The notes under the pieces are model-generated. The model saw only the letters and a program-made list of their open reading frames with translations, had not been told where the DNA came from and did not search any database. Source: Phragmitibacter flavus (lineage in GTDB: Bacteria > Verrucomicrobiota > Verrucomicrobiia > Verrucomicrobiales > Verrucomicrobiaceae). Taken from it: a stretch of DNA of 64,000 nucleotides. Made by a program: the position numbers and the translations under genes. Positions 1-64,000 of the stretch are shown one piece after another; position 1 is the first letter of the stretch, and the number at the start of each line of letters is the position of its first letter. The stretch covers positions 124,001 to 188,000 of the forward strand of contig NZ_VAUV01000004.1 of assembly GCF_005780165.1 (NCBI RefSeq), given 5' to 3'.

Positions 1-1
1 G

Positions 2-1030
2 ATGGACAGCAGCAAACCCGGCCAATACCTCAAACGCAAGGAAGCCCTCGCCTCCGCCAAAACCGCCGTCCAGCTCGATCCCGATTCCGACTTCGCCCAC
101 GCCGCCCAGGCCCACGCTCATCTCCGACTCGACCAGCCCCGCGAAGCCGAAACCGCCGCCCGCACCGCCCTTTCCCTGAATCCCGACAACACCATGGCCA
201 CCCAGGCCCTCTCTGCAGCCCTTCTCCAGCTCGGTAAACGGGAGGACCACCGCCATCTGATTCAAAACCAGCTCACCGAAAATCCCGACGACGACCAGGC
301 CCATGTCAGCGCCGGCTGGCAGGCCCTCGCCGATGGCCGACATCAGGACGCCAACAATCACTTTCGCGAAGCGCTCCGGCTCGATCCCATGAACGAAGTC
401 GCCCGCTCCGGCCTCGTCGAAAGTTTCCGCGCCCGCTCTTTCATCTACCGTTGGTATGTTCAATACTGCCAGTGGATCGCCCGCATCAGCGGCGGTCGCA
501 CGACTGCCATCATGATCGGCGGTTTCATCGCCTACAAAATCCTCGGCACCACCCTCAAACAATTCTCTCCCGGCCTCGCCACCGCCCTCATGGTCCTCTG
601 GCTGACCCTGGTGCTGTGGAGTTTCCTCGCCCGCGGCATCGGCTCTGCCCTCATGTTAAAAGACCGCTTTGCCCGCCTTGCCCTCCAACCCAAGGAAAAA
701 TGGGAAGGCATCTGCCTTGGCCTGCTCATTCTCCTCGCCCTCACCTTTGCTGGCCTCACCTTCGTTCCCAACGTGGTCGCCGAACCCATGCACGCCCTCG
801 TGCTGTTCCTCGCTGCCGTGCCCGTTGCGAGCGCCTTCTCCAACGACCACCACATCGGCCGTTGGATCTACGCCGCCCTCGCCATCATCGCCGCCGGTTG
901 TGCCCTCATCGCCACTCCCAGTGCCCTCGTCATGTTCCAAGACGCCCCCGGCGCCTCCCTCGCCGCCGTCGCCCTCCTGATCGGCGTCGCCACCACCTGG
1001 CTCACCAGCCTGCGCATCCTCTTCGCCTGA
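2..1030 (+). CDS. TPR-repeat membrane protein (5' end outside window)
   Basis: The first ~145 residues are tetratricopeptide-like helices of the type 'A..A..LDP....A', for example around residues 18-60 and 107-130 with the 'ALRLDP' ending. About six hydrophobic segments follow between residues 165 and 342 and end the protein. TPRs usually hold protein partners, so this is probably an inner-membrane protein with a cytoplasmic TPR arm. An ATG lies at base 2, but the frame is open to the window edge and the repeat looks entered mid-way, so the true start is probably upstream. No enzyme motif is visible and the specific role is unknown. Confidence 0.7.
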   Translation: MDSSKPGQYLKRKEALASAKTAVQLDPDSDFAHAAQAHAHLRLDQPREAETAARTALSLNPDNTMATQALSAALLQLGKREDHRHLIQNQLTENPDDDQAHVSAGWQALADGRHQDANNHFREALRLDPMNEVARSGLVESFRARSFIYRWYVQYCQWIARISGGRTTAIMIGGFIAYKILGTTLKQFSPGLATALMVLWLTLVLWSFLARGIGSALMLKDRFARLALQPKEKWEGICLGLLILLALTFAGLTFVPNVVAEPMHALVLFLAAVPVASAFSNDHHIGRWIYAALAIIAAGCALIATPSALVMFQDAPGASLAAVALLIGVATTWLTSLRILFA

Positions 1031-1157
1031 ACGCGTTCCGTGAGCGCACGCCGTCCCGTGCGGCTTTCACCTGACTATCGCGAAGCGACACAACGGCTCA
1101 CACTAGGGGGGAGCCAGCGATTAGCATGGCATGAATGACTCATGTGGTGCGCCCCGG

Positions 1158-2195
<1,038 letters not shown>

Positions 2196-2216
2196 TCAAG
2201 CCCAAGCCTCAACTAA

Positions 2217-3995
2217 TTAAAATCTCCCCGCCAGCAACTCGCGTTGATACACCAACTCCTTCGGCAAGTAGTCGTAGAGGTCCAGATACAACTCCTCCGT
2301 TTTTAGCAAATCCTGACGCAGTTCCTTGTGGTCCACCTTCATGAGCTCATCAAAATGCTCACGTGACATCTCCAAACCATCAAGATTGATCTCGCTAAAC
2401 CGCGGCATCCATCCCAACTGGCTCTCATGACCACGCCCCTGTCCGCGACAGCGATTCACGATCCACTCCAGCACCCGCATGTTCTCGCCAAAACCCGGCC
2501 ACAAGAACTTGCCTTCGCTGCTCTTGCGGAACCAGTTCACATGGAAAATTCTTGGTAACTCACGGATGCTGCGGCGCATGTGCAGCCAATGTTTAAAATA
2601 GTCGCCCATGTTGTAACCACAGAAGGGCAACACCGCCAGCGGACCACGACGCCCCTGCCCAATCGTGCCCGCCGCTGCCGCCGTCATCTCGCTGCCCATG
2701 TTCGCCCCGACGAACACCCCGTGCACCCAGTTGAAAGCCTGAAACACCAAGGGCATCGTGGTCGCCCTCCGACCGCCAAAAATCAGCGCATCAATCGGCA
2801 CGCCCTCAGGATTCTCCCAATCTGGATCAATCGTCGGACACTGGCTTGCTGGAGCAGTAAAACGTGAATTCGCATGCGCCGCCTTGCGTCCGCAATCCGG
2901 CGTCCAATCCTGACCCGTCCAGTCGATCAAGTGAGCGGGCGGCTCATCGGTCATTCCCTCCCACCACACATCGCCATCATCTGTCAGCGCCACGTTGGTA
3001 AAGATCGCATTCTCCATCATTGAAGCCATCGCATTCGGATTGCTCTGCCACGAAGTCCCCGGTGCCACACCAAAATAGCCCGCTTCCGGATTGATCGCGT
3101 GCAGCTTGCCCGTCGACCCGGGCCGCAACCAGGCAATGTCATCGCCCACGGTCGTCACCTTCCAACCCACATAACTCGCGGGCGGCACCAGCATGGCAAA
3201 ATTGGTTTTCCCACAAGCACTCGGAAACGCCGCCGCCACATAGGTCTTTTTGCCGTCCGGCGATTCCACCCCGCTGATCAACATGTGCTCCGCCATCCAG
3301 CCCTCATCGCGACCAATCGCACTCGCAATCCTCAACGCCAGGCACTTTTTGCCCAGCAACGCGTTGCCACCGTATCCGCTTCCATAACTCCAGATCGACC
3401 GCTCCTCCGGAAAATGAACAATGTATTTGGTCGTGCTGCAAGGCCATGAAACATCCGCTTCACCTTCCGCCAGCGGCTTGCCGACACTGTGCAGACACGG
3501 CACAAATGCCCCGTCTTCCCCCAGCTGCTCCAGCACCGCCGTCCCCATGCGGGTCATGATTTTCATGCTCACCACCACATACGGCGAATCGGTCAACTGC
3601 ACCCCGATCACACTGAACGGCGAGCCCACCGGCCCCATGCTGAACGGCACCACATAAAGCGTGCGACCTTTCATGCATCCCGCAAACAACCCCTTCAAGA
3701 GCGTCTTCATCTGCTCCGGTTCCATCCAATGATTGGTCGGACCCGCATCCTGCTGACGCTTCGAACAGATGTAAGTCCGATCCTCCACCCGCGCCACATC
3801 CCCTTGATCGCTCAACGCCAGAAAGCTGTTCGGCCTTTTCTCTGGATTCAATCGTTTGAATGTGCCCGCCGCCACCAGTTCCTCGCATAGGCGCTCCCAT
3901 TCGGCATCCGAACCATCGCACCAGTGAATCTGCTCCGCTCCCACATGCGCGGCCGTTTCATCAATCCATTGTTTCAAAAGGGGGTGATTCGTCAT
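2217..3995 (-). CDS. pckG: Phosphoenolpyruvate carboxykinase (GTP)
   Basis: Converts oxaloacetate plus GTP into PEP, CO2 and GDP, the entry step of gluconeogenesis (it can run backwards as an anaplerotic step). The protein is 592 aa, as expected for the GTP-dependent class. The diagnostic kinase loop '[13 protein letters not shown]' is near residue 260, and the substrate-side block '[18 protein letters not shown]' near 208 is intact. The family's '[10 protein letters not shown]' and '[16 protein letters not shown]' segments are also present. The start at 3995 precedes '[11 protein letters not shown]' and leaves ~240 bases to the divergent kinase gene, enough for two promoters. Confidence 0.95.
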
Positions 3996-4238
3996 AAAAT
4001 TGAAGTGTCCTGAATGGTGAAAACTTCCTCTTCCGACTCACGGGTTGGACCAGCAGTTTTCGATGTTCTACGATGCAGCCCACTTGGTCAGTTCGCCAGC
4101 GATATACCTGTAAACTTCGCGATTTAATCCCCCTTTCCAAACAGGCCAACTACCACAAGATCCGCCCAACTTTTCGCAATCTCGCCCCCGCTAGACTTTT
4201 TATTGGATATTTAATGATTATGGAATATCAATATTCAC

Positions 4239-4994
4239 ATGATTTCTGCGGAACTCCCCGTTTCCAACCCCCTGTCTTTTGTCTACCCGACGCATCTGAA
4301 TTTGGGAGAACAGACCTCCGAAGGTTTTCATCAGGAATTGCTGCGTGGTCTTACCCACAAGCTCAACAACATGCTCGCCATCATCCAAGGATTCAGCAGC
4401 CTGATCCTGATGAACAAGGCGCTCGACGAATCCGGCCTCGAGAACATGCAGCACATCAAGGAGGCATCGCTCAACATCTCCGCGCTCAGCGAACGCATTC
4501 GTGCCGCCGGTGGTTGTGCCAAGGTCAGTCTGCAATCCCTTCAGGTCGAAGACTATTTTAATGTCATTCAAGCCTCGTTTCGCGAACCCTTCCTGAAAAA
4601 CGACGTCGAATTCGATCTCGAAATCGCCAGCCACCTTCCCTCCATCAAGGTCGATCCCACCAAGTTGAAGGATCTGCTTTTGGAGATCCTCAAAAACGCC
4701 GCCGAAGCCGCCAGCAAGGGCGGAGGTCGTGCCCTCATGCAAGTCACCGGACCCGGCGTCGCCAGTCCTGCCACCGACAACCGCGTCGACATCCTCATCA
4801 CCAACACCGGCTCCCAAATTGCCGCCAACAAGTTGGAAGAAATTTTTAAACCCTTCAGTGGCACCAAAAACAGCCATCATCTCGGCCTTGGCCTTACCAT
4901 CGCCGCCATGCTCGCCCATCAGATGGACATCCGTCTCGGCGTCAACTCCCAAGACCACACCACCACCTTCTGGGTCAGCGTGCCAGTGGCGTGA
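4239..4994 (+). CDS. Sensor-less histidine kinase (HisKA/HATPase_c)
   Basis: A 251-aa cytoplasmic histidine kinase. The phospho-acceptor segment 'LTHKLNNMLA' has its His at about residue 40, the N-box 'EILKNAAEAA' is near 150, and the G-box 'HHLGLGLTIAAML' is near 220. There is no transmembrane segment or PAS/GAF domain, so the signal must come from a partner protein or from the short N-terminus. No response regulator is adjacent, making it an orphan. The layout resembles the small NtrB-like kinases that act in branched phosphorelays. It diverges from pckG, but a regulatory link cannot be shown. Confidence 0.8.
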   Translation: MISAELPVSNPLSFVYPTHLNLGEQTSEGFHQELLRGLTHKLNNMLAIIQGFSSLILMNKALDESGLENMQHIKEASLNISALSERIRAAGGCAKVSLQSLQVEDYFNVIQASFREPFLKNDVEFDLEIASHLPSIKVDPTKLKDLLLEILKNAAEAASKGGGRALMQVTGPGVASPATDNRVDILITNTGSQIAANKLEEIFKPFSGTKNSHHLGLGLTIAAMLAHQMDIRLGVNSQDHTTTFWVSVPVA

Positions 4995-5130
4995 GTTGAA
5001 GGACAAACTGGCGGTGCCCGTTGGTGGGAGACCTGCAAAACGCAAGCGTAACGCTGTCTACGCTGCTGCTGTATCTGAACAGCCGCATGAGTCAAGCATA
5101 GCGGCAAGCATGTCCTAACCCAAGGACGCA

Positions 5131-5308
5131 ATAGCCGTGGACTGCGGAGGCTTGCCGCCGCTGTGGGGAGCGCAGCTCGCTGCGCTGAGGCGGGATTTGC
5201 GGCGCCGATGGGGCGAAGGAGGACACTGCGGCTTGCACCTGTAGCTGACAAAAACCGGCAGGCCGGTTCGGGAACAGCGGCGACAAGCCTCCGCAGTCCA
5301 TGGCGCTA
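5131..5308. repeat. Long imperfect palindrome with nested hairpins (REP/BIME-like)
   Basis: The left arm 5135-5164 (tggactgcggaggcttgccg core) and right arm 5274-5303 (caagcctccgcagtcca core) are inverted copies with about two mismatches over 30 bases. Between them lie two smaller hairpins: 5169-5176/5179-5186 (agcgcagc/gctgcgct) and 5254-5260/5263-5269 (aaccggc/gccggtt). It sits in a ~525-base gap holding no convincing gene. The symmetry suggests a dispersed, transposase-mobilised palindromic element. Confidence 0.7.
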
Positions 5309-5435
5309 CGCGCGAAAAACGGCTTATCAAGACGATCTCTGAGCTTTGAGATGCAGGAGGAGTTAACAGCAGTGAAAGTGGCACGACGATGGGCTGCAAC
5401 AAGCAACAAGCGCTCGATCAGGAATTGCCGATCAT

Positions 5436-5469
5436 ACAAAAAACGCGAACCCATAACAGGATTCGCGTT
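5436..5469 (-). terminator. Rho-independent terminator of ilvC
   Basis: Stem 5442-5449/5462-5469 (aacgcgaa/ttcgcgtt) with a 12-base loop. On the minus strand it is followed by a run of six T. It lies ~50 bases beyond the ilvC stop. Confidence 0.8.
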
Positions 5470-5518
5470 CTTCAACAGACCGCATGAAGCGGCCTCGATT
5501 AATTAACAAGGATCAATC

Positions 5519-6547
5519 TCACTCGTAGCTGGCTTGGGAGCCGCCGAGTTCGCGTTTTTTGACCCAGCTCATCAGGCTGCGAAGGCGGCCACCAACTTCT
5601 TCGATCGGGTGGTTTTTGCTTTCTTCACGGAGACGGTTGAAGTTGGGCTGGCCAGCGTTGTATTCGTCCGTCCACTCCTTGGCGAATTCGCCTGTCTGAA
5701 TGCGCACGAGGGCGGCTTTCATGTTGGCTTTGACGTGGTCATCAATGATTTTCGGTCCAACAGAAACGTCGCCATATTCAGCGGTTTCGGAGATGGAGAA
5801 ACGCATGCCGGCGATGCCGGATTCGAACATGAGGTCAACGATGAGCTTCAGTTCGTGCAAGCACTCAAAGTAAGCCATTTCTGGCTGGTAACCGGCTTCA
5901 ACCAAGGTCTCGAAACCTGCTTTGACGAGGGCGGTGGTGCCGCCGCAAAGAACGACCTGCTCACCGAACAAGTCGGTTTCGGTTTCTTCCTTGAAGGTGG
6001 TTTCAAACACGCCGCCGCGGGTGCCGCCGATGCCTTTGGCCCAGGCGAGCGCGACGTCTTTGGCTTTGCCGGATTTGTCCTGATAAATGGCGATCAAGGT
6101 AGGAACGCCTTTGCCTTCGGTGTATTGACGACGGACCAGGTGACCAGGGCCTTTGGGAGCGACCATGATAATGTCGACTTCCGTGGGAGGAACGATGGTT
6201 TTGAAATGGATGGCGAAACCGTGGCTGAACAAAAGGGTTTTGCCTTCGACGAGGTTCGGAGCGATGTCGGCGTTGTAGACTTTCGGGATGACGGTGTCAG
6301 GAACGGCGACCATGATCACGTCGGCAGCTTTGACGGCTTCGGCGGTGTCGAGAACTTTAAAGCCGCGCTCTTCGGCGACTTTGCGGGACTTGGACTCAGG
6401 GTAAAGGCCGATGATGACGTTGACTCCGCTTTCCTTAAGGTTGAGGGCGTGGGCGTGGCCTTGGGAACCGAAGCCGATGACGGCGCAGGTCTTGCCTTGC
6501 AAAGGAGCGAGGCTGGCGTCGTTTTCCGTGTAGATTGTAGCTGCCAT
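5519..6547 (-). CDS. ilvC: Ketol-acid reductoisomerase (NADP+)
   Basis: Second common step of valine, leucine and isoleucine synthesis: Mg-dependent alkyl migration and NADPH reduction of acetolactate or acetohydroxybutyrate. The Rossmann motif '[19 protein letters not shown]' is near residue 22, '[15 protein letters not shown]' near 130, and the C-terminal knotted domain carries '[10 protein letters not shown]' near 195 and '[12 protein letters not shown]'. The length of 342 aa is the short class I form. The open frame runs to 6634, but the added 29 residues are Cys/Pro-rich and unlike the family; the ATG at 6547 before '[12 protein letters not shown]' is chosen. The gene stands alone, away from other ilv genes, and ends in a clear terminator. 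Confidence 0.96.
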
Positions 6548-6662
6548 GGTAAGTGTTTGGTTTAGAAGGGTGCGAAGCTTGCCGCATGGGGGGCCGGACG
6601 TCAAACGGAAAGCCGGGGGTTTGCAAAGCAGCAATTTGTGGGGGGCGGTTGATTGCCGTTTA

Positions 6663-6859
6663 TGTCCTGAAGGGACATCTCATAAAAGCCCGGCACCAGG
6701 TTCCGGGTCAGATGGGAAGAGGCACCGCGTCCTGTCAGGACGCTTCATGGACAAGTCGGTTTCGTCGGCCCTTGAGACGCCCATTCAGGACGCAACTTCA
6801 TCCGTATGCCGAAACCCGGCACCATGTGTCGGGCTATGATGAGGCGTCCCGCCTGGACG
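6663..6859. repeat. Pair of inverted ~47-base two-hairpin elements
   Basis: Copy 1 (6663-6709) has hairpins 6663-6667/6673-6677 (tgtcc/ggaca) and 6689-6693/6703-6707 (cccgg/ccggg). Copy 2 (6813-6859) is the same element in reverse orientation: its reverse complement aligns with copy 1 along the whole length, sharing the 'ctcat...agcccg' core. Copy 2 overlaps the last codons of the neighbouring cupin gene. The ilvC-cupin gap (6548-6833) holds no other gene. Confidence 0.7.
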
Positions 6860-7355
6860 CGAATTCGGCCATAAATTGTCCATGGTCGCGAATGTAATCT
6901 TCGTCCTTGAAGGCACAGGACGACAGGATCAAACAAACGGCCCCTGCGGAAAAATCGCTCAAGTGATGCCAGTGCATGGGTCCAAAGAGAAGGCCCTGAT
7001 GCGGATTGCCCAGCGGAATACTCGCCTTCTGACCCAACCCGTTGTCGATATGCACGGTAAATTCACCGCTGAGGGCGATGATGATCTGCTCCTGCGCCCG
7101 ATGGGCATGATGCCCACGGGTGGCCCCGGGGGCAACGTCGAGAATGTAATAAACTCGCTTAATCTTGAAGGGAAGCGGCTCAAGGTGTTCAATGAACGTC
7201 ATGCTGCCGCGCGAGTCCCGCGCATGGGGCAGGTCGATTAAATTCCAACCACCGGGATCGGGTCGGGAGTCGGATTCGCTGTTGGCTTGGTCTGGAGTTG
7301 GGACATTCATCGGCTGGATTCCCCCAAATATCAGCCTCTCCGCCGGGTTGGGCAT
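6834..7355 (-). CDS. QdtA/FdtA-like sugar 3,4-ketoisomerase (WxcM-type cupin)
   Basis: Single-domain cupin. Signatures of the dTDP-6-deoxy-hexulose 3,4-ketoisomerase family are visible: 'RGSMTFIEHLEPLPFKIKRV', 'RGHHAHRAQEQIIIALSG' with the conserved histidines, 'GLLFGPMHWHHLSDF', and 'DEDYIRDHGQF' at the end. Such enzymes make keto-sugar nucleotides for surface glycans; no aminotransferase partner is adjacent. The frame is open to 7562, but the upstream part is antisense to the FKBP gene. The ATG at 7355 has an AAGGA-like sequence ~10 bases ahead; ATG 7310 is an alternative. The last codons fall inside a palindromic repeat, so the C-terminus may have been rewritten by insertion. Confidence 0.75.
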   Translation of the reverse strand: MPNPAERLIFGGIQPMNVPTPDQANSESDSRPDPGGWNLIDLPHARDSRGSMTFIEHLEPLPFKIKRVYYILDVAPGATRGHHAHRAQEQIIIALSGEFTVHIDNGLGQKASIPLGNPHQGLLFGPMHWHHLSDFSAGAVCLILSSCAFKDEDYIRDHGQFMAEFASRRDASS

Positions 7356-7416
7356 CGATTTCTTCCTTTTTTCTTCTTTGACGCGCCCTCCCTGCCGTGT
7401 GTAGGCTGTCTGCCCT

Positions 7417-8190
7417 ATGAAATTCCGTTTCCTGTTCCCCCTTGTCGCCATTGCATTCTCGCCCGCATTGAAGGCGCAGGAAGCTGCCGCACCGGCCCAA
7501 CCTGCTGAGGCCGCTCCGGCTCCGGCTCCTCCAGCTGAATTGACGCCTGAGTTGCTGGACAAAGTCAGCTACTTCTATGGCACCCGCATCGCCGGCGAGT
7601 TTGTCCAAAACCAACTTCCTGTGAACCTGGAAGCGTTCACCGCTGGCTTGAAGGACACCCTCGACAAAAAGGAGCCCAAGTTTCAGGAAAAAGACATCGA
7701 AGAGTTCATGACGCAATTTTCGCAGATCATGATGGCCAAGCAGGAAGCCGCTGCCAAAGAAGCCGGCGGCAAAAACACCGCTGAAGGCGAAAAATTCCTC
7801 ACAGAAAACGGCAAGCGCGAGGGCGTGAAAACGACCGCCAGCGGTTTGCAATATGAAGTGGTCAAAGAAGGCGACGGCGCAGTGCCCAAGGCCGAAGACA
7901 CCGTGAGCGTTCACTACCACGGAACTTTGATCAATGGCACCGTTTTCGACAGCTCGATCGGCAATGACCCTGCCACCTTCCCGGTCGGCGGCGTGATCCC
8001 AGGCTGGACCGAAGCGCTGCAACTGATGAAAGTCGGCAGCAAATACAAGTTGTTCATCCCTTCCGCCCTTGCTTATGGCGACAAGGCCGTGAGCCCTGAA
8101 ATCGGACCCAACACCACCTTGATCTTTGAAGTGGAGTTGTTGAAAATCGACGACAAAAACGCGGCTCCTGCTCCTGCTCCAGCGAACTAA
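7417..8190 (+). CDS. FKBP-type peptidyl-prolyl isomerase, exported
   Basis: A 257-aa protein with a signal peptide (basic start, hydrophobic core, cleavage near 'ALKAQ'), an Ala/Pro-rich linker to residue ~43, a helical FkpA/Mip-like dimerisation segment (~45-135), and an FKBP domain (~145-247). The FKBP domain carries 'DTVSVHYHGTLINGTVFDSS', 'VIPGWTEAL' and 'SALAYGDKAV'. It catalyses proline cis-trans isomerisation in the periplasm and probably helps fold exported proteins. It ends in another Ala/Pro tail. It is divergent from the cupin gene with ~60 bases between the starts. Confidence 0.92.
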   Translation: MKFRFLFPLVAIAFSPALKAQEAAAPAQPAEAAPAPAPPAELTPELLDKVSYFYGTRIAGEFVQNQLPVNLEAFTAGLKDTLDKKEPKFQEKDIEEFMTQFSQIMMAKQEAAAKEAGGKNTAEGEKFLTENGKREGVKTTASGLQYEVVKEGDGAVPKAEDTVSVHYHGTLINGTVFDSSIGNDPATFPVGGVIPGWTEALQLMKVGSKYKLFIPSALAYGDKAVSPEIGPNTTLIFEVELLKIDDKNAAPAPAPAN

Positions 8191-8286
8191 GCCTTTACGG
8201 CTCTGACATCAACGTTTGATGACTGCGGGTGGGGCTCTGGCTCCATCCGTTGTTGTTTAGCTAACCTCACCTCATTTCATCTGACC

Positions 8287-8808
8287 ATGGCCAACCTTTT
8301 CCGCTGGCTGGCCAACGTGCCGTTCAAGCTGCATTGGTTTTTTGTATTGTTTCTGGCGTTCGTGCTGCCTTGGGCAACGCGCAAAACGCCCAATCCGGGA
8401 GAGTGGTTTCCGTTTTCCAACTTCCCGATGTATTCGAACTTCGCGGAGACGGCCTATTACGTGTTCATCTCGGATTTGGATGACAATCCGCTGCCGATGG
8501 CGGGTCTTTTTGCGGTTCCTTCAGGAGTCAAAAAAGCCTACGATCAAAAGCTGAAGGAGCGCGTGGAAGAACTAAAAGACGAAGCGAAATCGCGCGGGGA
8601 AAGATACCGCAAACGCATCGTTCAAATGGACGGGGAAGAGTGCCGGCCCGCCGGGGACGCGACTTTGCAGCAGTTGCTTGATTCACGTCGCGACAAGGGG
8701 CCGCTGGCGGGATATGCGGGTTTCCGACTGTATCAAGTGGACATCACGCTTGACGATGAAGGCCAGATTGTAAAAAGAACCAAACTGGTTGGGGAGGTGC
8801 GCCAATGA
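8287..8808 (+). CDS. Membrane-anchored protein of unknown function
   Basis: A 173-aa protein with one N-terminal membrane helix (residues ~15-30), followed by 'NPGEWFPFSNFPMYSNF', a charged coiled-coil-prone stretch (~75-105) and a small C-terminal region. No enzyme motif was recognised. Its stop overlaps the start of the next gene by 4 bases (ATGA), so the two are translationally coupled and probably form one membrane unit. In other genomes proteins with 'FPFSNFPMY'-like openings sit beside HTTM-type membrane proteins, which agrees with the neighbour here (from memory, not searched). Confidence 0.7.
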   Translation: MANLFRWLANVPFKLHWFFVLFLAFVLPWATRKTPNPGEWFPFSNFPMYSNFAETAYYVFISDLDDNPLPMAGLFAVPSGVKKAYDQKLKERVEELKDEAKSRGERYRKRIVQMDGEECRPAGDATLQQLLDSRRDKGPLAGYAGFRLYQVDITLDDEGQIVKRTKLVGEVRQ

Positions 8809-9776
8809 CGGGAGCCAAACTCAAATCGCAAACCTTCGTGCAACGGGCGTGGCATTTTCTGTTCGCCCATGAGCCGATGCGGCATGCGTGGTGGGAGATG
8901 GTGCTGATGCGTTTTGGCGTCGCGATGGTGACCTGGTCATCCATGAAGTTCTTGCCGTCGCCTCTGCATTCCCAGCCGGTGCCCCATGGGTTGGCGGCAT
9001 GGGGGGTGGATTTCACCTGGCTGAGCGATCCAGAGCTGTGCGCGTGGTTCGTGCCTTTTTGCGGGGTGAGTTTGCTGTTGTATATCGTGGGTGTCTGGCC
9101 AGTGCTGACACTGATCGCCCCATTGCTGGCCATCGTTGGTCAGGGCGTGTTGAGCAACTCTCAGGGTGCGATTCATCACACCAGTCAGGTCATTGCGGTC
9201 GCGCTTCTCGCAGGCTGGCTGGCCGGGGTGTGGTCGGTGGTAGCAAGGCGGTCTAACAAGCCCTTGCCAGGTGCATTCAACCCGCAGCAATTGGGCCTGG
9301 ACTGGATGCGACAGATCCTGATCGCGGGTTATGTGGTTTCAGCCTTGATGAAGCTCATCGACAGCGGTGGCGACTGGCTGGGCAACACGCCGTATTTCGG
9401 CCTGCAGATTGAGAAATCGACTGGCATGGCTTTTCACGCCAATCTCGAACCACCGGAAAATGCCGCCTGGCTGGCCCAATATTTTATTGATCACCCGCTG
9501 ATGGCGAAGATCACCATTGGTTTTGGTCTTCCTCTGGAACTGTTCGCCTTTCTGGCACTGTTGAACCGCCGCATGGCGTTGTTTTTTGGACTGGCCTTGT
9601 ATGCTTTCCACACCATCATCACAGAGGTCATGCACCTGGGTTTTGCCTACAATCGGATGCTGCTGCTGTTTTTGTTCATCAATCCGGTTTGGTGGTTGGT
9701 GGAATTCGCACGCGCGATTCTTCGCCGATTTTCCCGTCCCCGCAAGTTCGATGCCGATGCTGCTGGCGTTCCATAA
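8805..9776 (+). CDS. Polytopic HTTM-like membrane protein
   Basis: A 323-aa protein with about six to seven hydrophobic helices. It opens with 'RHAWWEMVLMRFGVAM' and has a central 'AGYVVSALMKLIDSGGDWLGN' helix and a C-terminal 'HTIITEVMHLGFAYN'. The His-rich loops and helix pattern resemble HTTM (vitamin K-dependent carboxylase-like) integral proteins. That is a fold-level guess, not a catalytic assignment. It is coupled by ATGA overlap to the preceding gene and overlaps the following rluE start by 26 bases. Confidence 0.65.
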   Translation: MTGAKLKSQTFVQRAWHFLFAHEPMRHAWWEMVLMRFGVAMVTWSSMKFLPSPLHSQPVPHGLAAWGVDFTWLSDPELCAWFVPFCGVSLLLYIVGVWPVLTLIAPLLAIVGQGVLSNSQGAIHHTSQVIAVALLAGWLAGVWSVVARRSNKPLPGAFNPQQLGLDWMRQILIAGYVVSALMKLIDSGGDWLGNTPYFGLQIEKSTGMAFHANLEPPENAAWLAQYFIDHPLMAKITIGFGLPLELFAFLALLNRRMALFFGLALYAFHTIITEVMHLGFAYNRMLLLFLFINPVWWLVEFARAILRRFSRPRKFDADAAGVP

Positions 9777-10323
9777 ACCGTTTGGCGTGCTGTCGCAGTT
9801 CAGCAAGGAACATCCCTCGCACCGCACCCTCGCGGAGTTCGGATTTCCAAAGAACGTGTATCCGATCGGCAGGCTGGATGCGGATTCGGAGGGGTTGCTG
9901 CTGCTGAGCGATGAGGCAAGTTGGAACGACCGGTTGTTGCATCCGCGTCATGCGCACGAACGGACCTACCACGCGCAGGTTGAAAAGGTGATGACCGAGG
10001 AGGCTCTGGCGAGTTTGCGCAAGGGGGTGAAGTTGCCGGATTTCCAAACGCTGCCCTGCAAGGCAGAATTGCTGGCGGAGCAGCCTGCCCACGGACCACG
10101 AATTCCGCCGATTCGGGAACGCAAATCGATTCCGACCAGTTGGGTCGCGCTGACTTTGATCGAAGGAAAGAACCGTCAGGTCAGGCGGATGACGGCAGCC
10201 GTCGGATTTCCCACCTTGCGATTGATCCGCGTATCGATCGGTGGACTGAAATTGGAGGCGCTTCGGCTTGGCCCGGGAGAATGGAAGGAGCTTGGGAAGC
10301 CAGAGCTGGATAGAATTTTCTGA
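9751..10323 (+). CDS. rluE: 23S rRNA pseudouridine synthase, RluE type
   Basis: Isomerises a uridine in 23S rRNA (U2457 in E. coli). The catalytic block 'IGRLDADSEGLLLLSDEA' with its aspartate is near residue 43. Also present are 'GVKLPDFQTLPCKAEL', 'NRQVRRMTAAVGFPTLRLIR' and 'PPIRERKSIPTSW', which match RluE closely. There is no S4 domain, as in RluE. The frame is open from 9586, but the family begins at 'LLAFHKPFGVL', so ATG 9751 (or 9757) is chosen; both lie inside the end of the preceding membrane gene. It converges with the AraC gene across a short gap. Confidence 0.9.
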   Translation: MPMLLAFHKPFGVLSQFSKEHPSHRTLAEFGFPKNVYPIGRLDADSEGLLLLSDEASWNDRLLHPRHAHERTYHAQVEKVMTEEALASLRKGVKLPDFQTLPCKAELLAEQPAHGPRIPPIRERKSIPTSWVALTLIEGKNRQVRRMTAAVGFPTLRLIRVSIGGLKLEALRLGPGEWKELGKPELDRIF

Positions 10324-10363
10324 TATCCGGCAGACAAAAACAAGGCGAATCTTTTTGCGATCC

Positions 10364-10380
10364 CCGTCCCGTTGGGACGG
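10364..10380. terminator. Hairpin in the convergent rluE/AraC gap
   Basis: Stem ccgtccc/gggacgg with a three-base loop. There is no strong T-run on either side. It resembles one half of the two-hairpin elements at 6.7 kb, so it may be a repeat fragment that also slows transcription. Confidence 0.4.
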
Positions 10381-10423
10381 ATGTTAACTTCTCTTTGGGC
10401 TTCGGCTCGTTTTTGAATCGCTC

Positions 10424-11320
10424 TCACCCCGTCTTGTGCCGAAACCCGGTGGGCGTCTCCCCGTGCTCGCGCACGAACGCCCTCGTGAATGCACTGAAAC
10501 TGGTATACCCCACCGCCAACGACACTTCGCTCACCCCCAATCGCGTGGAGTGCAACAACGCAGCCGCCCGTTCCATTCGCTTGCGGCGAAGATACTGAGG
10601 CATGCTGCAACCGACCTCAGCAGAAAAGAACCGGCTCAATTGAAACGCATTGCAGCCCAACTCCTCCGCCAAAATTTCCAGCCCGGGAGGATTCTCCAAA
10701 TCCCGCTCCAATAGAAACGTAGCCCGCTGCACCAATTCCCGGGCCGATCTTTCTCGATCCATCGATCCATTGCCTTCGTTTCCCATCTTCTGCTCGCCAA
10801 GGCAATAAAAGGACAACGCCGCCAGTTCCATCACCTTGGCCCGATACCACACCGGCAAAGAAACCAGATGGGATGGCGGTTGCGTCAGTTGCTGGGCCAA
10901 CGACAGCACATCCTGCCCCACCTCAAATGGCCCCAACATCTGGCCATCGGCAGCCTCCAACAATCCCTCCACCTCCGTCCGCAAGGGCATCCCGCCACCC
11001 ATTATTTTGATCGCCTCCTGGGTGACCTCCAAAATCAATAACCGATGCCCTCCGCTGGCCAACCAGACCGGTCGCGCCGCCCCGTTTAGCATCAACGCCT
11101 GCTCTGCTCCCAGGATCTTTTCGTCGTCAGCAATAATCCCTCCAAGCTTCGTCGCTCCAGCCAGGCTCAAAGCAAACACCGCAGCCGATCTGCTCAAATC
11201 AACATCAAGTCGCTGGTCCCGCCTACACCGCCCACGCCAGATCGACAAACAATAACCATCGTCTGCAAGGTCGCCCGCCATGCGATGCAAAGATAAAGAA
11301 GAATGTGACGGCGGGTGCAT
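10424..11320 (-). CDS. AraC-family transcriptional regulator
   Basis: The C-terminal ~100 residues form the double helix-turn-helix of AraC/XylS proteins: 'LEILAEELGCNAFQLSRFF' for the first HTH, then 'RRKRMERAAALLHSTRLGVSEVS' and 'AVGYTSFSAFTRAFVREHGETPTGFR' for the second. The N-terminal ~190 residues are a probable ligand or dimer domain of no recognised type. The frame is open to 11416, but that start would overlap the preceding gene; the ATG at 11320 is preferred and leaves ~80 bases. It is downstream of the PEP-CTERM gene on the same strand and may regulate it. The ligand is unknown. Confidence 0.85.
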   Translation of the reverse strand: MHPPSHSSLSLHRMAGDLADDGYCLSIWRGRCRRDQRLDVDLSRSAAVFALSLAGATKLGGIIADDEKILGAEQALMLNGAARPVWLASGGHRLLILEVTQEAIKIMGGGMPLRTEVEGLLEAADGQMLGPFEVGQDVLSLAQQLTQPPSHLVSLPVWYRAKVMELAALSFYCLGEQKMGNEGNGSMDRERSARELVQRATFLLERDLENPPGLEILAEELGCNAFQLSRFFSAEVGCSMPQYLRRKRMERAAALLHSTRLGVSEVSLAVGYTSFSAFTRAFVREHGETPTGFRHKTG

Positions 11321-11400
11321 TCTTGCGATTGAGTCGCATGTGCATACCGATGTCAACAGGAATGCCTTCTTTTCCTCCGCTGAATTCTCCTCAAGCCAAT

Positions 11401-12246
11401 CTAGCGCTTGCGCCAAAAGGCCACCCCTATTCCCGCAAGCATCAGCAACATCGCTCTCGATGGCTCGGGAATCACCGTCGTCGTCACCTCTATGCTGCCC
11501 ATGCTAAACGACTTGAAACCGGTGAGCGGAGCGACCGCACCGGCATTCTGCACCGCCAGCAGCAAAGCCGAATTTCCCACGTTGGCCGTCCCAGTTCCCC
11601 ACTCAGCCGCTGTGCCCAAGGACCAGGCTCCCTCGCCTTCATACAAAATTCCGCTGTCCGAATACAAAATCAGTTCCCAGGAATCAAAATCCACCACCAA
11701 ATCAAAACCGGTGATTGCCGAAGCCAGCCCGCTCAAATTCACCGCTGAAGAATTTGGATCGGCCGAAGGCGCATTCAACTTCGTTCCCAGTCTTGCCCCA
11801 AGTCCGTTGTTGTTGATTTCCAACGCAAAACCGTCATTCGCTCCAAAAAACGATCCGTTTTCTGAAACCAGGCCCAGGCGAAACCTGCCCGCCGTCGCCG
11901 GCTCATAACTCCCCGTTCCAAACAGGTCAAATTCGCGCACCGAAATCTGCACGGTGGAAGTGAATGGATTCAACCCGGACGTGGTGTTGATCCGCAAATT
12001 GTTGGAAGTAGACGCCGTGCTGTTTTGAGTTCCTACCGTCAAAATTCCACCTGCCTCTGAAGCATTGGTCGCCGAATCCAATGACCAGTTTCCAACGGTC
12101 GAAAAATCTGGTGTGCTAATCGTCCCGTTGTTAAACCCATCCTGCAAAACCACCGCCCCGTTTGCGCCCCAAGCCACCATCACAACACAGGCACCAATCA
12201 AAGTTCCCAAGCGGAACCCCATGCAAAAACGACGCTTCATGATCAA
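11401..12246 (-). CDS. PEP-CTERM exported protein
   Basis: A 281-aa protein with an N-terminal signal peptide (basic residues, then a hydrophobic stretch ending near 'GANGA'). The middle is Asn/Ser/Thr-rich and beta-rich ('VVLQDGFNNG', 'NLRINTTSGL'), like lectin-type surface proteins. It has a textbook C-terminal sorting signal: 'IPEPS', a hydrophobic helix, and a basic 'WRKR' tail. Such tails are processed by exosortase and tie the protein to exopolysaccharide or the cell envelope. No exosortase gene is in this window. The start could also be a Met two residues further in. Confidence 0.85.
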   Translation of the reverse strand: MIMKRRFCMGFRLGTLIGACVVMVAWGANGAVVLQDGFNNGTISTPDFSTVGNWSLDSATNASEAGGILTVGTQNSTASTSNNLRINTTSGLNPFTSTVQISVREFDLFGTGSYEPATAGRFRLGLVSENGSFFGANDGFALEINNNGLGARLGTKLNAPSADPNSSAVNLSGLASAITGFDLVVDFDSWELILYSDSGILYEGEGAWSLGTAAEWGTGTANVGNSALLLAVQNAGAVAPLTGFKSFSMGSIEVTTTVIPEPSRAMLLMLAGIGVAFWRKR

Positions 12247-12405
12247 CTAATACGTTATCCAGCAACTCGGTGCATGCATAAATCGTTGATATTGAGGCAA
12301 AATCTCTCACCGCCTTGAGCCCAAGAGCCATCAACCGTTCCAACAATTTCTCTCCCAGCTTCCATTGCACTTGGCAACCGCCTCCCGTTCCGCCAGACTC
12401 GCGCC

Positions 12406-13311
12406 ATGAATTCTTCGCCTCTCTCGCGTCGCCGACTTCTCCAGTCCAGCGCCTTTGCTGCCGTTGCCACCTCCCTCCACCACCGACTCTCCGCCGCCGA
12501 CGTCGCTGCGGGTTCCGAGTTGAAGGGCCGAATCAATCATTCCGTCTGCAAATGGTGTTACTCCAAAATTCCGCTCGATGACCTCTGCACCGCCGGCAAA
12601 GCCATGGGCCTCAGTTCCGTCGAACTGGTTGATCCCCCCGATTTCCCCACGCTGAAAAAACACGGGCTCACCGCCGCCATGGTCAGCTTCCCAACCATTG
12701 CCGGGCCTTCTGATCCAAAAGTCGGCCGCATAGAAAACGCCTTCAACGACCCCGCCAATCACGACCTGCTCATCCAGGCCTACGAACCCCTCATCAAAGC
12801 AAGTGCCGAGTTCGGAGCCAAACAAGTCATCTGCTTCTCCGGCAACCGCAATGGCATGGATGACGAAGTCGGGCTGAAAAACTGCGCCGAAGGCCTCAAA
12901 AAACTGCTGCCCATCGCCGAGAAACACAAGATCACCCTCGTCATGGAACTCCTCAACAGCCGCGTGAACCACAAGGATTACATGTGCGACAAAAGCGCCT
13001 GGGGCGTCGCCCTCTGCAAAGAAATTGGCTCCGAAAACTTCAAACTCCTCTTCGACATTTACCACATGCAGATCATGGAGGGCGACATCATCGCCACCAT
13101 CAAACGCGACCACCAATACTTTGCCCACTACCACACCGGCGGCGTTCCCGGCCGCGCTGAAATCGACGAAACCCAGGAACTTCATTACCCCGCCATCATG
13201 CGTGCGATCGTCGAAACTGGTTACAAGGGCCACGTCGGCCAGGAGTTCATCCCCAAACGCGAAGACAAACTGGCCTCCCTCAAACAAGGGGTGCAGATCT
13301 GCGACGTTTAA
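12406..13311 (+). CDS. Tat-exported sugar phosphate isomerase/epimerase-like (TIM barrel)
   Basis: A 301-aa protein. The N-terminus 'SRRRLLQSSAFAAVAT' is a twin-arginine signal, so it is probably folded in the cytoplasm and exported. The rest is an AP-endonuclease-2 / hydroxypyruvate isomerase-like TIM barrel. Likely metal ligands lie in 'LVMELLNSRVNHKDY' (Glu), 'LLFDIYHMQIMEGD' (Asp, His), 'YFAHYHTGGVPGR' (His) and 'GHVGQEFIP' (Glu). Hydroxypyruvate isomerase is the closest recognised relative, but export suggests a role in sugar breakdown outside the cytoplasm. It diverges from the PEP-CTERM gene. Confidence 0.85.
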   Translation: MNSSPLSRRRLLQSSAFAAVATSLHHRLSAADVAAGSELKGRINHSVCKWCYSKIPLDDLCTAGKAMGLSSVELVDPPDFPTLKKHGLTAAMVSFPTIAGPSDPKVGRIENAFNDPANHDLLIQAYEPLIKASAEFGAKQVICFSGNRNGMDDEVGLKNCAEGLKKLLPIAEKHKITLVMELLNSRVNHKDYMCDKSAWGVALCKEIGSENFKLLFDIYHMQIMEGDIIATIKRDHQYFAHYHTGGVPGRAEIDETQELHYPAIMRAIVETGYKGHVGQEFIPKREDKLASLKQGVQICDV

Positions 13312-13316
13312 ACCAA

Positions 13317-13441
13317 AGTTCTTGGTTCTTCGTTCTTGGTTCTTGGTTCTCAAACAGAACTCAATTCCAAACGCACCAATAGTTCCAACAACCCCCGCAT
13401 CATCCTGCGTCCACATAACCAAGAACCAAGAACCAAGAACA
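13317..13441. repeat. Inverted repeat of 'gttcttggttctt' units
   Basis: 13332-13350 and 13422-13440 are a perfect 19-base inverted pair, each built of 7-base 'ttcttgg' direct repeats, with a 71-base spacer. It fills most of the gap between the isomerase and the ABC transporter gene. It could fold as a hairpin and act as a transcription barrier, but there is no T-run. Confidence 0.7.
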
Positions 13442-13452
13442 GTATTTATCGA

Positions 13453-14388
13453 ATGATCACCGCCACCGCCCTGCGCAAACGCTTCACCAGCGAACGCCTG
13501 GCGCTGGATGACGTCAGCTTCTCTGTCGAAAAAGGGCAAATCGTCGGCCTGCTCGGACACAACGGAGCTGGCAAAAGCACCATCGTCGGCATCATGCTGG
13601 GCATGGTCCGACCCGACCACGGCGAAGTCATCCTTGGCGGCATCTCCGTGCAACGCCACCGCACCCAGGCCCTCCGTCAGGTTGGGGCCATCTTCGAAGC
13701 GCCCAGCTTCTACGAATACATGACCGGCTGGCAGAATCTCCGCGCTCTCTGTGCCTTGAGCGGCTGGTGGATCGATGCCGAAGTCCATCGCGTGCTCGAA
13801 CTCGTGCGACTCAGTGATCGCATCCACCACAAGGTCGCCACTTACAGCCATGGCATGCGTCAGAGGCTCGCCCTCGCCCAAGCACTGCTGCCCATGCCAC
13901 GCATCCTGCTGCTCGACGAACCGACCGACGGACTCGACCCCGAAGGCATTCACGAATTTCGCTCCACCATCCTGAAGCTGCGTGAAGAACAAAACCTCAC
14001 CATCCTGATGAATTCCCACCTTCTCAGCGAGGTCGAGCTGATGTGCGATCGCTGCGTCGTCCTGCATGGCGGTCGCAAGATTTACGAAGGCGAAGTCCCT
14101 TCCGATGGCGGACTCTCCGCCGCCCAACCTCGCTACCAACTCCTCACTCCCAACCCCAACCTCGCCGCCGCAACGCTGAAAGCCCTCGGTGCCCCCTACG
14201 ATCCATCCAGCCACCTCGTTTCTTTGCCCGGAGGAGTCAGCGGTCCCCAGCTCCTCGCGCGCCTCGTTCAGGCAGGCGTTCCCATCGATTCATGGAGCCC
14301 CTTTCGCCAGACGCTGGAAGACTGGTATCTGCAACTCACCCATTCCGATCCTGCTTCAAACCAACAACCGCCTTCCCCATCCTCATGA
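13453..14388 (+). CDS. ABC transporter ATP-binding protein
   Basis: A 311-aa ATPase. Walker A 'GLLGHNGAGKST' is near residue 33, the signature 'YSHGMRQRLALAQAL' near 132, Walker B 'RILLLDEPTDGLDP' near 150, and the H-loop 'MNSHLLSEVE' near 190. The DrrA/CcmA-like layout plus ~90 C-terminal residues is typical of ABC-2 exporters. The frame is open from 13336, but the upstream part comes from the repeat; ATG 13453 starts the conserved domain. It overlaps the permease gene by 4 bases. The cargo is unknown. Confidence 0.93.
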   Translation: MITATALRKRFTSERLALDDVSFSVEKGQIVGLLGHNGAGKSTIVGIMLGMVRPDHGEVILGGISVQRHRTQALRQVGAIFEAPSFYEYMTGWQNLRALCALSGWWIDAEVHRVLELVRLSDRIHHKVATYSHGMRQRLALAQALLPMPRILLLDEPTDGLDPEGIHEFRSTILKLREEQNLTILMNSHLLSEVELMCDRCVVLHGGRKIYEGEVPSDGGLSAAQPRYQLLTPNPNLAAATLKALGAPYDPSSHLVSLPGGVSGPQLLARLVQAGVPIDSWSPFRQTLEDWYLQLTHSDPASNQQPPSPSS

Positions 14389-15233
14389 AGCAATTCCTCT
14401 GGCAATGGGGTGCCGAACTCCGCAAAATGCTCGCCCGTAAACGCACCTTCCTCGGGTTCGGCGCGTTTCTGGCCCTTGAGGCCATCCTTCTGGTCGTGTT
14501 CCAACTCGATGGCGTGGAAAGATTCTTCCGGCGCATGATCTCAACCCAGGGCGAGTCCTTTGATTCCTACTTCTCCGCCCTCACCCTCGCCTATCTGGTG
14601 GTGCGCATGGCCATCTTTCTCCTCGGCGGCATCTATCTGACCCTCGTCGCCGGCGACGTCGTTGCCAAGGAAAGCGAAGACGGCAACCTGCGCCTGCTTC
14701 TTACCCGACCCATCAGCCGCACCCGACTGCTCGCCATCAAGTTCGCCAGTTGCCTCGTCTACTGCTTCGTTCTCATCCAGTTCATCGCCTGGAGCGCCCT
14801 GTTGCTCGGCGTCATCGTGCGCGGCTGGGGCGGCGGCCTGTTTGCCTTTGCCCCTGAGCAGGAATTCATGGCCTTTTACGATGCCCGCGAGGGTCTCTGG
14901 CGGTATGCCCTAAGCACCATAACGCTCTCGGTCAGCATGAGCATGGCGTGCTGCATCGCGTTCTTTTTCTCCTGCTGGCGCATCAAACCCTCCGCCGCCA
15001 CCATCACCGCCCTTTCCTACCTCTTTCTCGACATGATCCTGCGCGAAAGCGGTTTCATGCACAACTACCGCCACCTGCTCATCACCCACTACATGAACGT
15101 GTGGAGCATGGTGCTGTTTGAAAACATCCCCTGGGCGGTGATCCTGCGTCATTACGCCATCCTCGCCGGCATCGGGCTCACCCTTTTCGTCGCCGGAGCC
15201 GCCATCTTTGAAAGCCGCGATCTAAAATCCTGA
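14385..15233 (+). CDS. ABC-2 type transporter permease
   Basis: A 282-aa protein with about six membrane helices. The conserved 'VVAKESEDGNLRLLLTRPISR' near residue 90 is the cytoplasmic coupling segment of ABC-2 permeases. Its ATGA overlap with the ATPase stop shows translational coupling. The frame extends upstream to 14043, but that part is antisense-like coding inside the ATPase gene; ATG 14385 gives the normal length. Together the two make a two-component exporter. Substrate unknown. Confidence 0.9.
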   Translation: MKQFLWQWGAELRKMLARKRTFLGFGAFLALEAILLVVFQLDGVERFFRRMISTQGESFDSYFSALTLAYLVVRMAIFLLGGIYLTLVAGDVVAKESEDGNLRLLLTRPISRTRLLAIKFASCLVYCFVLIQFIAWSALLLGVIVRGWGGGLFAFAPEQEFMAFYDAREGLWRYALSTITLSVSMSMACCIAFFFSCWRIKPSAATITALSYLFLDMILRESGFMHNYRHLLITHYMNVWSMVLFENIPWAVILRHYAILAGIGLTLFVAGAAIFESRDLKS

Positions 15234-15319
15234 CGCATCGACAACCACACTTTCCGAATTTCCCGCTGGCCAAGCCCGCAACCTCCGCCTACAACTTGAA
15301 CGTTAGCAGATCTCAAAAA

Positions 15320-15404
15320 GCCGTTGTGGCGAAATGGTAGACGCAACGGACTTAAAATCCGTTGATGAGCGATCATCGTGTGGGTTCGAGTCCCACCAGC
15401 GGTA
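15320..15404 (+). tRNA. tRNA-Leu (anticodon UAA)
   Basis: 85-base class II tRNA. The anticodon loop cttaaaa sits within the stem acgga/tccgt, the variable arm is 'tgatgagcgatca', the T-arm is 'gtgggttcgagtcccac', and the discriminator is A. CCA is not encoded. Such genes are common integration targets, but no second copy of the 3' end was found in the window. Confidence 0.93.
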
Positions 15405-15674
15405 TTTTAATTAGTTGATATTGAGCGACTTGCGCATCCTATCCCCGTGAGGGGTGGTCGTCGGATGCGAACCAACGCGAACTGAAAAGCATCAAAACGA
15501 ACGGATTTAAGCGGACAATAAGCGGATGGTTTTTTCAAAGGTGCACAGACAGCGACCCCCAATCAATTTTTCGGTCACCGACGTCTCCAACCTCATTTCT
15601 CGCCTTGGAATGCTGTGAGGCTGTTGTGGCAGTAGGGATCTTGTTCTCAGAATTCGAATCGCTGAGCCTAAAGA
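15405..15674. other. Gene-free stretch with a two-part hairpin
   Basis: No convincing ORF. A hairpin at 15433-15469 pairs cgcatcc with ggatgcg around an inner cccc/gggg stem (15443-15454). It lies between tRNA-Leu and the end of the transposase gene and could be the REP partner of that transposase or a terminator. Confidence 0.5.
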
Positions 15675-16733
15675 TCAGCTCGTCACCTTCAAATCCATAT
15701 CTTTGCGCAAATCACGCAAGGAGCACAGACCACCAAAATCCGCTCCACGCATGGCCCGCGCCCCATCAGCACGCTTCGATCCAAATCGATCCCGCTGTGC
15801 ATTGAACACCCGATCCACAAATCCCCGGCTGCCAATCACCGCCCCATCCACAAAATACCTCACCCGGCAGCGCAACATTTCCCCTCGTGTCAGACACCCC
15901 TTTCTTGCACGTTCCGCTTCCACTACCACACGATCAAATCCCTTCCGATTGCCTTTCGCTCCTTTTCCCAACGCCGATTGCATCACACGCGACTTCTCAT
16001 CCCCCGTGTCGGCCGATCCGTAGATCTCCACTCGGTAAAGGGCCATTGCCTTCAAACCCTTCGGTAATCGCAAGTCTGCATGTGCCATCACCTTCTCGAT
16101 GCCCCGCACCGCCACCTTCACCCCGGCCACGGCCGCTCCATAGCCACACCAGCGATAGTCCTTGGGATCGTCCACCAACCCCGCTCGCACCGGATTCAAA
16201 TCGATATACGCCCCCACCATCGCCAAGGCATTCAAATCGCCTTCCACCAGCGTGCTGCGATAACGGTCTTCCCACAACGTTCCCCGCCGACCATGTCGCT
16301 TGTTATACCACTGCGTAAAACGCTGTTTTAGCGTCTTCATGAACTGGCTGATGTCCCACATGCGCGACAACCACCCATCGATCACCCTCTGTGCTGCTTC
16401 ATGCGCACCTGCTGCACGGAACTGCCGAATCTGCTCCTCAATCATCCACGCCCGTTGTTTGCCGTGACACCCAGCAATCAGCTTTAACAAAGCCTCTTCT
16501 GACATTCCCTCCTCAGGCCGCTTTCGCACCTCCACCAAAAGATGGAAGTGATTGGACATGAGGCAATAAGTCAGCACCCGCACTTGGCAAACCCCTTCAT
16601 AAAGCCGCATCAGCGACACAAATTCCGCCCTTTCTTCATCGCCAAGCACAAACTGCCGATCCACCACTCGCGAAACGCAGTGGTAATGGGCAACCTCCCA
16701 CTCCTTGGGAGCTTTGAGCCGGGATTGACGCAT
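15675..16733 (-). CDS. REP-associated tyrosine transposase (RAYT, Y1/IS200-like)
   Basis: A 352-aa HUH single-strand nuclease. The metal-binding HUH block 'YCLMSNHFHLLVEVR' is near residue 57. A long helix with the likely catalytic Tyr is in 'FTQWYNKRHGRRGTLWEDRY' near 140, and 'AYIDLNPVRAGLV' near 177 is the family hallmark. The C-terminal ~130 residues include a helical DNA-binding extension seen in the longer RAYT group. These enzymes are usually domesticated single copies that cut and spread REP palindromes rather than move themselves. No terminal inverted repeats bound the gene as in an insertion sequence. Confidence 0.9.
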   Translation of the reverse strand: MRQSRLKAPKEWEVAHYHCVSRVVDRQFVLGDEERAEFVSLMRLYEGVCQVRVLTYCLMSNHFHLLVEVRKRPEEGMSEEALLKLIAGCHGKQRAWMIEEQIRQFRAAGAHEAAQRVIDGWLSRMWDISQFMKTLKQRFTQWYNKRHGRRGTLWEDRYRSTLVEGDLNALAMVGAYIDLNPVRAGLVDDPKDYRWCGYGAAVAGVKVAVRGIEKVMAHADLRLPKGLKAMALYRVEIYGSADTGDEKSRVMQSALGKGAKGNRKGFDRVVVEAERARKGCLTRGEMLRCRVRYFVDGAVIGSRGFVDRVFNAQRDRFGSKRADGARAMRGADFGGLCSLRDLRKDMDLKVTS

Positions 16734-16773
16734 GACGTGAGCGTAGCCAGATCAAACATTAAGGCAAGCGCTC

Positions 16774-17030
16774 TCTTATTAAGGGACAGACACTTACTTT
16801 CGGGCGAGAGTAGCGGTAGTGGGCATAAAAAAATTTACATCCTTGCCACACCGTCAAGTGATAACTTCAACTAAGTGTGCTGCACGGCATCGCCTCAGTT
16901 AGTTGGAGTGTTTTGAATCCCTGATGCAGCGACCCGCCTGCGCCTTCAAGAGTCCTCAAAAACCCCCGGTTGGCAGGAAATCGTTCCCAATATTGGACAC
17001 TGTTCCATTTCTTATTAAGGGACAGACACT
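16774..17030. repeat. 21-base direct repeat upstream of the RAYT gene
   Basis: tcttattaagggacagacac(t) occurs at 16774-16794 and again at 17010-17030, same orientation, 215 bases apart. 'Ttaagggacagacac' motifs typically accompany RAYT genes (from memory), so these are candidate recognition sites. The 16734-17075 gap holds no gene. Confidence 0.7.
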
Positions 17031-17075
17031 CTATTTTCAGCATAAAATACTCACCCAATATAGAGAACAGCGCAT

Positions 17076-17471
17076 TTATTCGTCTGAAATAACGATGCGG
17101 GCAAGTAAGTCGCTGAAGGTGTCTGCAACTTTTCGGGAAGTTGTTCGCCCTCCATAATAGTTGATGAAGTGAAGGGAGTTTTCGCGATCGATCACATAAA
17201 GGTTACCCAACTCACAATCTGCGATAGGCAACACGCAGTCCCCTCTCAAATCAGCATGTATTTCTAATTTGGAGATCACTACATCGGCTCCGAAGAAAGC
17301 TAGAATAGGTAGCTCCACGTTGCCATCAACCAAGCCACCTACAAATGCGCCTCCATACTCACAAGCGAAGACTCGGTAGTCCTCTGGCAGTGTGCGTCCC
17401 AAAAACTGTTCGATACTAGTGATGTCTGTTTGAGTAAACGGAGTGGCTGGTTCAATTCGCGGGTCTAACAT
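17076..17471 (-). CDS. SUKH (SMI1/KNR4)-family immunity protein
   Basis: A 131-aa cytoplasmic protein. The SMI1/KNR4 fold is suggested by the N-terminal helix 'TDITSIEQFLGRTLPEDYR', then 'FACEYGGAFVGG', a beta-rich centre with 'NLYVIDREN', and a final helix 'VADTFSDLLARI'. SUKH proteins are the most frequent partners of nuclease-tipped polymorphic toxins. The start overlaps the stop of the giant Rhs gene by one base, so the two are made together. The inference is that it neutralises the Rhs C-terminal nuclease in the producing cell. Confidence 0.8.
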   Translation of the reverse strand: MLDPRIEPATPFTQTDITSIEQFLGRTLPEDYRVFACEYGGAFVGGLVDGNVELPILAFFGADVVISKLEIHADLRGDCVLPIADCELGNLYVIDRENSLHFINYYGGRTTSRKVADTFSDLLARIVISDE

Positions 17472-20400
17472 TAGGTTCCTCCTCGTAGTTGTTGTGCTCC
17501 TCCTGAGTGGTGAAGGCTATGAATGGGAGCGGGCACGATCTGAACTTCTTCTCCACCAGCATGGTGTAGGCGAACTTTTTGGGTCGAAAGCCACTCCTTC
17601 AGAGCTCGCTGCGTCATTTTGGCCTGAGATGCCATCTGCTGCAACATCAATGTTCGATCACCACCAGGATCTCCGGTTAGCCCGGGAACCCTAAATGTGC
17701 TCGAGATCCCACCCGGCCCTGGAACGGCGTAATCTCTAAAGTCGGGAATGCCATTTCGCCATGGGACAGTAGAACCGCGCGGAACTCCCATAACTGCAGC
17801 AATATTGTCCGACAACGCAAAAGCAGAGTTTCCAACATCTCCGACAAATCGACCATTGCCGACTGCTGGCATCTGGAATCCAGGGGGCGGGGTCCACCTT
17901 GCAGCACTATTTGCCGTAGTCATAGAGCTGGCAACTGTAGGGCCTCTTATTGCCCCGCTGTATGCAACCGCAGTGCCCATAACGGCGTCTCTTAGCCCAG
18001 TGGACACACCAGCACCTACATCGTAATACCCGTATCCAGCATAATGATTTTTAAGGGTTTCCAGGTCTTTAATACCCTGAGCACTTGACGTGTAGCTGCT
18101 GCCGTGCACTGCTTTATCTGCCCAATGAGTAATCTGCAACACTCCCTGAGCTCCGCCCACGGCAGTATTGATTACACCGTCACTCAGGTATGCTGCTGTT
18201 GCATTAAGATCACGCCAAGTGCCATATGCGAAATCGGCTGCCGAAGTCTTAACATTTCCCCAAAGGCCGCCACCCGAGGACAGACTGCTCTGAGTCGGTG
18301 GTTTATACGAAAAAGTCGGGATTTGCGGTGCTTCGTTTAAAAAGCGCTGATACCTCCCAGTAGGATCTACAAAATTCACCGGATCACCACCTGAGAACGA
18401 ATAAAGATCCATGCTGGCACTATGTCCCAGCGGATCCGGCGACAAGAATCGACCGCCCGTTGCATCATAATACCGGGTGCCCATGTGGTAGTAGCCCGTT
18501 ACATCCATCCTTCTGCATTGCCAGCCGAGGGTGTGAATGACAGCGGCCCCACTATTCAGAGTGTAGGTGGAACTGCCCGCAGCAGGTCCATACGCCTGCG
18601 AACGTGTCATGCTCCAGCGGGCCGTCATGGTGGCGACTTCTACATGAGCCGTGATGTGACCATAATAATTATCGATCACGGCGGTCTTGGCTCCATCGGT
18701 TTCTTCCACCAATGCCTCGAGTCCGCCTATGCCATGCAATCCCCCATAAGTTCCATTGGCATCCGGACCATGCACCTTCCAAGTTCGACGCTCACTGCCT
18801 GTCACCCCGATCTGCCGGGTCTCCACAGCGATTTCTAGGAACTCGACCAATGGGTCATACCATGAGCCTTCCTCAAATGCAGCTCCCTGAGCGACATTGG
18901 CTCGAACAATCTGAGTGATCGTGTTTACTCGGCGGCCTAGGCCATCATACCTGGCGGTCCAATCATAGCCGTGACTGTTCAAGTCACGCTCCAACACTTG
19001 GATCAGGCGTCCTTGACCATCCCAGGTCAGGCTCTGTGTGCGCACCGTGGTAGAGCCAGTGGTCCAGATTCGCTCAATGAGATTGCCCTCTTCGTCATAT
19101 TGGTTTTGCACCTCAAGCAGATTCCGCTGCAGTGTGAAGGCGGTCTGTGTGCTGGTGCTAAAGTTTCCACTGGGATGATCCGCCCTGGCATGCAACTTGT
19201 AATTGCCCGGCCACAAGCGCATCGGCGCGCGCCACGCCCCCTGCTCATCTAATGGGCCCGGGTGGCTCACCGGACCGACGGAGGCTCGTGACGATTCCGA
19301 ATTCGCATGTTCCAATGCGAGGCTGACCTTGAGCGCCCCCAGAGAAATTCCCTCTGCATCAAAATCGCTGGCTTGGTGGTTCGACTGCTCACGCAGGATT
19401 CGCGCGAAATTATTGGTGGCGCCGTTGTCCGAAACATTCACAAAGGATTTAAAATCCGCTGGTGCCGCTGCGCCCTGAATTGCGCTGGTTCGAATGCCCA
19501 GGCCAGGATGTCCTTGATCATAGGCATAACTCAGGCTGCTAGATCCACCTTGAGCAAGCGCAAATCCTTCATTAACCAACCGGCGGCGACCCAGATCATA
19601 ATTATAGGAACGTCCATCGGTCCAGGCAGCCATTGCATCGTTCGGCAACAAACCGTGCTGTGCTGAGTAGGAAGCCTGACGGTCATCGTCCAACCATGTA
19701 AGCCCCTCCGCAAGCACCGTGCCCGTGACACCCGTTATCTGAGTAGTGGTCGAAGTCACACGACCGCGGACATCCCGACTGGTGACATTATAGTCCCGCC
19801 ACGCGTTGTTGCGGGAACTGATAAGACCATTGGTCTGGTAACTGTAATTAAAATTGTTCCCGGCAGAGGTGACGCTTTTCAGCATGCCATTTGCCTGCCA
19901 TCCAAAGGTGTAGCTCCCACCTGCTGCACTCCCCAGACGGGGAACGCCATTGCCAACTGCAAGTGAATCACGCCGTCCAGCAGCGTTGTAACCATTGGTC
20001 AAATGGCGCTGAACCGTGCCATCTAAGCTGACTTTCTCATCGCCAACGCGGCCTTGTTCATCGTAGACACGATTGATAATGGAATAGCCAGCTACCGTGT
20101 CCTCCCGCAATGCCGTCACGAGGCTGCGAGGATCATCATAGGCAAAAGTGCGTTTGACATAATCGCTCTGACCCGCAGTGCCGACAGTGTAGGTGTCTGG
20201 TCTGCGCCAGTCATCATAAGCATAGGTATGATGACGGTAGGCAGATGAAGTGACCTGCTGCTCAAAGTAATGGAGTAGACCTCCATCCTTGCCGACATTT
20301 GCCGGATGATAGTGATACACATAATTTCGCGTGCTGGAACTGCCTGATTTGAGTGATTTTTCTATAATGCGGCCTGCTGCATCAAACTTTTGGTGTTCCA

Positions 20401-23400
20401 CCAGGCCACCTACAACCGGTGGCTGCGAACCTCCTGCTGCGGCCCCGGGCATTCGTCGTTCAACAATGTATCCCACAATATTGTTGGAGCCATCGCGGAC
20501 ATAGTCATAGAACATCGCCACCTTGGCTCCGTCCGGCATGGTAGTTCCCAGCGGGCGCCCCAAGCCGTCAAAAGTGCTCTTAGCCAGAGTGCTGTCAGCA
20601 CCGCCGATACCGTCCAGATTCCCGGTGGTAAAAGTCCGAATTTCATTGGCCAACATGTCATATTCGTTTCGCACGTAGCCGCCTCCCTGTTTTATTTCCA
20701 GCACAGTGGCACCAGCAGTGTCTGTGAAGACGACCGAAGACTTGATGGCCTCGCCACCCACTCCTGAAACGGTCTGAACTGCATTTTGACCTTTGATCCT
20801 GCTGGAACCACCGGGGACAATAGGCTCATAGTCCGTGGTTAGCTGACTCACCACGGCACCCGCGGAATCTAGGGTTTGTGACAACACTGGACGCCCCAGT
20901 GCATCATGAGTGGTCACCGTTTTCTCATTCAAGGCATTGTAGGTCATGGCCACCACACCCGCCGCATCATAAATGTGCCCGACCGCAAGGGCAGGGTTAG
21001 GCGCTCCAGGAGTGTGCGGCTGCGTCGTCTGCAATACGCGCCCGAGTTTGTCGTAGGCGCTGGTTATCTGATAACCGGCTGCATCTGTAGCGCTCACCAC
21101 TTGTCCACGGGCATTTGCAGCAACAACCTGAGGAAGTCCCAACGTTGCGCCTGTGACATTTTTGGTCGTCTTGGTTGCCGTGCGAGCCGCATCGTCATAG
21201 GTATGAAGCACATAAGTATGCGAAGTTAGTGGCTCCTTCTTCAAACGCCCGTCCAGATAATATTCCCAATACAGCACGGTGCCGTCTGGGTTCTCCTGCT
21301 TCCAAGGGCTTCCCGTCTGCGTATGGAAAGTTTTGGTGATGCCCCCCGTCGGGCTGGTCACAGTGACTGATTTGTCACGTGGAATATTGTTCCCATCCAG
21401 CTCATAATTAAAGCTGGCAAACGTTGACGCCAGCACAGTCCCGGCGGCCTGCCAGTCACCCTGATAGGCATGAACCTCTATATTACGACCCGCACCGTCA
21501 TATTTCATGCGAGTGGTGTTCCCATGCGGATCAGTGACTTTAACCAGATCACCAAACAGGCTGTATGCTTTCTTGGTGGTGGCATACAGTTCTGGCCCGG
21601 GCACTTCTTCAACGCCCGTCCCATCCGCTTTGGCGCGGCTACGCCACATGACTTCCTCCACCACGCGACCCATGCCGTCATAGCGAGCAAAAGTGTAGTC
21701 TTCAGGGGCAAAACGCGGTCCGTCGGTCCACTCTACCTCACCGTTCTGGTTGTAATAAACGTAGTTCCAGCCCACCTGTTTACCGGCAGCGTCCAGACGC
21801 TCCTCCCAAATGCGGCGGCCCATGTTGTCATAAGAGTAACGTGTCTTTCTGCCAGCGGCGTCTTCGCTCTCCAATATTTCTTTGCGTTGGTTGTAACGAT
21901 AGCGAGTCACCACGTTCGGAGCCACACTGCTGTCGGAGCCACTATAGGCAATCTGTTGGATCGGCAGACCTGAGCGGTCATAGGACCAACTAGTAACCGC
22001 CACGTCTCCATCGACCCCAGAACTGGTGGAGATGGTTAGTCCTCGACCAAAAGGCACAACTCCCCCCCCAACTTCGCCATAGGTGTTAACTGACTTCGTG
22101 ATCACTGTTGAACCGAGCGAAATCGTCGTTTCGGTTGGCAGATATGGATCTAGCGCGTAGCCATAGATGACATTTGTAACTTTACCCGTAGCAGCGCCCG
22201 TGATTGGGTCCGGTGCTGTTTGGCGGAATGGCAGGTGTAGACTGTTGTATTCTGTGGTCGAAACGGCAGTTTCGGTGGTGGCTGGGTTGCCATCCAGATC
22301 ACCTGTGACAGAAGTCTCAACAGGGTTCCCGCTGGCGTCGTATTTGTAGTTAGTGATCAATCCACGTTGGTCAATTGTGCGCTTAATGCTGCGACGATAG
22401 CCACCTGGCTCGGTTTGCGACACGGTGTCAGGATAGTATTCCGTAGTGGTAGTGTATCCCATGGGGTCCACCACCTTGGTCAGCCTGTTATCCACATAGT
22501 GATATTCCGTCTTGCGATCATAGGCATCGAAGACCTCCACATAACCGGTGCTGAGCTTGGTGGTGGTATCGGTCACCAGGTTGGAATAGTTGAACCGGGC
22601 ACTGAGGCGAGGTTCATAGGATTCCGCCACCGGGTCATTGGCATTGGCCACCGGAACAGGCTGGTCCACTGCAGTGCCGGTGCCAGGTTTGCCGACGTTA
22701 CTGAATTGGCGGAGCACCCGACGGGACTCAGCATATTTGGTCGGATCTGAAGCCTTTCGCTCGTATTCATTGATGAGGACACGGCCTTCCGGCTTGATTT
22801 CCTTCACCAAGAGGTGGGTCGAGATCTTCTCGGTCCGCACAGGAGAACTATTGGCTACCGTTTCATCCTGGAGAGCATACTCATAGACCTCTTTTGAGCC
22901 ATCCGGACGCTGGACTTCAATGAGATCACCGTAGTTATTGTATCGGTAGTGTATTCGTCGACCATCGCTGGCGAAAGCTTCAGTGACGCAACCCGAGACA
23001 TTATAATAGAAACCAACGAAACTTCCACTGCTACTCAAGATACGCTTGAGCATTCCATAATCTGAAGTGTTTGGGGTGGTGTAATAGCTAAACTCGTAAT
23101 AGTTGCCGGAATGATCGTGCCAACGGTTTAAATAAGGACGCTGTCTTTGAACAGTAGTGCTACCGCTAGTGACAGGGAACGACCTCACTTCATACTCGCG
23201 CAGGCTGCCGTCATGGCCTTTCAATCGATAAAGCGTCTTACCGTTGGCTGTGCTCAATTCAATGAAATTGTGATGAAGTCGCCCGTTTTCGGTATTCTGC
23301 AATTCTGGGTTGTCCTCCCATCTGACCACCCATTTGTTGCTGGAACCGACACGGGTGTAGGCTACGACGTTTCCGTCCATTTCGGCGGCGTAGATGTTTG

Positions 23401-26400
23401 CCCCGGTTTCATCAACCAAGAGATACGGCATCAGCGACGATTTCCATCCGTATCCAAAGTCATTTCTCGTGGTATTGCGACTGCCATAGTTTCTCCGAAT
23501 CTGCAGCGGCATGCCTCCCGCCAACGTAAGATCAACCGTGTCATGATAAAACTCACCTGTCAGCACGTTGACTGGATCGCTCACCATGTTGGATGCGGTG
23601 TTCACAATCCCTTTCAAGAAGTTGCCATGATTTGTCACATATCCTGCAATGGTTTGCTGCGCGGCAGCCGTAATGGAACCAACGGATTTATGAAACACCG
23701 ATTGGGCATAGGATTGAACAACAACTGGGTCCAAGAGCGCGGCATAGTTAGCAAAGAACGGAAAATAGGAAATGAAACTTTTGACCGTCGCCACAGCGCT
23801 TACGATCTGTGGTATCGAGGGCGTTGGTGGCTCTTTATAAGTTACAACCAAGTTCCCCAAGCCCGTGAAGTGCATCACCGTGTTGACAACCTTAACGGCT
23901 GCCGCGGCCACATTCAAATATGCAGCAAACGCACCGTTGAGCGATTGACCAATCAGCGCCCCTCCTTCCGATCTGCTTAGAATCAACGTTCCTACTCCAT
24001 TCCATTCAGACACACCAGATGCATTCTCAGCCCCATTCACCGGGCCGGGGGTCATATAAATCGTCGTGAAATCACGGTCGTTATTCAACGTTGAAAACGC
24101 TGACTGAACACTTTGCCACTGGGGACCCGCCCAGTCTTTTAGTGACTTTGTGGTTCCTTTGAATGTGATTTGTGTATTGCCTTTGGTGATGTAATCCTCA
24201 GGTCTCAATTCGATGATATTCGCAACAGGCGTTCTCCGAAGCAGATCGAGAGTCGAAATTGCATTGGCTTTCTGATCTGGAAAGAACCGGTTAATCGTTA
24301 AGTGCTCCTGAGCTGAAATTTCACTGATGATGAATGGAGTAAACCAATCAGCAATCATCTTATTCTGGCCACCTGAATCTGGCCTCAAGTCACTTCCGCC
24401 CGCAGCCACGTTTCTTACAAAAGACATGTCTAGGATTGGATAACCCTGCTCGTAAGTGACGGGGTTGGTGTTCACTAGCTTCGCCCCAAGAGTCCCAAAT
24501 CCAAAGGCCCGAGTTGACACATGTGTCACTTTGAAGAGTTTCGAGGCCTGATCCCAGGCGCGCGCCATGTTCTGATAATAACTTAGGCCCATGGTGTAAG
24601 CTATATTGTTTCTTGCCACTTCGGCACTAGGGGACGAAGCAATATTGTTAGCCCAGCTTTCCTCAGCATGAACGCGCAGCATATGAGGAGTCACTCTACC
24701 TGCATTCAGGCACCAAGCATTGAGGTCATGCCGTTTGAAACTAAGAGTCTGCTGTTCAGAAAATTCGCTTACATTTAAGAAGCTTTCACCCAGCGGGGCT
24801 CCGGCAACATAACGATGCCTTTTTGAGGTGATTTGCACCTCGAATGCCGCATAGGTCGCTGCTGCGGCCGGCACAGTGATGATTTGATCCTGCCCTAGAT
24901 CTCCCGCGACACTATACGTGCCTGTGCCTGTTATACCAGAATGGAAAGACTTGGTGCTAATAGTCAAGTTATTCGCGTCCGAACGGAAAATAGTGCGGCG
25001 GTTGTGCAGGTCCAGCAGGCGCAAGGGTCCCACCTTCTGCAAATCTGTCTTCACTCCACTTGCATTGATCCCTCTGAATTGGAACTCCACGGTGTCAAAC
25101 ATGCCTGGTCGCTGGCTGAGACGAGCAATGACCGTTGGAGTTTTGGCGGGATCAATATGCCACGGCTGGGGGAAATCCTCCCACATGGCAAAATTATGCT
25201 TCCGGTCAACAGCAGAATATCCAAAGTCTGAGATGTCTTTGCCAGGATGGTTAACGCTGATGTGGACCTGGAATTTCCGGATCAGCGTTTCCAATGGCGA
25301 TTCATCAGCGGCCTGCGTATCGTAGACGGAGGGGTCACGCTTGATATACTTCTGGATCCACGCCATGGGATTGTTGATGTTTTCTGGCATATACTGCCAG
25401 AAGTTCAATCCTTCCTTAATCTCGGTATCTTTGAGCCAAGGGAACAGATGAACCCATTTTCCATCTACATATGCCGCCACCCATGGATAGTTCGTCGGGA
25501 TTTCATGCGGAACATTGGAGGTTCCGTCAGCTTGGAGTGCTCCTTTCACCTGCATCCGTAGCATCTTCGAAAGTGTGCTATCCAATAGCGTCATGCTGTT
25601 GGTTTCAGGGAAGATGTAGGCGGCAGGATAGCCCGCGCGGCGCAGCAAATAAACCAACAACGCACATTGCTCTGCAGGCGATCCCTGTCTTTCCTGGAAG
25701 GTAGCAAGGGCCCCCCGGTTCATGCCACCCGCATTTACTGAAGCTTCCTGAAACTCGCCACGTTCGTTGTATCCGAGAGCGTCGGTCAACTCGATCTCGT
25801 TGAATACGAAGTTGGCTAGGGCCATAGGGTTGCGCCCCATGTCCGCCACAAAACCATCAAGAATAGGATGAACGCGTAGTTCAGGGGAATCTCCTAGCGT
25901 TAACAGTTCGGTGGTCGCCTGTTCCGATTGACTCAGATAGTCCAAAGCGGCATTCTCACTCACCCCACCCTCCAGGCGACATTCAGCTATTGTGCCGTTG
26001 GCACTATTTATCGCGGCGTCCGCGAAAAGCGTAGCGTTGCATGGCGTCAACGACTGATAAAACCGAACGTTATTCTTCCAGTAGCTCACGATCCCGCTCG
26101 ACTGATCGCGTTGAATCTCAAGGATGTCATCTGCTGAATAGGAACCGAATTCCCCTAAATCCACGCCAGATTCGAATACGCGCAGCTTGCCAGCATTGTC
26201 CCCCGCGATTGCGTAATCAATGTCCGTCCGTTTGGTGCTCACTTTGTCAGCCTCGTCCTTGCTCAATCCCACAGATACATGAAGGTTAGATTGAGCAAAT
26301 CGGAACCACAGTCGTCCTGTGTCCGACAACAGTTTCTGGCTTATGGCTCCAGAATATTGATTGCTAGAGTCTCCTGCAGCATTGGGGTTGCCACTACGCC

Positions 26401-29400
26401 ACAGTGAGCCTGCAACTCCTTTGGTAGCACCGTTAAGATTGATCCAGTTTACTGGTTCCAACCATCCATTTGCAACCCCCTCACCGGTGTTTGTTGGGAG
26501 AGTAGCCCCATGAACAGCGCACATGGATACCCCCGCCCCCATGCTGTAGATAGCAGCGTCTGCTACTAAACCACCAAAACTTGGAACTGGTGATGTGTAA
26601 ATTTTCACTCCATTCTTCCAGTAGGAAATCACAGAGCCTATTCTTCTAATCTGGAACTCATCTGACGGAACATAACTTCCAAATGCACCACGGTCTGCGC
26701 CACTCTCGTAAATACGGATCGTATTATTATCCCTAGCGGACATTCCGTATTCAATGTCTTCCCAAAAAGTGGAACGATCATTGACACCCAATCCAATGTT
26801 AACAAACTTTCCGGCTGAGTCAAAGCTGAACTTCATTCCTCCATCACCCAAGATGACCTTATCACCGACAGCACCTGAATGACTCAGTGTTGGATCGCCC
26901 TCTGCAGAAGGTGCACTGATTTTAATTAAACGTCCATTGGGACCCTCCTGGACACCATTTTCACGAATCCATACTACTGATTCAAAAAAACTTTCGATGT
27001 TATTCGGATTCGTTCCATCGCGATATTCTTGTAAATTTGACATTCCATCCCCATCCGCGTCCCCAGTGCCAAGAAAGTCTTCCAAATCGGACAACGTCGC
27101 TTCACTTCCTAACTGCGCTATTTCCCATGTGTCTGGCATACCGTCATTGTCCACATCGCCATTGATAATTCTCGCTTTAGAAATAACTGAGTTCACATGA
27201 TAGAAAGCTGTGTCTATAATTACTGTCCCAGTTGATGACGACGTTGACGTATAAACCAATTGACCGTTTTTTAGGTATTTTACAGTGCTGCCAACTCGCT
27301 TGATGGTAGCAACAGTGTCAGCATTCCATGTGCCTAGATTGACTTTAAAAACTCCCTGCTCCCACACTTCAAAGGCACCTGTAGAGTGGAAGAAAATAGC
27401 GTGCTCTAATTCTTCAAAAGCCCGTGTCGTGTTCAAGTTGTTCAACCCTACAAGTAAACGGCTACCAGGAATTCCTTGGAAAGTCACACTCCCATCGCCA
27501 GGTATCAACTGTATACTCACAGCATCTGCGTCATACGCATTTCCACCAAACGTCTTCTTCAGCCCACCTTCAGCGCCTTGTGATTCCGTATTGATGTGTG
27601 AGGTCCACACAATTGATGACGATTTCGATAGATTACTAAGTGGATCGGTTTCATCCAAATATTCCTGCAGATTGGATACCCCATCCCCATCCGCATCCCC
27701 TGTGGCAATGAAGTCTTCCAGATCGGACAGCGTTACTTCAATTCCTAGCTGCGCAATTTCCCATATGTCTGGCATCCCATCATCATCCAGATCTCCCGTG
27801 ATATAATATGCCTCCGTGAGCTCAGCATTTGTTGAGTCTAACGCTGCATCGACCAACAGGGGGCTGGTCGTTTTTGTTGCCGACACGTAAACGATTAATC
27901 CATCTTTCCAATATCTTATGGTGTCGCCAATTCGCTCAATGGCTAGAACTGTGTTTGCGTTCCAGTTGCCAACATTAAATTTGTGCGAACCGTTCTCATA
28001 AATGCCTAGTGTGCCTGAACTTTGTGGATGCCAGGCATAATCAAGATCTTGCCAAGTGTTGTCTAAATTGACCGCATTGAAACCTAATGCTAGGTGAGAT
28101 CCGGCTAAACTTTTGAATCTGACTTTGCCATCACCCAAAATCTTCGTTCTCCCGACGGCTCCGCCGTTCCAACCGCCGCCACCTGAAATTTTCTTGAGCC
28201 CCCCTAAACTACCTTGGGCGCTATTGACGTGGGAAGTCCAAACAATGGGCTGGAACTGGGATAGATTACTTGATGGATCTGTTCCATCGCGATACTCTTG
28301 TAAATTTGACATCCCATCCCCATCCGCGTCCCCAGTGCCAAGGAATCCTTCCAAATCGGACAACGTCGCTCCACTTCCCAGCTGCGCCAGTTCCCAAGAG
28401 TCAAGCAACTCGTCACCATCCAGATCCCCCGTCACATAATACGCTTCAGTAGCACTGCTGTTAAGCGTATAGAATGCGGTGTCAACAATCAAAGGCCCTG
28501 TGGACTTCGTTGTTGACACATGAACCATATCCCCGTTCTTCCAATACCGCACTGTATCCCCCACTCGTTCAATGGACAGAACTGTATTTGCATCCCAAGT
28601 TCCGACTGTCCTAATGGTCGCTCCCGATTCATAGATAGATAGCATGGTTCCACCGTTCTGCGGATGCCAGGCATAATCAATATCTTGATATCCTTGATTC
28701 GTGTTCAACACGTTAAATCCCAGCAGAAAGTGGGACCCTGCCGATGCTTTAAATGTAACCCTTCCATCCCCAATGATCTTTTTCACGCTGATCGCGTCGG
28801 CATTGTATGTGTTATTGGCTCCACTTGTCTTCATCAGTCCACCTTCGATGCCCTGGCTTGATGTGTTCACGTGAGAACTCCAAACTATAGTCTCCACTTT
28901 TGATAGGGCGTTGGCAGGGTCTGATCCGTCCAAAAATTCTTCAAGATCACTGCGACCGTCTCCGTCGGCATCTGTCGACGGCAAATAAGCAACCACGTCG
29001 TCATATCCTGATCCCACGGGCAACTGTGCAAGCTCCCATTCATCGGCCAGGCCGTCGTTATCCGCGTCACCAGTGGAGTATCGGCACTGCAAGATTGTGG
29101 TGTTCACACTGATTAGAGAACAATCTACCCTAAGTGGCACTGCTGTTTTCTTGGGTGATGTAAACACTAAACGCTTGTCCAAATAGAATTTCACCACTTC
29201 ATCTACTCGCTCTATCCGAAATTTGGAGGTGGCTGTGTAGGGACCTACGTTGATCACATTATTTCCATTCTCATAGACATAGGCTATGCCTGAGGATGCG
29301 GCATGTAGAGCGTATTCGATATCGGTAGTGGAAGCATTATCATTCGCTGGGGTAAGGCCGACAACGAAGCTGGCATTGGTTTGGCCAAAAACACACTCGA

Positions 29401-32194
29401 TTGCCCCATCTCCTATAATTCTCTTGGATGACATCGCGTCTGCATCCCATGCACCAGAACCCGCACTTTTTCTCAGGCCTCCGTTAGTTCCGACGTTTTG
29501 CGTATTGCGATGATTAATCCAAACAACGGGCTCCATTTTGCTTAGAGCATTCAATGGCAATGTGCCGTCTTGAAACTCTTGAAGGTTGGACGATCCATCA
29601 CTGTCAGGATCAGATGTCGGAAGAAACCCGAGAACATCCAGCGGGGTCGCATTCAAACCCAAGTAAGATGCCTCCCAAGCGTCTAGCATTTCATCGCCAT
29701 CATTATCACCAGTAACGTATCGGCACTCGGCCACTTCACTTCCCGAAGTATAGAATGCTGTATCCACGATGATCGTTTGGAAGTTTTTGGCTGTCGAGGT
29801 GTGAACATGAACGTCATCTTTCCAGTAGCTAATGGTATCTCCGACACGCTGAATGGTAAAAACCGTATTGGCATTCCATGAGCCATAGGTCCCTACTGCC
29901 GTGGATCCCTCATAAATTTGAAGTGTCCCGTCTGACTTTGGATGCCATGCGTAGTTTAAATCAGAATAGTCTCGGTTGGTATTCACAATGTTGAATCCCA
30001 CAAGCAAGTGACTTCCGGGTTTCACGCGAAAAGTGACTTTCCCATCTCCAATCAGCTTAAGGGTTCCAATTGCATCCGCGTCATAAGTGTTGTTGGAACC
30101 GGATGTTTTGCTCAAGGCACCAGTGGAATCATTGGAGGTAGTATTGACTTTTGAGGTCCAAACAACGGGAAGCGACTTGGAGAATGGATCTGCCGCGTCC
30201 GTTTTGTCTATATACTCCTGCAGATTTGTCGAGCCGTCATTGTCATAGTCTGCGCTTGGAGCAAATAGTTCAATATCGGTGATCTCATCCGATAAATCCG
30301 AGTTCACAAGGGCAAGCTCCCAAACATCTTCCATCCCATCATTATCGAGATCGGGATTCACTGCACCTTTATATCTTGCGGCTTGCAATATGGAACCCAA
30401 CGATCTTGCAAATGCGTTTATATAAAGCTTGCCAATACTTGGGTTTAAGGATGAATAGATTGGTTCACCGTTCTTATAGAAGCGGACCAATACTCCGATC
30501 CTCTGAATGGAGAAAACATCATTCTCATTGTATGGCACAGCAGCAAGCCCGGGAACAGCAGTTCCATTTTGAATAACATACACTTGGTTTGAGGCGATAT
30601 TCAAACCATGCACTTGTGTGACTGGTGCAGGCCCCAACGCAAGTGTTCCTGAAGCTCCGGCACGAAACCGGAATTGAACGATCCCGTCTCCATAAAAGAC
30701 TTTTTCTGCATTCGCTGTTGCGTCCCATGTGCCAGAGACACCGGGAACAACTTTGGTTAACTCCGTTCCGCCTGACCCACCCCCCATCGACGAGAAGTTC
30801 CTTAGCTCGTTCCAACGAATTCCCTCGAAAAGATCACCAAAATCAAAATCCACCTCGGGAGCTTGGCTCTCAATCTCCTCAGGAGTTTTGCCATGGTAGG
30901 AAGGAGGTAGCGGTTTGCCGTTGAAGTGAGGTGTGTGCACCAGCGTCGAATGCCATGGCTGCGGACTATCGAAGTCCATTGCGTAGAGGTATCCATGCGC
31001 CCTCGAATAGACATCAAGGCCGCTTGTATTCTGTGATATGCTAGCGGAAAATGGGTAACTCGCTGTCTCCCCTACCGTTAATGTGCTATTGTAGGCAACG
31101 ACAAAGCCGTATTCGTCACTCAAGGCTCGATGCGTGATGAAAAGCGGGTAGGTAGTGACATTTCCAAAGGGGCTAGTAGGGGAACCCCATTTTTCCCATT
31201 CCACACCGGTAGGGACATATTGAACGGTTGTCTCCAAGATGCCGGCTATCGTATCTTGCTTTTGGTATCCAGCATCCGCAAAGGCTTTCCAATCGGCCGC
31301 ACGGGCCTCAGAATCAATACCGGGCGTAGCCGCTGGAATATTGGGTAATTGAATTACACTCTCAGAGACATATTGGCCTGTCGACTTATTGTATATTTTA
31401 ATCACAAGCTCGTCGGCGGTCCAAGCGGGGGATTGACTACCTGCTACCGCCGCAAATCGATAAGCTTGTCCGACATACATAGGCGTGCCTCCAGAAGAGG
31501 CGCCGAATGCGGCGATCGGATACCGATATTTATGATAATCCAAGGTCCAAGTGCTCTCGTTGATTTTTTTATATGCGCGCGCCTGTGCCCTTTCAGGCAA
31601 ACCACCGGCGACAACTGCCTTGCGATACCAAGGTTCGGGACCTTGAGGAATTACGTCTCGAGAGAGGTCCCACCCATTCTGAGCATCCAACGGCATCACG
31701 CTCCATGCGCCCACTGGGTTATCTTGAGATGGACTAAAAAGTGTGAAGACAAACACATTGCCCGGCGCAGGCATTCCTGAAGCGTTAATTTGCGGAACAT
31801 CAACGTTTTCGTATTGCCCTCCAAAGGCAACGGTGAAAACAGGATTGGGACTTGCCGCCTCCTGAACCACGACGATGTCGCCCGGATCAATGTTATTCAG
31901 ATTCTCTAGCGCACTTCGCATTGTGGATGCCGACGCTGTAACCAAAATTGGCGGAGTAGATTGGCCACCAAAGGAGAGAACAAATGTGCTTGTTGCAGAG
32001 CTGTTCCCGAAAACCTCAATATACTGTTTCTCATTTATAGCAGGAATGCCGGTTACGAGTTCAGCTTTCTCGATTGGTGGATCGCCATTCCAACGAGAAA
32101 ACCACTTCGAGCCTGACTGTTGCGCAGTGGCACTGCTCACCCATAAAACGGCAAACAACGCTATTCTAATTCCCAAATGCTTAAGTGCTTTCAT
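17471..32194 (-). CDS. Giant Rhs/YD-repeat secreted toxin with LamG-like and TSP3-like modules
   Basis: 4907 aa. Signal peptide (residues 1-24, ending near 'SATAQ'). Eight copies of a ~210-residue beta-rich module lie between ~450 and ~2060, each opening with 'VVWTSHVNT'-like sequence. From ~640 to ~1740 they alternate with calcium-binding 'GDADGDGMSNLQEY' modules. A transglutaminase-like segment is at ~2150-2260 ('GSPAEQCALLVYLLRRAGYP', 'WVHLFPWLKD'). The DUF6531 entry domain follows at ~2870 ('VNVLTGEFYH'), then YD repeats to ~4560, and the Rhs-core end 'GRFLSPDPLGHSASMDLY' near 4590. The variable ~290-residue tip ends in 'VRLHHAGGEEVQIVPAPIHS', an HNH/Endo VII-like (LHH/WHH) nuclease pattern. 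The inference is a contact or secreted antibacterial DNase stored in an Rhs shell. It is third in an operon, with immunity downstream. Confidence 0.9.
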   Translation of the reverse strand: MKALKHLGIRIALFAVLWVSSATAQQSGSKWFSRWNGDPPIEKAELVTGIPAINEKQYIEVFGNSSATSTFVLSFGGQSTPPILVTASASTMRSALENLNNIDPGDIVVVQEAASPNPVFTVAFGGQYENVDVPQINASGMPAPGNVFVFTLFSPSQDNPVGAWSVMPLDAQNGWDLSRDVIPQGPEPWYRKAVVAGGLPERAQARAYKKINESTWTLDYHKYRYPIAAFGASSGGTPMYVGQAYRFAAVAGSQSPAWTADELVIKIYNKSTGQYVSESVIQLPNIPAATPGIDSEARAADWKAFADAGYQKQDTIAGILETTVQYVPTGVEWEKWGSPTSPFGNVTTYPLFITHRALSDEYGFVVAYNSTLTVGETASYPFSASISQNTSGLDVYSRAHGYLYAMDFDSPQPWHSTLVHTPHFNGKPLPPSYHGKTPEEIESQAPEVDFDFGDLFEGIRWNELRNFSSMGGGSGGTELTKVVPGVSGTWDATANAEKVFYGDGIVQFRFRAGASGTLALGPAPVTQVHGLNIASNQVYVIQNGTAVPGLAAVPYNENDVFSIQRIGVLVRFYKNGEPIYSSLNPSIGKLYINAFARSLGSILQAARYKGAVNPDLDNDGMEDVWELALVNSDLSDEITDIELFAPSADYDNDGSTNLQEYIDKTDAADPFSKSLPVVWTSKVNTTSNDSTGALSKTSGSNNTYDADAIGTLKLIGDGKVTFRVKPGSHLLVGFNIVNTNRDYSDLNYAWHPKSDGTLQIYEGSTAVGTYGSWNANTVFTIQRVGDTISYWKDDVHVHTSTAKNFQTIIVDTAFYTSGSEVAECRYVTGDNDGDEMLDAWEASYLGLNATPLDVLGFLPTSDPDSDGSSNLQEFQDGTLPLNALSKMEPVVWINHRNTQNVGTNGGLRKSAGSGAWDADAMSSKRIIGDGAIECVFGQTNASFVVGLTPANDNASTTDIEYALHAASSGIAYVYENGNNVINVGPYTATSKFRIERVDEVVKFYLDKRLVFTSPKKTAVPLRVDCSLISVNTTILQCRYSTGDADNDGLADEWELAQLPVGSGYDDVVAYLPSTDADGDGRSDLEEFLDGSDPANALSKVETIVWSSHVNTSSQGIEGGLMKTSGANNTYNADAISVKKIIGDGRVTFKASAGSHFLLGFNVLNTNQGYQDIDYAWHPQNGGTMLSIYESGATIRTVGTWDANTVLSIERVGDTVRYWKNGDMVHVSTTKSTGPLIVDTAFYTLNSSATEAYYVTGDLDGDELLDSWELAQLGSGATLSDLEGFLGTGDADGDGMSNLQEYRDGTDPSSNLSQFQPIVWTSHVNSAQGSLGGLKKISGGGGWNGGAVGRTKILGDGKVRFKSLAGSHLALGFNAVNLDNTWQDLDYAWHPQSSGTLGIYENGSHKFNVGNWNANTVLAIERIGDTIRYWKDGLIVYVSATKTTSPLLVDAALDSTNAELTEAYYITGDLDDDGMPDIWEIAQLGIEVTLSDLEDFIATGDADGDGVSNLQEYLDETDPLSNLSKSSSIVWTSHINTESQGAEGGLKKTFGGNAYDADAVSIQLIPGDGSVTFQGIPGSRLLVGLNNLNTTRAFEELEHAIFFHSTGAFEVWEQGVFKVNLGTWNADTVATIKRVGSTVKYLKNGQLVYTSTSSSTGTVIIDTAFYHVNSVISKARIINGDVDNDGMPDTWEIAQLGSEATLSDLEDFLGTGDADGDGMSNLQEYRDGTNPNNIESFFESVVWIRENGVQEGPNGRLIKISAPSAEGDPTLSHSGAVGDKVILGDGGMKFSFDSAGKFVNIGLGVNDRSTFWEDIEYGMSARDNNTIRIYESGADRGAFGSYVPSDEFQIRRIGSVISYWKNGVKIYTSPVPSFGGLVADAAIYSMGAGVSMCAVHGATLPTNTGEGVANGWLEPVNWINLNGATKGVAGSLWRSGNPNAAGDSSNQYSGAISQKLLSDTGRLWFRFAQSNLHVSVGLSKDEADKVSTKRTDIDYAIAGDNAGKLRVFESGVDLGEFGSYSADDILEIQRDQSSGIVSYWKNNVRFYQSLTPCNATLFADAAINSANGTIAECRLEGGVSENAALDYLSQSEQATTELLTLGDSPELRVHPILDGFVADMGRNPMALANFVFNEIELTDALGYNERGEFQEASVNAGGMNRGALATFQERQGSPAEQCALLVYLLRRAGYPAAYIFPETNSMTLLDSTLSKMLRMQVKGALQADGTSNVPHEIPTNYPWVAAYVDGKWVHLFPWLKDTEIKEGLNFWQYMPENINNPMAWIQKYIKRDPSVYDTQAADESPLETLIRKFQVHISVNHPGKDISDFGYSAVDRKHNFAMWEDFPQPWHIDPAKTPTVIARLSQRPGMFDTVEFQFRGINASGVKTDLQKVGPLRLLDLHNRRTIFRSDANNLTISTKSFHSGITGTGTYSVAGDLGQDQIITVPAAAATYAAFEVQITSKRHRYVAGAPLGESFLNVSEFSEQQTLSFKRHDLNAWCLNAGRVTPHMLRVHAEESWANNIASSPSAEVARNNIAYTMGLSYYQNMARAWDQASKLFKVTHVSTRAFGFGTLGAKLVNTNPVTYEQGYPILDMSFVRNVAAGGSDLRPDSGGQNKMIADWFTPFIISEISAQEHLTINRFFPDQKANAISTLDLLRRTPVANIIELRPEDYITKGNTQITFKGTTKSLKDWAGPQWQSVQSAFSTLNNDRDFTTIYMTPGPVNGAENASGVSEWNGVGTLILSRSEGGALIGQSLNGAFAAYLNVAAAAVKVVNTVMHFTGLGNLVVTYKEPPTPSIPQIVSAVATVKSFISYFPFFANYAALLDPVVVQSYAQSVFHKSVGSITAAAQQTIAGYVTNHGNFLKGIVNTASNMVSDPVNVLTGEFYHDTVDLTLAGGMPLQIRRNYGSRNTTRNDFGYGWKSSLMPYLLVDETGANIYAAEMDGNVVAYTRVGSSNKWVVRWEDNPELQNTENGRLHHNFIELSTANGKTLYRLKGHDGSLREYEVRSFPVTSGSTTVQRQRPYLNRWHDHSGNYYEFSYYTTPNTSDYGMLKRILSSSGSFVGFYYNVSGCVTEAFASDGRRIHYRYNNYGDLIEVQRPDGSKEVYEYALQDETVANSSPVRTEKISTHLLVKEIKPEGRVLINEYERKASDPTKYAESRRVLRQFSNVGKPGTGTAVDQPVPVANANDPVAESYEPRLSARFNYSNLVTDTTTKLSTGYVEVFDAYDRKTEYHYVDNRLTKVVDPMGYTTTTEYYPDTVSQTEPGGYRRSIKRTIDQRGLITNYKYDASGNPVETSVTGDLDGNPATTETAVSTTEYNSLHLPFRQTAPDPITGAATGKVTNVIYGYALDPYLPTETTISLGSTVITKSVNTYGEVGGGVVPFGRGLTISTSSGVDGDVAVTSWSYDRSGLPIQQIAYSGSDSSVAPNVVTRYRYNQRKEILESEDAAGRKTRYSYDNMGRRIWEERLDAAGKQVGWNYVYYNQNGEVEWTDGPRFAPEDYTFARYDGMGRVVEEVMWRSRAKADGTGVEEVPGPELYATTKKAYSLFGDLVKVTDPHGNTTRMKYDGAGRNIEVHAYQGDWQAAGTVLASTFASFNYELDGNNIPRDKSVTVTSPTGGITKTFHTQTGSPWKQENPDGTVLYWEYYLDGRLKKEPLTSHTYVLHTYDDAARTATKTTKNVTGATLGLPQVVAANARGQVVSATDAAGYQITSAYDKLGRVLQTTQPHTPGAPNPALAVGHIYDAAGVVAMTYNALNEKTVTTHDALGRPVLSQTLDSAGAVVSQLTTDYEPIVPGGSSRIKGQNAVQTVSGVGGEAIKSSVVFTDTAGATVLEIKQGGGYVRNEYDMLANEIRTFTTGNLDGIGGADSTLAKSTFDGLGRPLGTTMPDGAKVAMFYDYVRDGSNNIVGYIVERRMPGAAAGGSQPPVVGGLVEHQKFDAAGRIIEKSLKSGSSSTRNYVYHYHPANVGKDGGLLHYFEQQVTSSAYRHHTYAYDDWRRPDTYTVGTAGQSDYVKRTFAYDDPRSLVTALREDTVAGYSIINRVYDEQGRVGDEKVSLDGTVQRHLTNGYNAAGRRDSLAVGNGVPRLGSAAGGSYTFGWQANGMLKSVTSAGNNFNYSYQTNGLISSRNNAWRDYNVTSRDVRGRVTSTTTQITGVTGTVLAEGLTWLDDDRQASYSAQHGLLPNDAMAAWTDGRSYNYDLGRRRLVNEGFALAQGGSSSLSYAYDQGHPGLGIRTSAIQGAAAPADFKSFVNVSDNGATNNFARILREQSNHQASDFDAEGISLGALKVSLALEHANSESSRASVGPVSHPGPLDEQGAWRAPMRLWPGNYKLHARADHPSGNFSTSTQTAFTLQRNLLEVQNQYDEEGNLIERIWTTGSTTVRTQSLTWDGQGRLIQVLERDLNSHGYDWTARYDGLGRRVNTITQIVRANVAQGAAFEEGSWYDPLVEFLEIAVETRQIGVTGSERRTWKVHGPDANGTYGGLHGIGGLEALVEETDGAKTAVIDNYYGHITAHVEVATMTARWSMTRSQAYGPAAGSSTYTLNSGAAVIHTLGWQCRRMDVTGYYHMGTRYYDATGGRFLSPDPLGHSASMDLYSFSGGDPVNFVDPTGRYQRFLNEAPQIPTFSYKPPTQSSLSSGGGLWGNVKTSAADFAYGTWRDLNATAAYLSDGVINTAVGGAQGVLQITHWADKAVHGSSYTSSAQGIKDLETLKNHYAGYGYYDVGAGVSTGLRDAVMGTAVAYSGAIRGPTVASSMTTANSAARWTPPPGFQMPAVGNGRFVGDVGNSAFALSDNIAAVMGVPRGSTVPWRNGIPDFRDYAVPGPGGISSTFRVPGLTGDPGGDRTLMLQQMASQAKMTQRALKEWLSTQKVRLHHAGGEEVQIVPAPIHSLHHSGGAQQLRGGT
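25990..30850 (-). repeat. Eight tandem ~630-bp coding modules inside the Rhs gene
   Basis: Units begin about every 630-650 bases with a 'W(T/S)SH(V/I)N' block and contain 'GDG.V.F', 'LGFN..NT', a 'DYAWHP' line, 'TVLSIERVGDTVRYWK' and 'DTAFY'. Six are followed by an Asp-rich 'DxDxDG.SNLQEY' calcium motif, with positions near 30.2, 29.6, 28.95, 28.3, 27.7 and 27.05 kb. The last two units (26.9-26.0 kb) lack it. Confidence 0.8.
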
Positions 32195-32218
32195 GCGTGG
32201 AGGATCAACTGGCTAAAA

Positions 32219-32527
32219 TTATTGCTGGCGTGATTGTTTGAACTTGGACAGCGCATCACGTCGGGCTGCATCACGAGTGATGGGAGTCTCAATTTCTTCC
32301 TTAGGTTCAGCTGACTTATTCGAATCTGAAGCGGGCGGCGCTGCTGGAGGTGTGTCAGTCGGTTTGGAAGGCGCGACGCTCACCACCGTGCTGTGTTTCT
32401 CTTTGGTCGATTCAGCTGTGCTGTCTGAGTCTTTCTCACTCTTGTTAAGGCTTTTCTCTTCAGTGCATGCGGTCAGTGTTAGGATCAACGCCACCATGCA
32501 GGCAAACCGGATTATGATAATATTCAT
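32219..32527 (-). CDS. Small lipoprotein
   Basis: A 102-aa protein with lipobox 'LTLTAC' at residues 16-21, so it is lipid-anchored after signal peptidase II cleavage. The rest is Ser/Lys/Pro-rich and unstructured, ending in a charged helix 'AARRDALSKFKQSRQ'. It lies between the RCC1 gene (18 bases upstream) and the Rhs gene (24 bases downstream) on the same strand, so it is co-transcribed and may serve surface display of one of them. No family recognised. Confidence 0.75.
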   Translation of the reverse strand: MNIIIIRFACMVALILTLTACTEEKSLNKSEKDSDSTAESTKEKHSTVVSVAPSKPTDTPPAAPPASDSNKSAEPKEEIETPITRDAARRDALSKFKQSRQQ

Positions 32528-32545
32528 AGAAGGGCGTGTGGAGTC

Positions 32546-35290
32546 CTAAGGCAGGATAGTCCCAGCAGTCGGAAATGTAATAATAATTCCAAGCTCACCC
32601 ACGCCCGGATCTCCCGGTCTTGCATCCTCGTTATCCGGGCTTCCATCGCCATCAGAGTCGGCTAACGTTGGGTTGCCCAACAACGAATACTCCCACCCGT
32701 CATTGAGACCGTCGTTGTCAAAGTCGCTACCTGCATTCTGCGTGAGACCGCCGAAATGCCGACTTTCCCACCAGTCAGGAAGTTTATCATCGTCGTGGTC
32801 GTAGGGAACCGTAATCACCACAGGCTCCGAACGCGCTGAATACGCCCCGTTACTGTCCACACCGATGGCGGTGATTTCAAAATCCCCCCATGTCCAAGGA
32901 TTGAAGTTAAATTCAAAGGGCGCGGTATCATCCTGCCCCATTAGCACGTCATGATGGTAGAAATACACCGTGCCAGAGCCACCTGACGTAGAGGCAACAA
33001 TGGTTTGAGAATTTTCCAAGGGAATCGTTGTGGTCGAAGTTGGGGCGGTAACAATGACTTGAGGCGAGGCTCCAAGGAGATTGAGACCCAAAACGCGTTT
33101 TGGCGTGTGATTAGCAAATATTTCGCTTAATTGATTGTCATTTGACGATCCCCACGTTATGATATGGCCATCCTCTTTGAGTGCTACACTAAATAGCGAA
33201 AACTCATACGATCCTCCAGCCGCGATTTGCAATGCGCTATACAGGCCCTGCACCTGCACCGGCGCGTTTTGTTGGTCATGAGAACCATCCCCTAACTGTC
33301 CATACCAGTTGTTCCCCCAGGCCCATGCCGTCCCGTCTTCCTTTAAGGCCAATGTGTGTGTGGCCCCTGCGTCCACCGCCACCACACCACTCAATCCGCT
33401 AATGAGTGTGGGTGTAGATTGATTATCATGCGTCCCATCGCCCAATTGACCAGCTCCATTGTTCCCCCAAGCCCATACCTTTCCATAGTTATCCAAGGCG
33501 AGTGTGTAATAATCTCCCGCAACCACCGCAACCACTTCGCTTAATCCAATTACTTGTACCGGCGTGGTTTGATCATCATGCGTCCCATTACCCAATTGGC
33601 CGTCCCCGTTCCCCCCCCATGCCCATACCGTCCCGTCGGTAGCCAATGCCACCGTATGAGAGTATCCCGCAGCAACTGCCACCGCATTGTCTATCCCAGT
33701 CACCTTCACCGGCGCATTATGATTGCTCGTATCACCATTCCCCAGTTGTCCATGCCAATTGGCCCCCCACGCCCATATCGTGCCATCGCTCTTCACCCCA
33801 ACCGTGTGCGCTCCACCTGCAGCAACCGCCACCACATCACTCAATCCACTCACCTGGACGGGCGTATTTCGACTATTCGTCGTGCCATCGCCTAACTGCC
33901 CAGACCCGTTTGCCCCCCATCCCCATACGGTTTCGTCACGTCTCAAGACCACTGAATGGTAATGACCTGCCGCCACCGATCCAACTTCATTCAATCCAGT
34001 GACGGGAATGGGCGTGCTTCTATCATTTTGCGTGCCATCGCCCAATTGACCAACCTTATTGCTCCCCCATGCCCATGCTATCCCATTACTATCCACGGCC
34101 ACGATGTGAGAATCTCCTGCGGCAACAGCGACTAAGCTGCTCAATCTACTCACCTGCATAGGTGCACTCCTATTCGCCACCTTCCCAACTCCTAATTGAC
34201 CATGTCCGTTATCACCCCATGCCCACAATGTTCCGTCGCTCCTCAATGCGAATGTTTGAAAAAGGCCTGCAGCCACCGCCACTACATCACTTAATCCACT
34301 CACCTGGACGGGCGTGTATCGTTGCTCAGTCGTTTCATCTCCCAACTGACCATACCAGTTGCCCCCCCAAGCCCATACAGTCCCGTCACTTTTCGAAACC
34401 ACGGTGTGATAACCTCCAGCTGCCAGTCCCGTTACATCAGCTAATCCACTCACCTGAATGGGTGTTGTCCCATTTCCCATTTGGCTCGAAATATAGGTTC
34501 CAAACTCCCAAACCGTGCCGTCGCTCTTTAATGCAACCGTTTGGTAATCTCCCGCATTAACTGCGATCACGTCGCTTAAGCCACTCACCTGCGTTGGCAC
34601 CAATATCTGACCCGTAGCCGCAACGGACACATTCCCCCAAGCGAACACAGTCCCATCGTTTTTCACCGCCACTGTGTGGGATTCTCCAGCGGTGACCGCT
34701 ACCACATTGTTCAAACCACTGACCTGCATAGGTGTCGCCCGCGGCGTCGTTGTCCCATCTCCTAGTTGGCCCGAACTATTGCTTCCGAACGCCCAAACAG
34801 TGCCGTCGCTCCTCAATGCAACCGTATGAGACCCGCCTGAGCACACATCTACCACCTCTGTCATTCCACTCACAATCCCCGGGAGGCTCCTTTGGAACGT
34901 TGTCCCGTCTCCCAACTGGCCGAATCCATTACTTCCGAACGTCCATAATGTGCCGTCACTCTTTAACGCTACCGTGTGGAAATCTCCAGCCGCCACAACC
35001 ACAATATCGCTCAATCCACTAACTAACGCAGGCGACGGGCAATCTGCTGTCGTTCCATTGCCCAATTGGCCTGCATTATTGCGCCCAAACGTCCACACAT
35101 TTCCATCGGCCTTCAATGTTACAGCATGGAATTTCCCCATTCCAATATTTCCACTACCCAGCGTTTGAGCATCTGCATTCGAAGTGCAGAAAAAGACAAT
35201 TCCAACCAACACAAAAACAAGCCGGTTCAATCGCCTGCTCAGGGATTTACCCTTCAATCCAATACGCCATTCACCCCGATAGCCCCCCAT
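32546..35290 (-). CDS. Secreted RCC1-repeat protein with C-terminal Ca-binding modules
   Basis: 914 aa from the ATG at 35290; the frame is open to 35503, but this start gives a proper signal peptide (basic stretch, then 'LVFVLVGIVFFCTSNADA'). About thirteen RCC1/BNR-type repeats of ~50 residues follow ('ALKSDGTVWAWG', 'GQLGDGT', 'PVQVSGLSDVVAVAAG'), enough for about two seven-bladed propellers. An Ig-like segment comes next ('VIVTAPTSTTTIPLENSQ'), then Asp-rich TSP3-like calcium repeats ('DFDNDGLNDGWE', 'DSDGDGSPDNEDA'). It opens the operon that continues into the lipoprotein, the Rhs toxin and the immunity gene. Its calcium modules resemble those of the Rhs protein, suggesting the two act on the same surface. 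Role unknown. Confidence 0.85.
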   Translation of the reverse strand: MGGYRGEWRIGLKGKSLSRRLNRLVFVLVGIVFFCTSNADAQTLGSGNIGMGKFHAVTLKADGNVWTFGRNNAGQLGNGTTADCPSPALVSGLSDIVVVAAGDFHTVALKSDGTLWTFGSNGFGQLGDGTTFQRSLPGIVSGMTEVVDVCSGGSHTVALRSDGTVWAFGSNSSGQLGDGTTTPRATPMQVSGLNNVVAVTAGESHTVAVKNDGTVFAWGNVSVAATGQILVPTQVSGLSDVIAVNAGDYQTVALKSDGTVWEFGTYISSQMGNGTTPIQVSGLADVTGLAAGGYHTVVSKSDGTVWAWGGNWYGQLGDETTEQRYTPVQVSGLSDVVAVAAGLFQTFALRSDGTLWAWGDNGHGQLGVGKVANRSAPMQVSRLSSLVAVAAGDSHIVAVDSNGIAWAWGSNKVGQLGDGTQNDRSTPIPVTGLNEVGSVAAGHYHSVVLRRDETVWGWGANGSGQLGDGTTNSRNTPVQVSGLSDVVAVAAGGAHTVGVKSDGTIWAWGANWHGQLGNGDTSNHNAPVKVTGIDNAVAVAAGYSHTVALATDGTVWAWGGNGDGQLGNGTHDDQTTPVQVIGLSEVVAVVAGDYYTLALDNYGKVWAWGNNGAGQLGDGTHDNQSTPTLISGLSGVVAVDAGATHTLALKEDGTAWAWGNNWYGQLGDGSHDQQNAPVQVQGLYSALQIAAGGSYEFSLFSVALKEDGHIITWGSSNDNQLSEIFANHTPKRVLGLNLLGASPQVIVTAPTSTTTIPLENSQTIVASTSGGSGTVYFYHHDVLMGQDDTAPFEFNFNPWTWGDFEITAIGVDSNGAYSARSEPVVITVPYDHDDDKLPDWWESRHFGGLTQNAGSDFDNDGLNDGWEYSLLGNPTLADSDGDGSPDNEDARPGDPGVGELGIIITFPTAGTILP
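33200..35170 (-). repeat. About thirteen ~150-bp RCC1 coding repeats
   Basis: Each unit encodes a 'DG(T/N)VWAWG.N..GQLG(D/N)GT' line and a 'VSGLSDVVAVAAG..HTVAL' line. Two units in the middle (about 34.45-34.65 kb) are shortened. Confidence 0.85.
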
Positions 35291-35761
35291 TGCGAACCTT
35301 TTGCCCCCCCCAAAACCTTCGTCGTAAACCCAACGTGAATTGCCTTTGTGATCGTCAGATCGGCATTGATCTGCCAATCCGTGTTGAGGAGCGTTTTTCA
35401 TATCCGGGTTCTTTTTATCAGCCCATAAGAACATACGCAAATTTAAATTTTCCAGCACCTCATCTCGCGGTGGTCGAGCTCGATGGTCATTGATGTTAAT
35501 CAACGTTTTTCCAACTTATTACGCATCAAAGGTGTTCAAAAAGAAACTTGGACTAAATAGAAAAAATTCTTTTAACGTAATTTTTGGTGTATGCACATAA
35601 GAACAATATTCCACGATTTCAATTTGCTGCTGCTTATATAGTCTGTAATAATTCGTATTTTTCTGGGTACTACCGTTGCTCGGAGAGCACGATCCTTCAT
35701 AAACCGATGGATCAGACGGACCATAGGCGTCTAGTCCTTGAGTGCTGAGATGATAGCACAT

Positions 35762-36084
35762 GGAACAACTTCGGTCGGCCAGTGAGTAAAGTGAGCAAAA
35801 CTTTCGTCAGATCGTGTTGCCAGTATGAGTTCATTTGAACCGTTGCAACCTATACAAGTCTGAGCCGCTTTGTCTGATAATTCCCCAATGCTATTCGTCA
35901 ATCACGGCATGGTGTTTGAGTAGTTGTAGTAGTGTGATCGTTCCAGTAATCAGACTTCTATTTATGGGGGATTGCGGTCGGTTTTCGCGCTCTTGCTATC
36001 TCTAACGGCGAAGTTCTGGTTGGGAAAGTGCGATGATCTTTGCTGACTACACAAATGAACTGAGACTGTCCGTCGCCAATAATT
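35762..36084. other. Gene-free AT-rich stretch
   Basis: No supported ORF. It separates the toxin operon from the following cassette and shows lower GC than either 36.9-46 kb or the first 15 kb. It may contain the promoter of the RCC1 operon at its left side. Confidence 0.4.
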
Positions 36085-36450
36085 TTAAATGATATCGTTG
36101 GCCCAGGGCGTCGCAGGCGATTCGAATGGGTCATGAATTTGGTCGATCGGCCATTGTGCAGCACCCCAGCCACCTGCGCCGATCTTTTGAAGTGCATCTT
36201 CGACCGATTCAATCCCGGCCTGTGGCGAGAAGTCGAGGAGCCTCGGAGTTGCTGCGATCACGGTTCTGGTGCGATGCCTTCCGCCGTTACAATAAACGGC
36301 CACTCCTCCCCCGTCCCGCAGAACTGCTGCAACACAGTTTGCAGCGTGCCAAATGTGTTCGCGATCTCTCTCCGGTTGTTCCGGAACTTCCTCGTCTGAA
36401 ATGTCTTCGATTACGCAGGGTATTGTAGCCGCAACCTGATCTAGATGCAC
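36085..36450 (-). CDS. Possible dual-specificity phosphatase-like protein, perhaps truncated
   Basis: A 121-aa ORF with a GTG start. 'VAVYCNGGRHRTRTVIAA' (residues ~49-66) fits the Cys-x2-Gly-x2-Arg-Thr phosphate-binding loop of dual-specificity phosphatases exactly, although the usual His before the Cys is Tyr. An N-terminal 'VHLDQVAATIPCVIED' and acidic stretch could be the end of the usual beta sheet. An in-frame stop lies only a few codons upstream, so the family's N-terminal part is missing. Either a short divergent phosphatase or a degraded gene. Isolated, with no operon partner. Confidence 0.4.
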   Translation of the reverse strand: MHLDQVAATIPCVIEDISDEEVPEQPERDREHIWHAANCVAAVLRDGGGVAVYCNGGRHRTRTVIAATPRLLDFSPQAGIESVEDALQKIGAGGWGAAQWPIDQIHDPFESPATPWANDII

Positions 36451-36573
36451 CCAACGAAACTTTTAGGGATGACCAAGGTTATGGGATGGGCAAGCACCGC
36501 AGGTCATTTCTTCGGTGCCCCACCAGCCTGATTCGGCTGTCTGCATAGTGGCACCATGCCTATATGTTGATCG

Positions 36574-36602
36574 TTGAAATGGACTTCTGATTTGTGTTAT
36601 AT
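36574..36602 (+). promoter_or_regulatory. Sigma70-like promoter of the cassette
   Basis: -35 TTGAAA (36574-36579), 17-base spacer, -10 TTATAT (36597-36602). Placed ~50 bases before the first cassette gene. Confidence 0.5.
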
Positions 36603-36650
36603 AAAGTTGAACTACTGAATGATCGGTAGCTCATCACTCCTAACTCTTAA

Positions 36651-36863
36651 ATGCCAAGACCACGACACTACGTGCCCTGCATTGCGCGGAACGTGGTGTG
36701 TGCCCTCTATCACGAAGCCAGACACCGACAGATGCCGATGACTAAGCTCGTGAATGAACTCCTTACTGCTGCCCTCAATGGGCGTGCCAGTTGGCAGACC
36801 GCACACGCCACGTCACCGCCACAGGACCAAAATGACAGCGGCTACCGTGCTCAACCACTGTAG
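36651..36863 (+). CDS. Small ribbon-helix-helix-like protein
   Basis: 70 aa. 'RHYVPCIARNVVCALYHEARHRQMPMTKLVNELLTAAL' reads as a short strand, helix, turn, helix, as in Arc/MetJ or CopG-type DNA-binding proteins, followed by a disordered tail; the comparison is by eye. It is the first gene of the cassette, behind a good promoter and followed by a terminator-like hairpin. A regulator or partition-type role is likely but unproven. Confidence 0.55.
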   Translation: MPRPRHYVPCIARNVVCALYHEARHRQMPMTKLVNELLTAALNGRASWQTAHATSPPQDQNDSGYRAQPL

Positions 36864-36892
36864 TCATCACATCCTCCCTCTCCAGTTCACAG

Positions 36893-36915
36893 ACCCGGCC
36901 TCGTGCCGGGTTTTG
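36893..36915 (+). terminator. Terminator-like hairpin before the second cassette gene
   Basis: Stem acccggc/gccgggt (36893-36899/36905-36911) followed by tttt. It lies between the RHH-like gene and the next ORF, so it is either a terminator or an attenuator. Confidence 0.65.
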
Positions 36916-36976
36916 TCGTTTCTGGGGGCGGAGGTCTCACCAATACAAACCAGACAAACGAAAGGAACATCACATC

Positions 36977-37543
36977 ATGGCAGTCAAACTATCCGCCAAC
37001 TACAGCAAGAAGATCGGCCTCCCCAATTACAGCTCCCACAGCTTCATGGCCTCTGTCGAAATCGAACTGACCGACCTCTCCCAGGTGGAGAGCGAATGTC
37101 AGCGCCTCTACGAACTGCTCCAGCAGTCCGTGGACCGTGAGATCCAGCAGGTGGGCTTCCTCCCGGATACCAAAGGCCACGCCAAGAACGGTGTCAGCAA
37201 TGGCAATGGCCACGTCAACGGCTCCGGGTATCGTAACGGCAGCAACGGTCATACCAACGGCAATGGATCCAATGGTCACCACCGCCCTGCCACCAACGGC
37301 AATGGGAATAGCAATGGAGACCGCTGGGTCTGCACCGAGGGACAGCGTGGGTTCATCCTGCGCATCATCAACGAGCAGCAGCTCGACAAGCAGGAGGTCG
37401 AAGACCTGGCTGGGCAAATGTTCGGCCTCGGGGTCAAGCAGCTCAACAAGATGCAGGCTTCCCAGTTGATTGACGAGCTGCTGGCCAAAGCCGGTAAACC
37501 TCGTCAGTCACGCTGGAGCAACACCGCGACCCAACCCGCATGA
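36977..37543 (+). CDS. Unknown protein with Gly/Asn-rich linker
   Basis: 188 aa. An N-terminal domain (1-65, 'KLSANYSKKIGLPNYSSHSF' then 'VEIELTDLSQVESECQRLYELL') is followed by a ~45-residue low-complexity linker rich in Asn-Gly (residues ~68-112) and a C-terminal helical domain ('QRGFILRIINEQQLDKQEVEDL', 'QLNKMQASQLIDELL'). The C-terminal part looks like a small protein- or DNA-binding module. Its stop overlaps the nuclease start by 4 bases, so the product probably works with that nuclease. No family named. Confidence 0.75.
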   Translation: MAVKLSANYSKKIGLPNYSSHSFMASVEIELTDLSQVESECQRLYELLQQSVDREIQQVGFLPDTKGHAKNGVSNGNGHVNGSGYRNGSNGHTNGNGSNGHHRPATNGNGNSNGDRWVCTEGQRGFILRIINEQQLDKQEVEDLAGQMFGLGVKQLNKMQASQLIDELLAKAGKPRQSRWSNTATQPA

Positions 37544-38373
37544 ACACGCTCGCCCCATCCCCACCTGCTCTCCAGGTGACGGAACGCAGCGAGCACGAAG
37601 TTCTTCAGCGGCTACAGGAAACCGTATCCGCCTCCCGGTTGAACTGTTTCCTGCAATGCCGTTTGAAGTTCTACTTCCGCTACGTTCGGGCCATTCCCAA
37701 GGCGAAGACACCAGCCCTCCATGTCGGCAACTCGGTTCACGCCGCGTTGAAGGCATGGCACAAGGCGCGGTGGCTCACCAAACCGCTCACCCTGAAACAG
37801 CTCCACGAGGAGTTCGTTGAAGCGTGGGTGGAGCCGGACGACGGCAAGTTGCTTCCCGTGCAGTGGGACGGAGAAGAGGAATCAGCCAAACTCACTGGCT
37901 GGCGACTCTGCGAAGTCTACCTGCGCGAAAGTGGCATCGACTTGGGCGAAAAGCCCGACGCCGTCGAAGTCCCGGTGGAAGCCGATCTGGCCAAGCATGG
38001 CCTACCCCGGCTCATCGGCATCCTTGATCTGGTGCAGAAGCGCCGGATCATTGACTATAAAACCACGTCATCCACCCCCAACGCCGATAAAGTAGCTCAC
38101 ACACACGAGGTGCAGACCAGCATCTACGCCGTGCTCTACCGATTCAACACCGGGCATGTTGAGCAAGGGATCGAACTGCACCATCTGGTGAAGTTGAAAA
38201 ACCCCAAGCTCGTCATCACCACATTGCCTCCCATGAGCGATCAGCAACGAACGCGGCTGTTTCGTTTGATGGAGGCCTACCTCGAAGGACTGGACGGTCG
38301 GGATTTTATTCCATCGCCCGGCATGGCCTGTGCCAGTTGCGAATACTTCAACGAGTGTCGCCAGTGGCATTGA
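37540..38373 (+). CDS. Cas4/RecB-like PD-(D/E)XK nuclease with Fe-S cysteines
   Basis: 277 aa. The nuclease core is around residues 155-180 ('LIGILDLVQKRRIIDYKTT', the D...D-x-K pattern with a following Q-motif 'EVQTSIYAVLY'). Cysteines at 36/40 ('NCFLQC') and 264, 267, 273 ('CASCEYFNEC') match the one-N-terminal plus three-C-terminal layout that holds a 4Fe-4S cluster in Cas4 and AddB. It acts on DNA ends or single strands in known relatives. No cas1/cas2 or CRISPR array is in the window, so a DNA-processing role in a mobile cassette is inferred. Coupled to the preceding gene. Confidence 0.85.
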   Translation: MNTLAPSPPALQVTERSEHEVLQRLQETVSASRLNCFLQCRLKFYFRYVRAIPKAKTPALHVGNSVHAALKAWHKARWLTKPLTLKQLHEEFVEAWVEPDDGKLLPVQWDGEEESAKLTGWRLCEVYLRESGIDLGEKPDAVEVPVEADLAKHGLPRLIGILDLVQKRRIIDYKTTSSTPNADKVAHTHEVQTSIYAVLYRFNTGHVEQGIELHHLVKLKNPKLVITTLPPMSDQQRTRLFRLMEAYLEGLDGRDFIPSPGMACASCEYFNECRQWH

Positions 38374-38382
38374 CCTGTTTAA

Positions 38383-38661
38383 TCAGGAGCCATCTCTTTT
38401 GGCGTAGTGCTGTTTGAGCGTCTTTTTCATGACGCTTGGATCTGGCAACAGCTCCTGTGGAAACACGTGGAGTGCCTGCGCCAAGCACAACAGCTCAGCA
38501 TCAACGACACAGCGTATTTGGGTTTCGATCTTGGTGATTCCATTTTCACCGATGTCCCAGCCCAACAGCTGGCAGCGTGCCGCAAGGTCACTTTGCGTCA
38601 GTCCCTTGTCACGGCGAATCGCCTTGATCTTCGGACCGATGATGTTCTGAGCAGCTGTCAT
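38383..38661 (-). CDS. XRE-family repressor
   Basis: 92 aa from ATG 38661. The helix-turn-helix is 'IKAIRRDKGLTQSDLAARCQ', followed by 'ENGITKIETQIRCVVDAELLCLAQALHV'. The frame is open to 38706, but the chosen start lies directly before the HTH domain. It opposes the nuclease gene and is flanked by two identical-type operator palindromes, so it probably represses itself and perhaps the cassette genes on the other side. Confidence 0.8.
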   Translation of the reverse strand: MTAAQNIIGPKIKAIRRDKGLTQSDLAARCQLLGWDIGENGITKIETQIRCVVDAELLCLAQALHVFPQELLPDPSVMKKTLKQHYAKRDGS

Positions 38662-38663
38662 AC

Positions 38664-38725
38664 CTTCCGTAATTGGAAGTTGACGATAGGGGCTCGCTAG
38701 GCACAATGGCTTCCAATATCGGAAG
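38664..38725. promoter_or_regulatory. Twin operator palindromes CTTCC-N6-GGAAG
   Basis: Copies at 38664-38679 (spacer gtaatt) and 38710-38725 (spacer aatatc), centres 46 bases apart, directly upstream of the XRE gene. The identical half-sites and AT-rich spacers are typical of dimeric repressor sites. Confidence 0.6.
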
Positions 38726-38838
38726 GTTTAGTCCAGGTTCCGGCCCGTCTGCTTCCGCTCTTTGGATCTGCCTGTGCCTCGAAGAGACTAGCTCCCCAAA
38801 AACCTCAACCCTCAGTTCAAATCTTACTTAACCAATCT

Positions 38839-39771
38839 ATGACATTCCCCCTTTACCTTATGCTTCTCGTATTGATGATCTCCTGCAAACCTGCGGGAGA
38901 ACCAGTCAGCGTCTCCGAAGCTCCGCCTGAAGAGACGGCTAATGTTGTTCAGAGCTCACCGAAATCCGTTTCGCCACCACCAAGCGTGACCACTTCGAGT
39001 GAAGTCGTCGTAGCTCCAGTGGAGGCAGTGGTTACACCGATGCCTGAACCGGCAACGAAGCCGGAACAGGAACCAAAAAAAGAAGCGCCGCCAGCGCCAG
39101 TTTGGATAACACAGCGGCGCATTTCCAAGATCACTGACAGCGGGGTGCAAGCCATCCCGGCAGGAGTGGTTGTGGAAGTGGTTTCTTCTGACGGCGGAAC
39201 AGTTCGAGTAAAATACAACGCTCTACTGATTGAAGCTCCGCAAGATGCAGTGATCCAGCAAACGCTGGAAACTGAATCCTCAAAAGGTGCTTCAGGCGGT
39301 GGGTCGGATACTCCTGCAAATACGTCGGCAGCGCCTGACAACCATGGCCGCCCAAACGATCTGGAAACCAACAACCAACTCAGTGCCGCCCAGGTGGAAC
39401 TGAGGGCATTGGATGAAAAGCAAAACGCCGAAGTCTACAGCTACCATCAAAGCCTCAGCAAATTGCGCTCGGAAACCAGTTCGAGTCGTTCGGAAGATCG
39501 ACGTGATCGAGCTTCAGGTAGAATCCTGGGACGCGGCGACAAAAGCAAAAAGACTGAAGATCTGGAAGCCAAACTTCAACAGGCCGAGAGTTATCTCGTC
39601 TCGTTGAGGGAGCGGCATGCAACAGAACGTGCTCCGATCGAATTGCGCATCAGTGAACTGCGTAATCAGATCAATCACAACCTCCTGCAATACCACCGTG
39701 AAATGAGTGAGCAACACCGGCGCACTCGTTTAGAAAACAACAACCCCACCATACCGACATCAGCCCCATAG
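38839..39771 (+). CDS. Coiled-coil lipoprotein
   Basis: 310 aa. Lipobox-like 'LMISC' gives Cys at ~16. A long Pro/Val/Glu-rich extended region runs to ~90, then a compact region with 'GVVVEVVSSDGGTVRVKYN' (SH3-like?), and a charged coiled-coil region ~185-295 ('LEAKLQQAESYLVSLRERH'). Probably an envelope-spanning structural protein. It is preceded by the repressor's operator region and followed by a terminator. No family recognised. Confidence 0.7.
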   Translation: MTFPLYLMLLVLMISCKPAGEPVSVSEAPPEETANVVQSSPKSVSPPPSVTTSSEVVVAPVEAVVTPMPEPATKPEQEPKKEAPPAPVWITQRRISKITDSGVQAIPAGVVVEVVSSDGGTVRVKYNALLIEAPQDAVIQQTLETESSKGASGGGSDTPANTSAAPDNHGRPNDLETNNQLSAAQVELRALDEKQNAEVYSYHQSLSKLRSETSSSRSEDRRDRASGRILGRGDKSKKTEDLEAKLQQAESYLVSLRERHATERAPIELRISELRNQINHNLLQYHREMSEQHRRTRLENNNPTIPTSAP

Positions 39772-39805
39772 TGGTCTGACGTCGAGACTGAAAAAAGCAA
39801 GACAT

Positions 39806-39839
39806 CGCCGTCTCTCGATTCCGGGAGACGGCGGTTTTT
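39806..39839 (+). terminator. Rho-independent terminator
   Basis: Stem cgccgtctc/gagacggcg (39806-39814/39825-39833) followed by gttttt. It is the only feature between two lipoprotein genes. Confidence 0.85.
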
Positions 39840-39881
39840 GTATTCACCAATCATCATTCACAGAAAGGAAAACCCAAGTTT

Positions 39882-40148
39882 ATGAAATCGCTTTTAACCA
39901 TTATCAAGGTCATCCTGCTTGCTGCGTTTTTGAGCAGTTGCAAGTGGGCGACCACCTCAAACCTGTTGCCTGGGCAGCAGGACAAACAACAGCGCATCGA
40001 ACATCTCGAAGAGCAAAACTACCATCAGGCCTCCTCCCTCAAACGCTGGCAACTCGCCAGTGTGTCGTTGGGAGCCGGATGTCTGGTGCTCTTGATCGTC
40101 GGAACCGCCCTTGGAGCAAAGACCCGCCATGATGCCGCCCTCCTCTAA
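39882..40148 (+). CDS. Small lipoprotein with membrane helix
   Basis: 88 aa. Lipobox 'FLSSC' (Cys at 20), a helical 'QDKQQRIEHLEEQNYHQASSLKRW' region, then a C-terminal membrane helix 'LVLLIVGTALG'. It overlaps the next gene by ~20 bases, so the two are made together. The layout resembles phage or plasmid entry-exclusion or spanin-like small lipoproteins, but nothing specific was recognised. Confidence 0.65.
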   Translation: MKSLLTIIKVILLAAFLSSCKWATTSNLLPGQQDKQQRIEHLEEQNYHQASSLKRWQLASVSLGAGCLVLLIVGTALGAKTRHDAALL

Positions 40149-40683
40149 CCAACCTCCTTATCTCCATGGCGATGATGAGGATGACAACCACTGGAATGAT
40201 GCCGCAAGTGATCCCCGCATGCGGCCTCCATCCAGTCTGCCGACTCAACCTGCTGGCCTGAAGAGCCTCGTCACGCCTCACTGGTCGCCCCAACCATTGC
40301 CACCACCCCGAGTGGACGTCGAGTTATCAAAGCTTAGTCTGCTGGAGCGCGCCGCAGAGGTATTGCGCTACATGTTCACTAAAGCTGAATATTGGGTCTC
40401 TCCAGGGGGCGCGTTACGTGAATGGGTAAAACTCAACTTGCGCCTGGGTTTGCTCATTGCCATCCCAGCGGTGTTGGTGGCACCAGTGGTTACGCTGTTC
40501 CTCGGACAGTTAAGCGCATGGGTGACCCATCTCACTGAAACCACCTCCAAGCTGGTGTTGTTTCCGCTGTCAGCATTGCTGGTGGTGGGGCTTGTTTGTG
40601 CACTGGTCTATCTGGCCCGGGCACTCCCTTGGGCATTGATGCGGCGACCCTCACGGCGTCCTCCTCATTACTACGATGATTGA
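40129..40683 (+). CDS. Membrane protein of unknown function
   Basis: 184 aa from ATG 40129 (an ATG at 40132 is equally possible; the frame is open to 40111). A Pro-rich, acidic N-terminus of ~70 residues precedes an amphipathic segment and two membrane helices (~105-130 and ~140-165), with a basic end 'RRPSRRPPHYYDD'. It overlaps the preceding small lipoprotein gene. Probably a membrane partner of it. No family recognised. Confidence 0.6.
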   Translation: MMPPSSNQPPYLHGDDEDDNHWNDAASDPRMRPPSSLPTQPAGLKSLVTPHWSPQPLPPPRVDVELSKLSLLERAAEVLRYMFTKAEYWVSPGGALREWVKLNLRLGLLIAIPAVLVAPVVTLFLGQLSAWVTHLTETTSKLVLFPLSALLVVGLVCALVYLARALPWALMRRPSRRPPHYYDD

Positions 40684-40728
40684 GTTCTTCTGAGCCAGAT
40701 CATCGAAACTGCATAGCAACCACAAACG

Positions 40729-40762
40729 CTCCCCGGCTGCCCATGTGTAGCCGGGGAGTTTT
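40729..40762 (+). terminator. Terminator-like hairpin before the clamp gene
   Basis: Perfect 10-bp stem ctccccggct/agccggggag (40729-40738/40749-40758) then tttt. It is only ~27 bases before the next start codon. Confidence 0.8.
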
Positions 40763-40788
40763 CATTAAAACTCAAACCCACTTCAATT

Positions 40789-42255
40789 ATGAACCCCATC
40801 CCACTGCCCATCGCAGAACTTAAATCCGCCCTCACCGGGCTTTCCAAAATCATCAATCGCCACGCCACACTGCCGGCGTTGCAGATGATCCACATCGAAC
40901 GCAACAAGGACGGCTGGCTGTGCCTCACCGGCACCGACCTTGACCGCTTTGTCACCGTTCGTTTCGAGCAGCCATCCCAAGGCGAGCCTCTGGTCGTTCT
41001 CGCTCATTACGACGAACTCCAGCGCCTCACCAAAGCCTGTGCGAAGAATGAAACCCTGCTCCTCTCACCCGGCTCGCCGAATCACACGCTCGTGAAGTTC
41101 AGCGTCGCCAATGGAACCGGAGAAGCCAAGATCAACTCCGTTCCCACAGGCGAGTTCCCTGAAATCCCCAAGGTGCGTGGCAAAGCCGTTCCCTTGCCTG
41201 ACAACATGCGAACCAGCCTCCATGAAGCGATGGCCTGCGCCAGCACTGATGAATCCCGCTACGTCCTGCACGGAGCCTTCATCGACACCACCAAGCCCGA
41301 CGCCCATTACATCGTCGCTACCGATGGCCGCCACCTCTACAGCAGCAACTCATTCAATCTCGCGATGAACGTTCCGCTCAACATTCCTAAACACAAGTTC
41401 CTGGGATGGCGCGACTTCAATCTGGACGGCGAGTGGCAACTCAAAGTCGGCGAACCTCTCAACAAGGACGAATCACCACTGGTGCAAATCAACAGCCGAC
41501 GCTGGAGATTCATTACCAAACAAATCGGCGGCAACTATCCCAACTGGAAACAGGTGGTGCCCGATGCAAAACATACCCGATGCATACTCCAGCTTGATCC
41601 CGGGAAACTGGATCAAGTGCTTCAGATAATCGATTCACTGCCTTGTCACGACGACAAGTTCAGAACGATCGGATTGAGCTGGAGGAACAACCGCCTGTGC
41701 CTGAAGGCCAAGGAACAGATCCTCGGTGAATGGCTGGCGCGTCCGGTTCCCTTGCTCAAAGGCGAAGGGCCTGACATGACGGTCTTCTGCAATCGCACTT
41801 TGCTCACCAAGGCTTTGCAATTCGGATTATCGGCCATTCATCTCATTGATGACATCTCGCCTCTGCGATTCACGTCCGGGGGAAAACAGATGATCGTCAT
41901 GCCGATACGCGCCCAAGCCGCGAACCCATCAGAGAGACCATCGACCACACCTCCACCACGGCGTGAATCCCCGGCACCATTGCCACCTCCATCAGCACCA
42001 CGAACCCCATACCATCCAATACCTACACCACCGCAATCCCCACGCCTTCAACCAGAACCCTCACCAACCGAGGATCCGTTTGAGGAAGCGCTTCAACAGA
42101 TCAACGCCGTCAAAGAAACACTTCGTAGTTCCCTTGGCACGATCAACTCGTTGACCAACACGGTCAAACAAATGCGCGCGGATCGCCGCAGCACCACGCG
42201 AGACCTGCAATCGTTCCGCAACACCTTGCGAACGCTGCAAAAGGTCCCGCTCTAA
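40789..42255 (+). CDS. DnaN-like sliding clamp with Pro-rich and coiled-coil tail
   Basis: 488 aa. Residues 1-~375 resemble the three-domain beta clamp of DNA polymerase III: 'LSKIINRHATLPALQMIHIE', 'TGDFPEIP'-like 'PTGEFPEIPKV' and 'YIVATDGRHLYSS' (family 'ATDGHRL'). The last ~110 residues are not clamp: a Pro-rich spacer (~385-425) and a helical region 'FEEALQQINAVKETLRSSLG'. The host clamp must be elsewhere, so this is a specialised copy carried by the cassette, perhaps to load its own replication or repair factors. Flanked on both sides by terminator-like hairpins. Confidence 0.8.
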   Translation: MNPIPLPIAELKSALTGLSKIINRHATLPALQMIHIERNKDGWLCLTGTDLDRFVTVRFEQPSQGEPLVVLAHYDELQRLTKACAKNETLLLSPGSPNHTLVKFSVANGTGEAKINSVPTGEFPEIPKVRGKAVPLPDNMRTSLHEAMACASTDESRYVLHGAFIDTTKPDAHYIVATDGRHLYSSNSFNLAMNVPLNIPKHKFLGWRDFNLDGEWQLKVGEPLNKDESPLVQINSRRWRFITKQIGGNYPNWKQVVPDAKHTRCILQLDPGKLDQVLQIIDSLPCHDDKFRTIGLSWRNNRLCLKAKEQILGEWLARPVPLLKGEGPDMTVFCNRTLLTKALQFGLSAIHLIDDISPLRFTSGGKQMIVMPIRAQAANPSERPSTTPPPRRESPAPLPPPSAPRTPYHPIPTPPQSPRLQPEPSPTEDPFEEALQQINAVKETLRSSLGTINSLTNTVKQMRADRRSTTRDLQSFRNTLRTLQKVPL

Positions 42256-42287
42256 AATACAAAAACACCACCACATCCCCCAAGCCT

Positions 42288-42333
42288 GAGACCCGCCAGT
42301 GATGCCCGCGCATCCGGCGGGTCTCGGCGTTTT
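42288..42333 (+). terminator. Terminator-like hairpin before the DUF3150 gene
   Basis: Stem gagacccgcc/ggcgggtctc (42288-42297/42316-42325), followed by ggcgtttt. It ends ~30 bases before the next start. Confidence 0.7.
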
Positions 42334-42361
42334 GGGGTGCTGCTTAAACACCCAACCCACC

Positions 42362-43402
42362 ATGACCACCATGTCAGATCGAAAACACCAACTCCAGCAA
42401 ACCCCCGATATCATCACCGCCCTCACCCGCGAAGGCGTGCTCATCCACGTCTCCGTGCGATATTGGCGCGGCTGCCGCAAACTCGACGCACCCGACCTTG
42501 GTATCGAGCCGGGACAGGTCAATGCCCGTCTCGTCAGCCTCGGCCACAAACGACTCCTCCCAAAGGAAACCCTCGCACCACTCGCCCTCATCGAAGGCCG
42601 TGTGCATGCGTTGGTCGACAACAACACGTTCTCGTTCCTTGGCGGGCTCGCCCGATTCATGCCCAACGGCAGAATCGCCGACGTGCAAAGCGCGTTGGCC
42701 CAGTTCGAACGCGAGTTCCAACAGGCCCGGCAACAGTTCCTCAACCAGTATCAGCACAATCGCGACACCGCCTTGCGGGAATGGACTGACATGGCCCAGC
42801 GCCTGTCTTCGGATCCCGACCAACTCATCCACACCATCCAGCAGTCCTACCCTCCAGCCCACAAACTGGAGAAGACCTTTGGGTTTGATGTGCGCATGTT
42901 CCAGGTCAGCGCTCCACAGGACATCTCCCTGCAAATGCTCGACCTCGGTGAGCAAAACGCCATCGCCGAAGCCCGCCGACTGGCAGCCAATGAAGCCAGC
43001 ACGCGCATGCGTCAGGAAACCGAAACGTTCATCGCTGAGTGTGTCACCACCCTGCGACAGCAGACGGCACAGCTCTGCGATGAAATGCTCGCTTCCATGC
43101 AAAGCGGAAAAACCGACGGCGTGCATCAACGCACCCTCAACCGCTTGAGCAACTTCATTGACCAGTTCCGGCAACTTAACTTCGCCGGCGACGACGCCAT
43201 GGAAGCTCAACTCGAAGGCATCCGCCGTGAACTGCTCAACCGCAGTGCCGCCGACTACCGGCAGAACCACGCCGCCCAACAAAACCTCACCCGAGGTCTT
43301 GAACGGATGCGCGATCACGCCCGGCACCTTGCCCAACAAGACACCCGTGAACTGGTGGAACGCTTCGGCCAACTCGGCCGCCGCCAACTCCAGCTCAAGT
43401 AG
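42362..43402 (+). CDS. DUF3150-like protein
   Basis: 346 aa from ATG 42362 (42371 also possible; the frame is open to 42299 through the hairpin). 'VSVRYWRGCRKLDAPDLG', 'LVSLGHKRLLPKETLAPLAL' and 'FLGGLARFMPNGRIADV' match the DUF3150 pattern, followed by long amphipathic helices. DUF3150 proteins are found on plasmids and integrative elements beside AAA and von Willebrand-type proteins. The function is unknown; a regulator of an ATPase machine is plausible given the AAA gene downstream. A short repeat 'atcctttagcctt' (x2) lies after the stop. Confidence 0.75.
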   Translation: MTTMSDRKHQLQQTPDIITALTREGVLIHVSVRYWRGCRKLDAPDLGIEPGQVNARLVSLGHKRLLPKETLAPLALIEGRVHALVDNNTFSFLGGLARFMPNGRIADVQSALAQFEREFQQARQQFLNQYQHNRDTALREWTDMAQRLSSDPDQLIHTIQQSYPPAHKLEKTFGFDVRMFQVSAPQDISLQMLDLGEQNAIAEARRLAANEASTRMRQETETFIAECVTTLRQQTAQLCDEMLASMQSGKTDGVHQRTLNRLSNFIDQFRQLNFAGDDAMEAQLEGIRRELLNRSAADYRQNHAAQQNLTRGLERMRDHARHLAQQDTRELVERFGQLGRRQLQLK

Positions 43403-43467
43403 CAGATGCTCTGCCTTCATAACCCTCAGTTTTATCCTTTAGCCTTCATCCTTTAGCCTTTTGAAAC

Positions 43468-43848
43468 ATGTCTCACTTCGTCACCATTCAAACTCAGATC
43501 CGCGATGTGGCTGCTTTGCAAGATGCCTGCACCGAACTCGGTGTCGGCCTTGAGCAGAACGCCAACGCTCGCGGGTTCCTTAACCAGCAACGCCACGGCG
43601 ATTACGTGATCCGCCTTCGCGGTCCCTACGACATCGCAGCCAAGAAGCTCACTGACTCCGACTCCTATGAACTCTCCACCGACTGGTGGGATGGCCACGT
43701 GGAGAAGGAAGTCGGCAAAGACTACGGCCACCTGCTTCAGCTTTACGCCGTCCACAAGACCATGCGTGAAGCCCGCAAGAAACACCTGCGTGTCACCCGA
43801 CGCCAGGAACAGGACGGCAACATCAAACTCATCCTCGGAGGTTCATAA
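43468..43848 (+). CDS. DUF1257 (Ycf35-like) protein
   Basis: 126 aa. The opening 'SHFVTIQTQIRDVAALQDAC' and 'YVIRLRGPYDIAAKK' match DUF1257, the family of chloroplast Ycf35. Its biochemical role is not known. In cyanobacteria and planctomycete-type genomes it occurs with DUF2997 and Ycf46-like ATPases, and the same trio is present here within 2.6 kb, supporting a common machine. The next gene follows after 6 bases. Confidence 0.85.
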   Translation: MSHFVTIQTQIRDVAALQDACTELGVGLEQNANARGFLNQQRHGDYVIRLRGPYDIAAKKLTDSDSYELSTDWWDGHVEKEVGKDYGHLLQLYAVHKTMREARKKHLRVTRRQEQDGNIKLILGGS

Positions 43849-43854
43849 CAATCC

Positions 43855-44094
43855 ATGCCCACGTCACACCACCGGCACCGTCAGCAGCAGAAGCAAACCC
43901 TTGAAATCACCATTGCTCCCGGTGGCGCTATTGCCATCGAAGCGTCCGGGTTCAAGGGCAGCGACTGCGAACAAGCCACCCGCGATCTGGAACAAGCCCT
44001 CGGCATCGTGCGTCAACGCACACGCAAGCCCGAGTTCTACCAGAAAGCGGCCAACCAAACCCATCAGTCCAACCAACAAACCCAAGGCACATGA
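43855..44094 (+). CDS. DUF2997 protein
   Basis: 79 aa. The core 'LEITIAPGGAIAIEASGFKG' followed by 'C.....DLEQALG' is the DUF2997 pattern. Function unknown. It follows DUF1257 closely, as in other genomes, and overlaps the next small gene by 4 bases. Confidence 0.8.
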   Translation: MPTSHHRHRQQQKQTLEITIAPGGAIAIEASGFKGSDCEQATRDLEQALGIVRQRTRKPEFYQKAANQTHQSNQQTQGT

Positions 44095-44309
44095 ACCCAC
44101 GCATCTCCCAAGTAAACTTCGACCGGCAGGAACGTCCGTTCCGCGCCGAGATCCGCACCCCGTTGGGTGTGGTGGAAGTGCAATGGCGCGATGTCAGTGG
44201 CGACCTGTGCTGGTTCACCAACGGCAGCGGCGAGGCCAAAAAGCTCGCCGTTCCCGCCATTCAACGACTCAACCGCATGCTCACATGTCTGGATCAAGTC
44301 ACGTCTTAA
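44091..44309 (+). CDS. Small conserved-looking protein
   Basis: 72 aa, beta-rich at the start ('AEIRTPLGVVEVQWRDVSGD') with a C-terminal helix ('AVPAIQRLNRMLTCL'). No family named. Its 4-base overlap with DUF2997 and ~25-base overlap with the next gene mean it is co-translated with the DUF1257/DUF2997 pair. Confidence 0.65.
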   Translation: MNPRISQVNFDRQERPFRAEIRTPLGVVEVQWRDVSGDLCWFTNGSGEAKKLAVPAIQRLNRMLTCLDQVTS

Positions 44310-44578
44310 CCGTGCAACCGGGTGGTGTGGTGGTCAGCCTGTTTACGGAAGCCATCGACTTCCAACAACTAGGCAAACTCCACATCACCCGCGCCAGCAC
44401 CATCGAGTTCAACCCGGACACCCAGCAATGGGAGGTCCGTCTTGAAAACTCATCCCAGGTTTCGTTCGCGAACCCTTCGCGTCAGACCTGCCTCGACTGG
44501 GAGCATCAGCATTTTAACACGCTGATGCTCAATCAACCTCCACCCCTTCCATCACCACCACCAACCACCATGCCATAA
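44285..44578 (+). CDS. Small protein of unknown function
   Basis: 97 aa from ATG 44285 (the open frame extends to 43667 but only by reading through the DUF1257/DUF2997 genes). It has a beta-rich body ('VLTVQPGGVVVSLFTEAID', 'STIEFNPDTQQWEVRL') and a Pro-rich end. Seven bases before the AAA gene, so probably in the same transcription unit. No family recognised. Confidence 0.6.
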   Translation: MSGSSHVLTVQPGGVVVSLFTEAIDFQQLGKLHITRASTIEFNPDTQQWEVRLENSSQVSFANPSRQTCLDWEHQHFNTLMLNQPPPLPSPPPTTMP

Positions 44579-44585
44579 ACTCATC

Positions 44586-46082
44586 ATGAAAACCCAACTT
44601 GAAACCTATGTGAGGGCCGGTTATCCGGCCCTTTTTGTTATCACCGCTGAAGAGCAACGTGCCGAAGCGGAAATCAAATCTGCCGCCGAATCCCTCGACC
44701 GACGTCTCCACGTCTGGAGCGCCACCCAAGGATTGCTGGACACCAGCAACGGTCATGTCCGCGATGTGGCCGATCCCATGGAAGCCCTCGACGCCATCGA
44801 AGCCTTGGAAGAACGCCGGATCATCATCCTGCGCGACTTCGCTCTTTACCTTCAGGATGGCGACCCCATGCTGATCCGTAAACTGCGCGATGGCCTGCAA
44901 CGAGCCAAAGCCCAAGGCAAAACGCTCATCCTGCTTGGCTGCGAACACCCACTGCCCAAGGAAGTCCATCACGACATCCTCAAGCTGCCGTTCGTTCTGC
45001 CCGACAAAACCCAACTCGCTCAGGTCCTCCAAGGCATCCTCAGTTCTGCTGAGCAACCAACGCTCAGCCCCGAACTCGAAGAAGCCGCCATTGCAGCCGC
45101 CACCGGCCTCACGACCATCGAAGCGGAGAACGCGTTCGCGTTGTCCCTGGTCGAGTCCAACACCATCACCCCGGCCATCATCGCCCGGGAGAAAGCCAAC
45201 GCCCTCAAACAGGGTGGCCTGCTTGAAGTCGTCGACCACCAGCCATCCCTGGATGCCATCGGTGGACTCGACGCCCTCAAGAAATGGCTACTGCAACGGC
45301 GGCACGCGTTCAGCCAACGCGCCACCGACTTCGGCCTGCCTCCCCCCAAGGGTCTGCTGATCGTCGGCGTCCCCGGCACCGGCAAATCCCTCACCGCCAA
45401 AGCCAGCGCCTCAGCGTTTGGGTTGCCACTGCTCCGACTCGACGCCGGGCGCATCTTCGCCGGCCTGGTCGGTCAGAGCGAAGCCAACCTGCGTCAGGTC
45501 ATTCAAACTGCCGAAGCCATCGCACCCTGCGTTCTTTGGATGGACGAGCTGGAGAAAGCCTTCGCTGGAAGTCGCGGTTCATCCACCGATGGCGGCACCT
45601 CCGCCCGCGTGTTCGGATCGTTCCTCGCCTGGATGCAGGAGAAACAGAAGCCGGTGTTCGTGGTGGCCACCGCCAACGACGTGTCTCAACTCCCACCCGA
45701 GCTCCTCCGCAAAGGCCGGTTCGACGAGTTGTTCTTTGTGGACCTGCCCAACCAGCGGGAACGCACCGACATCTGGGACATTGTCATCGCCAAATACGGA
45801 CGCAAACCCACGGACTTCGACAGCGTCCGCCTCGCCCGCGGCACATCGACGTTCACTGGAGCCGAGATCGACCAGTGCTTCGTGGATGCCATGCACCGCG
45901 CGTTCGCCGAGAACCGCGAAGTCGCTGAGTTCGACCTTGGCATGGCCATGGTGGAAACCGTCCCCTTAGCGAACCTGATGGACGAAGACATTGCCCGCCT
46001 GCGCCGCTGGTCCGAAGGCCGCGCCCGCCACGCCACCCACGCGGAGCGTTCCCCCAACGCCACCCGCCAGCTGGATCTGTGA
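44586..46082 (+). CDS. Ycf46-like AAA+ ATPase
   Basis: 498 aa. The N-terminal ~240 residues are the Ycf46-type domain ('[17 protein letters not shown]', '[10 protein letters not shown]'). The AAA module is near 259-470: Walker A '[13 protein letters not shown]', Walker B '[12 protein letters not shown]', sensor '[20 protein letters not shown]' and the arginine finger '[12 protein letters not shown]'. It is FtsH/CDC48-like but lacks a protease domain. Together with DUF1257 and DUF2997 it forms the cyanobacterial-type trio. Role unknown; protein or complex remodelling is the family expectation. A perfect hairpin terminates it. Confidence 0.9.
44612..44639 (+). promoter_or_regulatory. Terminator-like hairpin inside the AAA gene start
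   Basis: gggccgg-ttat-ccggccc followed by ttttt, overlapping codons ~10-18 of the AAA gene. Its position inside coding sequence suggests attenuation if ribosomes stall or lag. Confidence 0.5.
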
Positions 46083-46110
46083 TTGCCTAGACAGACCAGC
46101 ACGTAACACA

Positions 46111-46142
46111 GAAAAGCCCTCTCAAAGGAGAGGGCTTTTCTT
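46111..46142. terminator. Bidirectional terminator after the cassette
   Basis: Perfect 13-bp stem gaaaagccctctc/gagagggcttttc (46111-46123/46128-46140) with loop aaag and T-rich flanks on both strands. Confidence 0.9.
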
Positions 46143-46256
46143 TAGCTATTGGGTTTGATCAAATTCTGCTGCTCGATTTCACCTCCAAAGTGAATTGCTT
46201 CCAAAGTTCAGGCTTCGATTCCCAATATAATTGAATATTTACTACCCAAACCCTAT

Positions 46257-46285
46257 TTGACTGCACTACGTTTACACCCTTATAG
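46257..46285 (+). promoter_or_regulatory. Sigma70-like promoter of the NERD-kinase operon
   Basis: -35 TTGACT (46257-46262), 17-base spacer, -10 TTATAG (46280-46285). Only 18 bases separate the -10 from the ATG at 46304, so the leader is very short and no Shine-Dalgarno sequence is seen. Confidence 0.55.
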
Positions 46286-46303
46286 AATCCCAACCAAATC
46301 CTG

Positions 46304-49300
46304 ATGCCAGCTCGACACATAATTTGCGGTCCCTTTGCCAACCAGAGCGAAGAGCGGGCACTTGAGCGTTTAAAATGCATCCTCAGTAGCGATTGGGTGC
46401 TTTTGTCAAACCTGTCGCTCATTACTGGCCAAGACAGACAACCCAGTGAGATTGATGTAATTGCCATTGGGCCCCCGGGAGTTTACGTGATTGAGGTGAA
46501 ACATTGGGACGCTGCCTGGGTGCGAGATAATGCAGACCGAGCAGAAGATGAGGCACGCATTCTGAAGTCCAAGACGGAACGTGTTGGCACACTTCTTCGC
46601 CGGGAATTGTCAGGGATCAAACTCCATGCTGAGCAGTGTTTCTTATTTACAAGAGAATCAAATCAAGCACCGCCCCCAAAGCTGGCAGGAGCACCGATAT
46701 GGACGCTGAAATCTTCTCAGGCGGAGTTAAGCAAGCTCTTACAGAGGTCCTATTCACCAAATCAGGTCCAGCTTATCGTTGAAGCCATTCAACCAAGGGC
46801 GCGTCTTCATACTGATGGCAAGTTGCGCACAGTCGGCGACTACCAGAACATGGAACTCATATCGCCCAGAGAGGACCGATTTCACCGAATATTTAAGGCT
46901 CTGCATAGGCGGACCCGTGAAAAGGTGATTCTTCATTTGTATGATCTTTCGGACACACAAGACAAGGAACCTCGAAGGCTGGCCGAGCGTGAATTCAGGG
47001 TTCTTCAAGAACTGCAAAAGTGCCGCTACGTTCCCAAAACTCGAGATTCGTTCCAAGACGTCCCGGGATTTCCTGGTGAAGTTTGCATGTTTTCAGTTTT
47101 TGACCCGGGTGCCCCATCCCTGAAAAAACGAGGAGCTGATCCCAAATGGTCTTTAGAAGAACGCATCCAGTTCGCCGTAGCTGCAGCAGATGCCCTCGCG
47201 GAGATTCATGGCTCCAAGGATGAGGATGACACCCAGATCGTGCACCGGAATTTGTCTCCAGAATCAATTCTAGTGGGCGCGAAAAATCGACCTATCTTCA
47301 CTGGCTTCGACGTTGCGAGAGCGGCGTTCACACGCACTTTGCCGCCGAGGCGAATAGACACCTTACCTCCGGAGTGGATCGCACCCGAGCTTGCCGGTGA
47401 GGACTTGTCGAAAGCGTCAATGTGTTCAGACGTCTACTCTCTGTGTGCCTCGCTAAGGAGTGCTCTGGGGGGTGAGGATGCCGCCGATTTGCTTTTGTCC
47501 AAAGGCCTCACCGACGACCCTGCATTGAGAATTTCTGCCGCTGATTTGAAAGCGGAACTGGAACTTTTGATCAAACCAGTGGAGGCTACAGCCCTTGTTC
47601 ATAATAGAGAACCCCATGTCCCACGGGCCGAATTCTGGTGCGAAGGCACCCAAGTTTTATTCAAAGGACGAAAATTGGAAATCATTGCCAGTCTCGGAGC
47701 GGGTGGTATCGGGAGAACCTTCAAAGTTGGGGAATTGAGTTCCAATCCTGATGAAGGTTATTATGGAGAGTTTGTCGCCAAAGTGATTTTCACGAAAGAA
47801 GCTGGCGACAAGTCTTTGGAAGCATATCGCAAGGCAAGGCAACATTCTCAGCACTCTAGGTTGGCAACAGTCTTTGAGATTGCTGATGAGTGGCAACAAG
47901 ACAGGGTAATGGCGCTGCTCCAATGGGTGGAGCGCGAGCCGTTGTCAGGTCTGCGGGATGGGCTGGCCGGGCTGGCGGTTCAAGAGGCCGGGCTTTCTAG
48001 TATTGCTGAACTTTGCGCACGATGGCTACGTGATGGATGCCAAGCGCTCGCCGCTTTGCACACCGCCGGGTTGGTTCACGGGGACGTAAGTCCTAGAAAC
48101 ATGATTTATAGCCCCGATGGGTTGGTTCTCACCGATTATGATCTAGTAAGGCCATCTGGCAAAGAGGGATGGACCACCGGAGCTCACCCATTCAGTTCCC
48201 CGGAGTCTGAGCAAAACGGCTTACATACCGGTTCAGACGATGTCTATGCGCTTGCTGCGAGTTTATACTCCGTGCTGTTCGACACCGACACCCCGTTCCG
48301 ACAATCAAATGGAGCTCAACTAAAAGCGGGAGGACTTAACTGGTCTGGGGATGCCCGTGAATTACTCGGCGAGATGGTTGAATTTTTGGACCGTGCCACC
48401 AATCCAGATCGTGATCAGCGGTTCAAAGATGCGCTTGAGGCCGTGCAGTGGCTAGAGCAACACACTGTCACATCGGAGCCAAGCTCAACAGAGGAAAAAA
48501 CACCTCCGCAACAAGAGCCAGTTCCCCCCGCTGATGTCAAGACGCCAAACGTTGTCCCGTGGCTGAATCAACTGCTTTCCGTCTACCCCGGTTCACCGGG
48601 AGGAAACATTGAGACGCGAGGCCTAGATAGTGATTTTGCGACCGCCACCTACGTGAGAACCGCACTTGAAGATGAGTTGGTCGGAGATATTCGATCTGGA
48701 AAACTCCGACTTCTGATTCTTTGTGGAAATGCTGGGGACGGGAAGACGGCGCTTTTGCAGCGCATCGGTCAGGAATGCGGGGCGGGAAAAGTTCCTTCCG
48801 ACCAGCGGGTATGGACACATGTCACTTCAGATGGGATGGAACTCAGAGCCAATCTGGATGGCTCAGCCGCATGGAAAGAGCGCTCTGCCGATGAGTTGTT
48901 GGACGAAATCCTATTGCCTTTCCTCGACGGCGCACCCCTCGAACGGAGAACGCATTTGCTGGCCATCAACGACGGGCGCCTTCTCCAGTGGCTGGACGAA
49001 AAGCAGGCTACAGGAACGAAGGGGGAGCTCCTCGAATCGTTAGCGGCATTTCTATCGAATGATGCAGATACCGAGCTTCCTCCACACCTTCGGTTTATCA
49101 GCCTGAACCACCGATCGCTTGTTGGAGGGCGCACTGGTGACGGGCAGTGCGAATCGGATTTCATCAATGACTTGATAACTTCTCTTATCGGGGGCGATCA
49201 GGCAAAGGCAATATGGAATCCTTGTCTATCGTGCACAGCCTGGGATCGCTGCACCGCAGGACCGATGGCACACTCGCTGATGGACGGGAGCTCAGCACGA

Positions 49301-50302
49301 GGCTCTCGGATTCGGGAGCGCATCCACGAGGCACTCCAAGCAGTTCATCAGCGCGGGAATGTCCACATTACGGCACGCGAGCTTCGAGGAACGCTTAGCT
49401 ACATTCTATTTGGAGTTCATTCGTGCGTTGAGCTACATGCGAATTTCCACACGAAGGATGGAAATGGAGCTTCAATTACCCGAATCGGTGACATGGCGTT
49501 CAATCCGGATTCTCCTTTTCGACAGGGGGATCTGCTCCGGGAATTGTCTGAGCTAGATCCCTCACTGGAGGCTCATAGCAACCTTGACCGACACCTCCTT
49601 GCGAAGACCCCGTTCCCTCACGGAGCGAAAAATGATGCAGCTCGTTCACACCTTGCGTCATTGCGGAGGTCAGCATTTTTCGAGGCAACAACCGACGATT
49701 TGGAAAAACTTGGTGGCAGCGCTGACGCCCTTGGTCTTGCCGGAGGGCGTTATCTTTCGGATTTTCGAAAAGCCAGCGACGGATCTTCCGCAGAGAATTC
49801 CATTCTCTGCGAAAAAATTGTTAGGGGGATTTCTCATCTAGAAGACCTGCCACTGTTAGCGCTCAGGAGGATCGGCAAGGTGGCGTTGCGCCTCCCCACC
49901 AGAACACCCACGGAAACCAAATTCTGGACACAACTGGATTTGGAACATTTTCGTCTGGAGCCGGAACTTCCTGCGAATTTAGACAAAGCGGTGCCACGAC
50001 TGGCACGTCAAATCCGACTAATCTTTACCCGTCCCGACAACGCCGAAGGTGAGTCTCTGCTGATGGGCTACCAGTTGTTCTCGGTTCTTCTCCAGTTAGA
50101 GTCGGGAGAGCAATTAGCAGACGTTCGAAGCGACGATCTATTCGCCAATCTCCAAATTTTCACCCAACGTCTTGCTCAGGAAAGCAGTCGTGCTCTCTTC
50201 GCTTGGAATCCCAAAGAGGATGAAAAAATATTCTCACTTCAACTCGAAGCGCGGGAAGACTATCATGCACTCGCGATTACCTCCGACTCCACAATTTCAT
50301 AA
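46304..50302 (+). CDS. NERD nuclease-double kinase-P-loop ATPase protein
   Basis: 1332 aa. NERD domain (1-~115, 'EIDVIAIGPPGVYVIEVKHW', the D...E-x-K nuclease pattern). Kinase-like 1 (~170-430) has 'HRNLSPESIL' and 'GFDVA' where catalytic HRD and DFG Asp should be, so it is probably a pseudokinase. Kinase 2 (~445-720) keeps 'GAGGIGRTFKV', 'FVAKVIF', 'HGDVSPRNM' and 'DYDLV', so it looks active. The C-terminal ATPase has P-loop 'GNAGDGKTALL' at 808 and a likely Walker B 'HLLAINDGRLL' near 885. NERD plus kinase recalls PglW of phage-growth-limitation systems; the fused ATPase is extra. First gene of a coupled operon. A defence role is inferred. Confidence 0.85.
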   Translation: MPARHIICGPFANQSEERALERLKCILSSDWVLLSNLSLITGQDRQPSEIDVIAIGPPGVYVIEVKHWDAAWVRDNADRAEDEARILKSKTERVGTLLRRELSGIKLHAEQCFLFTRESNQAPPPKLAGAPIWTLKSSQAELSKLLQRSYSPNQVQLIVEAIQPRARLHTDGKLRTVGDYQNMELISPREDRFHRIFKALHRRTREKVILHLYDLSDTQDKEPRRLAEREFRVLQELQKCRYVPKTRDSFQDVPGFPGEVCMFSVFDPGAPSLKKRGADPKWSLEERIQFAVAAADALAEIHGSKDEDDTQIVHRNLSPESILVGAKNRPIFTGFDVARAAFTRTLPPRRIDTLPPEWIAPELAGEDLSKASMCSDVYSLCASLRSALGGEDAADLLLSKGLTDDPALRISAADLKAELELLIKPVEATALVHNREPHVPRAEFWCEGTQVLFKGRKLEIIASLGAGGIGRTFKVGELSSNPDEGYYGEFVAKVIFTKEAGDKSLEAYRKARQHSQHSRLATVFEIADEWQQDRVMALLQWVEREPLSGLRDGLAGLAVQEAGLSSIAELCARWLRDGCQALAALHTAGLVHGDVSPRNMIYSPDGLVLTDYDLVRPSGKEGWTTGAHPFSSPESEQNGLHTGSDDVYALAASLYSVLFDTDTPFRQSNGAQLKAGGLNWSGDARELLGEMVEFLDRATNPDRDQRFKDALEAVQWLEQHTVTSEPSSTEEKTPPQQEPVPPADVKTPNVVPWLNQLLSVYPGSPGGNIETRGLDSDFATATYVRTALEDELVGDIRSGKLRLLILCGNAGDGKTALLQRIGQECGAGKVPSDQRVWTHVTSDGMELRANLDGSAAWKERSADELLDEILLPFLDGAPLERRTHLLAINDGRLLQWLDEKQATGTKGELLESLAAFLSNDADTELPPHLRFISLNHRSLVGGRTGDGQCESDFINDLITSLIGGDQAKAIWNPCLSCTAWDRCTAGPMAHSLMDGSSARGSRIRERIHEALQAVHQRGNVHITARELRGTLSYILFGVHSCVELHANFHTKDGNGASITRIGDMAFNPDSPFRQGDLLRELSELDPSLEAHSNLDRHLLAKTPFPHGAKNDAARSHLASLRRSAFFEATTDDLEKLGGSADALGLAGGRYLSDFRKASDGSSAENSILCEKIVRGISHLEDLPLLALRRIGKVALRLPTRTPTETKFWTQLDLEHFRLEPELPANLDKAVPRLARQIRLIFTRPDNAEGESLLMGYQLFSVLLQLESGEQLADVRSDDLFANLQIFTQRLAQESSRALFAWNPKEDEKIFSLQLEAREDYHALAITSDSTIS

Positions 50303-50304
50303 AT

Positions 50305-52074
50305 ATGAGCCAGCGACAAGCATTCATAGACGCCCTCGGGAAGGATATGGCAAATCTTCTTTGGACGGCTAATACGCTTCAGGTGTATCCCGCCACATTG
50401 CAGAATTTCTCTGTAGGTTCACTACTTCCTGCGGTCATCTATATGTTCCGTCGTGGCTTTCGTCGCGGGCAGGGAAGTTTTTCACAGGCATTTTCCTTTG
50501 GGGCAAACGTGCGTCCGACCATATGGTCTGTATCAGGTAAGCTCAGCGAACTTGGACAATTTGAGGGATTCGATTCCAATACCTCCAAAGATATACTTGG
50601 AGATTTGCTTCTTGCAGGTGCGTTGGAGAACAAGGGTGGCGCAGAGGGCCACACCAGCGAAGTGCAACGGGCGTTTCCCGCCCATTACTACTCGTCCTGG
50701 CTAGACCTGCCACAAGCTGTCGCTAACCTCAGATTTGTTCCTGAAATGTTGGTCGCGTTGCTCGCCAATCAGAAAGATGTCGAGAACGTTGGCATCTCAG
50801 ATGCCGAAGACTTCACTGTCGGCAGGAATCCGGAACGAAACCCTCTTTTAAGAGTTTTTGAGAAGGGCGTAATATACGGAAACAATGCCGCGATATTGGC
50901 TGGCGGTGAGGCCGATAAAGTTGACGGATTGGCGGATTTCAGTTTAGAAGAATGGCTCATGATTCAGTTGGGCCGCACTTGTGGTCAAGCCCCTGAGAAG
51001 CTTCGGGCGTCTCCTTCAATCTCTGCGAATCAACCCATTGCAACCGGGTCGGCGGGAATTTTCAGACAGGACATGGAGTTTCTGCTTAGACATTATGGAC
51101 TTACCATCCCACGACGGGGCCTAAGTCCGATGCTAGAGTGCCTGATAGGCATTGGTTTGTGGCAAACTTTTCTATCCTCACTTGGCGCTGTCATCTATTG
51201 GGAGCGCCACCACAAGCTGCCGGACCTGGAACATTGCCATTCATTTCATATGTTCGCAGACGCTTCGAGTGGTTCGGATCCCCGACTGAGGGATCTAGCA
51301 GAGGCTTCGGGCTTCGAACTGATCCGATTCATTCATGAAGCAACCAACGCATTGGCTGTTGTGAGAGTTTCAGATGCAGCAGCACGCGATAACCTAGACC
51401 TCGTAGACCACGTTCCGAATGTTCGCGGCTTAGCCGATTGGTTAAATTTGCTCGGACTGGTAAGAAGTGGGGGGCATTCTGCTTCAGCATTTTTCCGTCA
51501 AGATGTATTCGCAAAATGCAATCGTCTGCGCAACGGGTTAATTCAGCAGAATGAAGCTTCCGAAGCTGCTGAACTTTTGGCATCTCCTTTTGCCAGACTA
51601 AACCCCACTCGGGCTTTGGCTGAAGCATTAACATTGTCCATGGGAAGCAAAATGCTGCAAACAAAATATTTCATGTTTTTAGATTCCGCAGGCATGGTAA
51701 ATGAACCTCACGGACTCCTCAAAAAGCGAAAAGTTTCAAGGAGGTTGGAATCAGGTAGAACACAGCGGGGTGACGCTCGATCAGTGATCCTCACAAACGC
51801 ATTGCTGGACACGCTTGTGCATACGCAACTGGCGAAAATTGGCGGCAGCGTATCTTTCGAAGCCTTCCTTCATGCTCTTAAAGAAGACTATGGAATTCTG
51901 GTCGATGAAGCACCCAACGGTGTGGCGGCGGATCGTGAGGACTTGCTACGAAACCGCAGCATCCTAGAAAAACGACTGAGAGATCTAGGCCTACTTGTAG
52001 GAGTTAACGACGCTGAATCAATGAAACGCTTGCGAGCCCGCTACCGCACATCAGAAAATCAACCCACGTCATGA
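50305..52074 (+). CDS. Unknown middle subunit of the NERD-kinase operon
   Basis: 589 aa, no recognised domain. Mostly helical, with 'YPATLQNFSVGSLLPAVIYMF' and 'GFRRGQGSFSQAF' near the N-terminus, a central 'RGLSPMLECLIGIGLWQTFL', and a C-terminal 'FLHALKEDYGILVDEAP' that could be a winged-helix-type end. It begins 2 bases after the kinase stop and overlaps the next gene by 4 bases, so the three proteins are made in step and probably form one complex. Its position between an ATPase and a HerA-like protein is where DptG sits in DptFGH operons; identity with DptG was not shown. Confidence 0.75.
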   Translation: MSQRQAFIDALGKDMANLLWTANTLQVYPATLQNFSVGSLLPAVIYMFRRGFRRGQGSFSQAFSFGANVRPTIWSVSGKLSELGQFEGFDSNTSKDILGDLLLAGALENKGGAEGHTSEVQRAFPAHYYSSWLDLPQAVANLRFVPEMLVALLANQKDVENVGISDAEDFTVGRNPERNPLLRVFEKGVIYGNNAAILAGGEADKVDGLADFSLEEWLMIQLGRTCGQAPEKLRASPSISANQPIATGSAGIFRQDMEFLLRHYGLTIPRRGLSPMLECLIGIGLWQTFLSSLGAVIYWERHHKLPDLEHCHSFHMFADASSGSDPRLRDLAEASGFELIRFIHEATNALAVVRVSDAAARDNLDLVDHVPNVRGLADWLNLLGLVRSGGHSASAFFRQDVFAKCNRLRNGLIQQNEASEAAELLASPFARLNPTRALAEALTLSMGSKMLQTKYFMFLDSAGMVNEPHGLLKKRKVSRRLESGRTQRGDARSVILTNALLDTLVHTQLAKIGGSVSFEAFLHALKEDYGILVDEAPNGVAADREDLLRNRSILEKRLRDLGLLVGVNDAESMKRLRARYRTSENQPTS

Positions 52075-55000
52075 CCGAACATTTGCTAATAGCTCTGACT
52101 GCACTGCTCGGTGCTCCCCAACAGGGGACTGTCGCCTATACTCGCTGTCTATCCGGGGATGAAATCGATGTCCTTCTCAAAAAAATAGAAGGTCATCTGA
52201 ATGGTTGGCAAATTGTAGGAGTAGGAACCCGCCTGGATGCAGGATGGATCACGGGGGACAAGGCCGTGGAAATCAGGGAAGACAAGGGTGGAGCCTGCTG
52301 CATGTTGGTGTTGCCCTCCGAAGCGGGCGCTGGTATGGATGGAATTTACAATGCCGCACGTGAAATTTCCGAGCGCGCTTTGTTCACCCAAGCGGTTCAG
52401 AATGCCCGCAAAGGACTCGATAAGGACACTGCAGCCTTTAGTTCCGAAGCTATTAAGCGTGCGCAGCGAGTCGGTAGCAAGCGGCGTAAGATTACAGGGC
52501 GGCAGCAACTGGCTTTCTATGGGCAGCTAACATCATATGATGAACCCGGTGCTGCCCTTCCGGTCCTTGGTCTCTGGCCCGTGGCTGGCAGCGCTAACGA
52601 AGCTGGGCAGAAGCTGGCACACTCATCGGTCATGGTGGATCGACTATTCCAACCGGGGAACGTAGCGGAAACACCTGGTATGCGGGTTGCATCACTTTCA
52701 TTGGGAGAAGAATGCGTGGATGAAACCAAACGTTTGGAAGAATCCCTGAGGCGTTGTGTCGGCAAATCTCTAGAAGAAGCTGTCAAAGAGGTTTCTGCAG
52801 ATCAATCCTTGTGGCTAGGCAATCTGAAACCTGCTTTCCTCGAAGGTAAACTTGAAAAGTTGGACTTGGTGTCCTGGCGAAGCGCCGGAAATGGTAAACT
52901 GCAGAAATGGTCTGGCCTGACGCTCGGTTCTGGGGAAGGCGATGAGGAAAGTCTCCCGCAGTTCCGTATCAATGAGGAATGCAAGCTCACAGTAAAATGG
53001 AGGGTTTCTCCAGACACGCTGCCCCCCGGTGCCGCGACGTATGAGATCCAGATGTTAGTGGGTGAGGAGATCATCACGTCGGAAACCGTGGTTCACCGGG
53101 GGAAGGCGGAATTGAAGGTGGTTTTTGATAAGGATCACTTCGAGGAAGTGGAGGAGGGAACCCGACAGGAAGTGAAACTCAGAATATCCACACCCGGTGT
53201 GGAAGGGATCGCACAACTGGAGACCGAAGACTTCCTTCTCTGCCATGGCGAAGGTGAAACGTCGGATAGGACTTCCAGCGGTGAAGTCTTTCGCTGCGTC
53301 GCAGATGGGATGGTGCAGTCGGATTCTCGCGAAGCTGTCGAAGCTTTTCTTGAGGAGCGCCAGAAAGGCAGGCAGGGCATGCCAGACAAGCAAGCAAAGC
53401 CAAAGCCTGGAGCGGCCGCGTCTGGTCAAATGTTAGCTTTCCGCCCGCATGGCAACAAGCGGGGGTTTCGAGTCGAGCGTCCAGGGCTTTTGCGGGAAGT
53501 CGAAGAAGATTGGTCGCGCAAAGAAAGCTGTGTTGGCCGTTGGAGAATCCGATGTCGACCGGATGGTAACAGAGCAGGCGCTCTGGAGTTTGTTCCCTGT
53601 GGTGAATCGGGAGACCTCGAAATGACTAAACTCCTTGAGGCGACGCGGAAGTTTCGAGAGGACTGCCTCAAAAGTGGAGGTGTGATGTCGCGCCTGCACC
53701 TCCACAATCACTCGTCCTCTATCCCGGCTCAAAACTATTTGAAAGCTTGGATCGCCGCTCTCGAAAAATCTTCACCAGCACTGGCGTTGGCGTTCACCCT
53801 TGAGGTCACCACAATGTCTGGCAAGACGCTCGGGTTGGTTGTGTTGCCGCACCATCCGTTGCGAATGGCCTGGCAGTGTGGTTATGATTGTCTCGCACTT
53901 CAACTAAGTTTCGAAGAGAAGATCAAGGCTCAACGGATTAAAAAAAGCCTTGATTGGTTGGATAGCGCTAACGTTCCGTTTCTTCTGCCCGGCCTTCGAG
54001 AAGGATGGAGTTTCGTGTTCGCCGACACCTTGGGCTTCGCAGGAGTTCTGATGGTGCCAGAAAATGATCCAGAACCAAAGGCCACGGCCGCCCTGATGAC
54101 CGCTTGTTACGCTGGCGACACTACGCGGCTTTCGCCATCTCTTTCTTTAGGGGCTGGCGATGCCATAGCCAGGGAAATTTCACACTATCTGGACACCCAC
54201 CCCCATTGTGGCGTTCTGAATGTTCACGCCCTCAAGCCGGGAGATGGTTCCACTGTGGTGAAAGCTATCGGAAACGCACTTACCGCTCCATCGGACGAAC
54301 CCCCATCTGCTGAGTCAGATCAGAGATACCGCCCCGTGGCAGTTCGCTTGGATATTCATCCATCGGAGGAGCAGTTAGCAGTGGCAGGTCGCTACTTGGC
54401 ACGGCTCACTGAACGCCGCCGTAAGCGCGCCGCGGCACCTCCAGATGAAGACGCATGGTGCCTTGAGTCGATTCCACTGTCAGGAAACAGGAGTGTCCCC
54501 CGCTTACGTTGGGCGCGAAGAATTCCTGGCTCGCTGAACGAGCCAGCTCATCTTTCCATTGCGTTCGACATCCACCGAAGCAGCATCCAAGCTAGTCAGA
54601 CGAACGAGAGCAAATTCCCGCTCCTTGCTTACGGGTTGGTAGCGCATCTGGTCCGCGATTTCTGTTTTGAGAACGGTCAACCCAGATGGCGGCTCAGTTT
54701 GCCAGAAGAACACGATGGTCTAAAGTTGACCGACCGCGTCATCACCGACCGTTTACTGAACCTCCAGCAGTTAGTTCTCCGTCAAACGGCCACAAACGCT
54801 GGCTTTCCAGGGAAATGGCCGGAGCTTTGCACTTCACCTCAGGTCAGCGATGTCGAATTGCTCGGAAAGCTCCATGAACTTTCCGACTGGGTTATCACCA
54901 TGGATCGGAATGCCGGAATCGAATTTTACGACTCTCCACGCGAATCTGAATCCATATTCGATGCCTATGTGATTGATGCGGTTCCTGAGCGGGATGATCT

Positions 55001-57023
55001 TGGCTGCCATCAGGTCATCACCTCTACGCAAAAATTCGAAGAAGTTCGTGGCCTCTTGCACCATACGCTTAGTGCACTCGGGCTCAGTGGCTCTGCAAGA
55101 AATTGCGAGGTTCTCTTGGGGCATCTTAAGGGCCTAAGCGGAAGGTTGGCGATGCGTCTTGCTGCAGGTGCGCGCGATGCGGATCCAACGAGGATTAGCG
55201 CTGAACTTGTCGCCCTTGCGCTGGTTCGCGCGAAGTGCCACGCAGCACAACCCGATGACAGAAATTGGAATCCACTGACTCAGGGATTTTTTGTGCCTCT
55301 CGACGATGTTCGAGATCTGGTTCCGGAGAAAGACGAGTCTTCGGATGACGAGTATCCCGAAGAGAGTCGGCGAAGAGCGGATCTCGTTTATGTTGGCATA
55401 CCAAAAAAGGGTAGGTTGAGTTTCACTTTTATCGAGGTCAAATACAGGCGTTATTTGTCTCAGGCGCGATCCACTCAGCTATTTGAACGTATCGAGGAAC
55501 AAACTGCGGCAAACAGGGACCGATGGGAGACTGCATTCTTTTCGCAACGCTCATCGGCCATTGAACGCAATTTGCAAGGAACGCGGTTGGGAAGAGTGCT
55601 TAGATTCTATGCTGAGAAAGCTCGTCGTCATCACCTGTCAGAATCCGTGTATACACGGGCGATTGATGAGTTGACTTCTCTACTCAGGAATCCCGCAGAT
55701 TACCAGCCCGCAGGCTTTTCATGCGGAAGTTATATTTTCTGTCCTGATTTTTCAGCTAACCAACCGGAACTACAATCCTGGGATGGAGATTGCGCGATTA
55801 AATTGTTCGGTCCTGATTCACTGCCTGACCAGACTAATCCTGTGCTGAGTGCTCCCGATAAGCTGTCCGAGTTGCCAAGAAGCGAGCTTGAAACTGGCAA
55901 CGCACCAGAATTTGAAGACGGAGCTGAAACCGACCAAGAGTTTAGAATTCTAGACGTTGATTCAACGTCTGAGCTTCCCATCGACGCGCCGGAATGGGAA
56001 GGCGTCTGTCTTGGAGAAGCACCGTCCGGCGATTCCGTGTTTTGGAAAACAGCAATCAATACAAACCCGCACCTGATGATTGTTGGGCTGCCGGGCATGG
56101 GGAAAACGCACAGCCTAATCAACATCTGCGCACAATTGCAACGGCAGGGTATTTCTCCAATTGTGTTTTCCTATCACGACGACATCGACGAAAGCCTTGC
56201 GGCTGCCGTGCCCAAAGTCGTCGTGCATGATTGTTTGGCGCTCGGCTTCAACCCGATGGCCATCGCCCAGCCGAACGCTGTGGCTCACGTCGAAAGTGCC
56301 GGTCAACTCAGGGACATCTTTTACGCCGTATTCCCTGACCTCGGCGAATTGCAGCGCGAAAAGCTGCGAGAGTCCATAAAGAAAGGTTACGAAGAATGTG
56401 GCTGGGTAAATGGCAGTGCTGGTGACACACCGGACTTCCGCCGGTTCCTTGAAATCTTGAGAGATGGGGGGCACGCAGATAAATCCACGCAGACTCTGCT
56501 AATGCGATTAAACGAATTGGATGATTTTAACTTCTTCAGCCCTCCTGGCGAATCAAAATCGCTACTCGACGAAAATGAATCGCAGATCATTCGGATTCAC
56601 TCAGTAGCCAATGAAGCAATGCAGCGTGCGAGTGCCGGATTCATTTTTTACCGGATATATCAAGACATGTTCCGCCGCGGACGAGCTTCGAAGCTGACGC
56701 ATGCTGTGGTGTTTGATGAAGCACATCGTGCCGGTAAATTGAAATTGCTTCCAACGTTTGCAAAAGAATGCCGAAAATATGGGCTGGCTCTAATTGTAGC
56801 TTCTCAAGAAGCCAAGGATTTTGATCCTGGCCTATTCGCTGCAACTGGCAGCTATCTCGTTCTGAGAGTCACTGATCAAGACGCGAAAGTGATGGCAAAA
56901 AACGCCGCAGGTTCAGATCAGGAGCGCGCTTTGGCTGATCGCCTCAAGTTGATGCCCAAGTATGAGGCAATGTTCTTTTCGGAGTCATTGCGGAGACCCT
57001 CGCGAGTTAAACTATCTTCGTGA
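52071..57023 (+). CDS. Large HerA/FtsK-like ATPase with PD-(D/E)XK-like motif
   Basis: 1650 aa. The first ~1000 residues are unrecognised, probably a scaffold or DNA-recognition part. Around 1100-1130 'RADLVYVGIPKKGRLSFTFI' leads into 'EVKYRR', a D...E-x-K nuclease pattern. The C-terminal ATPase has Walker A 'GLPGMGKTHS' (Gly at 1339), Walker B 'HAVVFDEAHRAGK' near 1545 and 'LIVASQEAKDF' near 1573, as in HerA/DUF87-type DNA translocases. The inference is a DNA-translocating nuclease effector driven by the upstream kinase protein. Start ATG 52071 overlaps the previous stop (ATGA). The size and HerA-like end resemble DptH, but no dnd modification genes are in the window. Confidence 0.85.
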   Translation: MTEHLLIALTALLGAPQQGTVAYTRCLSGDEIDVLLKKIEGHLNGWQIVGVGTRLDAGWITGDKAVEIREDKGGACCMLVLPSEAGAGMDGIYNAAREISERALFTQAVQNARKGLDKDTAAFSSEAIKRAQRVGSKRRKITGRQQLAFYGQLTSYDEPGAALPVLGLWPVAGSANEAGQKLAHSSVMVDRLFQPGNVAETPGMRVASLSLGEECVDETKRLEESLRRCVGKSLEEAVKEVSADQSLWLGNLKPAFLEGKLEKLDLVSWRSAGNGKLQKWSGLTLGSGEGDEESLPQFRINEECKLTVKWRVSPDTLPPGAATYEIQMLVGEEIITSETVVHRGKAELKVVFDKDHFEEVEEGTRQEVKLRISTPGVEGIAQLETEDFLLCHGEGETSDRTSSGEVFRCVADGMVQSDSREAVEAFLEERQKGRQGMPDKQAKPKPGAAASGQMLAFRPHGNKRGFRVERPGLLREVEEDWSRKESCVGRWRIRCRPDGNRAGALEFVPCGESGDLEMTKLLEATRKFREDCLKSGGVMSRLHLHNHSSSIPAQNYLKAWIAALEKSSPALALAFTLEVTTMSGKTLGLVVLPHHPLRMAWQCGYDCLALQLSFEEKIKAQRIKKSLDWLDSANVPFLLPGLREGWSFVFADTLGFAGVLMVPENDPEPKATAALMTACYAGDTTRLSPSLSLGAGDAIAREISHYLDTHPHCGVLNVHALKPGDGSTVVKAIGNALTAPSDEPPSAESDQRYRPVAVRLDIHPSEEQLAVAGRYLARLTERRRKRAAAPPDEDAWCLESIPLSGNRSVPRLRWARRIPGSLNEPAHLSIAFDIHRSSIQASQTNESKFPLLAYGLVAHLVRDFCFENGQPRWRLSLPEEHDGLKLTDRVITDRLLNLQQLVLRQTATNAGFPGKWPELCTSPQVSDVELLGKLHELSDWVITMDRNAGIEFYDSPRESESIFDAYVIDAVPERDDLGCHQVITSTQKFEEVRGLLHHTLSALGLSGSARNCEVLLGHLKGLSGRLAMRLAAGARDADPTRISAELVALALVRAKCHAAQPDDRNWNPLTQGFFVPLDDVRDLVPEKDESSDDEYPEESRRRADLVYVGIPKKGRLSFTFIEVKYRRYLSQARSTQLFERIEEQTAANRDRWETAFFSQRSSAIERNLQGTRLGRVLRFYAEKARRHHLSESVYTRAIDELTSLLRNPADYQPAGFSCGSYIFCPDFSANQPELQSWDGDCAIKLFGPDSLPDQTNPVLSAPDKLSELPRSELETGNAPEFEDGAETDQEFRILDVDSTSELPIDAPEWEGVCLGEAPSGDSVFWKTAINTNPHLMIVGLPGMGKTHSLINICAQLQRQGISPIVFSYHDDIDESLAAAVPKVVVHDCLALGFNPMAIAQPNAVAHVESAGQLRDIFYAVFPDLGELQREKLRESIKKGYEECGWVNGSAGDTPDFRRFLEILRDGGHADKSTQTLLMRLNELDDFNFFSPPGESKSLLDENESQIIRIHSVANEAMQRASAGFIFYRIYQDMFRRGRASKLTHAVVFDEAHRAGKLKLLPTFAKECRKYGLALIVASQEAKDFDPGLFAATGSYLVLRVTDQDAKVMAKNAAGSDQERALADRLKLMPKYEAMFFSESLRRPSRVKLSS

Positions 57024-57449
57024 TACGAGGAGATGGGAACATCAAAAGCAACGGCGTCGGACCGCAAAGCCACCTCCAAAGATGAAGCAAGCCTTGAGCG
57101 CCGAACTCGCAAAAGGCAAATTGCAGATTGCCCCGCGAAGCCTAGGACTGGCACACCTCCGATTTCGGCCGCGGCGACATGAGAGAAGCCACCATTGAAT
57201 CTGAAAAAGTGCACGGAGGCGGAAAGCGACCTGCCCGTGCCACCCCAAAAGGATCCCGAGGCCAAAGCCGTCTTTCGCGTAACCCAGGCTGATCAATTGG
57301 GTATTGGCAATTCCCGCCAGAAGTTCGGTGCGCTCTGGGCGTGTGACGAAATGCGTTATGGCGTTCATACCGTCACGCACACGAATTAACCCTTCCGATA
57401 TCGAAACTATTGCAAAAAGGACCTATAAAGCATTCTTGGCCAATCCAGA
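57024..57449. other. Gene-poor gap, possibly decayed sequence
   Basis: Only tiny open frames, e.g. 57033-57182 (49 aa, Lys/Arg-rich) overlapping by ATGA a 37-codon frame at 57179-57292. Neither resembles a known protein. GC is higher than in the neighbouring operon, so it may be an inserted or decayed fragment. Confidence 0.4.
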
Positions 57450-58757
57450 TCAGTAATCTTCAGTAACCTTCCGAGACGCCCTAAGTTTGGGCGGATCTGA
57501 AAAGCCTAGAAACGCTTCGCCGGGCTTCCATTCACTCATCGCATAGGTGCGCTTGTCCCGCAGACCACCGATCCCTTCCGACCATGCGTTAAGCAGATGC
57601 TTGCCGAGTTCTCTGAATCCGGGGTGCTCATCCATGGCCTGCCGCACTAGGGGAGCAGTGTCGGAAATGGCATCGCTAATTTTCTCGACCAGCGTCGCCT
57701 GCTCTTTCGCGGAAATTCCAAACGTGCCCGTGAGAAATTTGCTGAGGTTTTTACCCGGTTGCCAGGTCTTCTTGCCCATGAATGAGATCCCCGGAGGACT
57801 GTTCTTGTGCTCAGCATAAATACTGGTGGTCAGCATGTCGTAGACAGGCGCGATTCTTACGTCTTCCCGGGAAGTGTAGAGCAAGGCGATGTTTTTCGAA
57901 TGACAATCGGCATTCCGCAGCGCGTAGGTGAGCAGAATAGTAGCGGCCAGGTGGCGGAAAGTTTCGTGCTGGCGCGGCCCCGGGACATGATCTCGAACGG
58001 CCTTGCCGATCCGTTCCCAAGTAGTCTCGTATTTAGCCGACGGCCTCATGCCCAACAACGCACAGAAATCCTCCAACGCATATTTGGGCAAACCCTCCTC
58101 ATCGACGTCAAAGCGATGGACCACGAGAGCCTGCCCATCTTGGGAAACCTCTGTGGGTGCAGAGGGGACGACTTTGGCGGCCACTTGCATACAAAGGTGC
58201 TCGTTCAATGCGATGTAAGGCAGGTGTTGGGATGAGCCTTTAACGATGTGCTTGCGCGTGAGGAGGGTGGCTTTGTTGTATTGTGAGAATCGAGGTTCTT
58301 GCTGAGCATCCAGGAATTTTGGCACGACTCCTGACACACCACTGGCCGCATACTTTCGCACCAGTGCCGAAAACGCCCGTTCAGAATTGTCGCCTTTCAA
58401 CAACACGGCTACGTCCAATGGGGTCACCGACTCGTTCAAGTTGGCTCCGGGAGCTGCCACCTGCACGCGACCGATCATGTTTCGTCCTACAATCGACAAC
58501 AAAGTGCTGGGACTCGCTCCGATATGGGGTCCGAATTTTTCTTCCAAAACATGCAGCAGATAGCCCTCAGGCAAATTCATGCGGAAGATCGGATGCAGCG
58601 GATCATCCCACACCCATGACTCCGTTCGCACCGGCATCGTCAAGGACACCAAATGGTCTGGATGAGCGCCGGCTTCGTAGGTCAATACACTTTTGAAATC
58701 TCCCACGCTCTCCAGCGTAGCAACCTGCGTGCCCAGGACGAAAACGCCGAGTTTCAC
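57450..58757 (-). CDS. hipA: HipA-like Ser/Thr kinase toxin
   Basis: 435 aa. The N-terminal HipA_N-like part ('MNLPEGYLLHVLEEKFG') is followed by the kinase fold, with 'HRFDVDEEG' near 214, the catalytic 'RNADCHSKNIALL' near 277 (family 'N.DDH..N') and the metal-binding 'PVYDMLTT' near 300. In E. coli HipA phosphorylates glutamyl-tRNA synthetase and induces dormancy; the target here is unknown. It overlaps the hipB stop by 4 bases, the usual antitoxin-first order. It runs opposite to the NERD-kinase operon. Confidence 0.9.
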   Translation of the reverse strand: MKLGVFVLGTQVATLESVGDFKSVLTYEAGAHPDHLVSLTMPVRTESWVWDDPLHPIFRMNLPEGYLLHVLEEKFGPHIGASPSTLLSIVGRNMIGRVQVAAPGANLNESVTPLDVAVLLKGDNSERAFSALVRKYAASGVSGVVPKFLDAQQEPRFSQYNKATLLTRKHIVKGSSQHLPYIALNEHLCMQVAAKVVPSAPTEVSQDGQALVVHRFDVDEEGLPKYALEDFCALLGMRPSAKYETTWERIGKAVRDHVPGPRQHETFRHLAATILLTYALRNADCHSKNIALLYTSREDVRIAPVYDMLTTSIYAEHKNSPPGISFMGKKTWQPGKNLSKFLTGTFGISAKEQATLVEKISDAISDTAPLVRQAMDEHPGFRELGKHLLNAWSEGIGGLRDKRTYAMSEWKPGEAFLGFSDPPKLRASRKVTEDY

Positions 58758-59005
58758 AATCCGCGCTCCTTCCTTAGTTCATCCAGCGAACCAGACATTC
58801 CCTTTTCTGAAAACCGCAGTTCCATCCCCAAGACTGCTAGCACTGACAACAATTTGCGCGCGCCGAACTCGGTGAGCTTCCCTCGCTCAAAACGTGAGAG
58901 CGTCTCCGCCGTAATGCCTGTTTGCGTGGCAACCATCGCCTGCCGATACTTAAGCTCCTTCCGCCGCTGAGCTACCGCTTCACCAAGTTCCTGGAGTGTT
59001 TCCAT
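58754..59005 (-). CDS. hipB: HipB-like antitoxin (XRE HTH)
   Basis: 83 aa from ATG 59005 (the frame is open to 59062 through AT-rich promoter sequence, giving an unlikely N-terminus). The HTH is 'YRQAMVATQTGITAETLSRFERGK'-like in its central part, followed by 'ARKLLSVLAVLGMEL' and a C-terminal tail that should bind HipA. Antitoxin and repressor of its own operon by family knowledge. A palindrome lies just upstream. Confidence 0.88.
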   Translation of the reverse strand: METLQELGEAVAQRRKELKYRQAMVATQTGITAETLSRFERGKLTEFGARKLLSVLAVLGMELRFSEKGMSGSLDELRKERGL

Positions 59006-59045
59006 ATTGAAGTATATATCAATAAAATTTAAAAAATCCATACAA

Positions 59046-59063
59046 ATTGATTTATTTATCAAT
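59046..59063. promoter_or_regulatory. Operator-like palindrome upstream of hipBA
   Basis: attgat-ttattt-atcaat, perfect 6-base arms, ~40 bases before the hipB start, in an AT-rich promoter region. Confidence 0.5.
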
Positions 59064-59641
59064 CATTCGTATGCCATCTATGAACTGAGTAGGCTGCAGG
59101 TAAGTCTGGTAGCGAAGAGAGGAAGGCATGAATCTAAGCTAAGCGCCCCGGGTGTCGAAGCTGCTCCAGCACAAAAAGCAAGTGCTTTCCTGACTGGTTT
59201 GACGGTCTGTCCGACAGGGCGAGTTCGGGAGCTCGAGTGCGCATTCGATTGAACGACCATGTGCTCACGAGCAAACGCATTTTAGCCGTATGCGCGATTT
59301 GATTCTTTTGATTGAAGGCTGCGTGTTGGGCAGTAAGAAGGCAACCCTGGGAGATCTGGCCACTCCTCCGGAGGCTATCGTTCGGCACGTCACTGAATCC
59401 TGCCGAAATTTCCACGGTTCAGATGGAAATTCCATAAAGCCGCCAAGGTGCGACGGTAAGAGGAGAGCTCTTGGGAGAGGCAGGAACAAAGGGGGTATCC
59501 GAATGATCTGCTCTACACTGTGTCTCTTCTTCATGTCTCTTGCGTTTCATTTGAGCCGATCAAATCCCACTTCTCCATGTCCGATTATCGGGGGAGAATC
59601 ATCTGCAACTTGATTCTGGTCTGTCTATGCTATTGTGAAGT
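59064..59641. other. Intergenic stretch, no supported gene
   Basis: ORFs such as 59290-59613 (107 aa) and the opposing 59265-59534 show no family features and low-complexity Arg/Ser/Cys composition. Probably remnants plus promoter of the following MazG-like gene. Confidence 0.4.
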
Positions 59642-60266
59642 GTGAATCGCAGATCAATCGTCTCCAAGGAATTGCCAGAACAGTTGAAGGTGGCAAAGCG
59701 TCTCACCTTGGATGACTACCAACGTCTCTCTGAGAAGACGGACATTACGAACCTGAGCGGCAAAGCGGGGGCCGAATACATATTTGGGACTTTTTGGCGA
59801 AGTTGGGAGTCTTTTGAGTGCGCTCAAGAAGAAGCAGCGAGATAAGGATGCATATCCCGATTATGAACGTGCAAAGAGAGAAGAGCTAGGGGCACTCTTG
59901 AAGATCAAGCGCAAGAGTAAAGCGCGTATTGATGAGGCAGAAGACGGTCAACGCGCTGGTTTTCTAGAAGAGGGCATCTCTGCACTAATCTTCCAGCACG
60001 CACAGGGGCTGAGGAATCTTGAGGGTTTAGAACGAGTGGACTATTCGCTACTCAAGCTAATTCCTGATCTCGTGAGAGGCTACGAGGTTGAAAAATGCGC
60101 ATTATGGGAGTGGGAAGATGCCATCATCCAAGGGTTCAAGGTTTTCAGAAAGATGTTGGAAGTCAGACGCGGGCTTGTGGTTGCCGATCTTGAAGCGCGG
60201 ACAATTAGTTTTGAGGAACTGAATCGCGAAGAATTTCCGGACTATGCCTCCGACGATGTAATTTGA
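59642..60266 (+). pseudogene. MazG-like nucleotide pyrophosphohydrolase, frameshifted
   Basis: Two frames together make one protein. Frame 1 (59642-59845, GTG start) gives 'LTLDDYQRLSEKTDITNLSG' up to 'GAEYI', then noise. The second frame, open from 59784, gives 'LGLFGEVGSLLSALKKKQRD' and 'REELGALLKIKRKSK', the helical MazG-type region. Removing one T from the run tattt at ~59787-59791 restores 'EYILGLFGEVG' in phase. Family members hydrolyse NTPs to NMP and pyrophosphate. The C-terminal ~80 residues are extra. The glutamates of the metal site are partly kept ('GEVG', 'REELG'). Frameshift, sequence error or slippage cannot be told apart here. Confidence 0.65.
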
Positions 60267-60578
60267 GGCTTCAACGAGATTCAAGGTGCAACAATTTTTT
60301 GTCGCTGGCCGAGGTTACTGATAACGGATTGCTTTAAGGATTAGTTGCAAGGCGAGTGCCAAAGCTCCGTCATGCCCGTCATCTCTGCCGTGAAAGCATT
60401 ACCTTCAAAGACACGCACTCGGGCACCGCCGCCAGATCAGCAGCAACAAATCACGGGCTAGCAGGGCGTTGCGCTGAGTTGGCAAACAGAGCGTGAGCCC
60501 TGTCCCAATCTTGATCGCTGGTTCAGGGCTTGACTGAAAAATTACGTATGGTAAGGTATTGTTACCGATCCTCAACTC
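60267..60578. promoter_or_regulatory. Leader of the ACP/XRE operon with operator palindromes
   Basis: No gene in 312 bases. A -35-like TTGACT is at 60530-60535. GGTAA-ggtattg-TTACC at 60550-60566 and an overlapping TTAC-gtatg-GTAA cover the probable -10, so a repressor there would block the promoter. The XRE protein two genes downstream is the likely binder. Confidence 0.5.
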
Positions 60579-60866
60579 ATGAGCAGACTAAGCCGCCCCC
60601 AAATCGAACTCGCCCTTCAGGAATGCCTGAAGCACATCGCACGGGACACCTACCCCTCAGAGTGGAAACCGAGCGACAATGTCATCCGTAGCTGCGGATT
60701 GGACTCTCAGCACGGCATCGAACTGGCCTGCGATCTTGAATCGAGGCTGGGAATTGAGATTCCCCTGAAGGAGAACCCGCTGGTTCTCGACGATGACGGC
60801 GAAGGCCGGAAGCGTGCTCGGACCTTCGGAGAGGTTGTCGAATATCTCACTGCACTTGCCAGCTAG
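60579..60866 (+). CDS. Acyl carrier protein-like
   Basis: 95 aa. 'NVIRSCGLDSQHGIELACDLESRLGIEIPL' (residues ~34-63) has the ACP helix pattern with the phosphopantetheine-type Ser at position 43 (DSQ instead of the common DSL). It could carry an acyl, aminoacyl or other group, or be a non-modified adaptor. It leads an operon of a regulator, a protease and nucleotide-type enzymes, with 15 bases to the XRE gene. No synthase or acyl-transfer enzyme is adjacent. An unusual partner for such an operon. Confidence 0.7.
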   Translation: MSRLSRPQIELALQECLKHIARDTYPSEWKPSDNVIRSCGLDSQHGIELACDLESRLGIEIPLKENPLVLDDDGEGRKRARTFGEVVEYLTALAS

Positions 60867-60881
60867 AACTCAATTAGAAAT

Positions 60882-61217
60882 ATGATCGACACGGAAGACA
60901 CGATTTACCAACGCCTGCGGCTAGCAAGGGAGCAAGCGGGACTCTCTCAGGGTCAAATTGCCAAGCTGATAAACTATCATCGTCCAACCATCTCGGAAAT
61001 CGAAGCTGGGCGAAGAAAAGTAACGTCTGAGGAGCTGGCTCTGTTTGCGAAGCACTACGGAGTTACGGCTGCATGGCTCCTCAATGAGTCAGAAAGCGAT
61101 GATGATCCAGCCGTCGAACTGGCAGCTCGGGAACTGTCGAGTCTGAACAAGGAAGATCTCGACAAAATACTGCGGTTGCTCCGCTCCCTGAAAAAATCTT
61201 CGCCTTCAAAGGAATGA
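60882..61217 (+). CDS. XRE-family regulator
   Basis: 111 aa. The HTH is 'LRLAREQAGLSQGQIAKLIN' followed by 'HRPTISEIEAGRRKVTSEEL' and 'YGVTAAWLL'. Acidic and Lys-rich C-terminal tail. The stop overlaps the next gene by 4 bases. XRE plus ImmA/IrrE pairs act as repressor and the protease that removes it on damage or infection; this is the usual reading. Confidence 0.92.
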   Translation: MIDTEDTIYQRLRLAREQAGLSQGQIAKLINYHRPTISEIEAGRRKVTSEELALFAKHYGVTAAWLLNESESDDDPAVELAARELSSLNKEDLDKILRLLRSLKKSSPSKE

Positions 61218-62080
61218 CACGTCAAGAACTTGCTAGGACAGCACTTCGTGCTGCTATCGAATTGCGGAGGAAAGCCAAGGTTCTCTTGGAAGATCCGATT
61301 TGCGTCTATGATTTTGCGGACACTCTAGAGGTTGAAGTGAGGTTCGTGGGAGGCTCTAGCTTTGCCGGCATGTTCGCAAAGGGAATGGATGCACTGTTTG
61401 TTCCGTCCGAGCGACCAGCAGGACGCCGCGCGTTCACCTGTGCCCACGAATTGGCGCACTGGCGCTTTGGTCATGGTGAGAGAGTGGAAACCTTGGATTT
61501 TGATCGTGATGACCGTGATGTGCCCGAGGAGATTCTTGCCAATCACTTTGCGGGATTCTTGCTGATGCCAAATCGGGCGCTAATGGCTGAAGCAGGTGCT
61601 CGCGGATTTGATTTCAGATCTCTCACCGCTCATGAGGCATACCGACTGGCCAGCCAGCTTGGAGTGGGTTACGACACACTTATTAAGCACCTGCGTTGGT
61701 CGGAGCGTTTGATTGATCAGGAGCGCATGGATCAACTTCAACTGCGAACGCCAAAAGACCTTCGTCGTGAACTGCTCGGCCATGATGCGCGAGGGCATCT
61801 TGTAATTGCAGACGCGCAATGGAGGAAGGTCGCCATCGACCTTGAGGTAGGCGACCATGCGATTGTTCCTCATGGAGCCGCCATTAACGGAAATTCCGCC
61901 AGAATTGTCCGCGAAAGCCAACATGGCATGGTGATCGAAGCGGTCCGCCCAGGGATCAGCCAAGCATTGGGGAGCGGCGAATGGGCGCACATGGTCCGCG
62001 TGAGCCGCAAACAGTTCGTAGGCCGGGCAGCATTTAGACACTTGGAGGATGATGATGACGACACCACACTTGATAACTGA
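61214..62080 (+). CDS. ImmA/IrrE-family metalloprotease
   Basis: 288 aa. The zinc motif 'HELAH' (His 78, Glu 79, His 82) is in 'FTCAHELAHWRFGHG', with a possible third ligand Glu in 'PEEILANHFAGFLLMPNRAL'. The N-terminal part is the ImmA/IrrE domain. The C-terminal ~100 residues ('ARGHLVIADAQWRKVAIDLE') form a separate beta-rich domain that may sense a ligand. Expected to cut or relieve the co-encoded XRE repressor. Coupled upstream (ATGA) and overlapping the following gene by ~32 bases. Confidence 0.9.
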   Translation: MTRQELARTALRAAIELRRKAKVLLEDPICVYDFADTLEVEVRFVGGSSFAGMFAKGMDALFVPSERPAGRRAFTCAHELAHWRFGHGERVETLDFDRDDRDVPEEILANHFAGFLLMPNRALMAEAGARGFDFRSLTAHEAYRLASQLGVGYDTLIKHLRWSERLIDQERMDQLQLRTPKDLRRELLGHDARGHLVIADAQWRKVAIDLEVGDHAIVPHGAAINGNSARIVRESQHGMVIEAVRPGISQALGSGEWAHMVRVSRKQFVGRAAFRHLEDDDDDTTLDN

Positions 62081-62873
62081 ATCGAATCTCTCAACCGCAT
62101 GGGCGCGTGCCTTTCTTCATGCTCATGATGGAGCAGAAGATGCTCTAGTCGTTGCCATTCGCGGTTTTGAGCAGGACATGCCCAATGAGGATGACGTGAT
62201 TGCAAATGAACTTGATGCTCAATTGTCATGCCACGACATCCCTCGGATTGACCAAACAGCGCTGACCATCGTGCCATATGAGAAGTGGCTTCGGGAAGGC
62301 AAAATTAGCATTGAACAGCTAACGGAATGGTATCTGCAATCTATGCTGCCAAGACTCAAGGCTAGATGCAGCAAGAACAGTCATGGAACCTATTTCGAGC
62401 GATTCGTTGCTTTCTCAGGGACAAGACTCAACAAAAAGCGTTTAGAATACCGAACGATTAACCAGCTCAAATACGTCACTGATTTTTGGCGAAAAAAGGT
62501 TGCTGGTAAGAACCGTTCCCGACCACGTCAGTCTGCTCTACAGTTAGCATGTTTTGATCCGGCGAAAGATGATACCGGCTCAGCTCTCTGCGGTTTCCCA
62601 TGCCTTCAACAAGTTAGCTTCACCTACCATGAGGCAGGTTCCTTGGAGGTGACTGCATATTACCCAACCCAGTATCTATTTGATCGTGCATACGGAAACT
62701 ATTTGGGACTCTGTCAGCTTGGGCATGTAGTAGCGCACTCTCTTGGTGGGAAACTCACGCGGTTTACATGCTTCACTGCACGACCCGAAGTGGGAAAGAA
62801 GAAACCAGACCGGGCATTCATCAACATGCTCCGCAAGTATGTAGCCGAAAACTCTTTGGAGGCTGCACCATGA
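62049..62873 (+). CDS. Divergent thymidylate synthase-like protein
   Basis: 274 aa. 'CGFPCLQQVSF' holds a Cys at 185 in the place of the catalytic Cys of thymidylate synthase/dCMP hydroxymethylase. 'YYPTQYLFDRAYGNYLGLCQ' corresponds to the 'QRS.D..LG.PFN' nucleotide-binding segment, but the QRS itself is altered. Three Met codons in a row start the frame (62049, 62052, 62055); the ggagg at ~62044 favours the last. It overlaps the protease gene and, by 4 bases, the kinase gene. Inferred to modify a dUMP-type nucleotide. The reaction is not provable here. Confidence 0.65.
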   Translation: MMMTTPHLITESNLSTAWARAFLHAHDGAEDALVVAIRGFEQDMPNEDDVIANELDAQLSCHDIPRIDQTALTIVPYEKWLREGKISIEQLTEWYLQSMLPRLKARCSKNSHGTYFERFVAFSGTRLNKKRLEYRTINQLKYVTDFWRKKVAGKNRSRPRQSALQLACFDPAKDDTGSALCGFPCLQQVSFTYHEAGSLEVTAYYPTQYLFDRAYGNYLGLCQLGHVVAHSLGGKLTRFTCFTARPEVGKKKPDRAFINMLRKYVAENSLEAAP

Positions 62874-63478
62874 CGCTAACAACCAAAGGCCAACTCTTTG
62901 TATTCGAAGGCGTTGATGCCGCAGGCAAGTCCTCGATTAGCGCTCGATTTGTTGATTGGCTTCGCAGCCAAGGCAAGACAGCTGAACCCTTTTCGTTTCC
63001 GGGCAATTTTCCCGGCACAATTGGTGACCTTGTATATCGGATTCATCACGATCGCGCAGCCTTTGGACTGGATCCCCTCACTGAGTCGAGTCTGCAGACG
63101 CTTCACATTGCCGCTCATCTTGATGCAATCGAGGCACGAATCATTCCAAGCCTAGAAGCTGGCAAAACTGTGATTCTAGACCGTTACTGGTGGTCAACAA
63201 GGGTCTATGGCGTGGTGGGAGGAGCGCGGGCGGAGGTGCTCGATAAACTCATTGAGGCAGAGCAAATCGCATGGGGGGATTGGCTTCCAACCGCGTTGTT
63301 TTGTATCGGAAGATCCACCCCATTGAGAGATGAACCTCTGGATCGCTGGTCTCGATGGAAGGACGGCTACGACGCGATGATTCGGAAAGAATCAGGCCGT
63401 TACCCGATCCATTCAATCCAGAACGAGAGCAGCATAGAAGAGTGCCTCTCTGAGATCACTAGCTGTTGCCCAATCTAG
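62870..63478 (+). CDS. Thymidylate kinase-like protein
   Basis: 202 aa from ATG 62870 (the frame extends to 62768, but family similarity starts at 'GQLFVFEGVDAAGKSSIS'). P-loop near residues 13-21, the 'FSFPGNFPG' loop in place of the dTMP-kinase 'REPG', the DR-Y motif 'VILDRYWWST' near 105, and a lid-like 'RDEPLDRWSRWKDGY' near 150. Phosphorylates a dTMP-like nucleotide by family. It is coupled by ATGA to the synthase-like gene and followed after 2 bases by the next gene, so the three products probably act in sequence on one nucleotide. Confidence 0.8.
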   Translation: MTLTTKGQLFVFEGVDAAGKSSISARFVDWLRSQGKTAEPFSFPGNFPGTIGDLVYRIHHDRAAFGLDPLTESSLQTLHIAAHLDAIEARIIPSLEAGKTVILDRYWWSTRVYGVVGGARAEVLDKLIEAEQIAWGDWLPTALFCIGRSTPLRDEPLDRWSRWKDGYDAMIRKESGRYPIHSIQNESSIEECLSEITSCCPI

Positions 63479-63480
63479 GC

Positions 63481-64000
63481 ATGAAACGAAAACAGCAAGA
63501 CAAAGCGTTTGATCAGCAGGAAATGCTGATCCTTCCGCCATCTCCGATTATCCCCACCCTAGAAGCGGGTGATTTTGGATTTTTGCGCCCCCTGAAGGTG
63601 TCCCGTGTATTCAGCTCCTACTGGCGCTTTGCAGCGGAGAGGCAACGGGTGTTCCTCCGGCGCATTCGTGGCGCGAGTCCCCCATGGAGTGATGATCCGG
63701 TTCTTCAGATTCACAAATTCACCAACGCTTACCGCGCTTCGGACAGAGTTAGCCAATACCTCATCCGCCGAGTTATTTACGATAAAGAGCACAATCTGCG
63801 AGATACTTTTTTCAGAATCCTCTTGTTTAAAATCTTCAACAGGATCGACACTTGGGAACTGTTGGAAGGTGAGTTCGGCAAAGTGTCACTCGATAATTAT
63901 TCGTTCAAAAGTTATGATCGCGTGCTCTCGGAAGCGATGGCAAAAGGCGAGCGGCTATATTCTCCGGCCTATATTATGCCCTCTGGCGGCCGATCCTCCG
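63481..64000 (+). CDS. HMUDK helical-domain-like protein (3' end outside window)
   Basis: At least 173 aa, open to the window edge, with no stop. 'VSRVFSSYWRFAAERQRVFL' and 'PPWSDDPVLQIHKFTNAYRA' followed by 'SDRVSQYLIRRVIYD' and 'LLFKIFNRIDTWELLE' match the helical domain of phage 5-hydroxymethyl-dU DNA kinases and thymine pyrophosphorylase relatives, as recognised from memory. In phages such proteins act on hydroxymethylated thymine in DNA. Immediately downstream of the synthase- and kinase-like genes. Suggests a thymine-modification or nucleotide-based pathway. Confidence 0.6.
   Translation, partial: MKRKQQDKAFDQQEMLILPPSPIIPTLEAGDFGFLRPLKVSRVFSSYWRFAAERQRVFLRRIRGASPPWSDDPVLQIHKFTNAYRASDRVSQYLIRRVIYDKEHNLRDTFFRILLFKIFNRIDTWELLEGEFGKVSLDNYSFKSYDRVLSEAMAKGERLYSPAYIMPSGGRSS

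Follow-up and report, generated by a model that had tools for sequence, protein, structure and literature searches.

The window analysed here is a stretch of 64,000 nt from Phragmitibacter flavus (GCF_005780165.1, contig NZ_VAUV01000004.1, positions 124,001-188,000, forward strand), and it carries a gene cassette at 36651-46082, with genes on the plus strand unless stated otherwise. The cassette starts with g0 (36651-36863), a small protein with a ribbon-helix-helix look by eye and no match in a Pfam search; it is the first gene in many loci and has relatives in 19 of the 20 loci L039-L058. Then come g1 (36977-37543), a PD-(D/E)XK nuclease (37540-38373), an HTH protein on the minus strand (38383-38706; XRE-like by eye, with a tblastn relative in L058), the putative lipoprotein g3 (38839-39771; signal seen by eye, no Pfam family above cut-off), the small putative lipoprotein or membrane protein g4 (39882-40148; relatives in several loci), and g5 (40129-40683), a putative membrane protein as judged by eye, with relatives in 15 of the loci L039-L058. 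A β-clamp paralogue (40789-42255) with a Pro-rich linker and a conserved tail leads to the last block, formed by DUF3150 (42362-43402; PF11348, 5.1e-25, frame from 42299), a DUF1257 protein of Ycf35 type (43468-43848; PF06868, 1.8e-11, with its relatives aligned), DUF2997 (43855-44094; PF11211, 6.5e-16), the small conserved proteins g10 (44091-44309), which also precedes DUF932 in several type A loci, and g11 (44285-44578), directly 5' of the next gene, and a CDC48-like AAA+ ATPase (44586-46082; AAA, 4.9e-30). The clamp, nuclease, DUF3150, DUF1257, DUF2997 and AAA+ genes thus lie where a preliminary description of this DNA had placed them.

Regarding the nuclease, it matches PF12705 at 5.8e-29, and in all 15 aligned sequences four cysteines (C40, C264, C267 and C273), the PD-(D/E)XK residues D163, D172, K174 and Q192, and Y196 are invariant. 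The residues expected of a Red/SynExo exonuclease thus appear intact, and the corresponding activity is predicted. The preliminary description of a Cas4/RecB-like Fe-S nuclease holds as to the Cas4/RecB likeness; it does not extend to Cas4 proper, for which the TIGR00372 score is 33.2 bits against a curated NCBIfam cut-off of 65.

As for the clamp, it matches phrog_947 at 2.6e-25 and its profile matches solved β clamps, the best at 5.7e-22; the protein is not a DnaN equivalog (TIGR00663, 65.2 bits against a cut-off of 137.65), but it is still a β-clamp relative. The new tail ascribed to it is confirmed: 13 of 14 aligned members continue for 109-132 residues beyond a '[VI]MPxR' motif, the exception being the clamp of L051, where the motif was absent as searched. 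We regard it as unusual for integrative islands to carry a sliding clamp with such a conserved extension, which could reveal how elements recruit polymerases.

In g1, alignments, a predicted model, Foldseek and VIA-align outline a small N-terminal domain, a Gly/Asn-rich linker and a C-terminal domain. The best structural match of the latter is the C-terminal domain (CTD) of Redβ, with VIA-align Z values for the predicted model of 8.2, 7.8 and 7.5 and a next row of 4.2, values that helical bundles may reach through a common arrangement; the Foldseek E-values of the Redβ match are 0.5-0.7, and the g1 profile retrieved no Redβ sequence from the PDB at E ≤ 10. The model, Foldseek, the profile search of the PDB and VIA-align gave neither a recognisable annealase domain nor a convincing fold match for the N-terminal domain. 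The likeness of the g1 C-terminus to the exonuclease-binding domain of Redβ is suggestive only, and we infer a Red-like function of the cassette.

The cassette lies within an island of about 104 kb, far larger than the cassette itself. A tRNA-Leu(UAA) gene (15320-15404, plus strand; ARAGORN, Rfam), the integration target, lies 21 kb from the cassette in the window, and a 67-bp repeat of its 3' end (attL, 15341-15407, plus strand) recurs with 0 mismatches at 243259-243325 of contig C4, beyond the window; the two copies are 103.9 kb apart and span C4 139341-243325. A 164-kb stretch contains 82 exact 20-mers whose copies lie more than 15 kb from each other, and 48 of them belong to this repeat. 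A tyrosine integrase (PF00589, 46.8 bits against a cut-off of 27.1) adjoins attR, its longest frame beginning 9 bp from it. The tRNA 3' end is therefore repeated at the far end, with a site-specific recombinase beside the att site, as in tRNA islands. The preliminary description, which had proposed a check for element boundaries, had seen no integrase: none is recognised in the window, the one found being 54 kb beyond the window's end, and both island ends fall outside 36651-46082. GC content falls from 0.575 outside to 0.528 within the island; the cassette (0.572) is the GC-rich block that had been noted when set against the rest of the island (0.523), but not against the chromosome on both sides (0.575), and a foreign GC content of the cassette itself is rejected.

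Among the relatives examined none has matching flanks on both sides, and neither an empty site nor excision was seen; the right-flank protein occurs in G012, G001 and G018 (73-77% identity), with neither the left flank nor tRNA-Leu(UAA) alongside, and six of the 38 genomes beyond these and G000 match it weakly or not at all. The relaxase family PF03432 had no match in the whole genome, and the conjugation family PF12696 matched on contig C5 only, not in the island. Two further islands, in two other genomes, lie at other tRNA-Leu genes, with repeats of 79 bp (97.5% identity) over 71 kb and 66 bp (98.5%) over 88.8 kb, and each has an integrase ORF close to attR (40 or 108 bp away); one of them also has a second, 49-bp repeat, near which no integrase was noticed. 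These two are among five additional loci that have a tRNA upstream; at the other three, the contig ended before any usable att repeat appeared.

The cassette recurs across Verrucomicrobiota. Searches matched 135 stretches, of which 112 encode relatives and 80 were kept; the counts rest on these 80, and L039-L058, which overlap them in part, were left out of the tally. It does include broken or partial copies (a 45-residue g1 frame in L120, a broken nuclease in L123, on the same contig as L054), and L096, labelled Bacteroidetes, is perhaps a mis-binned 6.8-kb contig. The nuclease is the next recognised gene after g1 in 73 of the 80 loci, so the search for the same gene order elsewhere, which had been suggested, found that order kept; because of it, the genes are not ordinary ones with no conserved association, the outcome named beforehand as contrary. 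Together with the att-flanked island, this recurring order backs the proposal of a conserved functional module on a mobile-type element. Of the 80 loci, 18 have a same-strand tRNA no more than 5 kb upstream and 62 do not, with three further upstream tRNAs on the opposite strand; within 5 kb downstream there was none at any locus, the bases examined being 338,095 upstream and 142,084 downstream. Related genomes are among these 18 loci, so the number of independent insertions is lower. In 57 of 65 loci the 6 kb upstream contain no integrase-like ORF of 280-560 aa, and the remaining upstream ORFs belong mostly to ordinary families.

This last result, and the equal GC content of cassette and chromosome, would suit ordinary chromosomal repair genes that chance to adjoin tRNA hot spots. 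Such an origin is very improbable in view of the att repeats, of the patchy spread (the g1 profile matches 63 of 387 genomes of the phylum at E ≤ 1e-5, many weakly, and 5 of 59 genomes of one genus), and of the several copies that some genomes carry in unrelated surroundings.

The genes downstream of the clamp come in two forms. After the clamp, the next recognised gene is DUF932 in 24 of the 80 loci and DUF3150 in 12, and nothing is recognised in 9; overall DUF932 occurs in 31 loci and DUF3150 in 14, never together, and the two tails are mutually exclusive in this set. Cultured carriers of type A cassettes are Brevifollis gellanilyticus NBRC 108608 (L128) and Verrucomicrobium sp. BvORR034 and BvORR106 (L126, L123). 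The AAA+ gene is present in 10 loci, all of which also have DUF3150, DUF1257, DUF2997 and g11. The DUF1257/DUF2997/Ycf46 trio is not the defining part; it belongs to one of two alternative tails, and the core appears from sequence to be g0, g1, the nuclease, in some loci a WGR ligase (a ligase is found in 36 of 80), and the clamp, carrying either tail. The gene reported as a Ycf46-type ATPase encodes a CDC48/FtsH-type AAA+ protein (phrog_8638, 1.8e-134), Ycf46 serving here as a name; its scores lie below the curated cut-offs for FtsH (TIGR01241, 97.7 bits against 600) and for CDC48 (TIGR01243, 112.8 against 802.65). For DUF3150, the model has a pLDDT of 73.5 and no PDB match at E ≤ 0.001, and for this reason no function is claimed. 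Relatives of the tail genes occur on plasmids and viral contigs too; two of the latter, L032 and L033, seem to belong to a single virus.

Beside the cassette lies defence-like cargo (46304-57023, plus strand; Pfam, PADLOC), made of a NERD-kinase protein with a weak NACHT match, an SspG-like protein and a DndH/HerA/Mad8-like ATPase, and then a HipA toxin-like kinase (57450-58757, minus strand; PF07804, 1.9e-34). This placement raises the question of whether the cassette could act in defence as a system of its own, in which nuclease, clamp and AAA+ protein sense foreign replication; the AAA+ domain matches the IetA/IteA anti-phage ATPase models, far under the IteA cut-off, and the nuclease weakly resembles the DruK and Cas4 models. 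We consider this improbable: PADLOC at E ≤ 0.01 gave no match for the clamp, DUF3150, DUF1257 or DUF2997, and the same core is found with changing neighbours, which is the behaviour of a backbone and not of cargo. At ten loci (L041-L050), the first gene of at least 300 aa after DUF932 belongs to no clear defence family in seven; it encodes a defence-like Schlafen-AlbA/NB-ARC/TPR protein in L044, a RecD-like helicase in L042 and a subtilase in L050, and in the added locus L057 it has no Pfam match. One such gene in ten loci, counted without matched controls, does not establish an enrichment of defence genes beside the cassette. Other neighbouring proteins, chosen by size, include helicases and an OLD-like ATPase.

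Variation around the core is seen in genome G175, with five copies whose g1 and nuclease are 92.9-98.5% identical. Their integrases are 58-65% identical in 9 of 10 pairs and their downstream stretches 56-60% in 9 of 10, so that most match no more closely than the sequence preceding the integrase does (58-63%). What copy e has in common with b and d is confined to the final 190 nt of the integrase, at 91-96%. When the 1.5 kb preceding the integrase were compared with the downstream side (20-kb regions, all five copies), no direct repeats of at least 15 bp were found except one 15-mer in copy e. Related genomes have differing cargo between g1/nuclease and DUF932 (Mrr/ResIII, HsdR, AbiEii).

On balance, the cassette is probably the recombination and DNA-end-processing core of Verrucomicrobiota islands whose tyrosine integrase inserts them at tRNA genes and whose cargo varies, defence genes included. 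The four-cysteine nuclease would resect DNA ends; g1 would couple it and the host SSB to single-stranded DNA through the Redβ-CTD-like domain; the element's own clamp, with the WGR ligase in many relatives, would recruit fill-in and sealing; and the tail, either DUF932 or DUF3150-DUF1257-DUF2997-g10-g11-AAA+, would complete or control the reaction, with a possible role for the AAA+ ring in remodelling the complex. In this way the excised element would be repaired, and islands would trade integrases and cargo by homologous recombination. From the broad initial choice of replication, repair or defence, we infer recombination or repair, the defence genes being neighbours.

The own clamp and the ligase could also serve replication, with the excised island replicating like a plasmid for a while and recombination between copies as a by-product. 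The tail genes on plasmids and viral contigs would fit this, as would the DUF3987 proteins encoded close to some of the copies (2 of the 112 ORFs upstream), but Pfam and PHROG profile searches recognised no polymerase or initiator in the cassette, and a sliding clamp by itself cannot initiate replication; a replication and maintenance module is rather unlikely. Within the recombination reading, it is possible, and doubtful at this stage, that the cassette is a cargo-shuffling machine, in which nuclease, Redβ-CTD-like adaptor, private clamp, ligase and two alternative tails, one of them built on the Ycf35-DUF2997-Ycf46 set, let the tRNA islands of one phylum swap their integrases and defence genes. 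If so, the plastid and cyanobacterial Ycf35-DUF2997-Ycf46 set would gain a role in DNA recombination. More generally, DUF1257, DUF2997 and, by name, Ycf46 of plastids and cyanobacteria, plus DUF3150 and DUF932, would be tied to DNA recombination in mobile islands, a hypothesis that can be tested; g1 and the nuclease may serve to find integrative islands, with their cargo, throughout Verrucomicrobiota, among them what are probably Akkermansia genomes.

Judged by titles and the start of abstracts, none of the literature matches listed describes the cassette, and none of the papers found that name DUF1257, DUF2997 or DUF3150 deals with mobile elements. DUF2997 adjoins DUF1257 also in the cyanobacterial DUF2997-ycf35-ferredoxin cluster, as presented in excerpts of PMC4284462; at the P. 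flavus cassette, in contrast, no ferredoxin is recognised, and the pair sits between DUF3150 and a CDC48-like AAA+ gene on a mobile island. The IncC plasmid IP40a (NZ_KX156772) has an AAA+ relative (32% identity) with an annotated DUF2997 gene within 1 kb. Its 130-aa neighbour matches DUF1257 weakly (hhalign E 0.012, probability 3.6), its 377-aa neighbour has no DUF3150 match, and neither has a Pfam match at 0.01; their assignment as DUF1257 and DUF3150 is not supported.

Tycheposons are integrase-borne genomic islands with an integrase at one end, flanking direct repeats and diverse cargo, features that the island here shares. The same arrangement, with a site-specific integrase, is found in GInts, whose ginABCD operon, according to excerpts of PMC5385486, comes with three integrases; at the P. 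flavus island, instead, one integrase was recognised beside attR among the nearby ORFs scanned, and the backbone common to the islands is the recombination cassette. Finally, λ Red and s065-s066 (bet-exo) of the SXT/R391 ICEs likewise join an exonuclease gene to a Redβ-CTD-like partner on integrative elements that show signs of exchange with one another; excerpts of PMC2786100 state that the Red-like genes of SXT/R391 ICEs promote hybrid ICEs. The island here differs from these ICEs in that the PF03432 and PF12696 conjugation families were not found in it, and from both systems in that no annealase domain is recognised in g1, the nuclease is of the Cas4/RecB-like kind, and genes for a clamp, a ligase, and AAA+ or DUF932 proteins are present in addition.

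The preliminary description had named several genes in the cassette at 36651-46082, and these are indeed present: Pfam recognised a PD-(D/E)XK nuclease, DUF3150, DUF1257, DUF2997 and AAA, and PHROGs matched the clamp to a polymerase processivity factor (phrog_947, 2.6e-25) and the AAA+ protein, a CDC48-like ATPase, to phrog_8638. As for the nuclease, an iron-sulfur cluster is plausible because four cysteines are invariant across 15 aligned sequences, in which the D-(x8)-D-x-K and Q...Y set is intact. The clamp matched solved beta clamps by profile comparison, and it retains the TDG-type motif, which we take to be part of the ligand pocket; 13 of 14 aligned members have '[VI]MPxR', the motif that ends ordinary clamps, and then continue for 109-132 extra residues. 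A second clamp-like match lies elsewhere in the same genome, on contig C13.

Regarding conservation, strong clamp homologues (E <= 2.9e-60) occurred at 29 places in 18 of 57 genomes, own included, with at most four per genome. Twenty of these regions were compared, and they have a common core between mostly unrelated flanks: the small genes g0 and g1, the nuclease, often g4-g5, a WGR ligase (PF01068, PF05406), the clamp and DUF932. The core is reduced to ligase, clamp and DUF932 in L046, it lacks the nuclease in L050, the nuclease is broken in L054, and L058 has the alternative, DUF3150-type tail. A g1-profile scan of genome contigs gave 112 relatives, of which 80 were kept for all counts; their titles name Verrucomicrobiota (78), 'PVC group' (one) and 'Bacteroidetes' (one). 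The gene order sought by the preliminary description recurs here, the nuclease being the next recognised gene after g1 in 73 of the 80 loci. Many contigs end early, and within this limit the clamp was seen in 45 loci and the ligase in 36, while DUF932 was found in 31 and DUF3150 in 14, never both together. After the clamp, the next recognised gene was DUF932 in 24 of the 45 loci, DUF3150 in 12 and none in nine. All ten loci with the AAA+ gene also had DUF3150, DUF1257, DUF2997 and g11; the cassette in the window is of this second, DUF3150-tail type. In locus L153, a 346-aa ORF on the opposite strand (11210-12250), HipA-like by eye, interrupts the tail between DUF3150 and DUF1257.

Part of this tail also occurs outside the cassette. 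The order DUF1257-DUF2997-AAA+ was found on three viral contigs, two of them apparently one virus, with g11 on two and DUF3150 on one; in three of four plasmid regions DUF2997 is annotated near an AAA+ gene, and in two of these DUF1257 as well. By these gene neighbourhoods the trio is therefore a portable sub-module. Among plasmids, the closest match to the AAA+ protein (42%) is on Treponema succinifaciens plasmid pTRESU01, amid VgrG/baseplate genes, like those of contractile injection systems.

Element boundaries, which the preliminary description had proposed to look for, were found: the 3' part of tRNA-Leu(UAA) at window 15341-15407 recurs without mismatch at C4:243259-243325, bounding ~104 kb. 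A tyrosine integrase (C4 241988-243250; PF00589, 46.8 bits) has its longest frame starting 9 bp from the far repeat, and GC is 0.575 to the left of the repeats, 0.528 between them and 0.575 to the right; the window from 15341 onward is therefore nearly the first half of a ~104-kb island. Its contents were recognised among part of its ORFs. Near the tRNA end, window 15675-32194 holds a giant RHS-repeat protein of 4907 aa and, on its tRNA side, an IS200-type (Y1) transposase-like gene. The island also encodes an RCC1-repeat protein, HipA (within the window) and, beyond the window end, TIR-domain proteins and a complete-looking Gabija pair (L189:12662-16233; GajA 2.6e-222, GajB 1.5e-203). At window 46304-57023, Pfam and PADLOC identified three adjacent genes, for a NERD-kinase protein that also matches NACHT weakly, an SspG-like protein and a DndH/HerA/Mad8-like protein, possibly a separate defence system; they resembled several PADLOC systems at once and matched none clearly.

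All five tRNA-bearing loci among L039-L058 were extended to 45-120 kb, and att repeats were found in two. That at tRNA-Leu(UAG) has a 79-bp repeat (97.5%) 71 kb apart and, further on, a second of 49 bp (93.9%); that at tRNA-Leu(CAA) has one of 66 bp (98.5%) 88.8 kb apart. In both, an integrase ORF lies 40 or 108 bp before attR; the other three had no usable repeat up to the contig end. In genome G025, contig C7 carries the tRNA-Leu(UAG) 3' region in three copies on one stretch (5124, 76108, 89791), as if two islands were in tandem. A same-strand tRNA lies within 5 kb upstream in 18 of the 80 loci, 12 of them <=420 bp from the first cassette gene, and is absent from that distance in 62; three further upstream tRNAs lie on the opposite strand, and no tRNA lies within 5 kb downstream (338,095 upstream vs 142,084 downstream bases examined). 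Integrase homologues occur <=3.3 kb upstream in eight of the 65 loci with >=3 kb of upstream sequence, and Pfam identified integrases in 7 of 112 upstream ORFs.

Genome G175 has five g1-nuclease-DUF932 cores (L183-L187, copies a to e), each behind a tyrosine-integrase-like gene. Their g1-nuclease parts are 92.9-98.5% identical pairwise, and the common stretch begins 1-2 bases past the integrase stop in four copies and 513 bases past it in copy a. Upstream of the integrases identity is 58-63%, and the integrase genes and the stretches after DUF932 mostly align no better: without their last 200 nt the former reach 58-65% in nine of ten pairs (b vs d 80%), and the latter 56-60% in nine of ten (a vs d 71%). 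The integrase proteins are all related (23-80%). Between copy e and copies b and d, identity of 91-96% is confined to the final 190 nt of the integrase, an apparent recombination breakpoint inside the gene. These alignments show the pattern that homologous exchange at the cassette would be expected to leave. Within the genus of genome G043, probably Akkermansia, g1 was found in 5 of 59 genomes (E <= 1e-10); the regions examined have no tRNA directly upstream of g1, and the stretch from g1 or the nuclease to DUF932 varies among genomes: it carries Mrr/ResIII and HATPase genes in region AK043a (L169+L170), HsdR in AK263a and AbiEii in G158. In AK274a, a duplicate nuclease 3' end lies at the cargo's far side (L178:8178-8572; AK274a 28178-28572), as if the cargo had entered by recombination at the nuclease gene.

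In the g1 model (mean pLDDT 74), a helical domain at the C-terminus is predicted with confidence. A search of 350,542 PDB chains gave the Redbeta C-terminal domain as each of the five best matches (probability 0.94-0.97, E 0.5-0.7), in structures where it is bound to lambda exonuclease or an SSB tail. VIA-align gave Z of 8.2, 7.8 and 7.5 over 58-59 residues, the next row for that domain being 4.2. Since helical bundles can reach such Z through a common arrangement, and the g1 sequence profile found no Redbeta among PDB sequences, the likeness is suggestive only; it gains weight because an exonuclease-type protein follows g1 in those 73 loci. For SXT/R391 elements, Red-like genes are reported to promote the formation of hybrid elements (PMC2786100). 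From the match, the neighbouring nuclease and this precedent, we propose that the cassette is a Red-like resection and annealing set, within which the private clamp, and in many relatives the ligase, would work, and which would act both on islands that have excised and when islands exchange sequence. Because the AAA+/DUF1257/DUF2997/DUF3150 tail and DUF932 alternate at one position, the two may be functionally equivalent, each working in its own way.

The gene combination, the restriction to Verrucomicrobiota (by the g1-profile contig scan, 78 of 80 titles) and the alternation of tails had no description among the literature matches listed, whose coverage leaves out most subscription journals. 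Integrative islands at tRNA genes are a known kind, as are integrative elements with Red-like genes.
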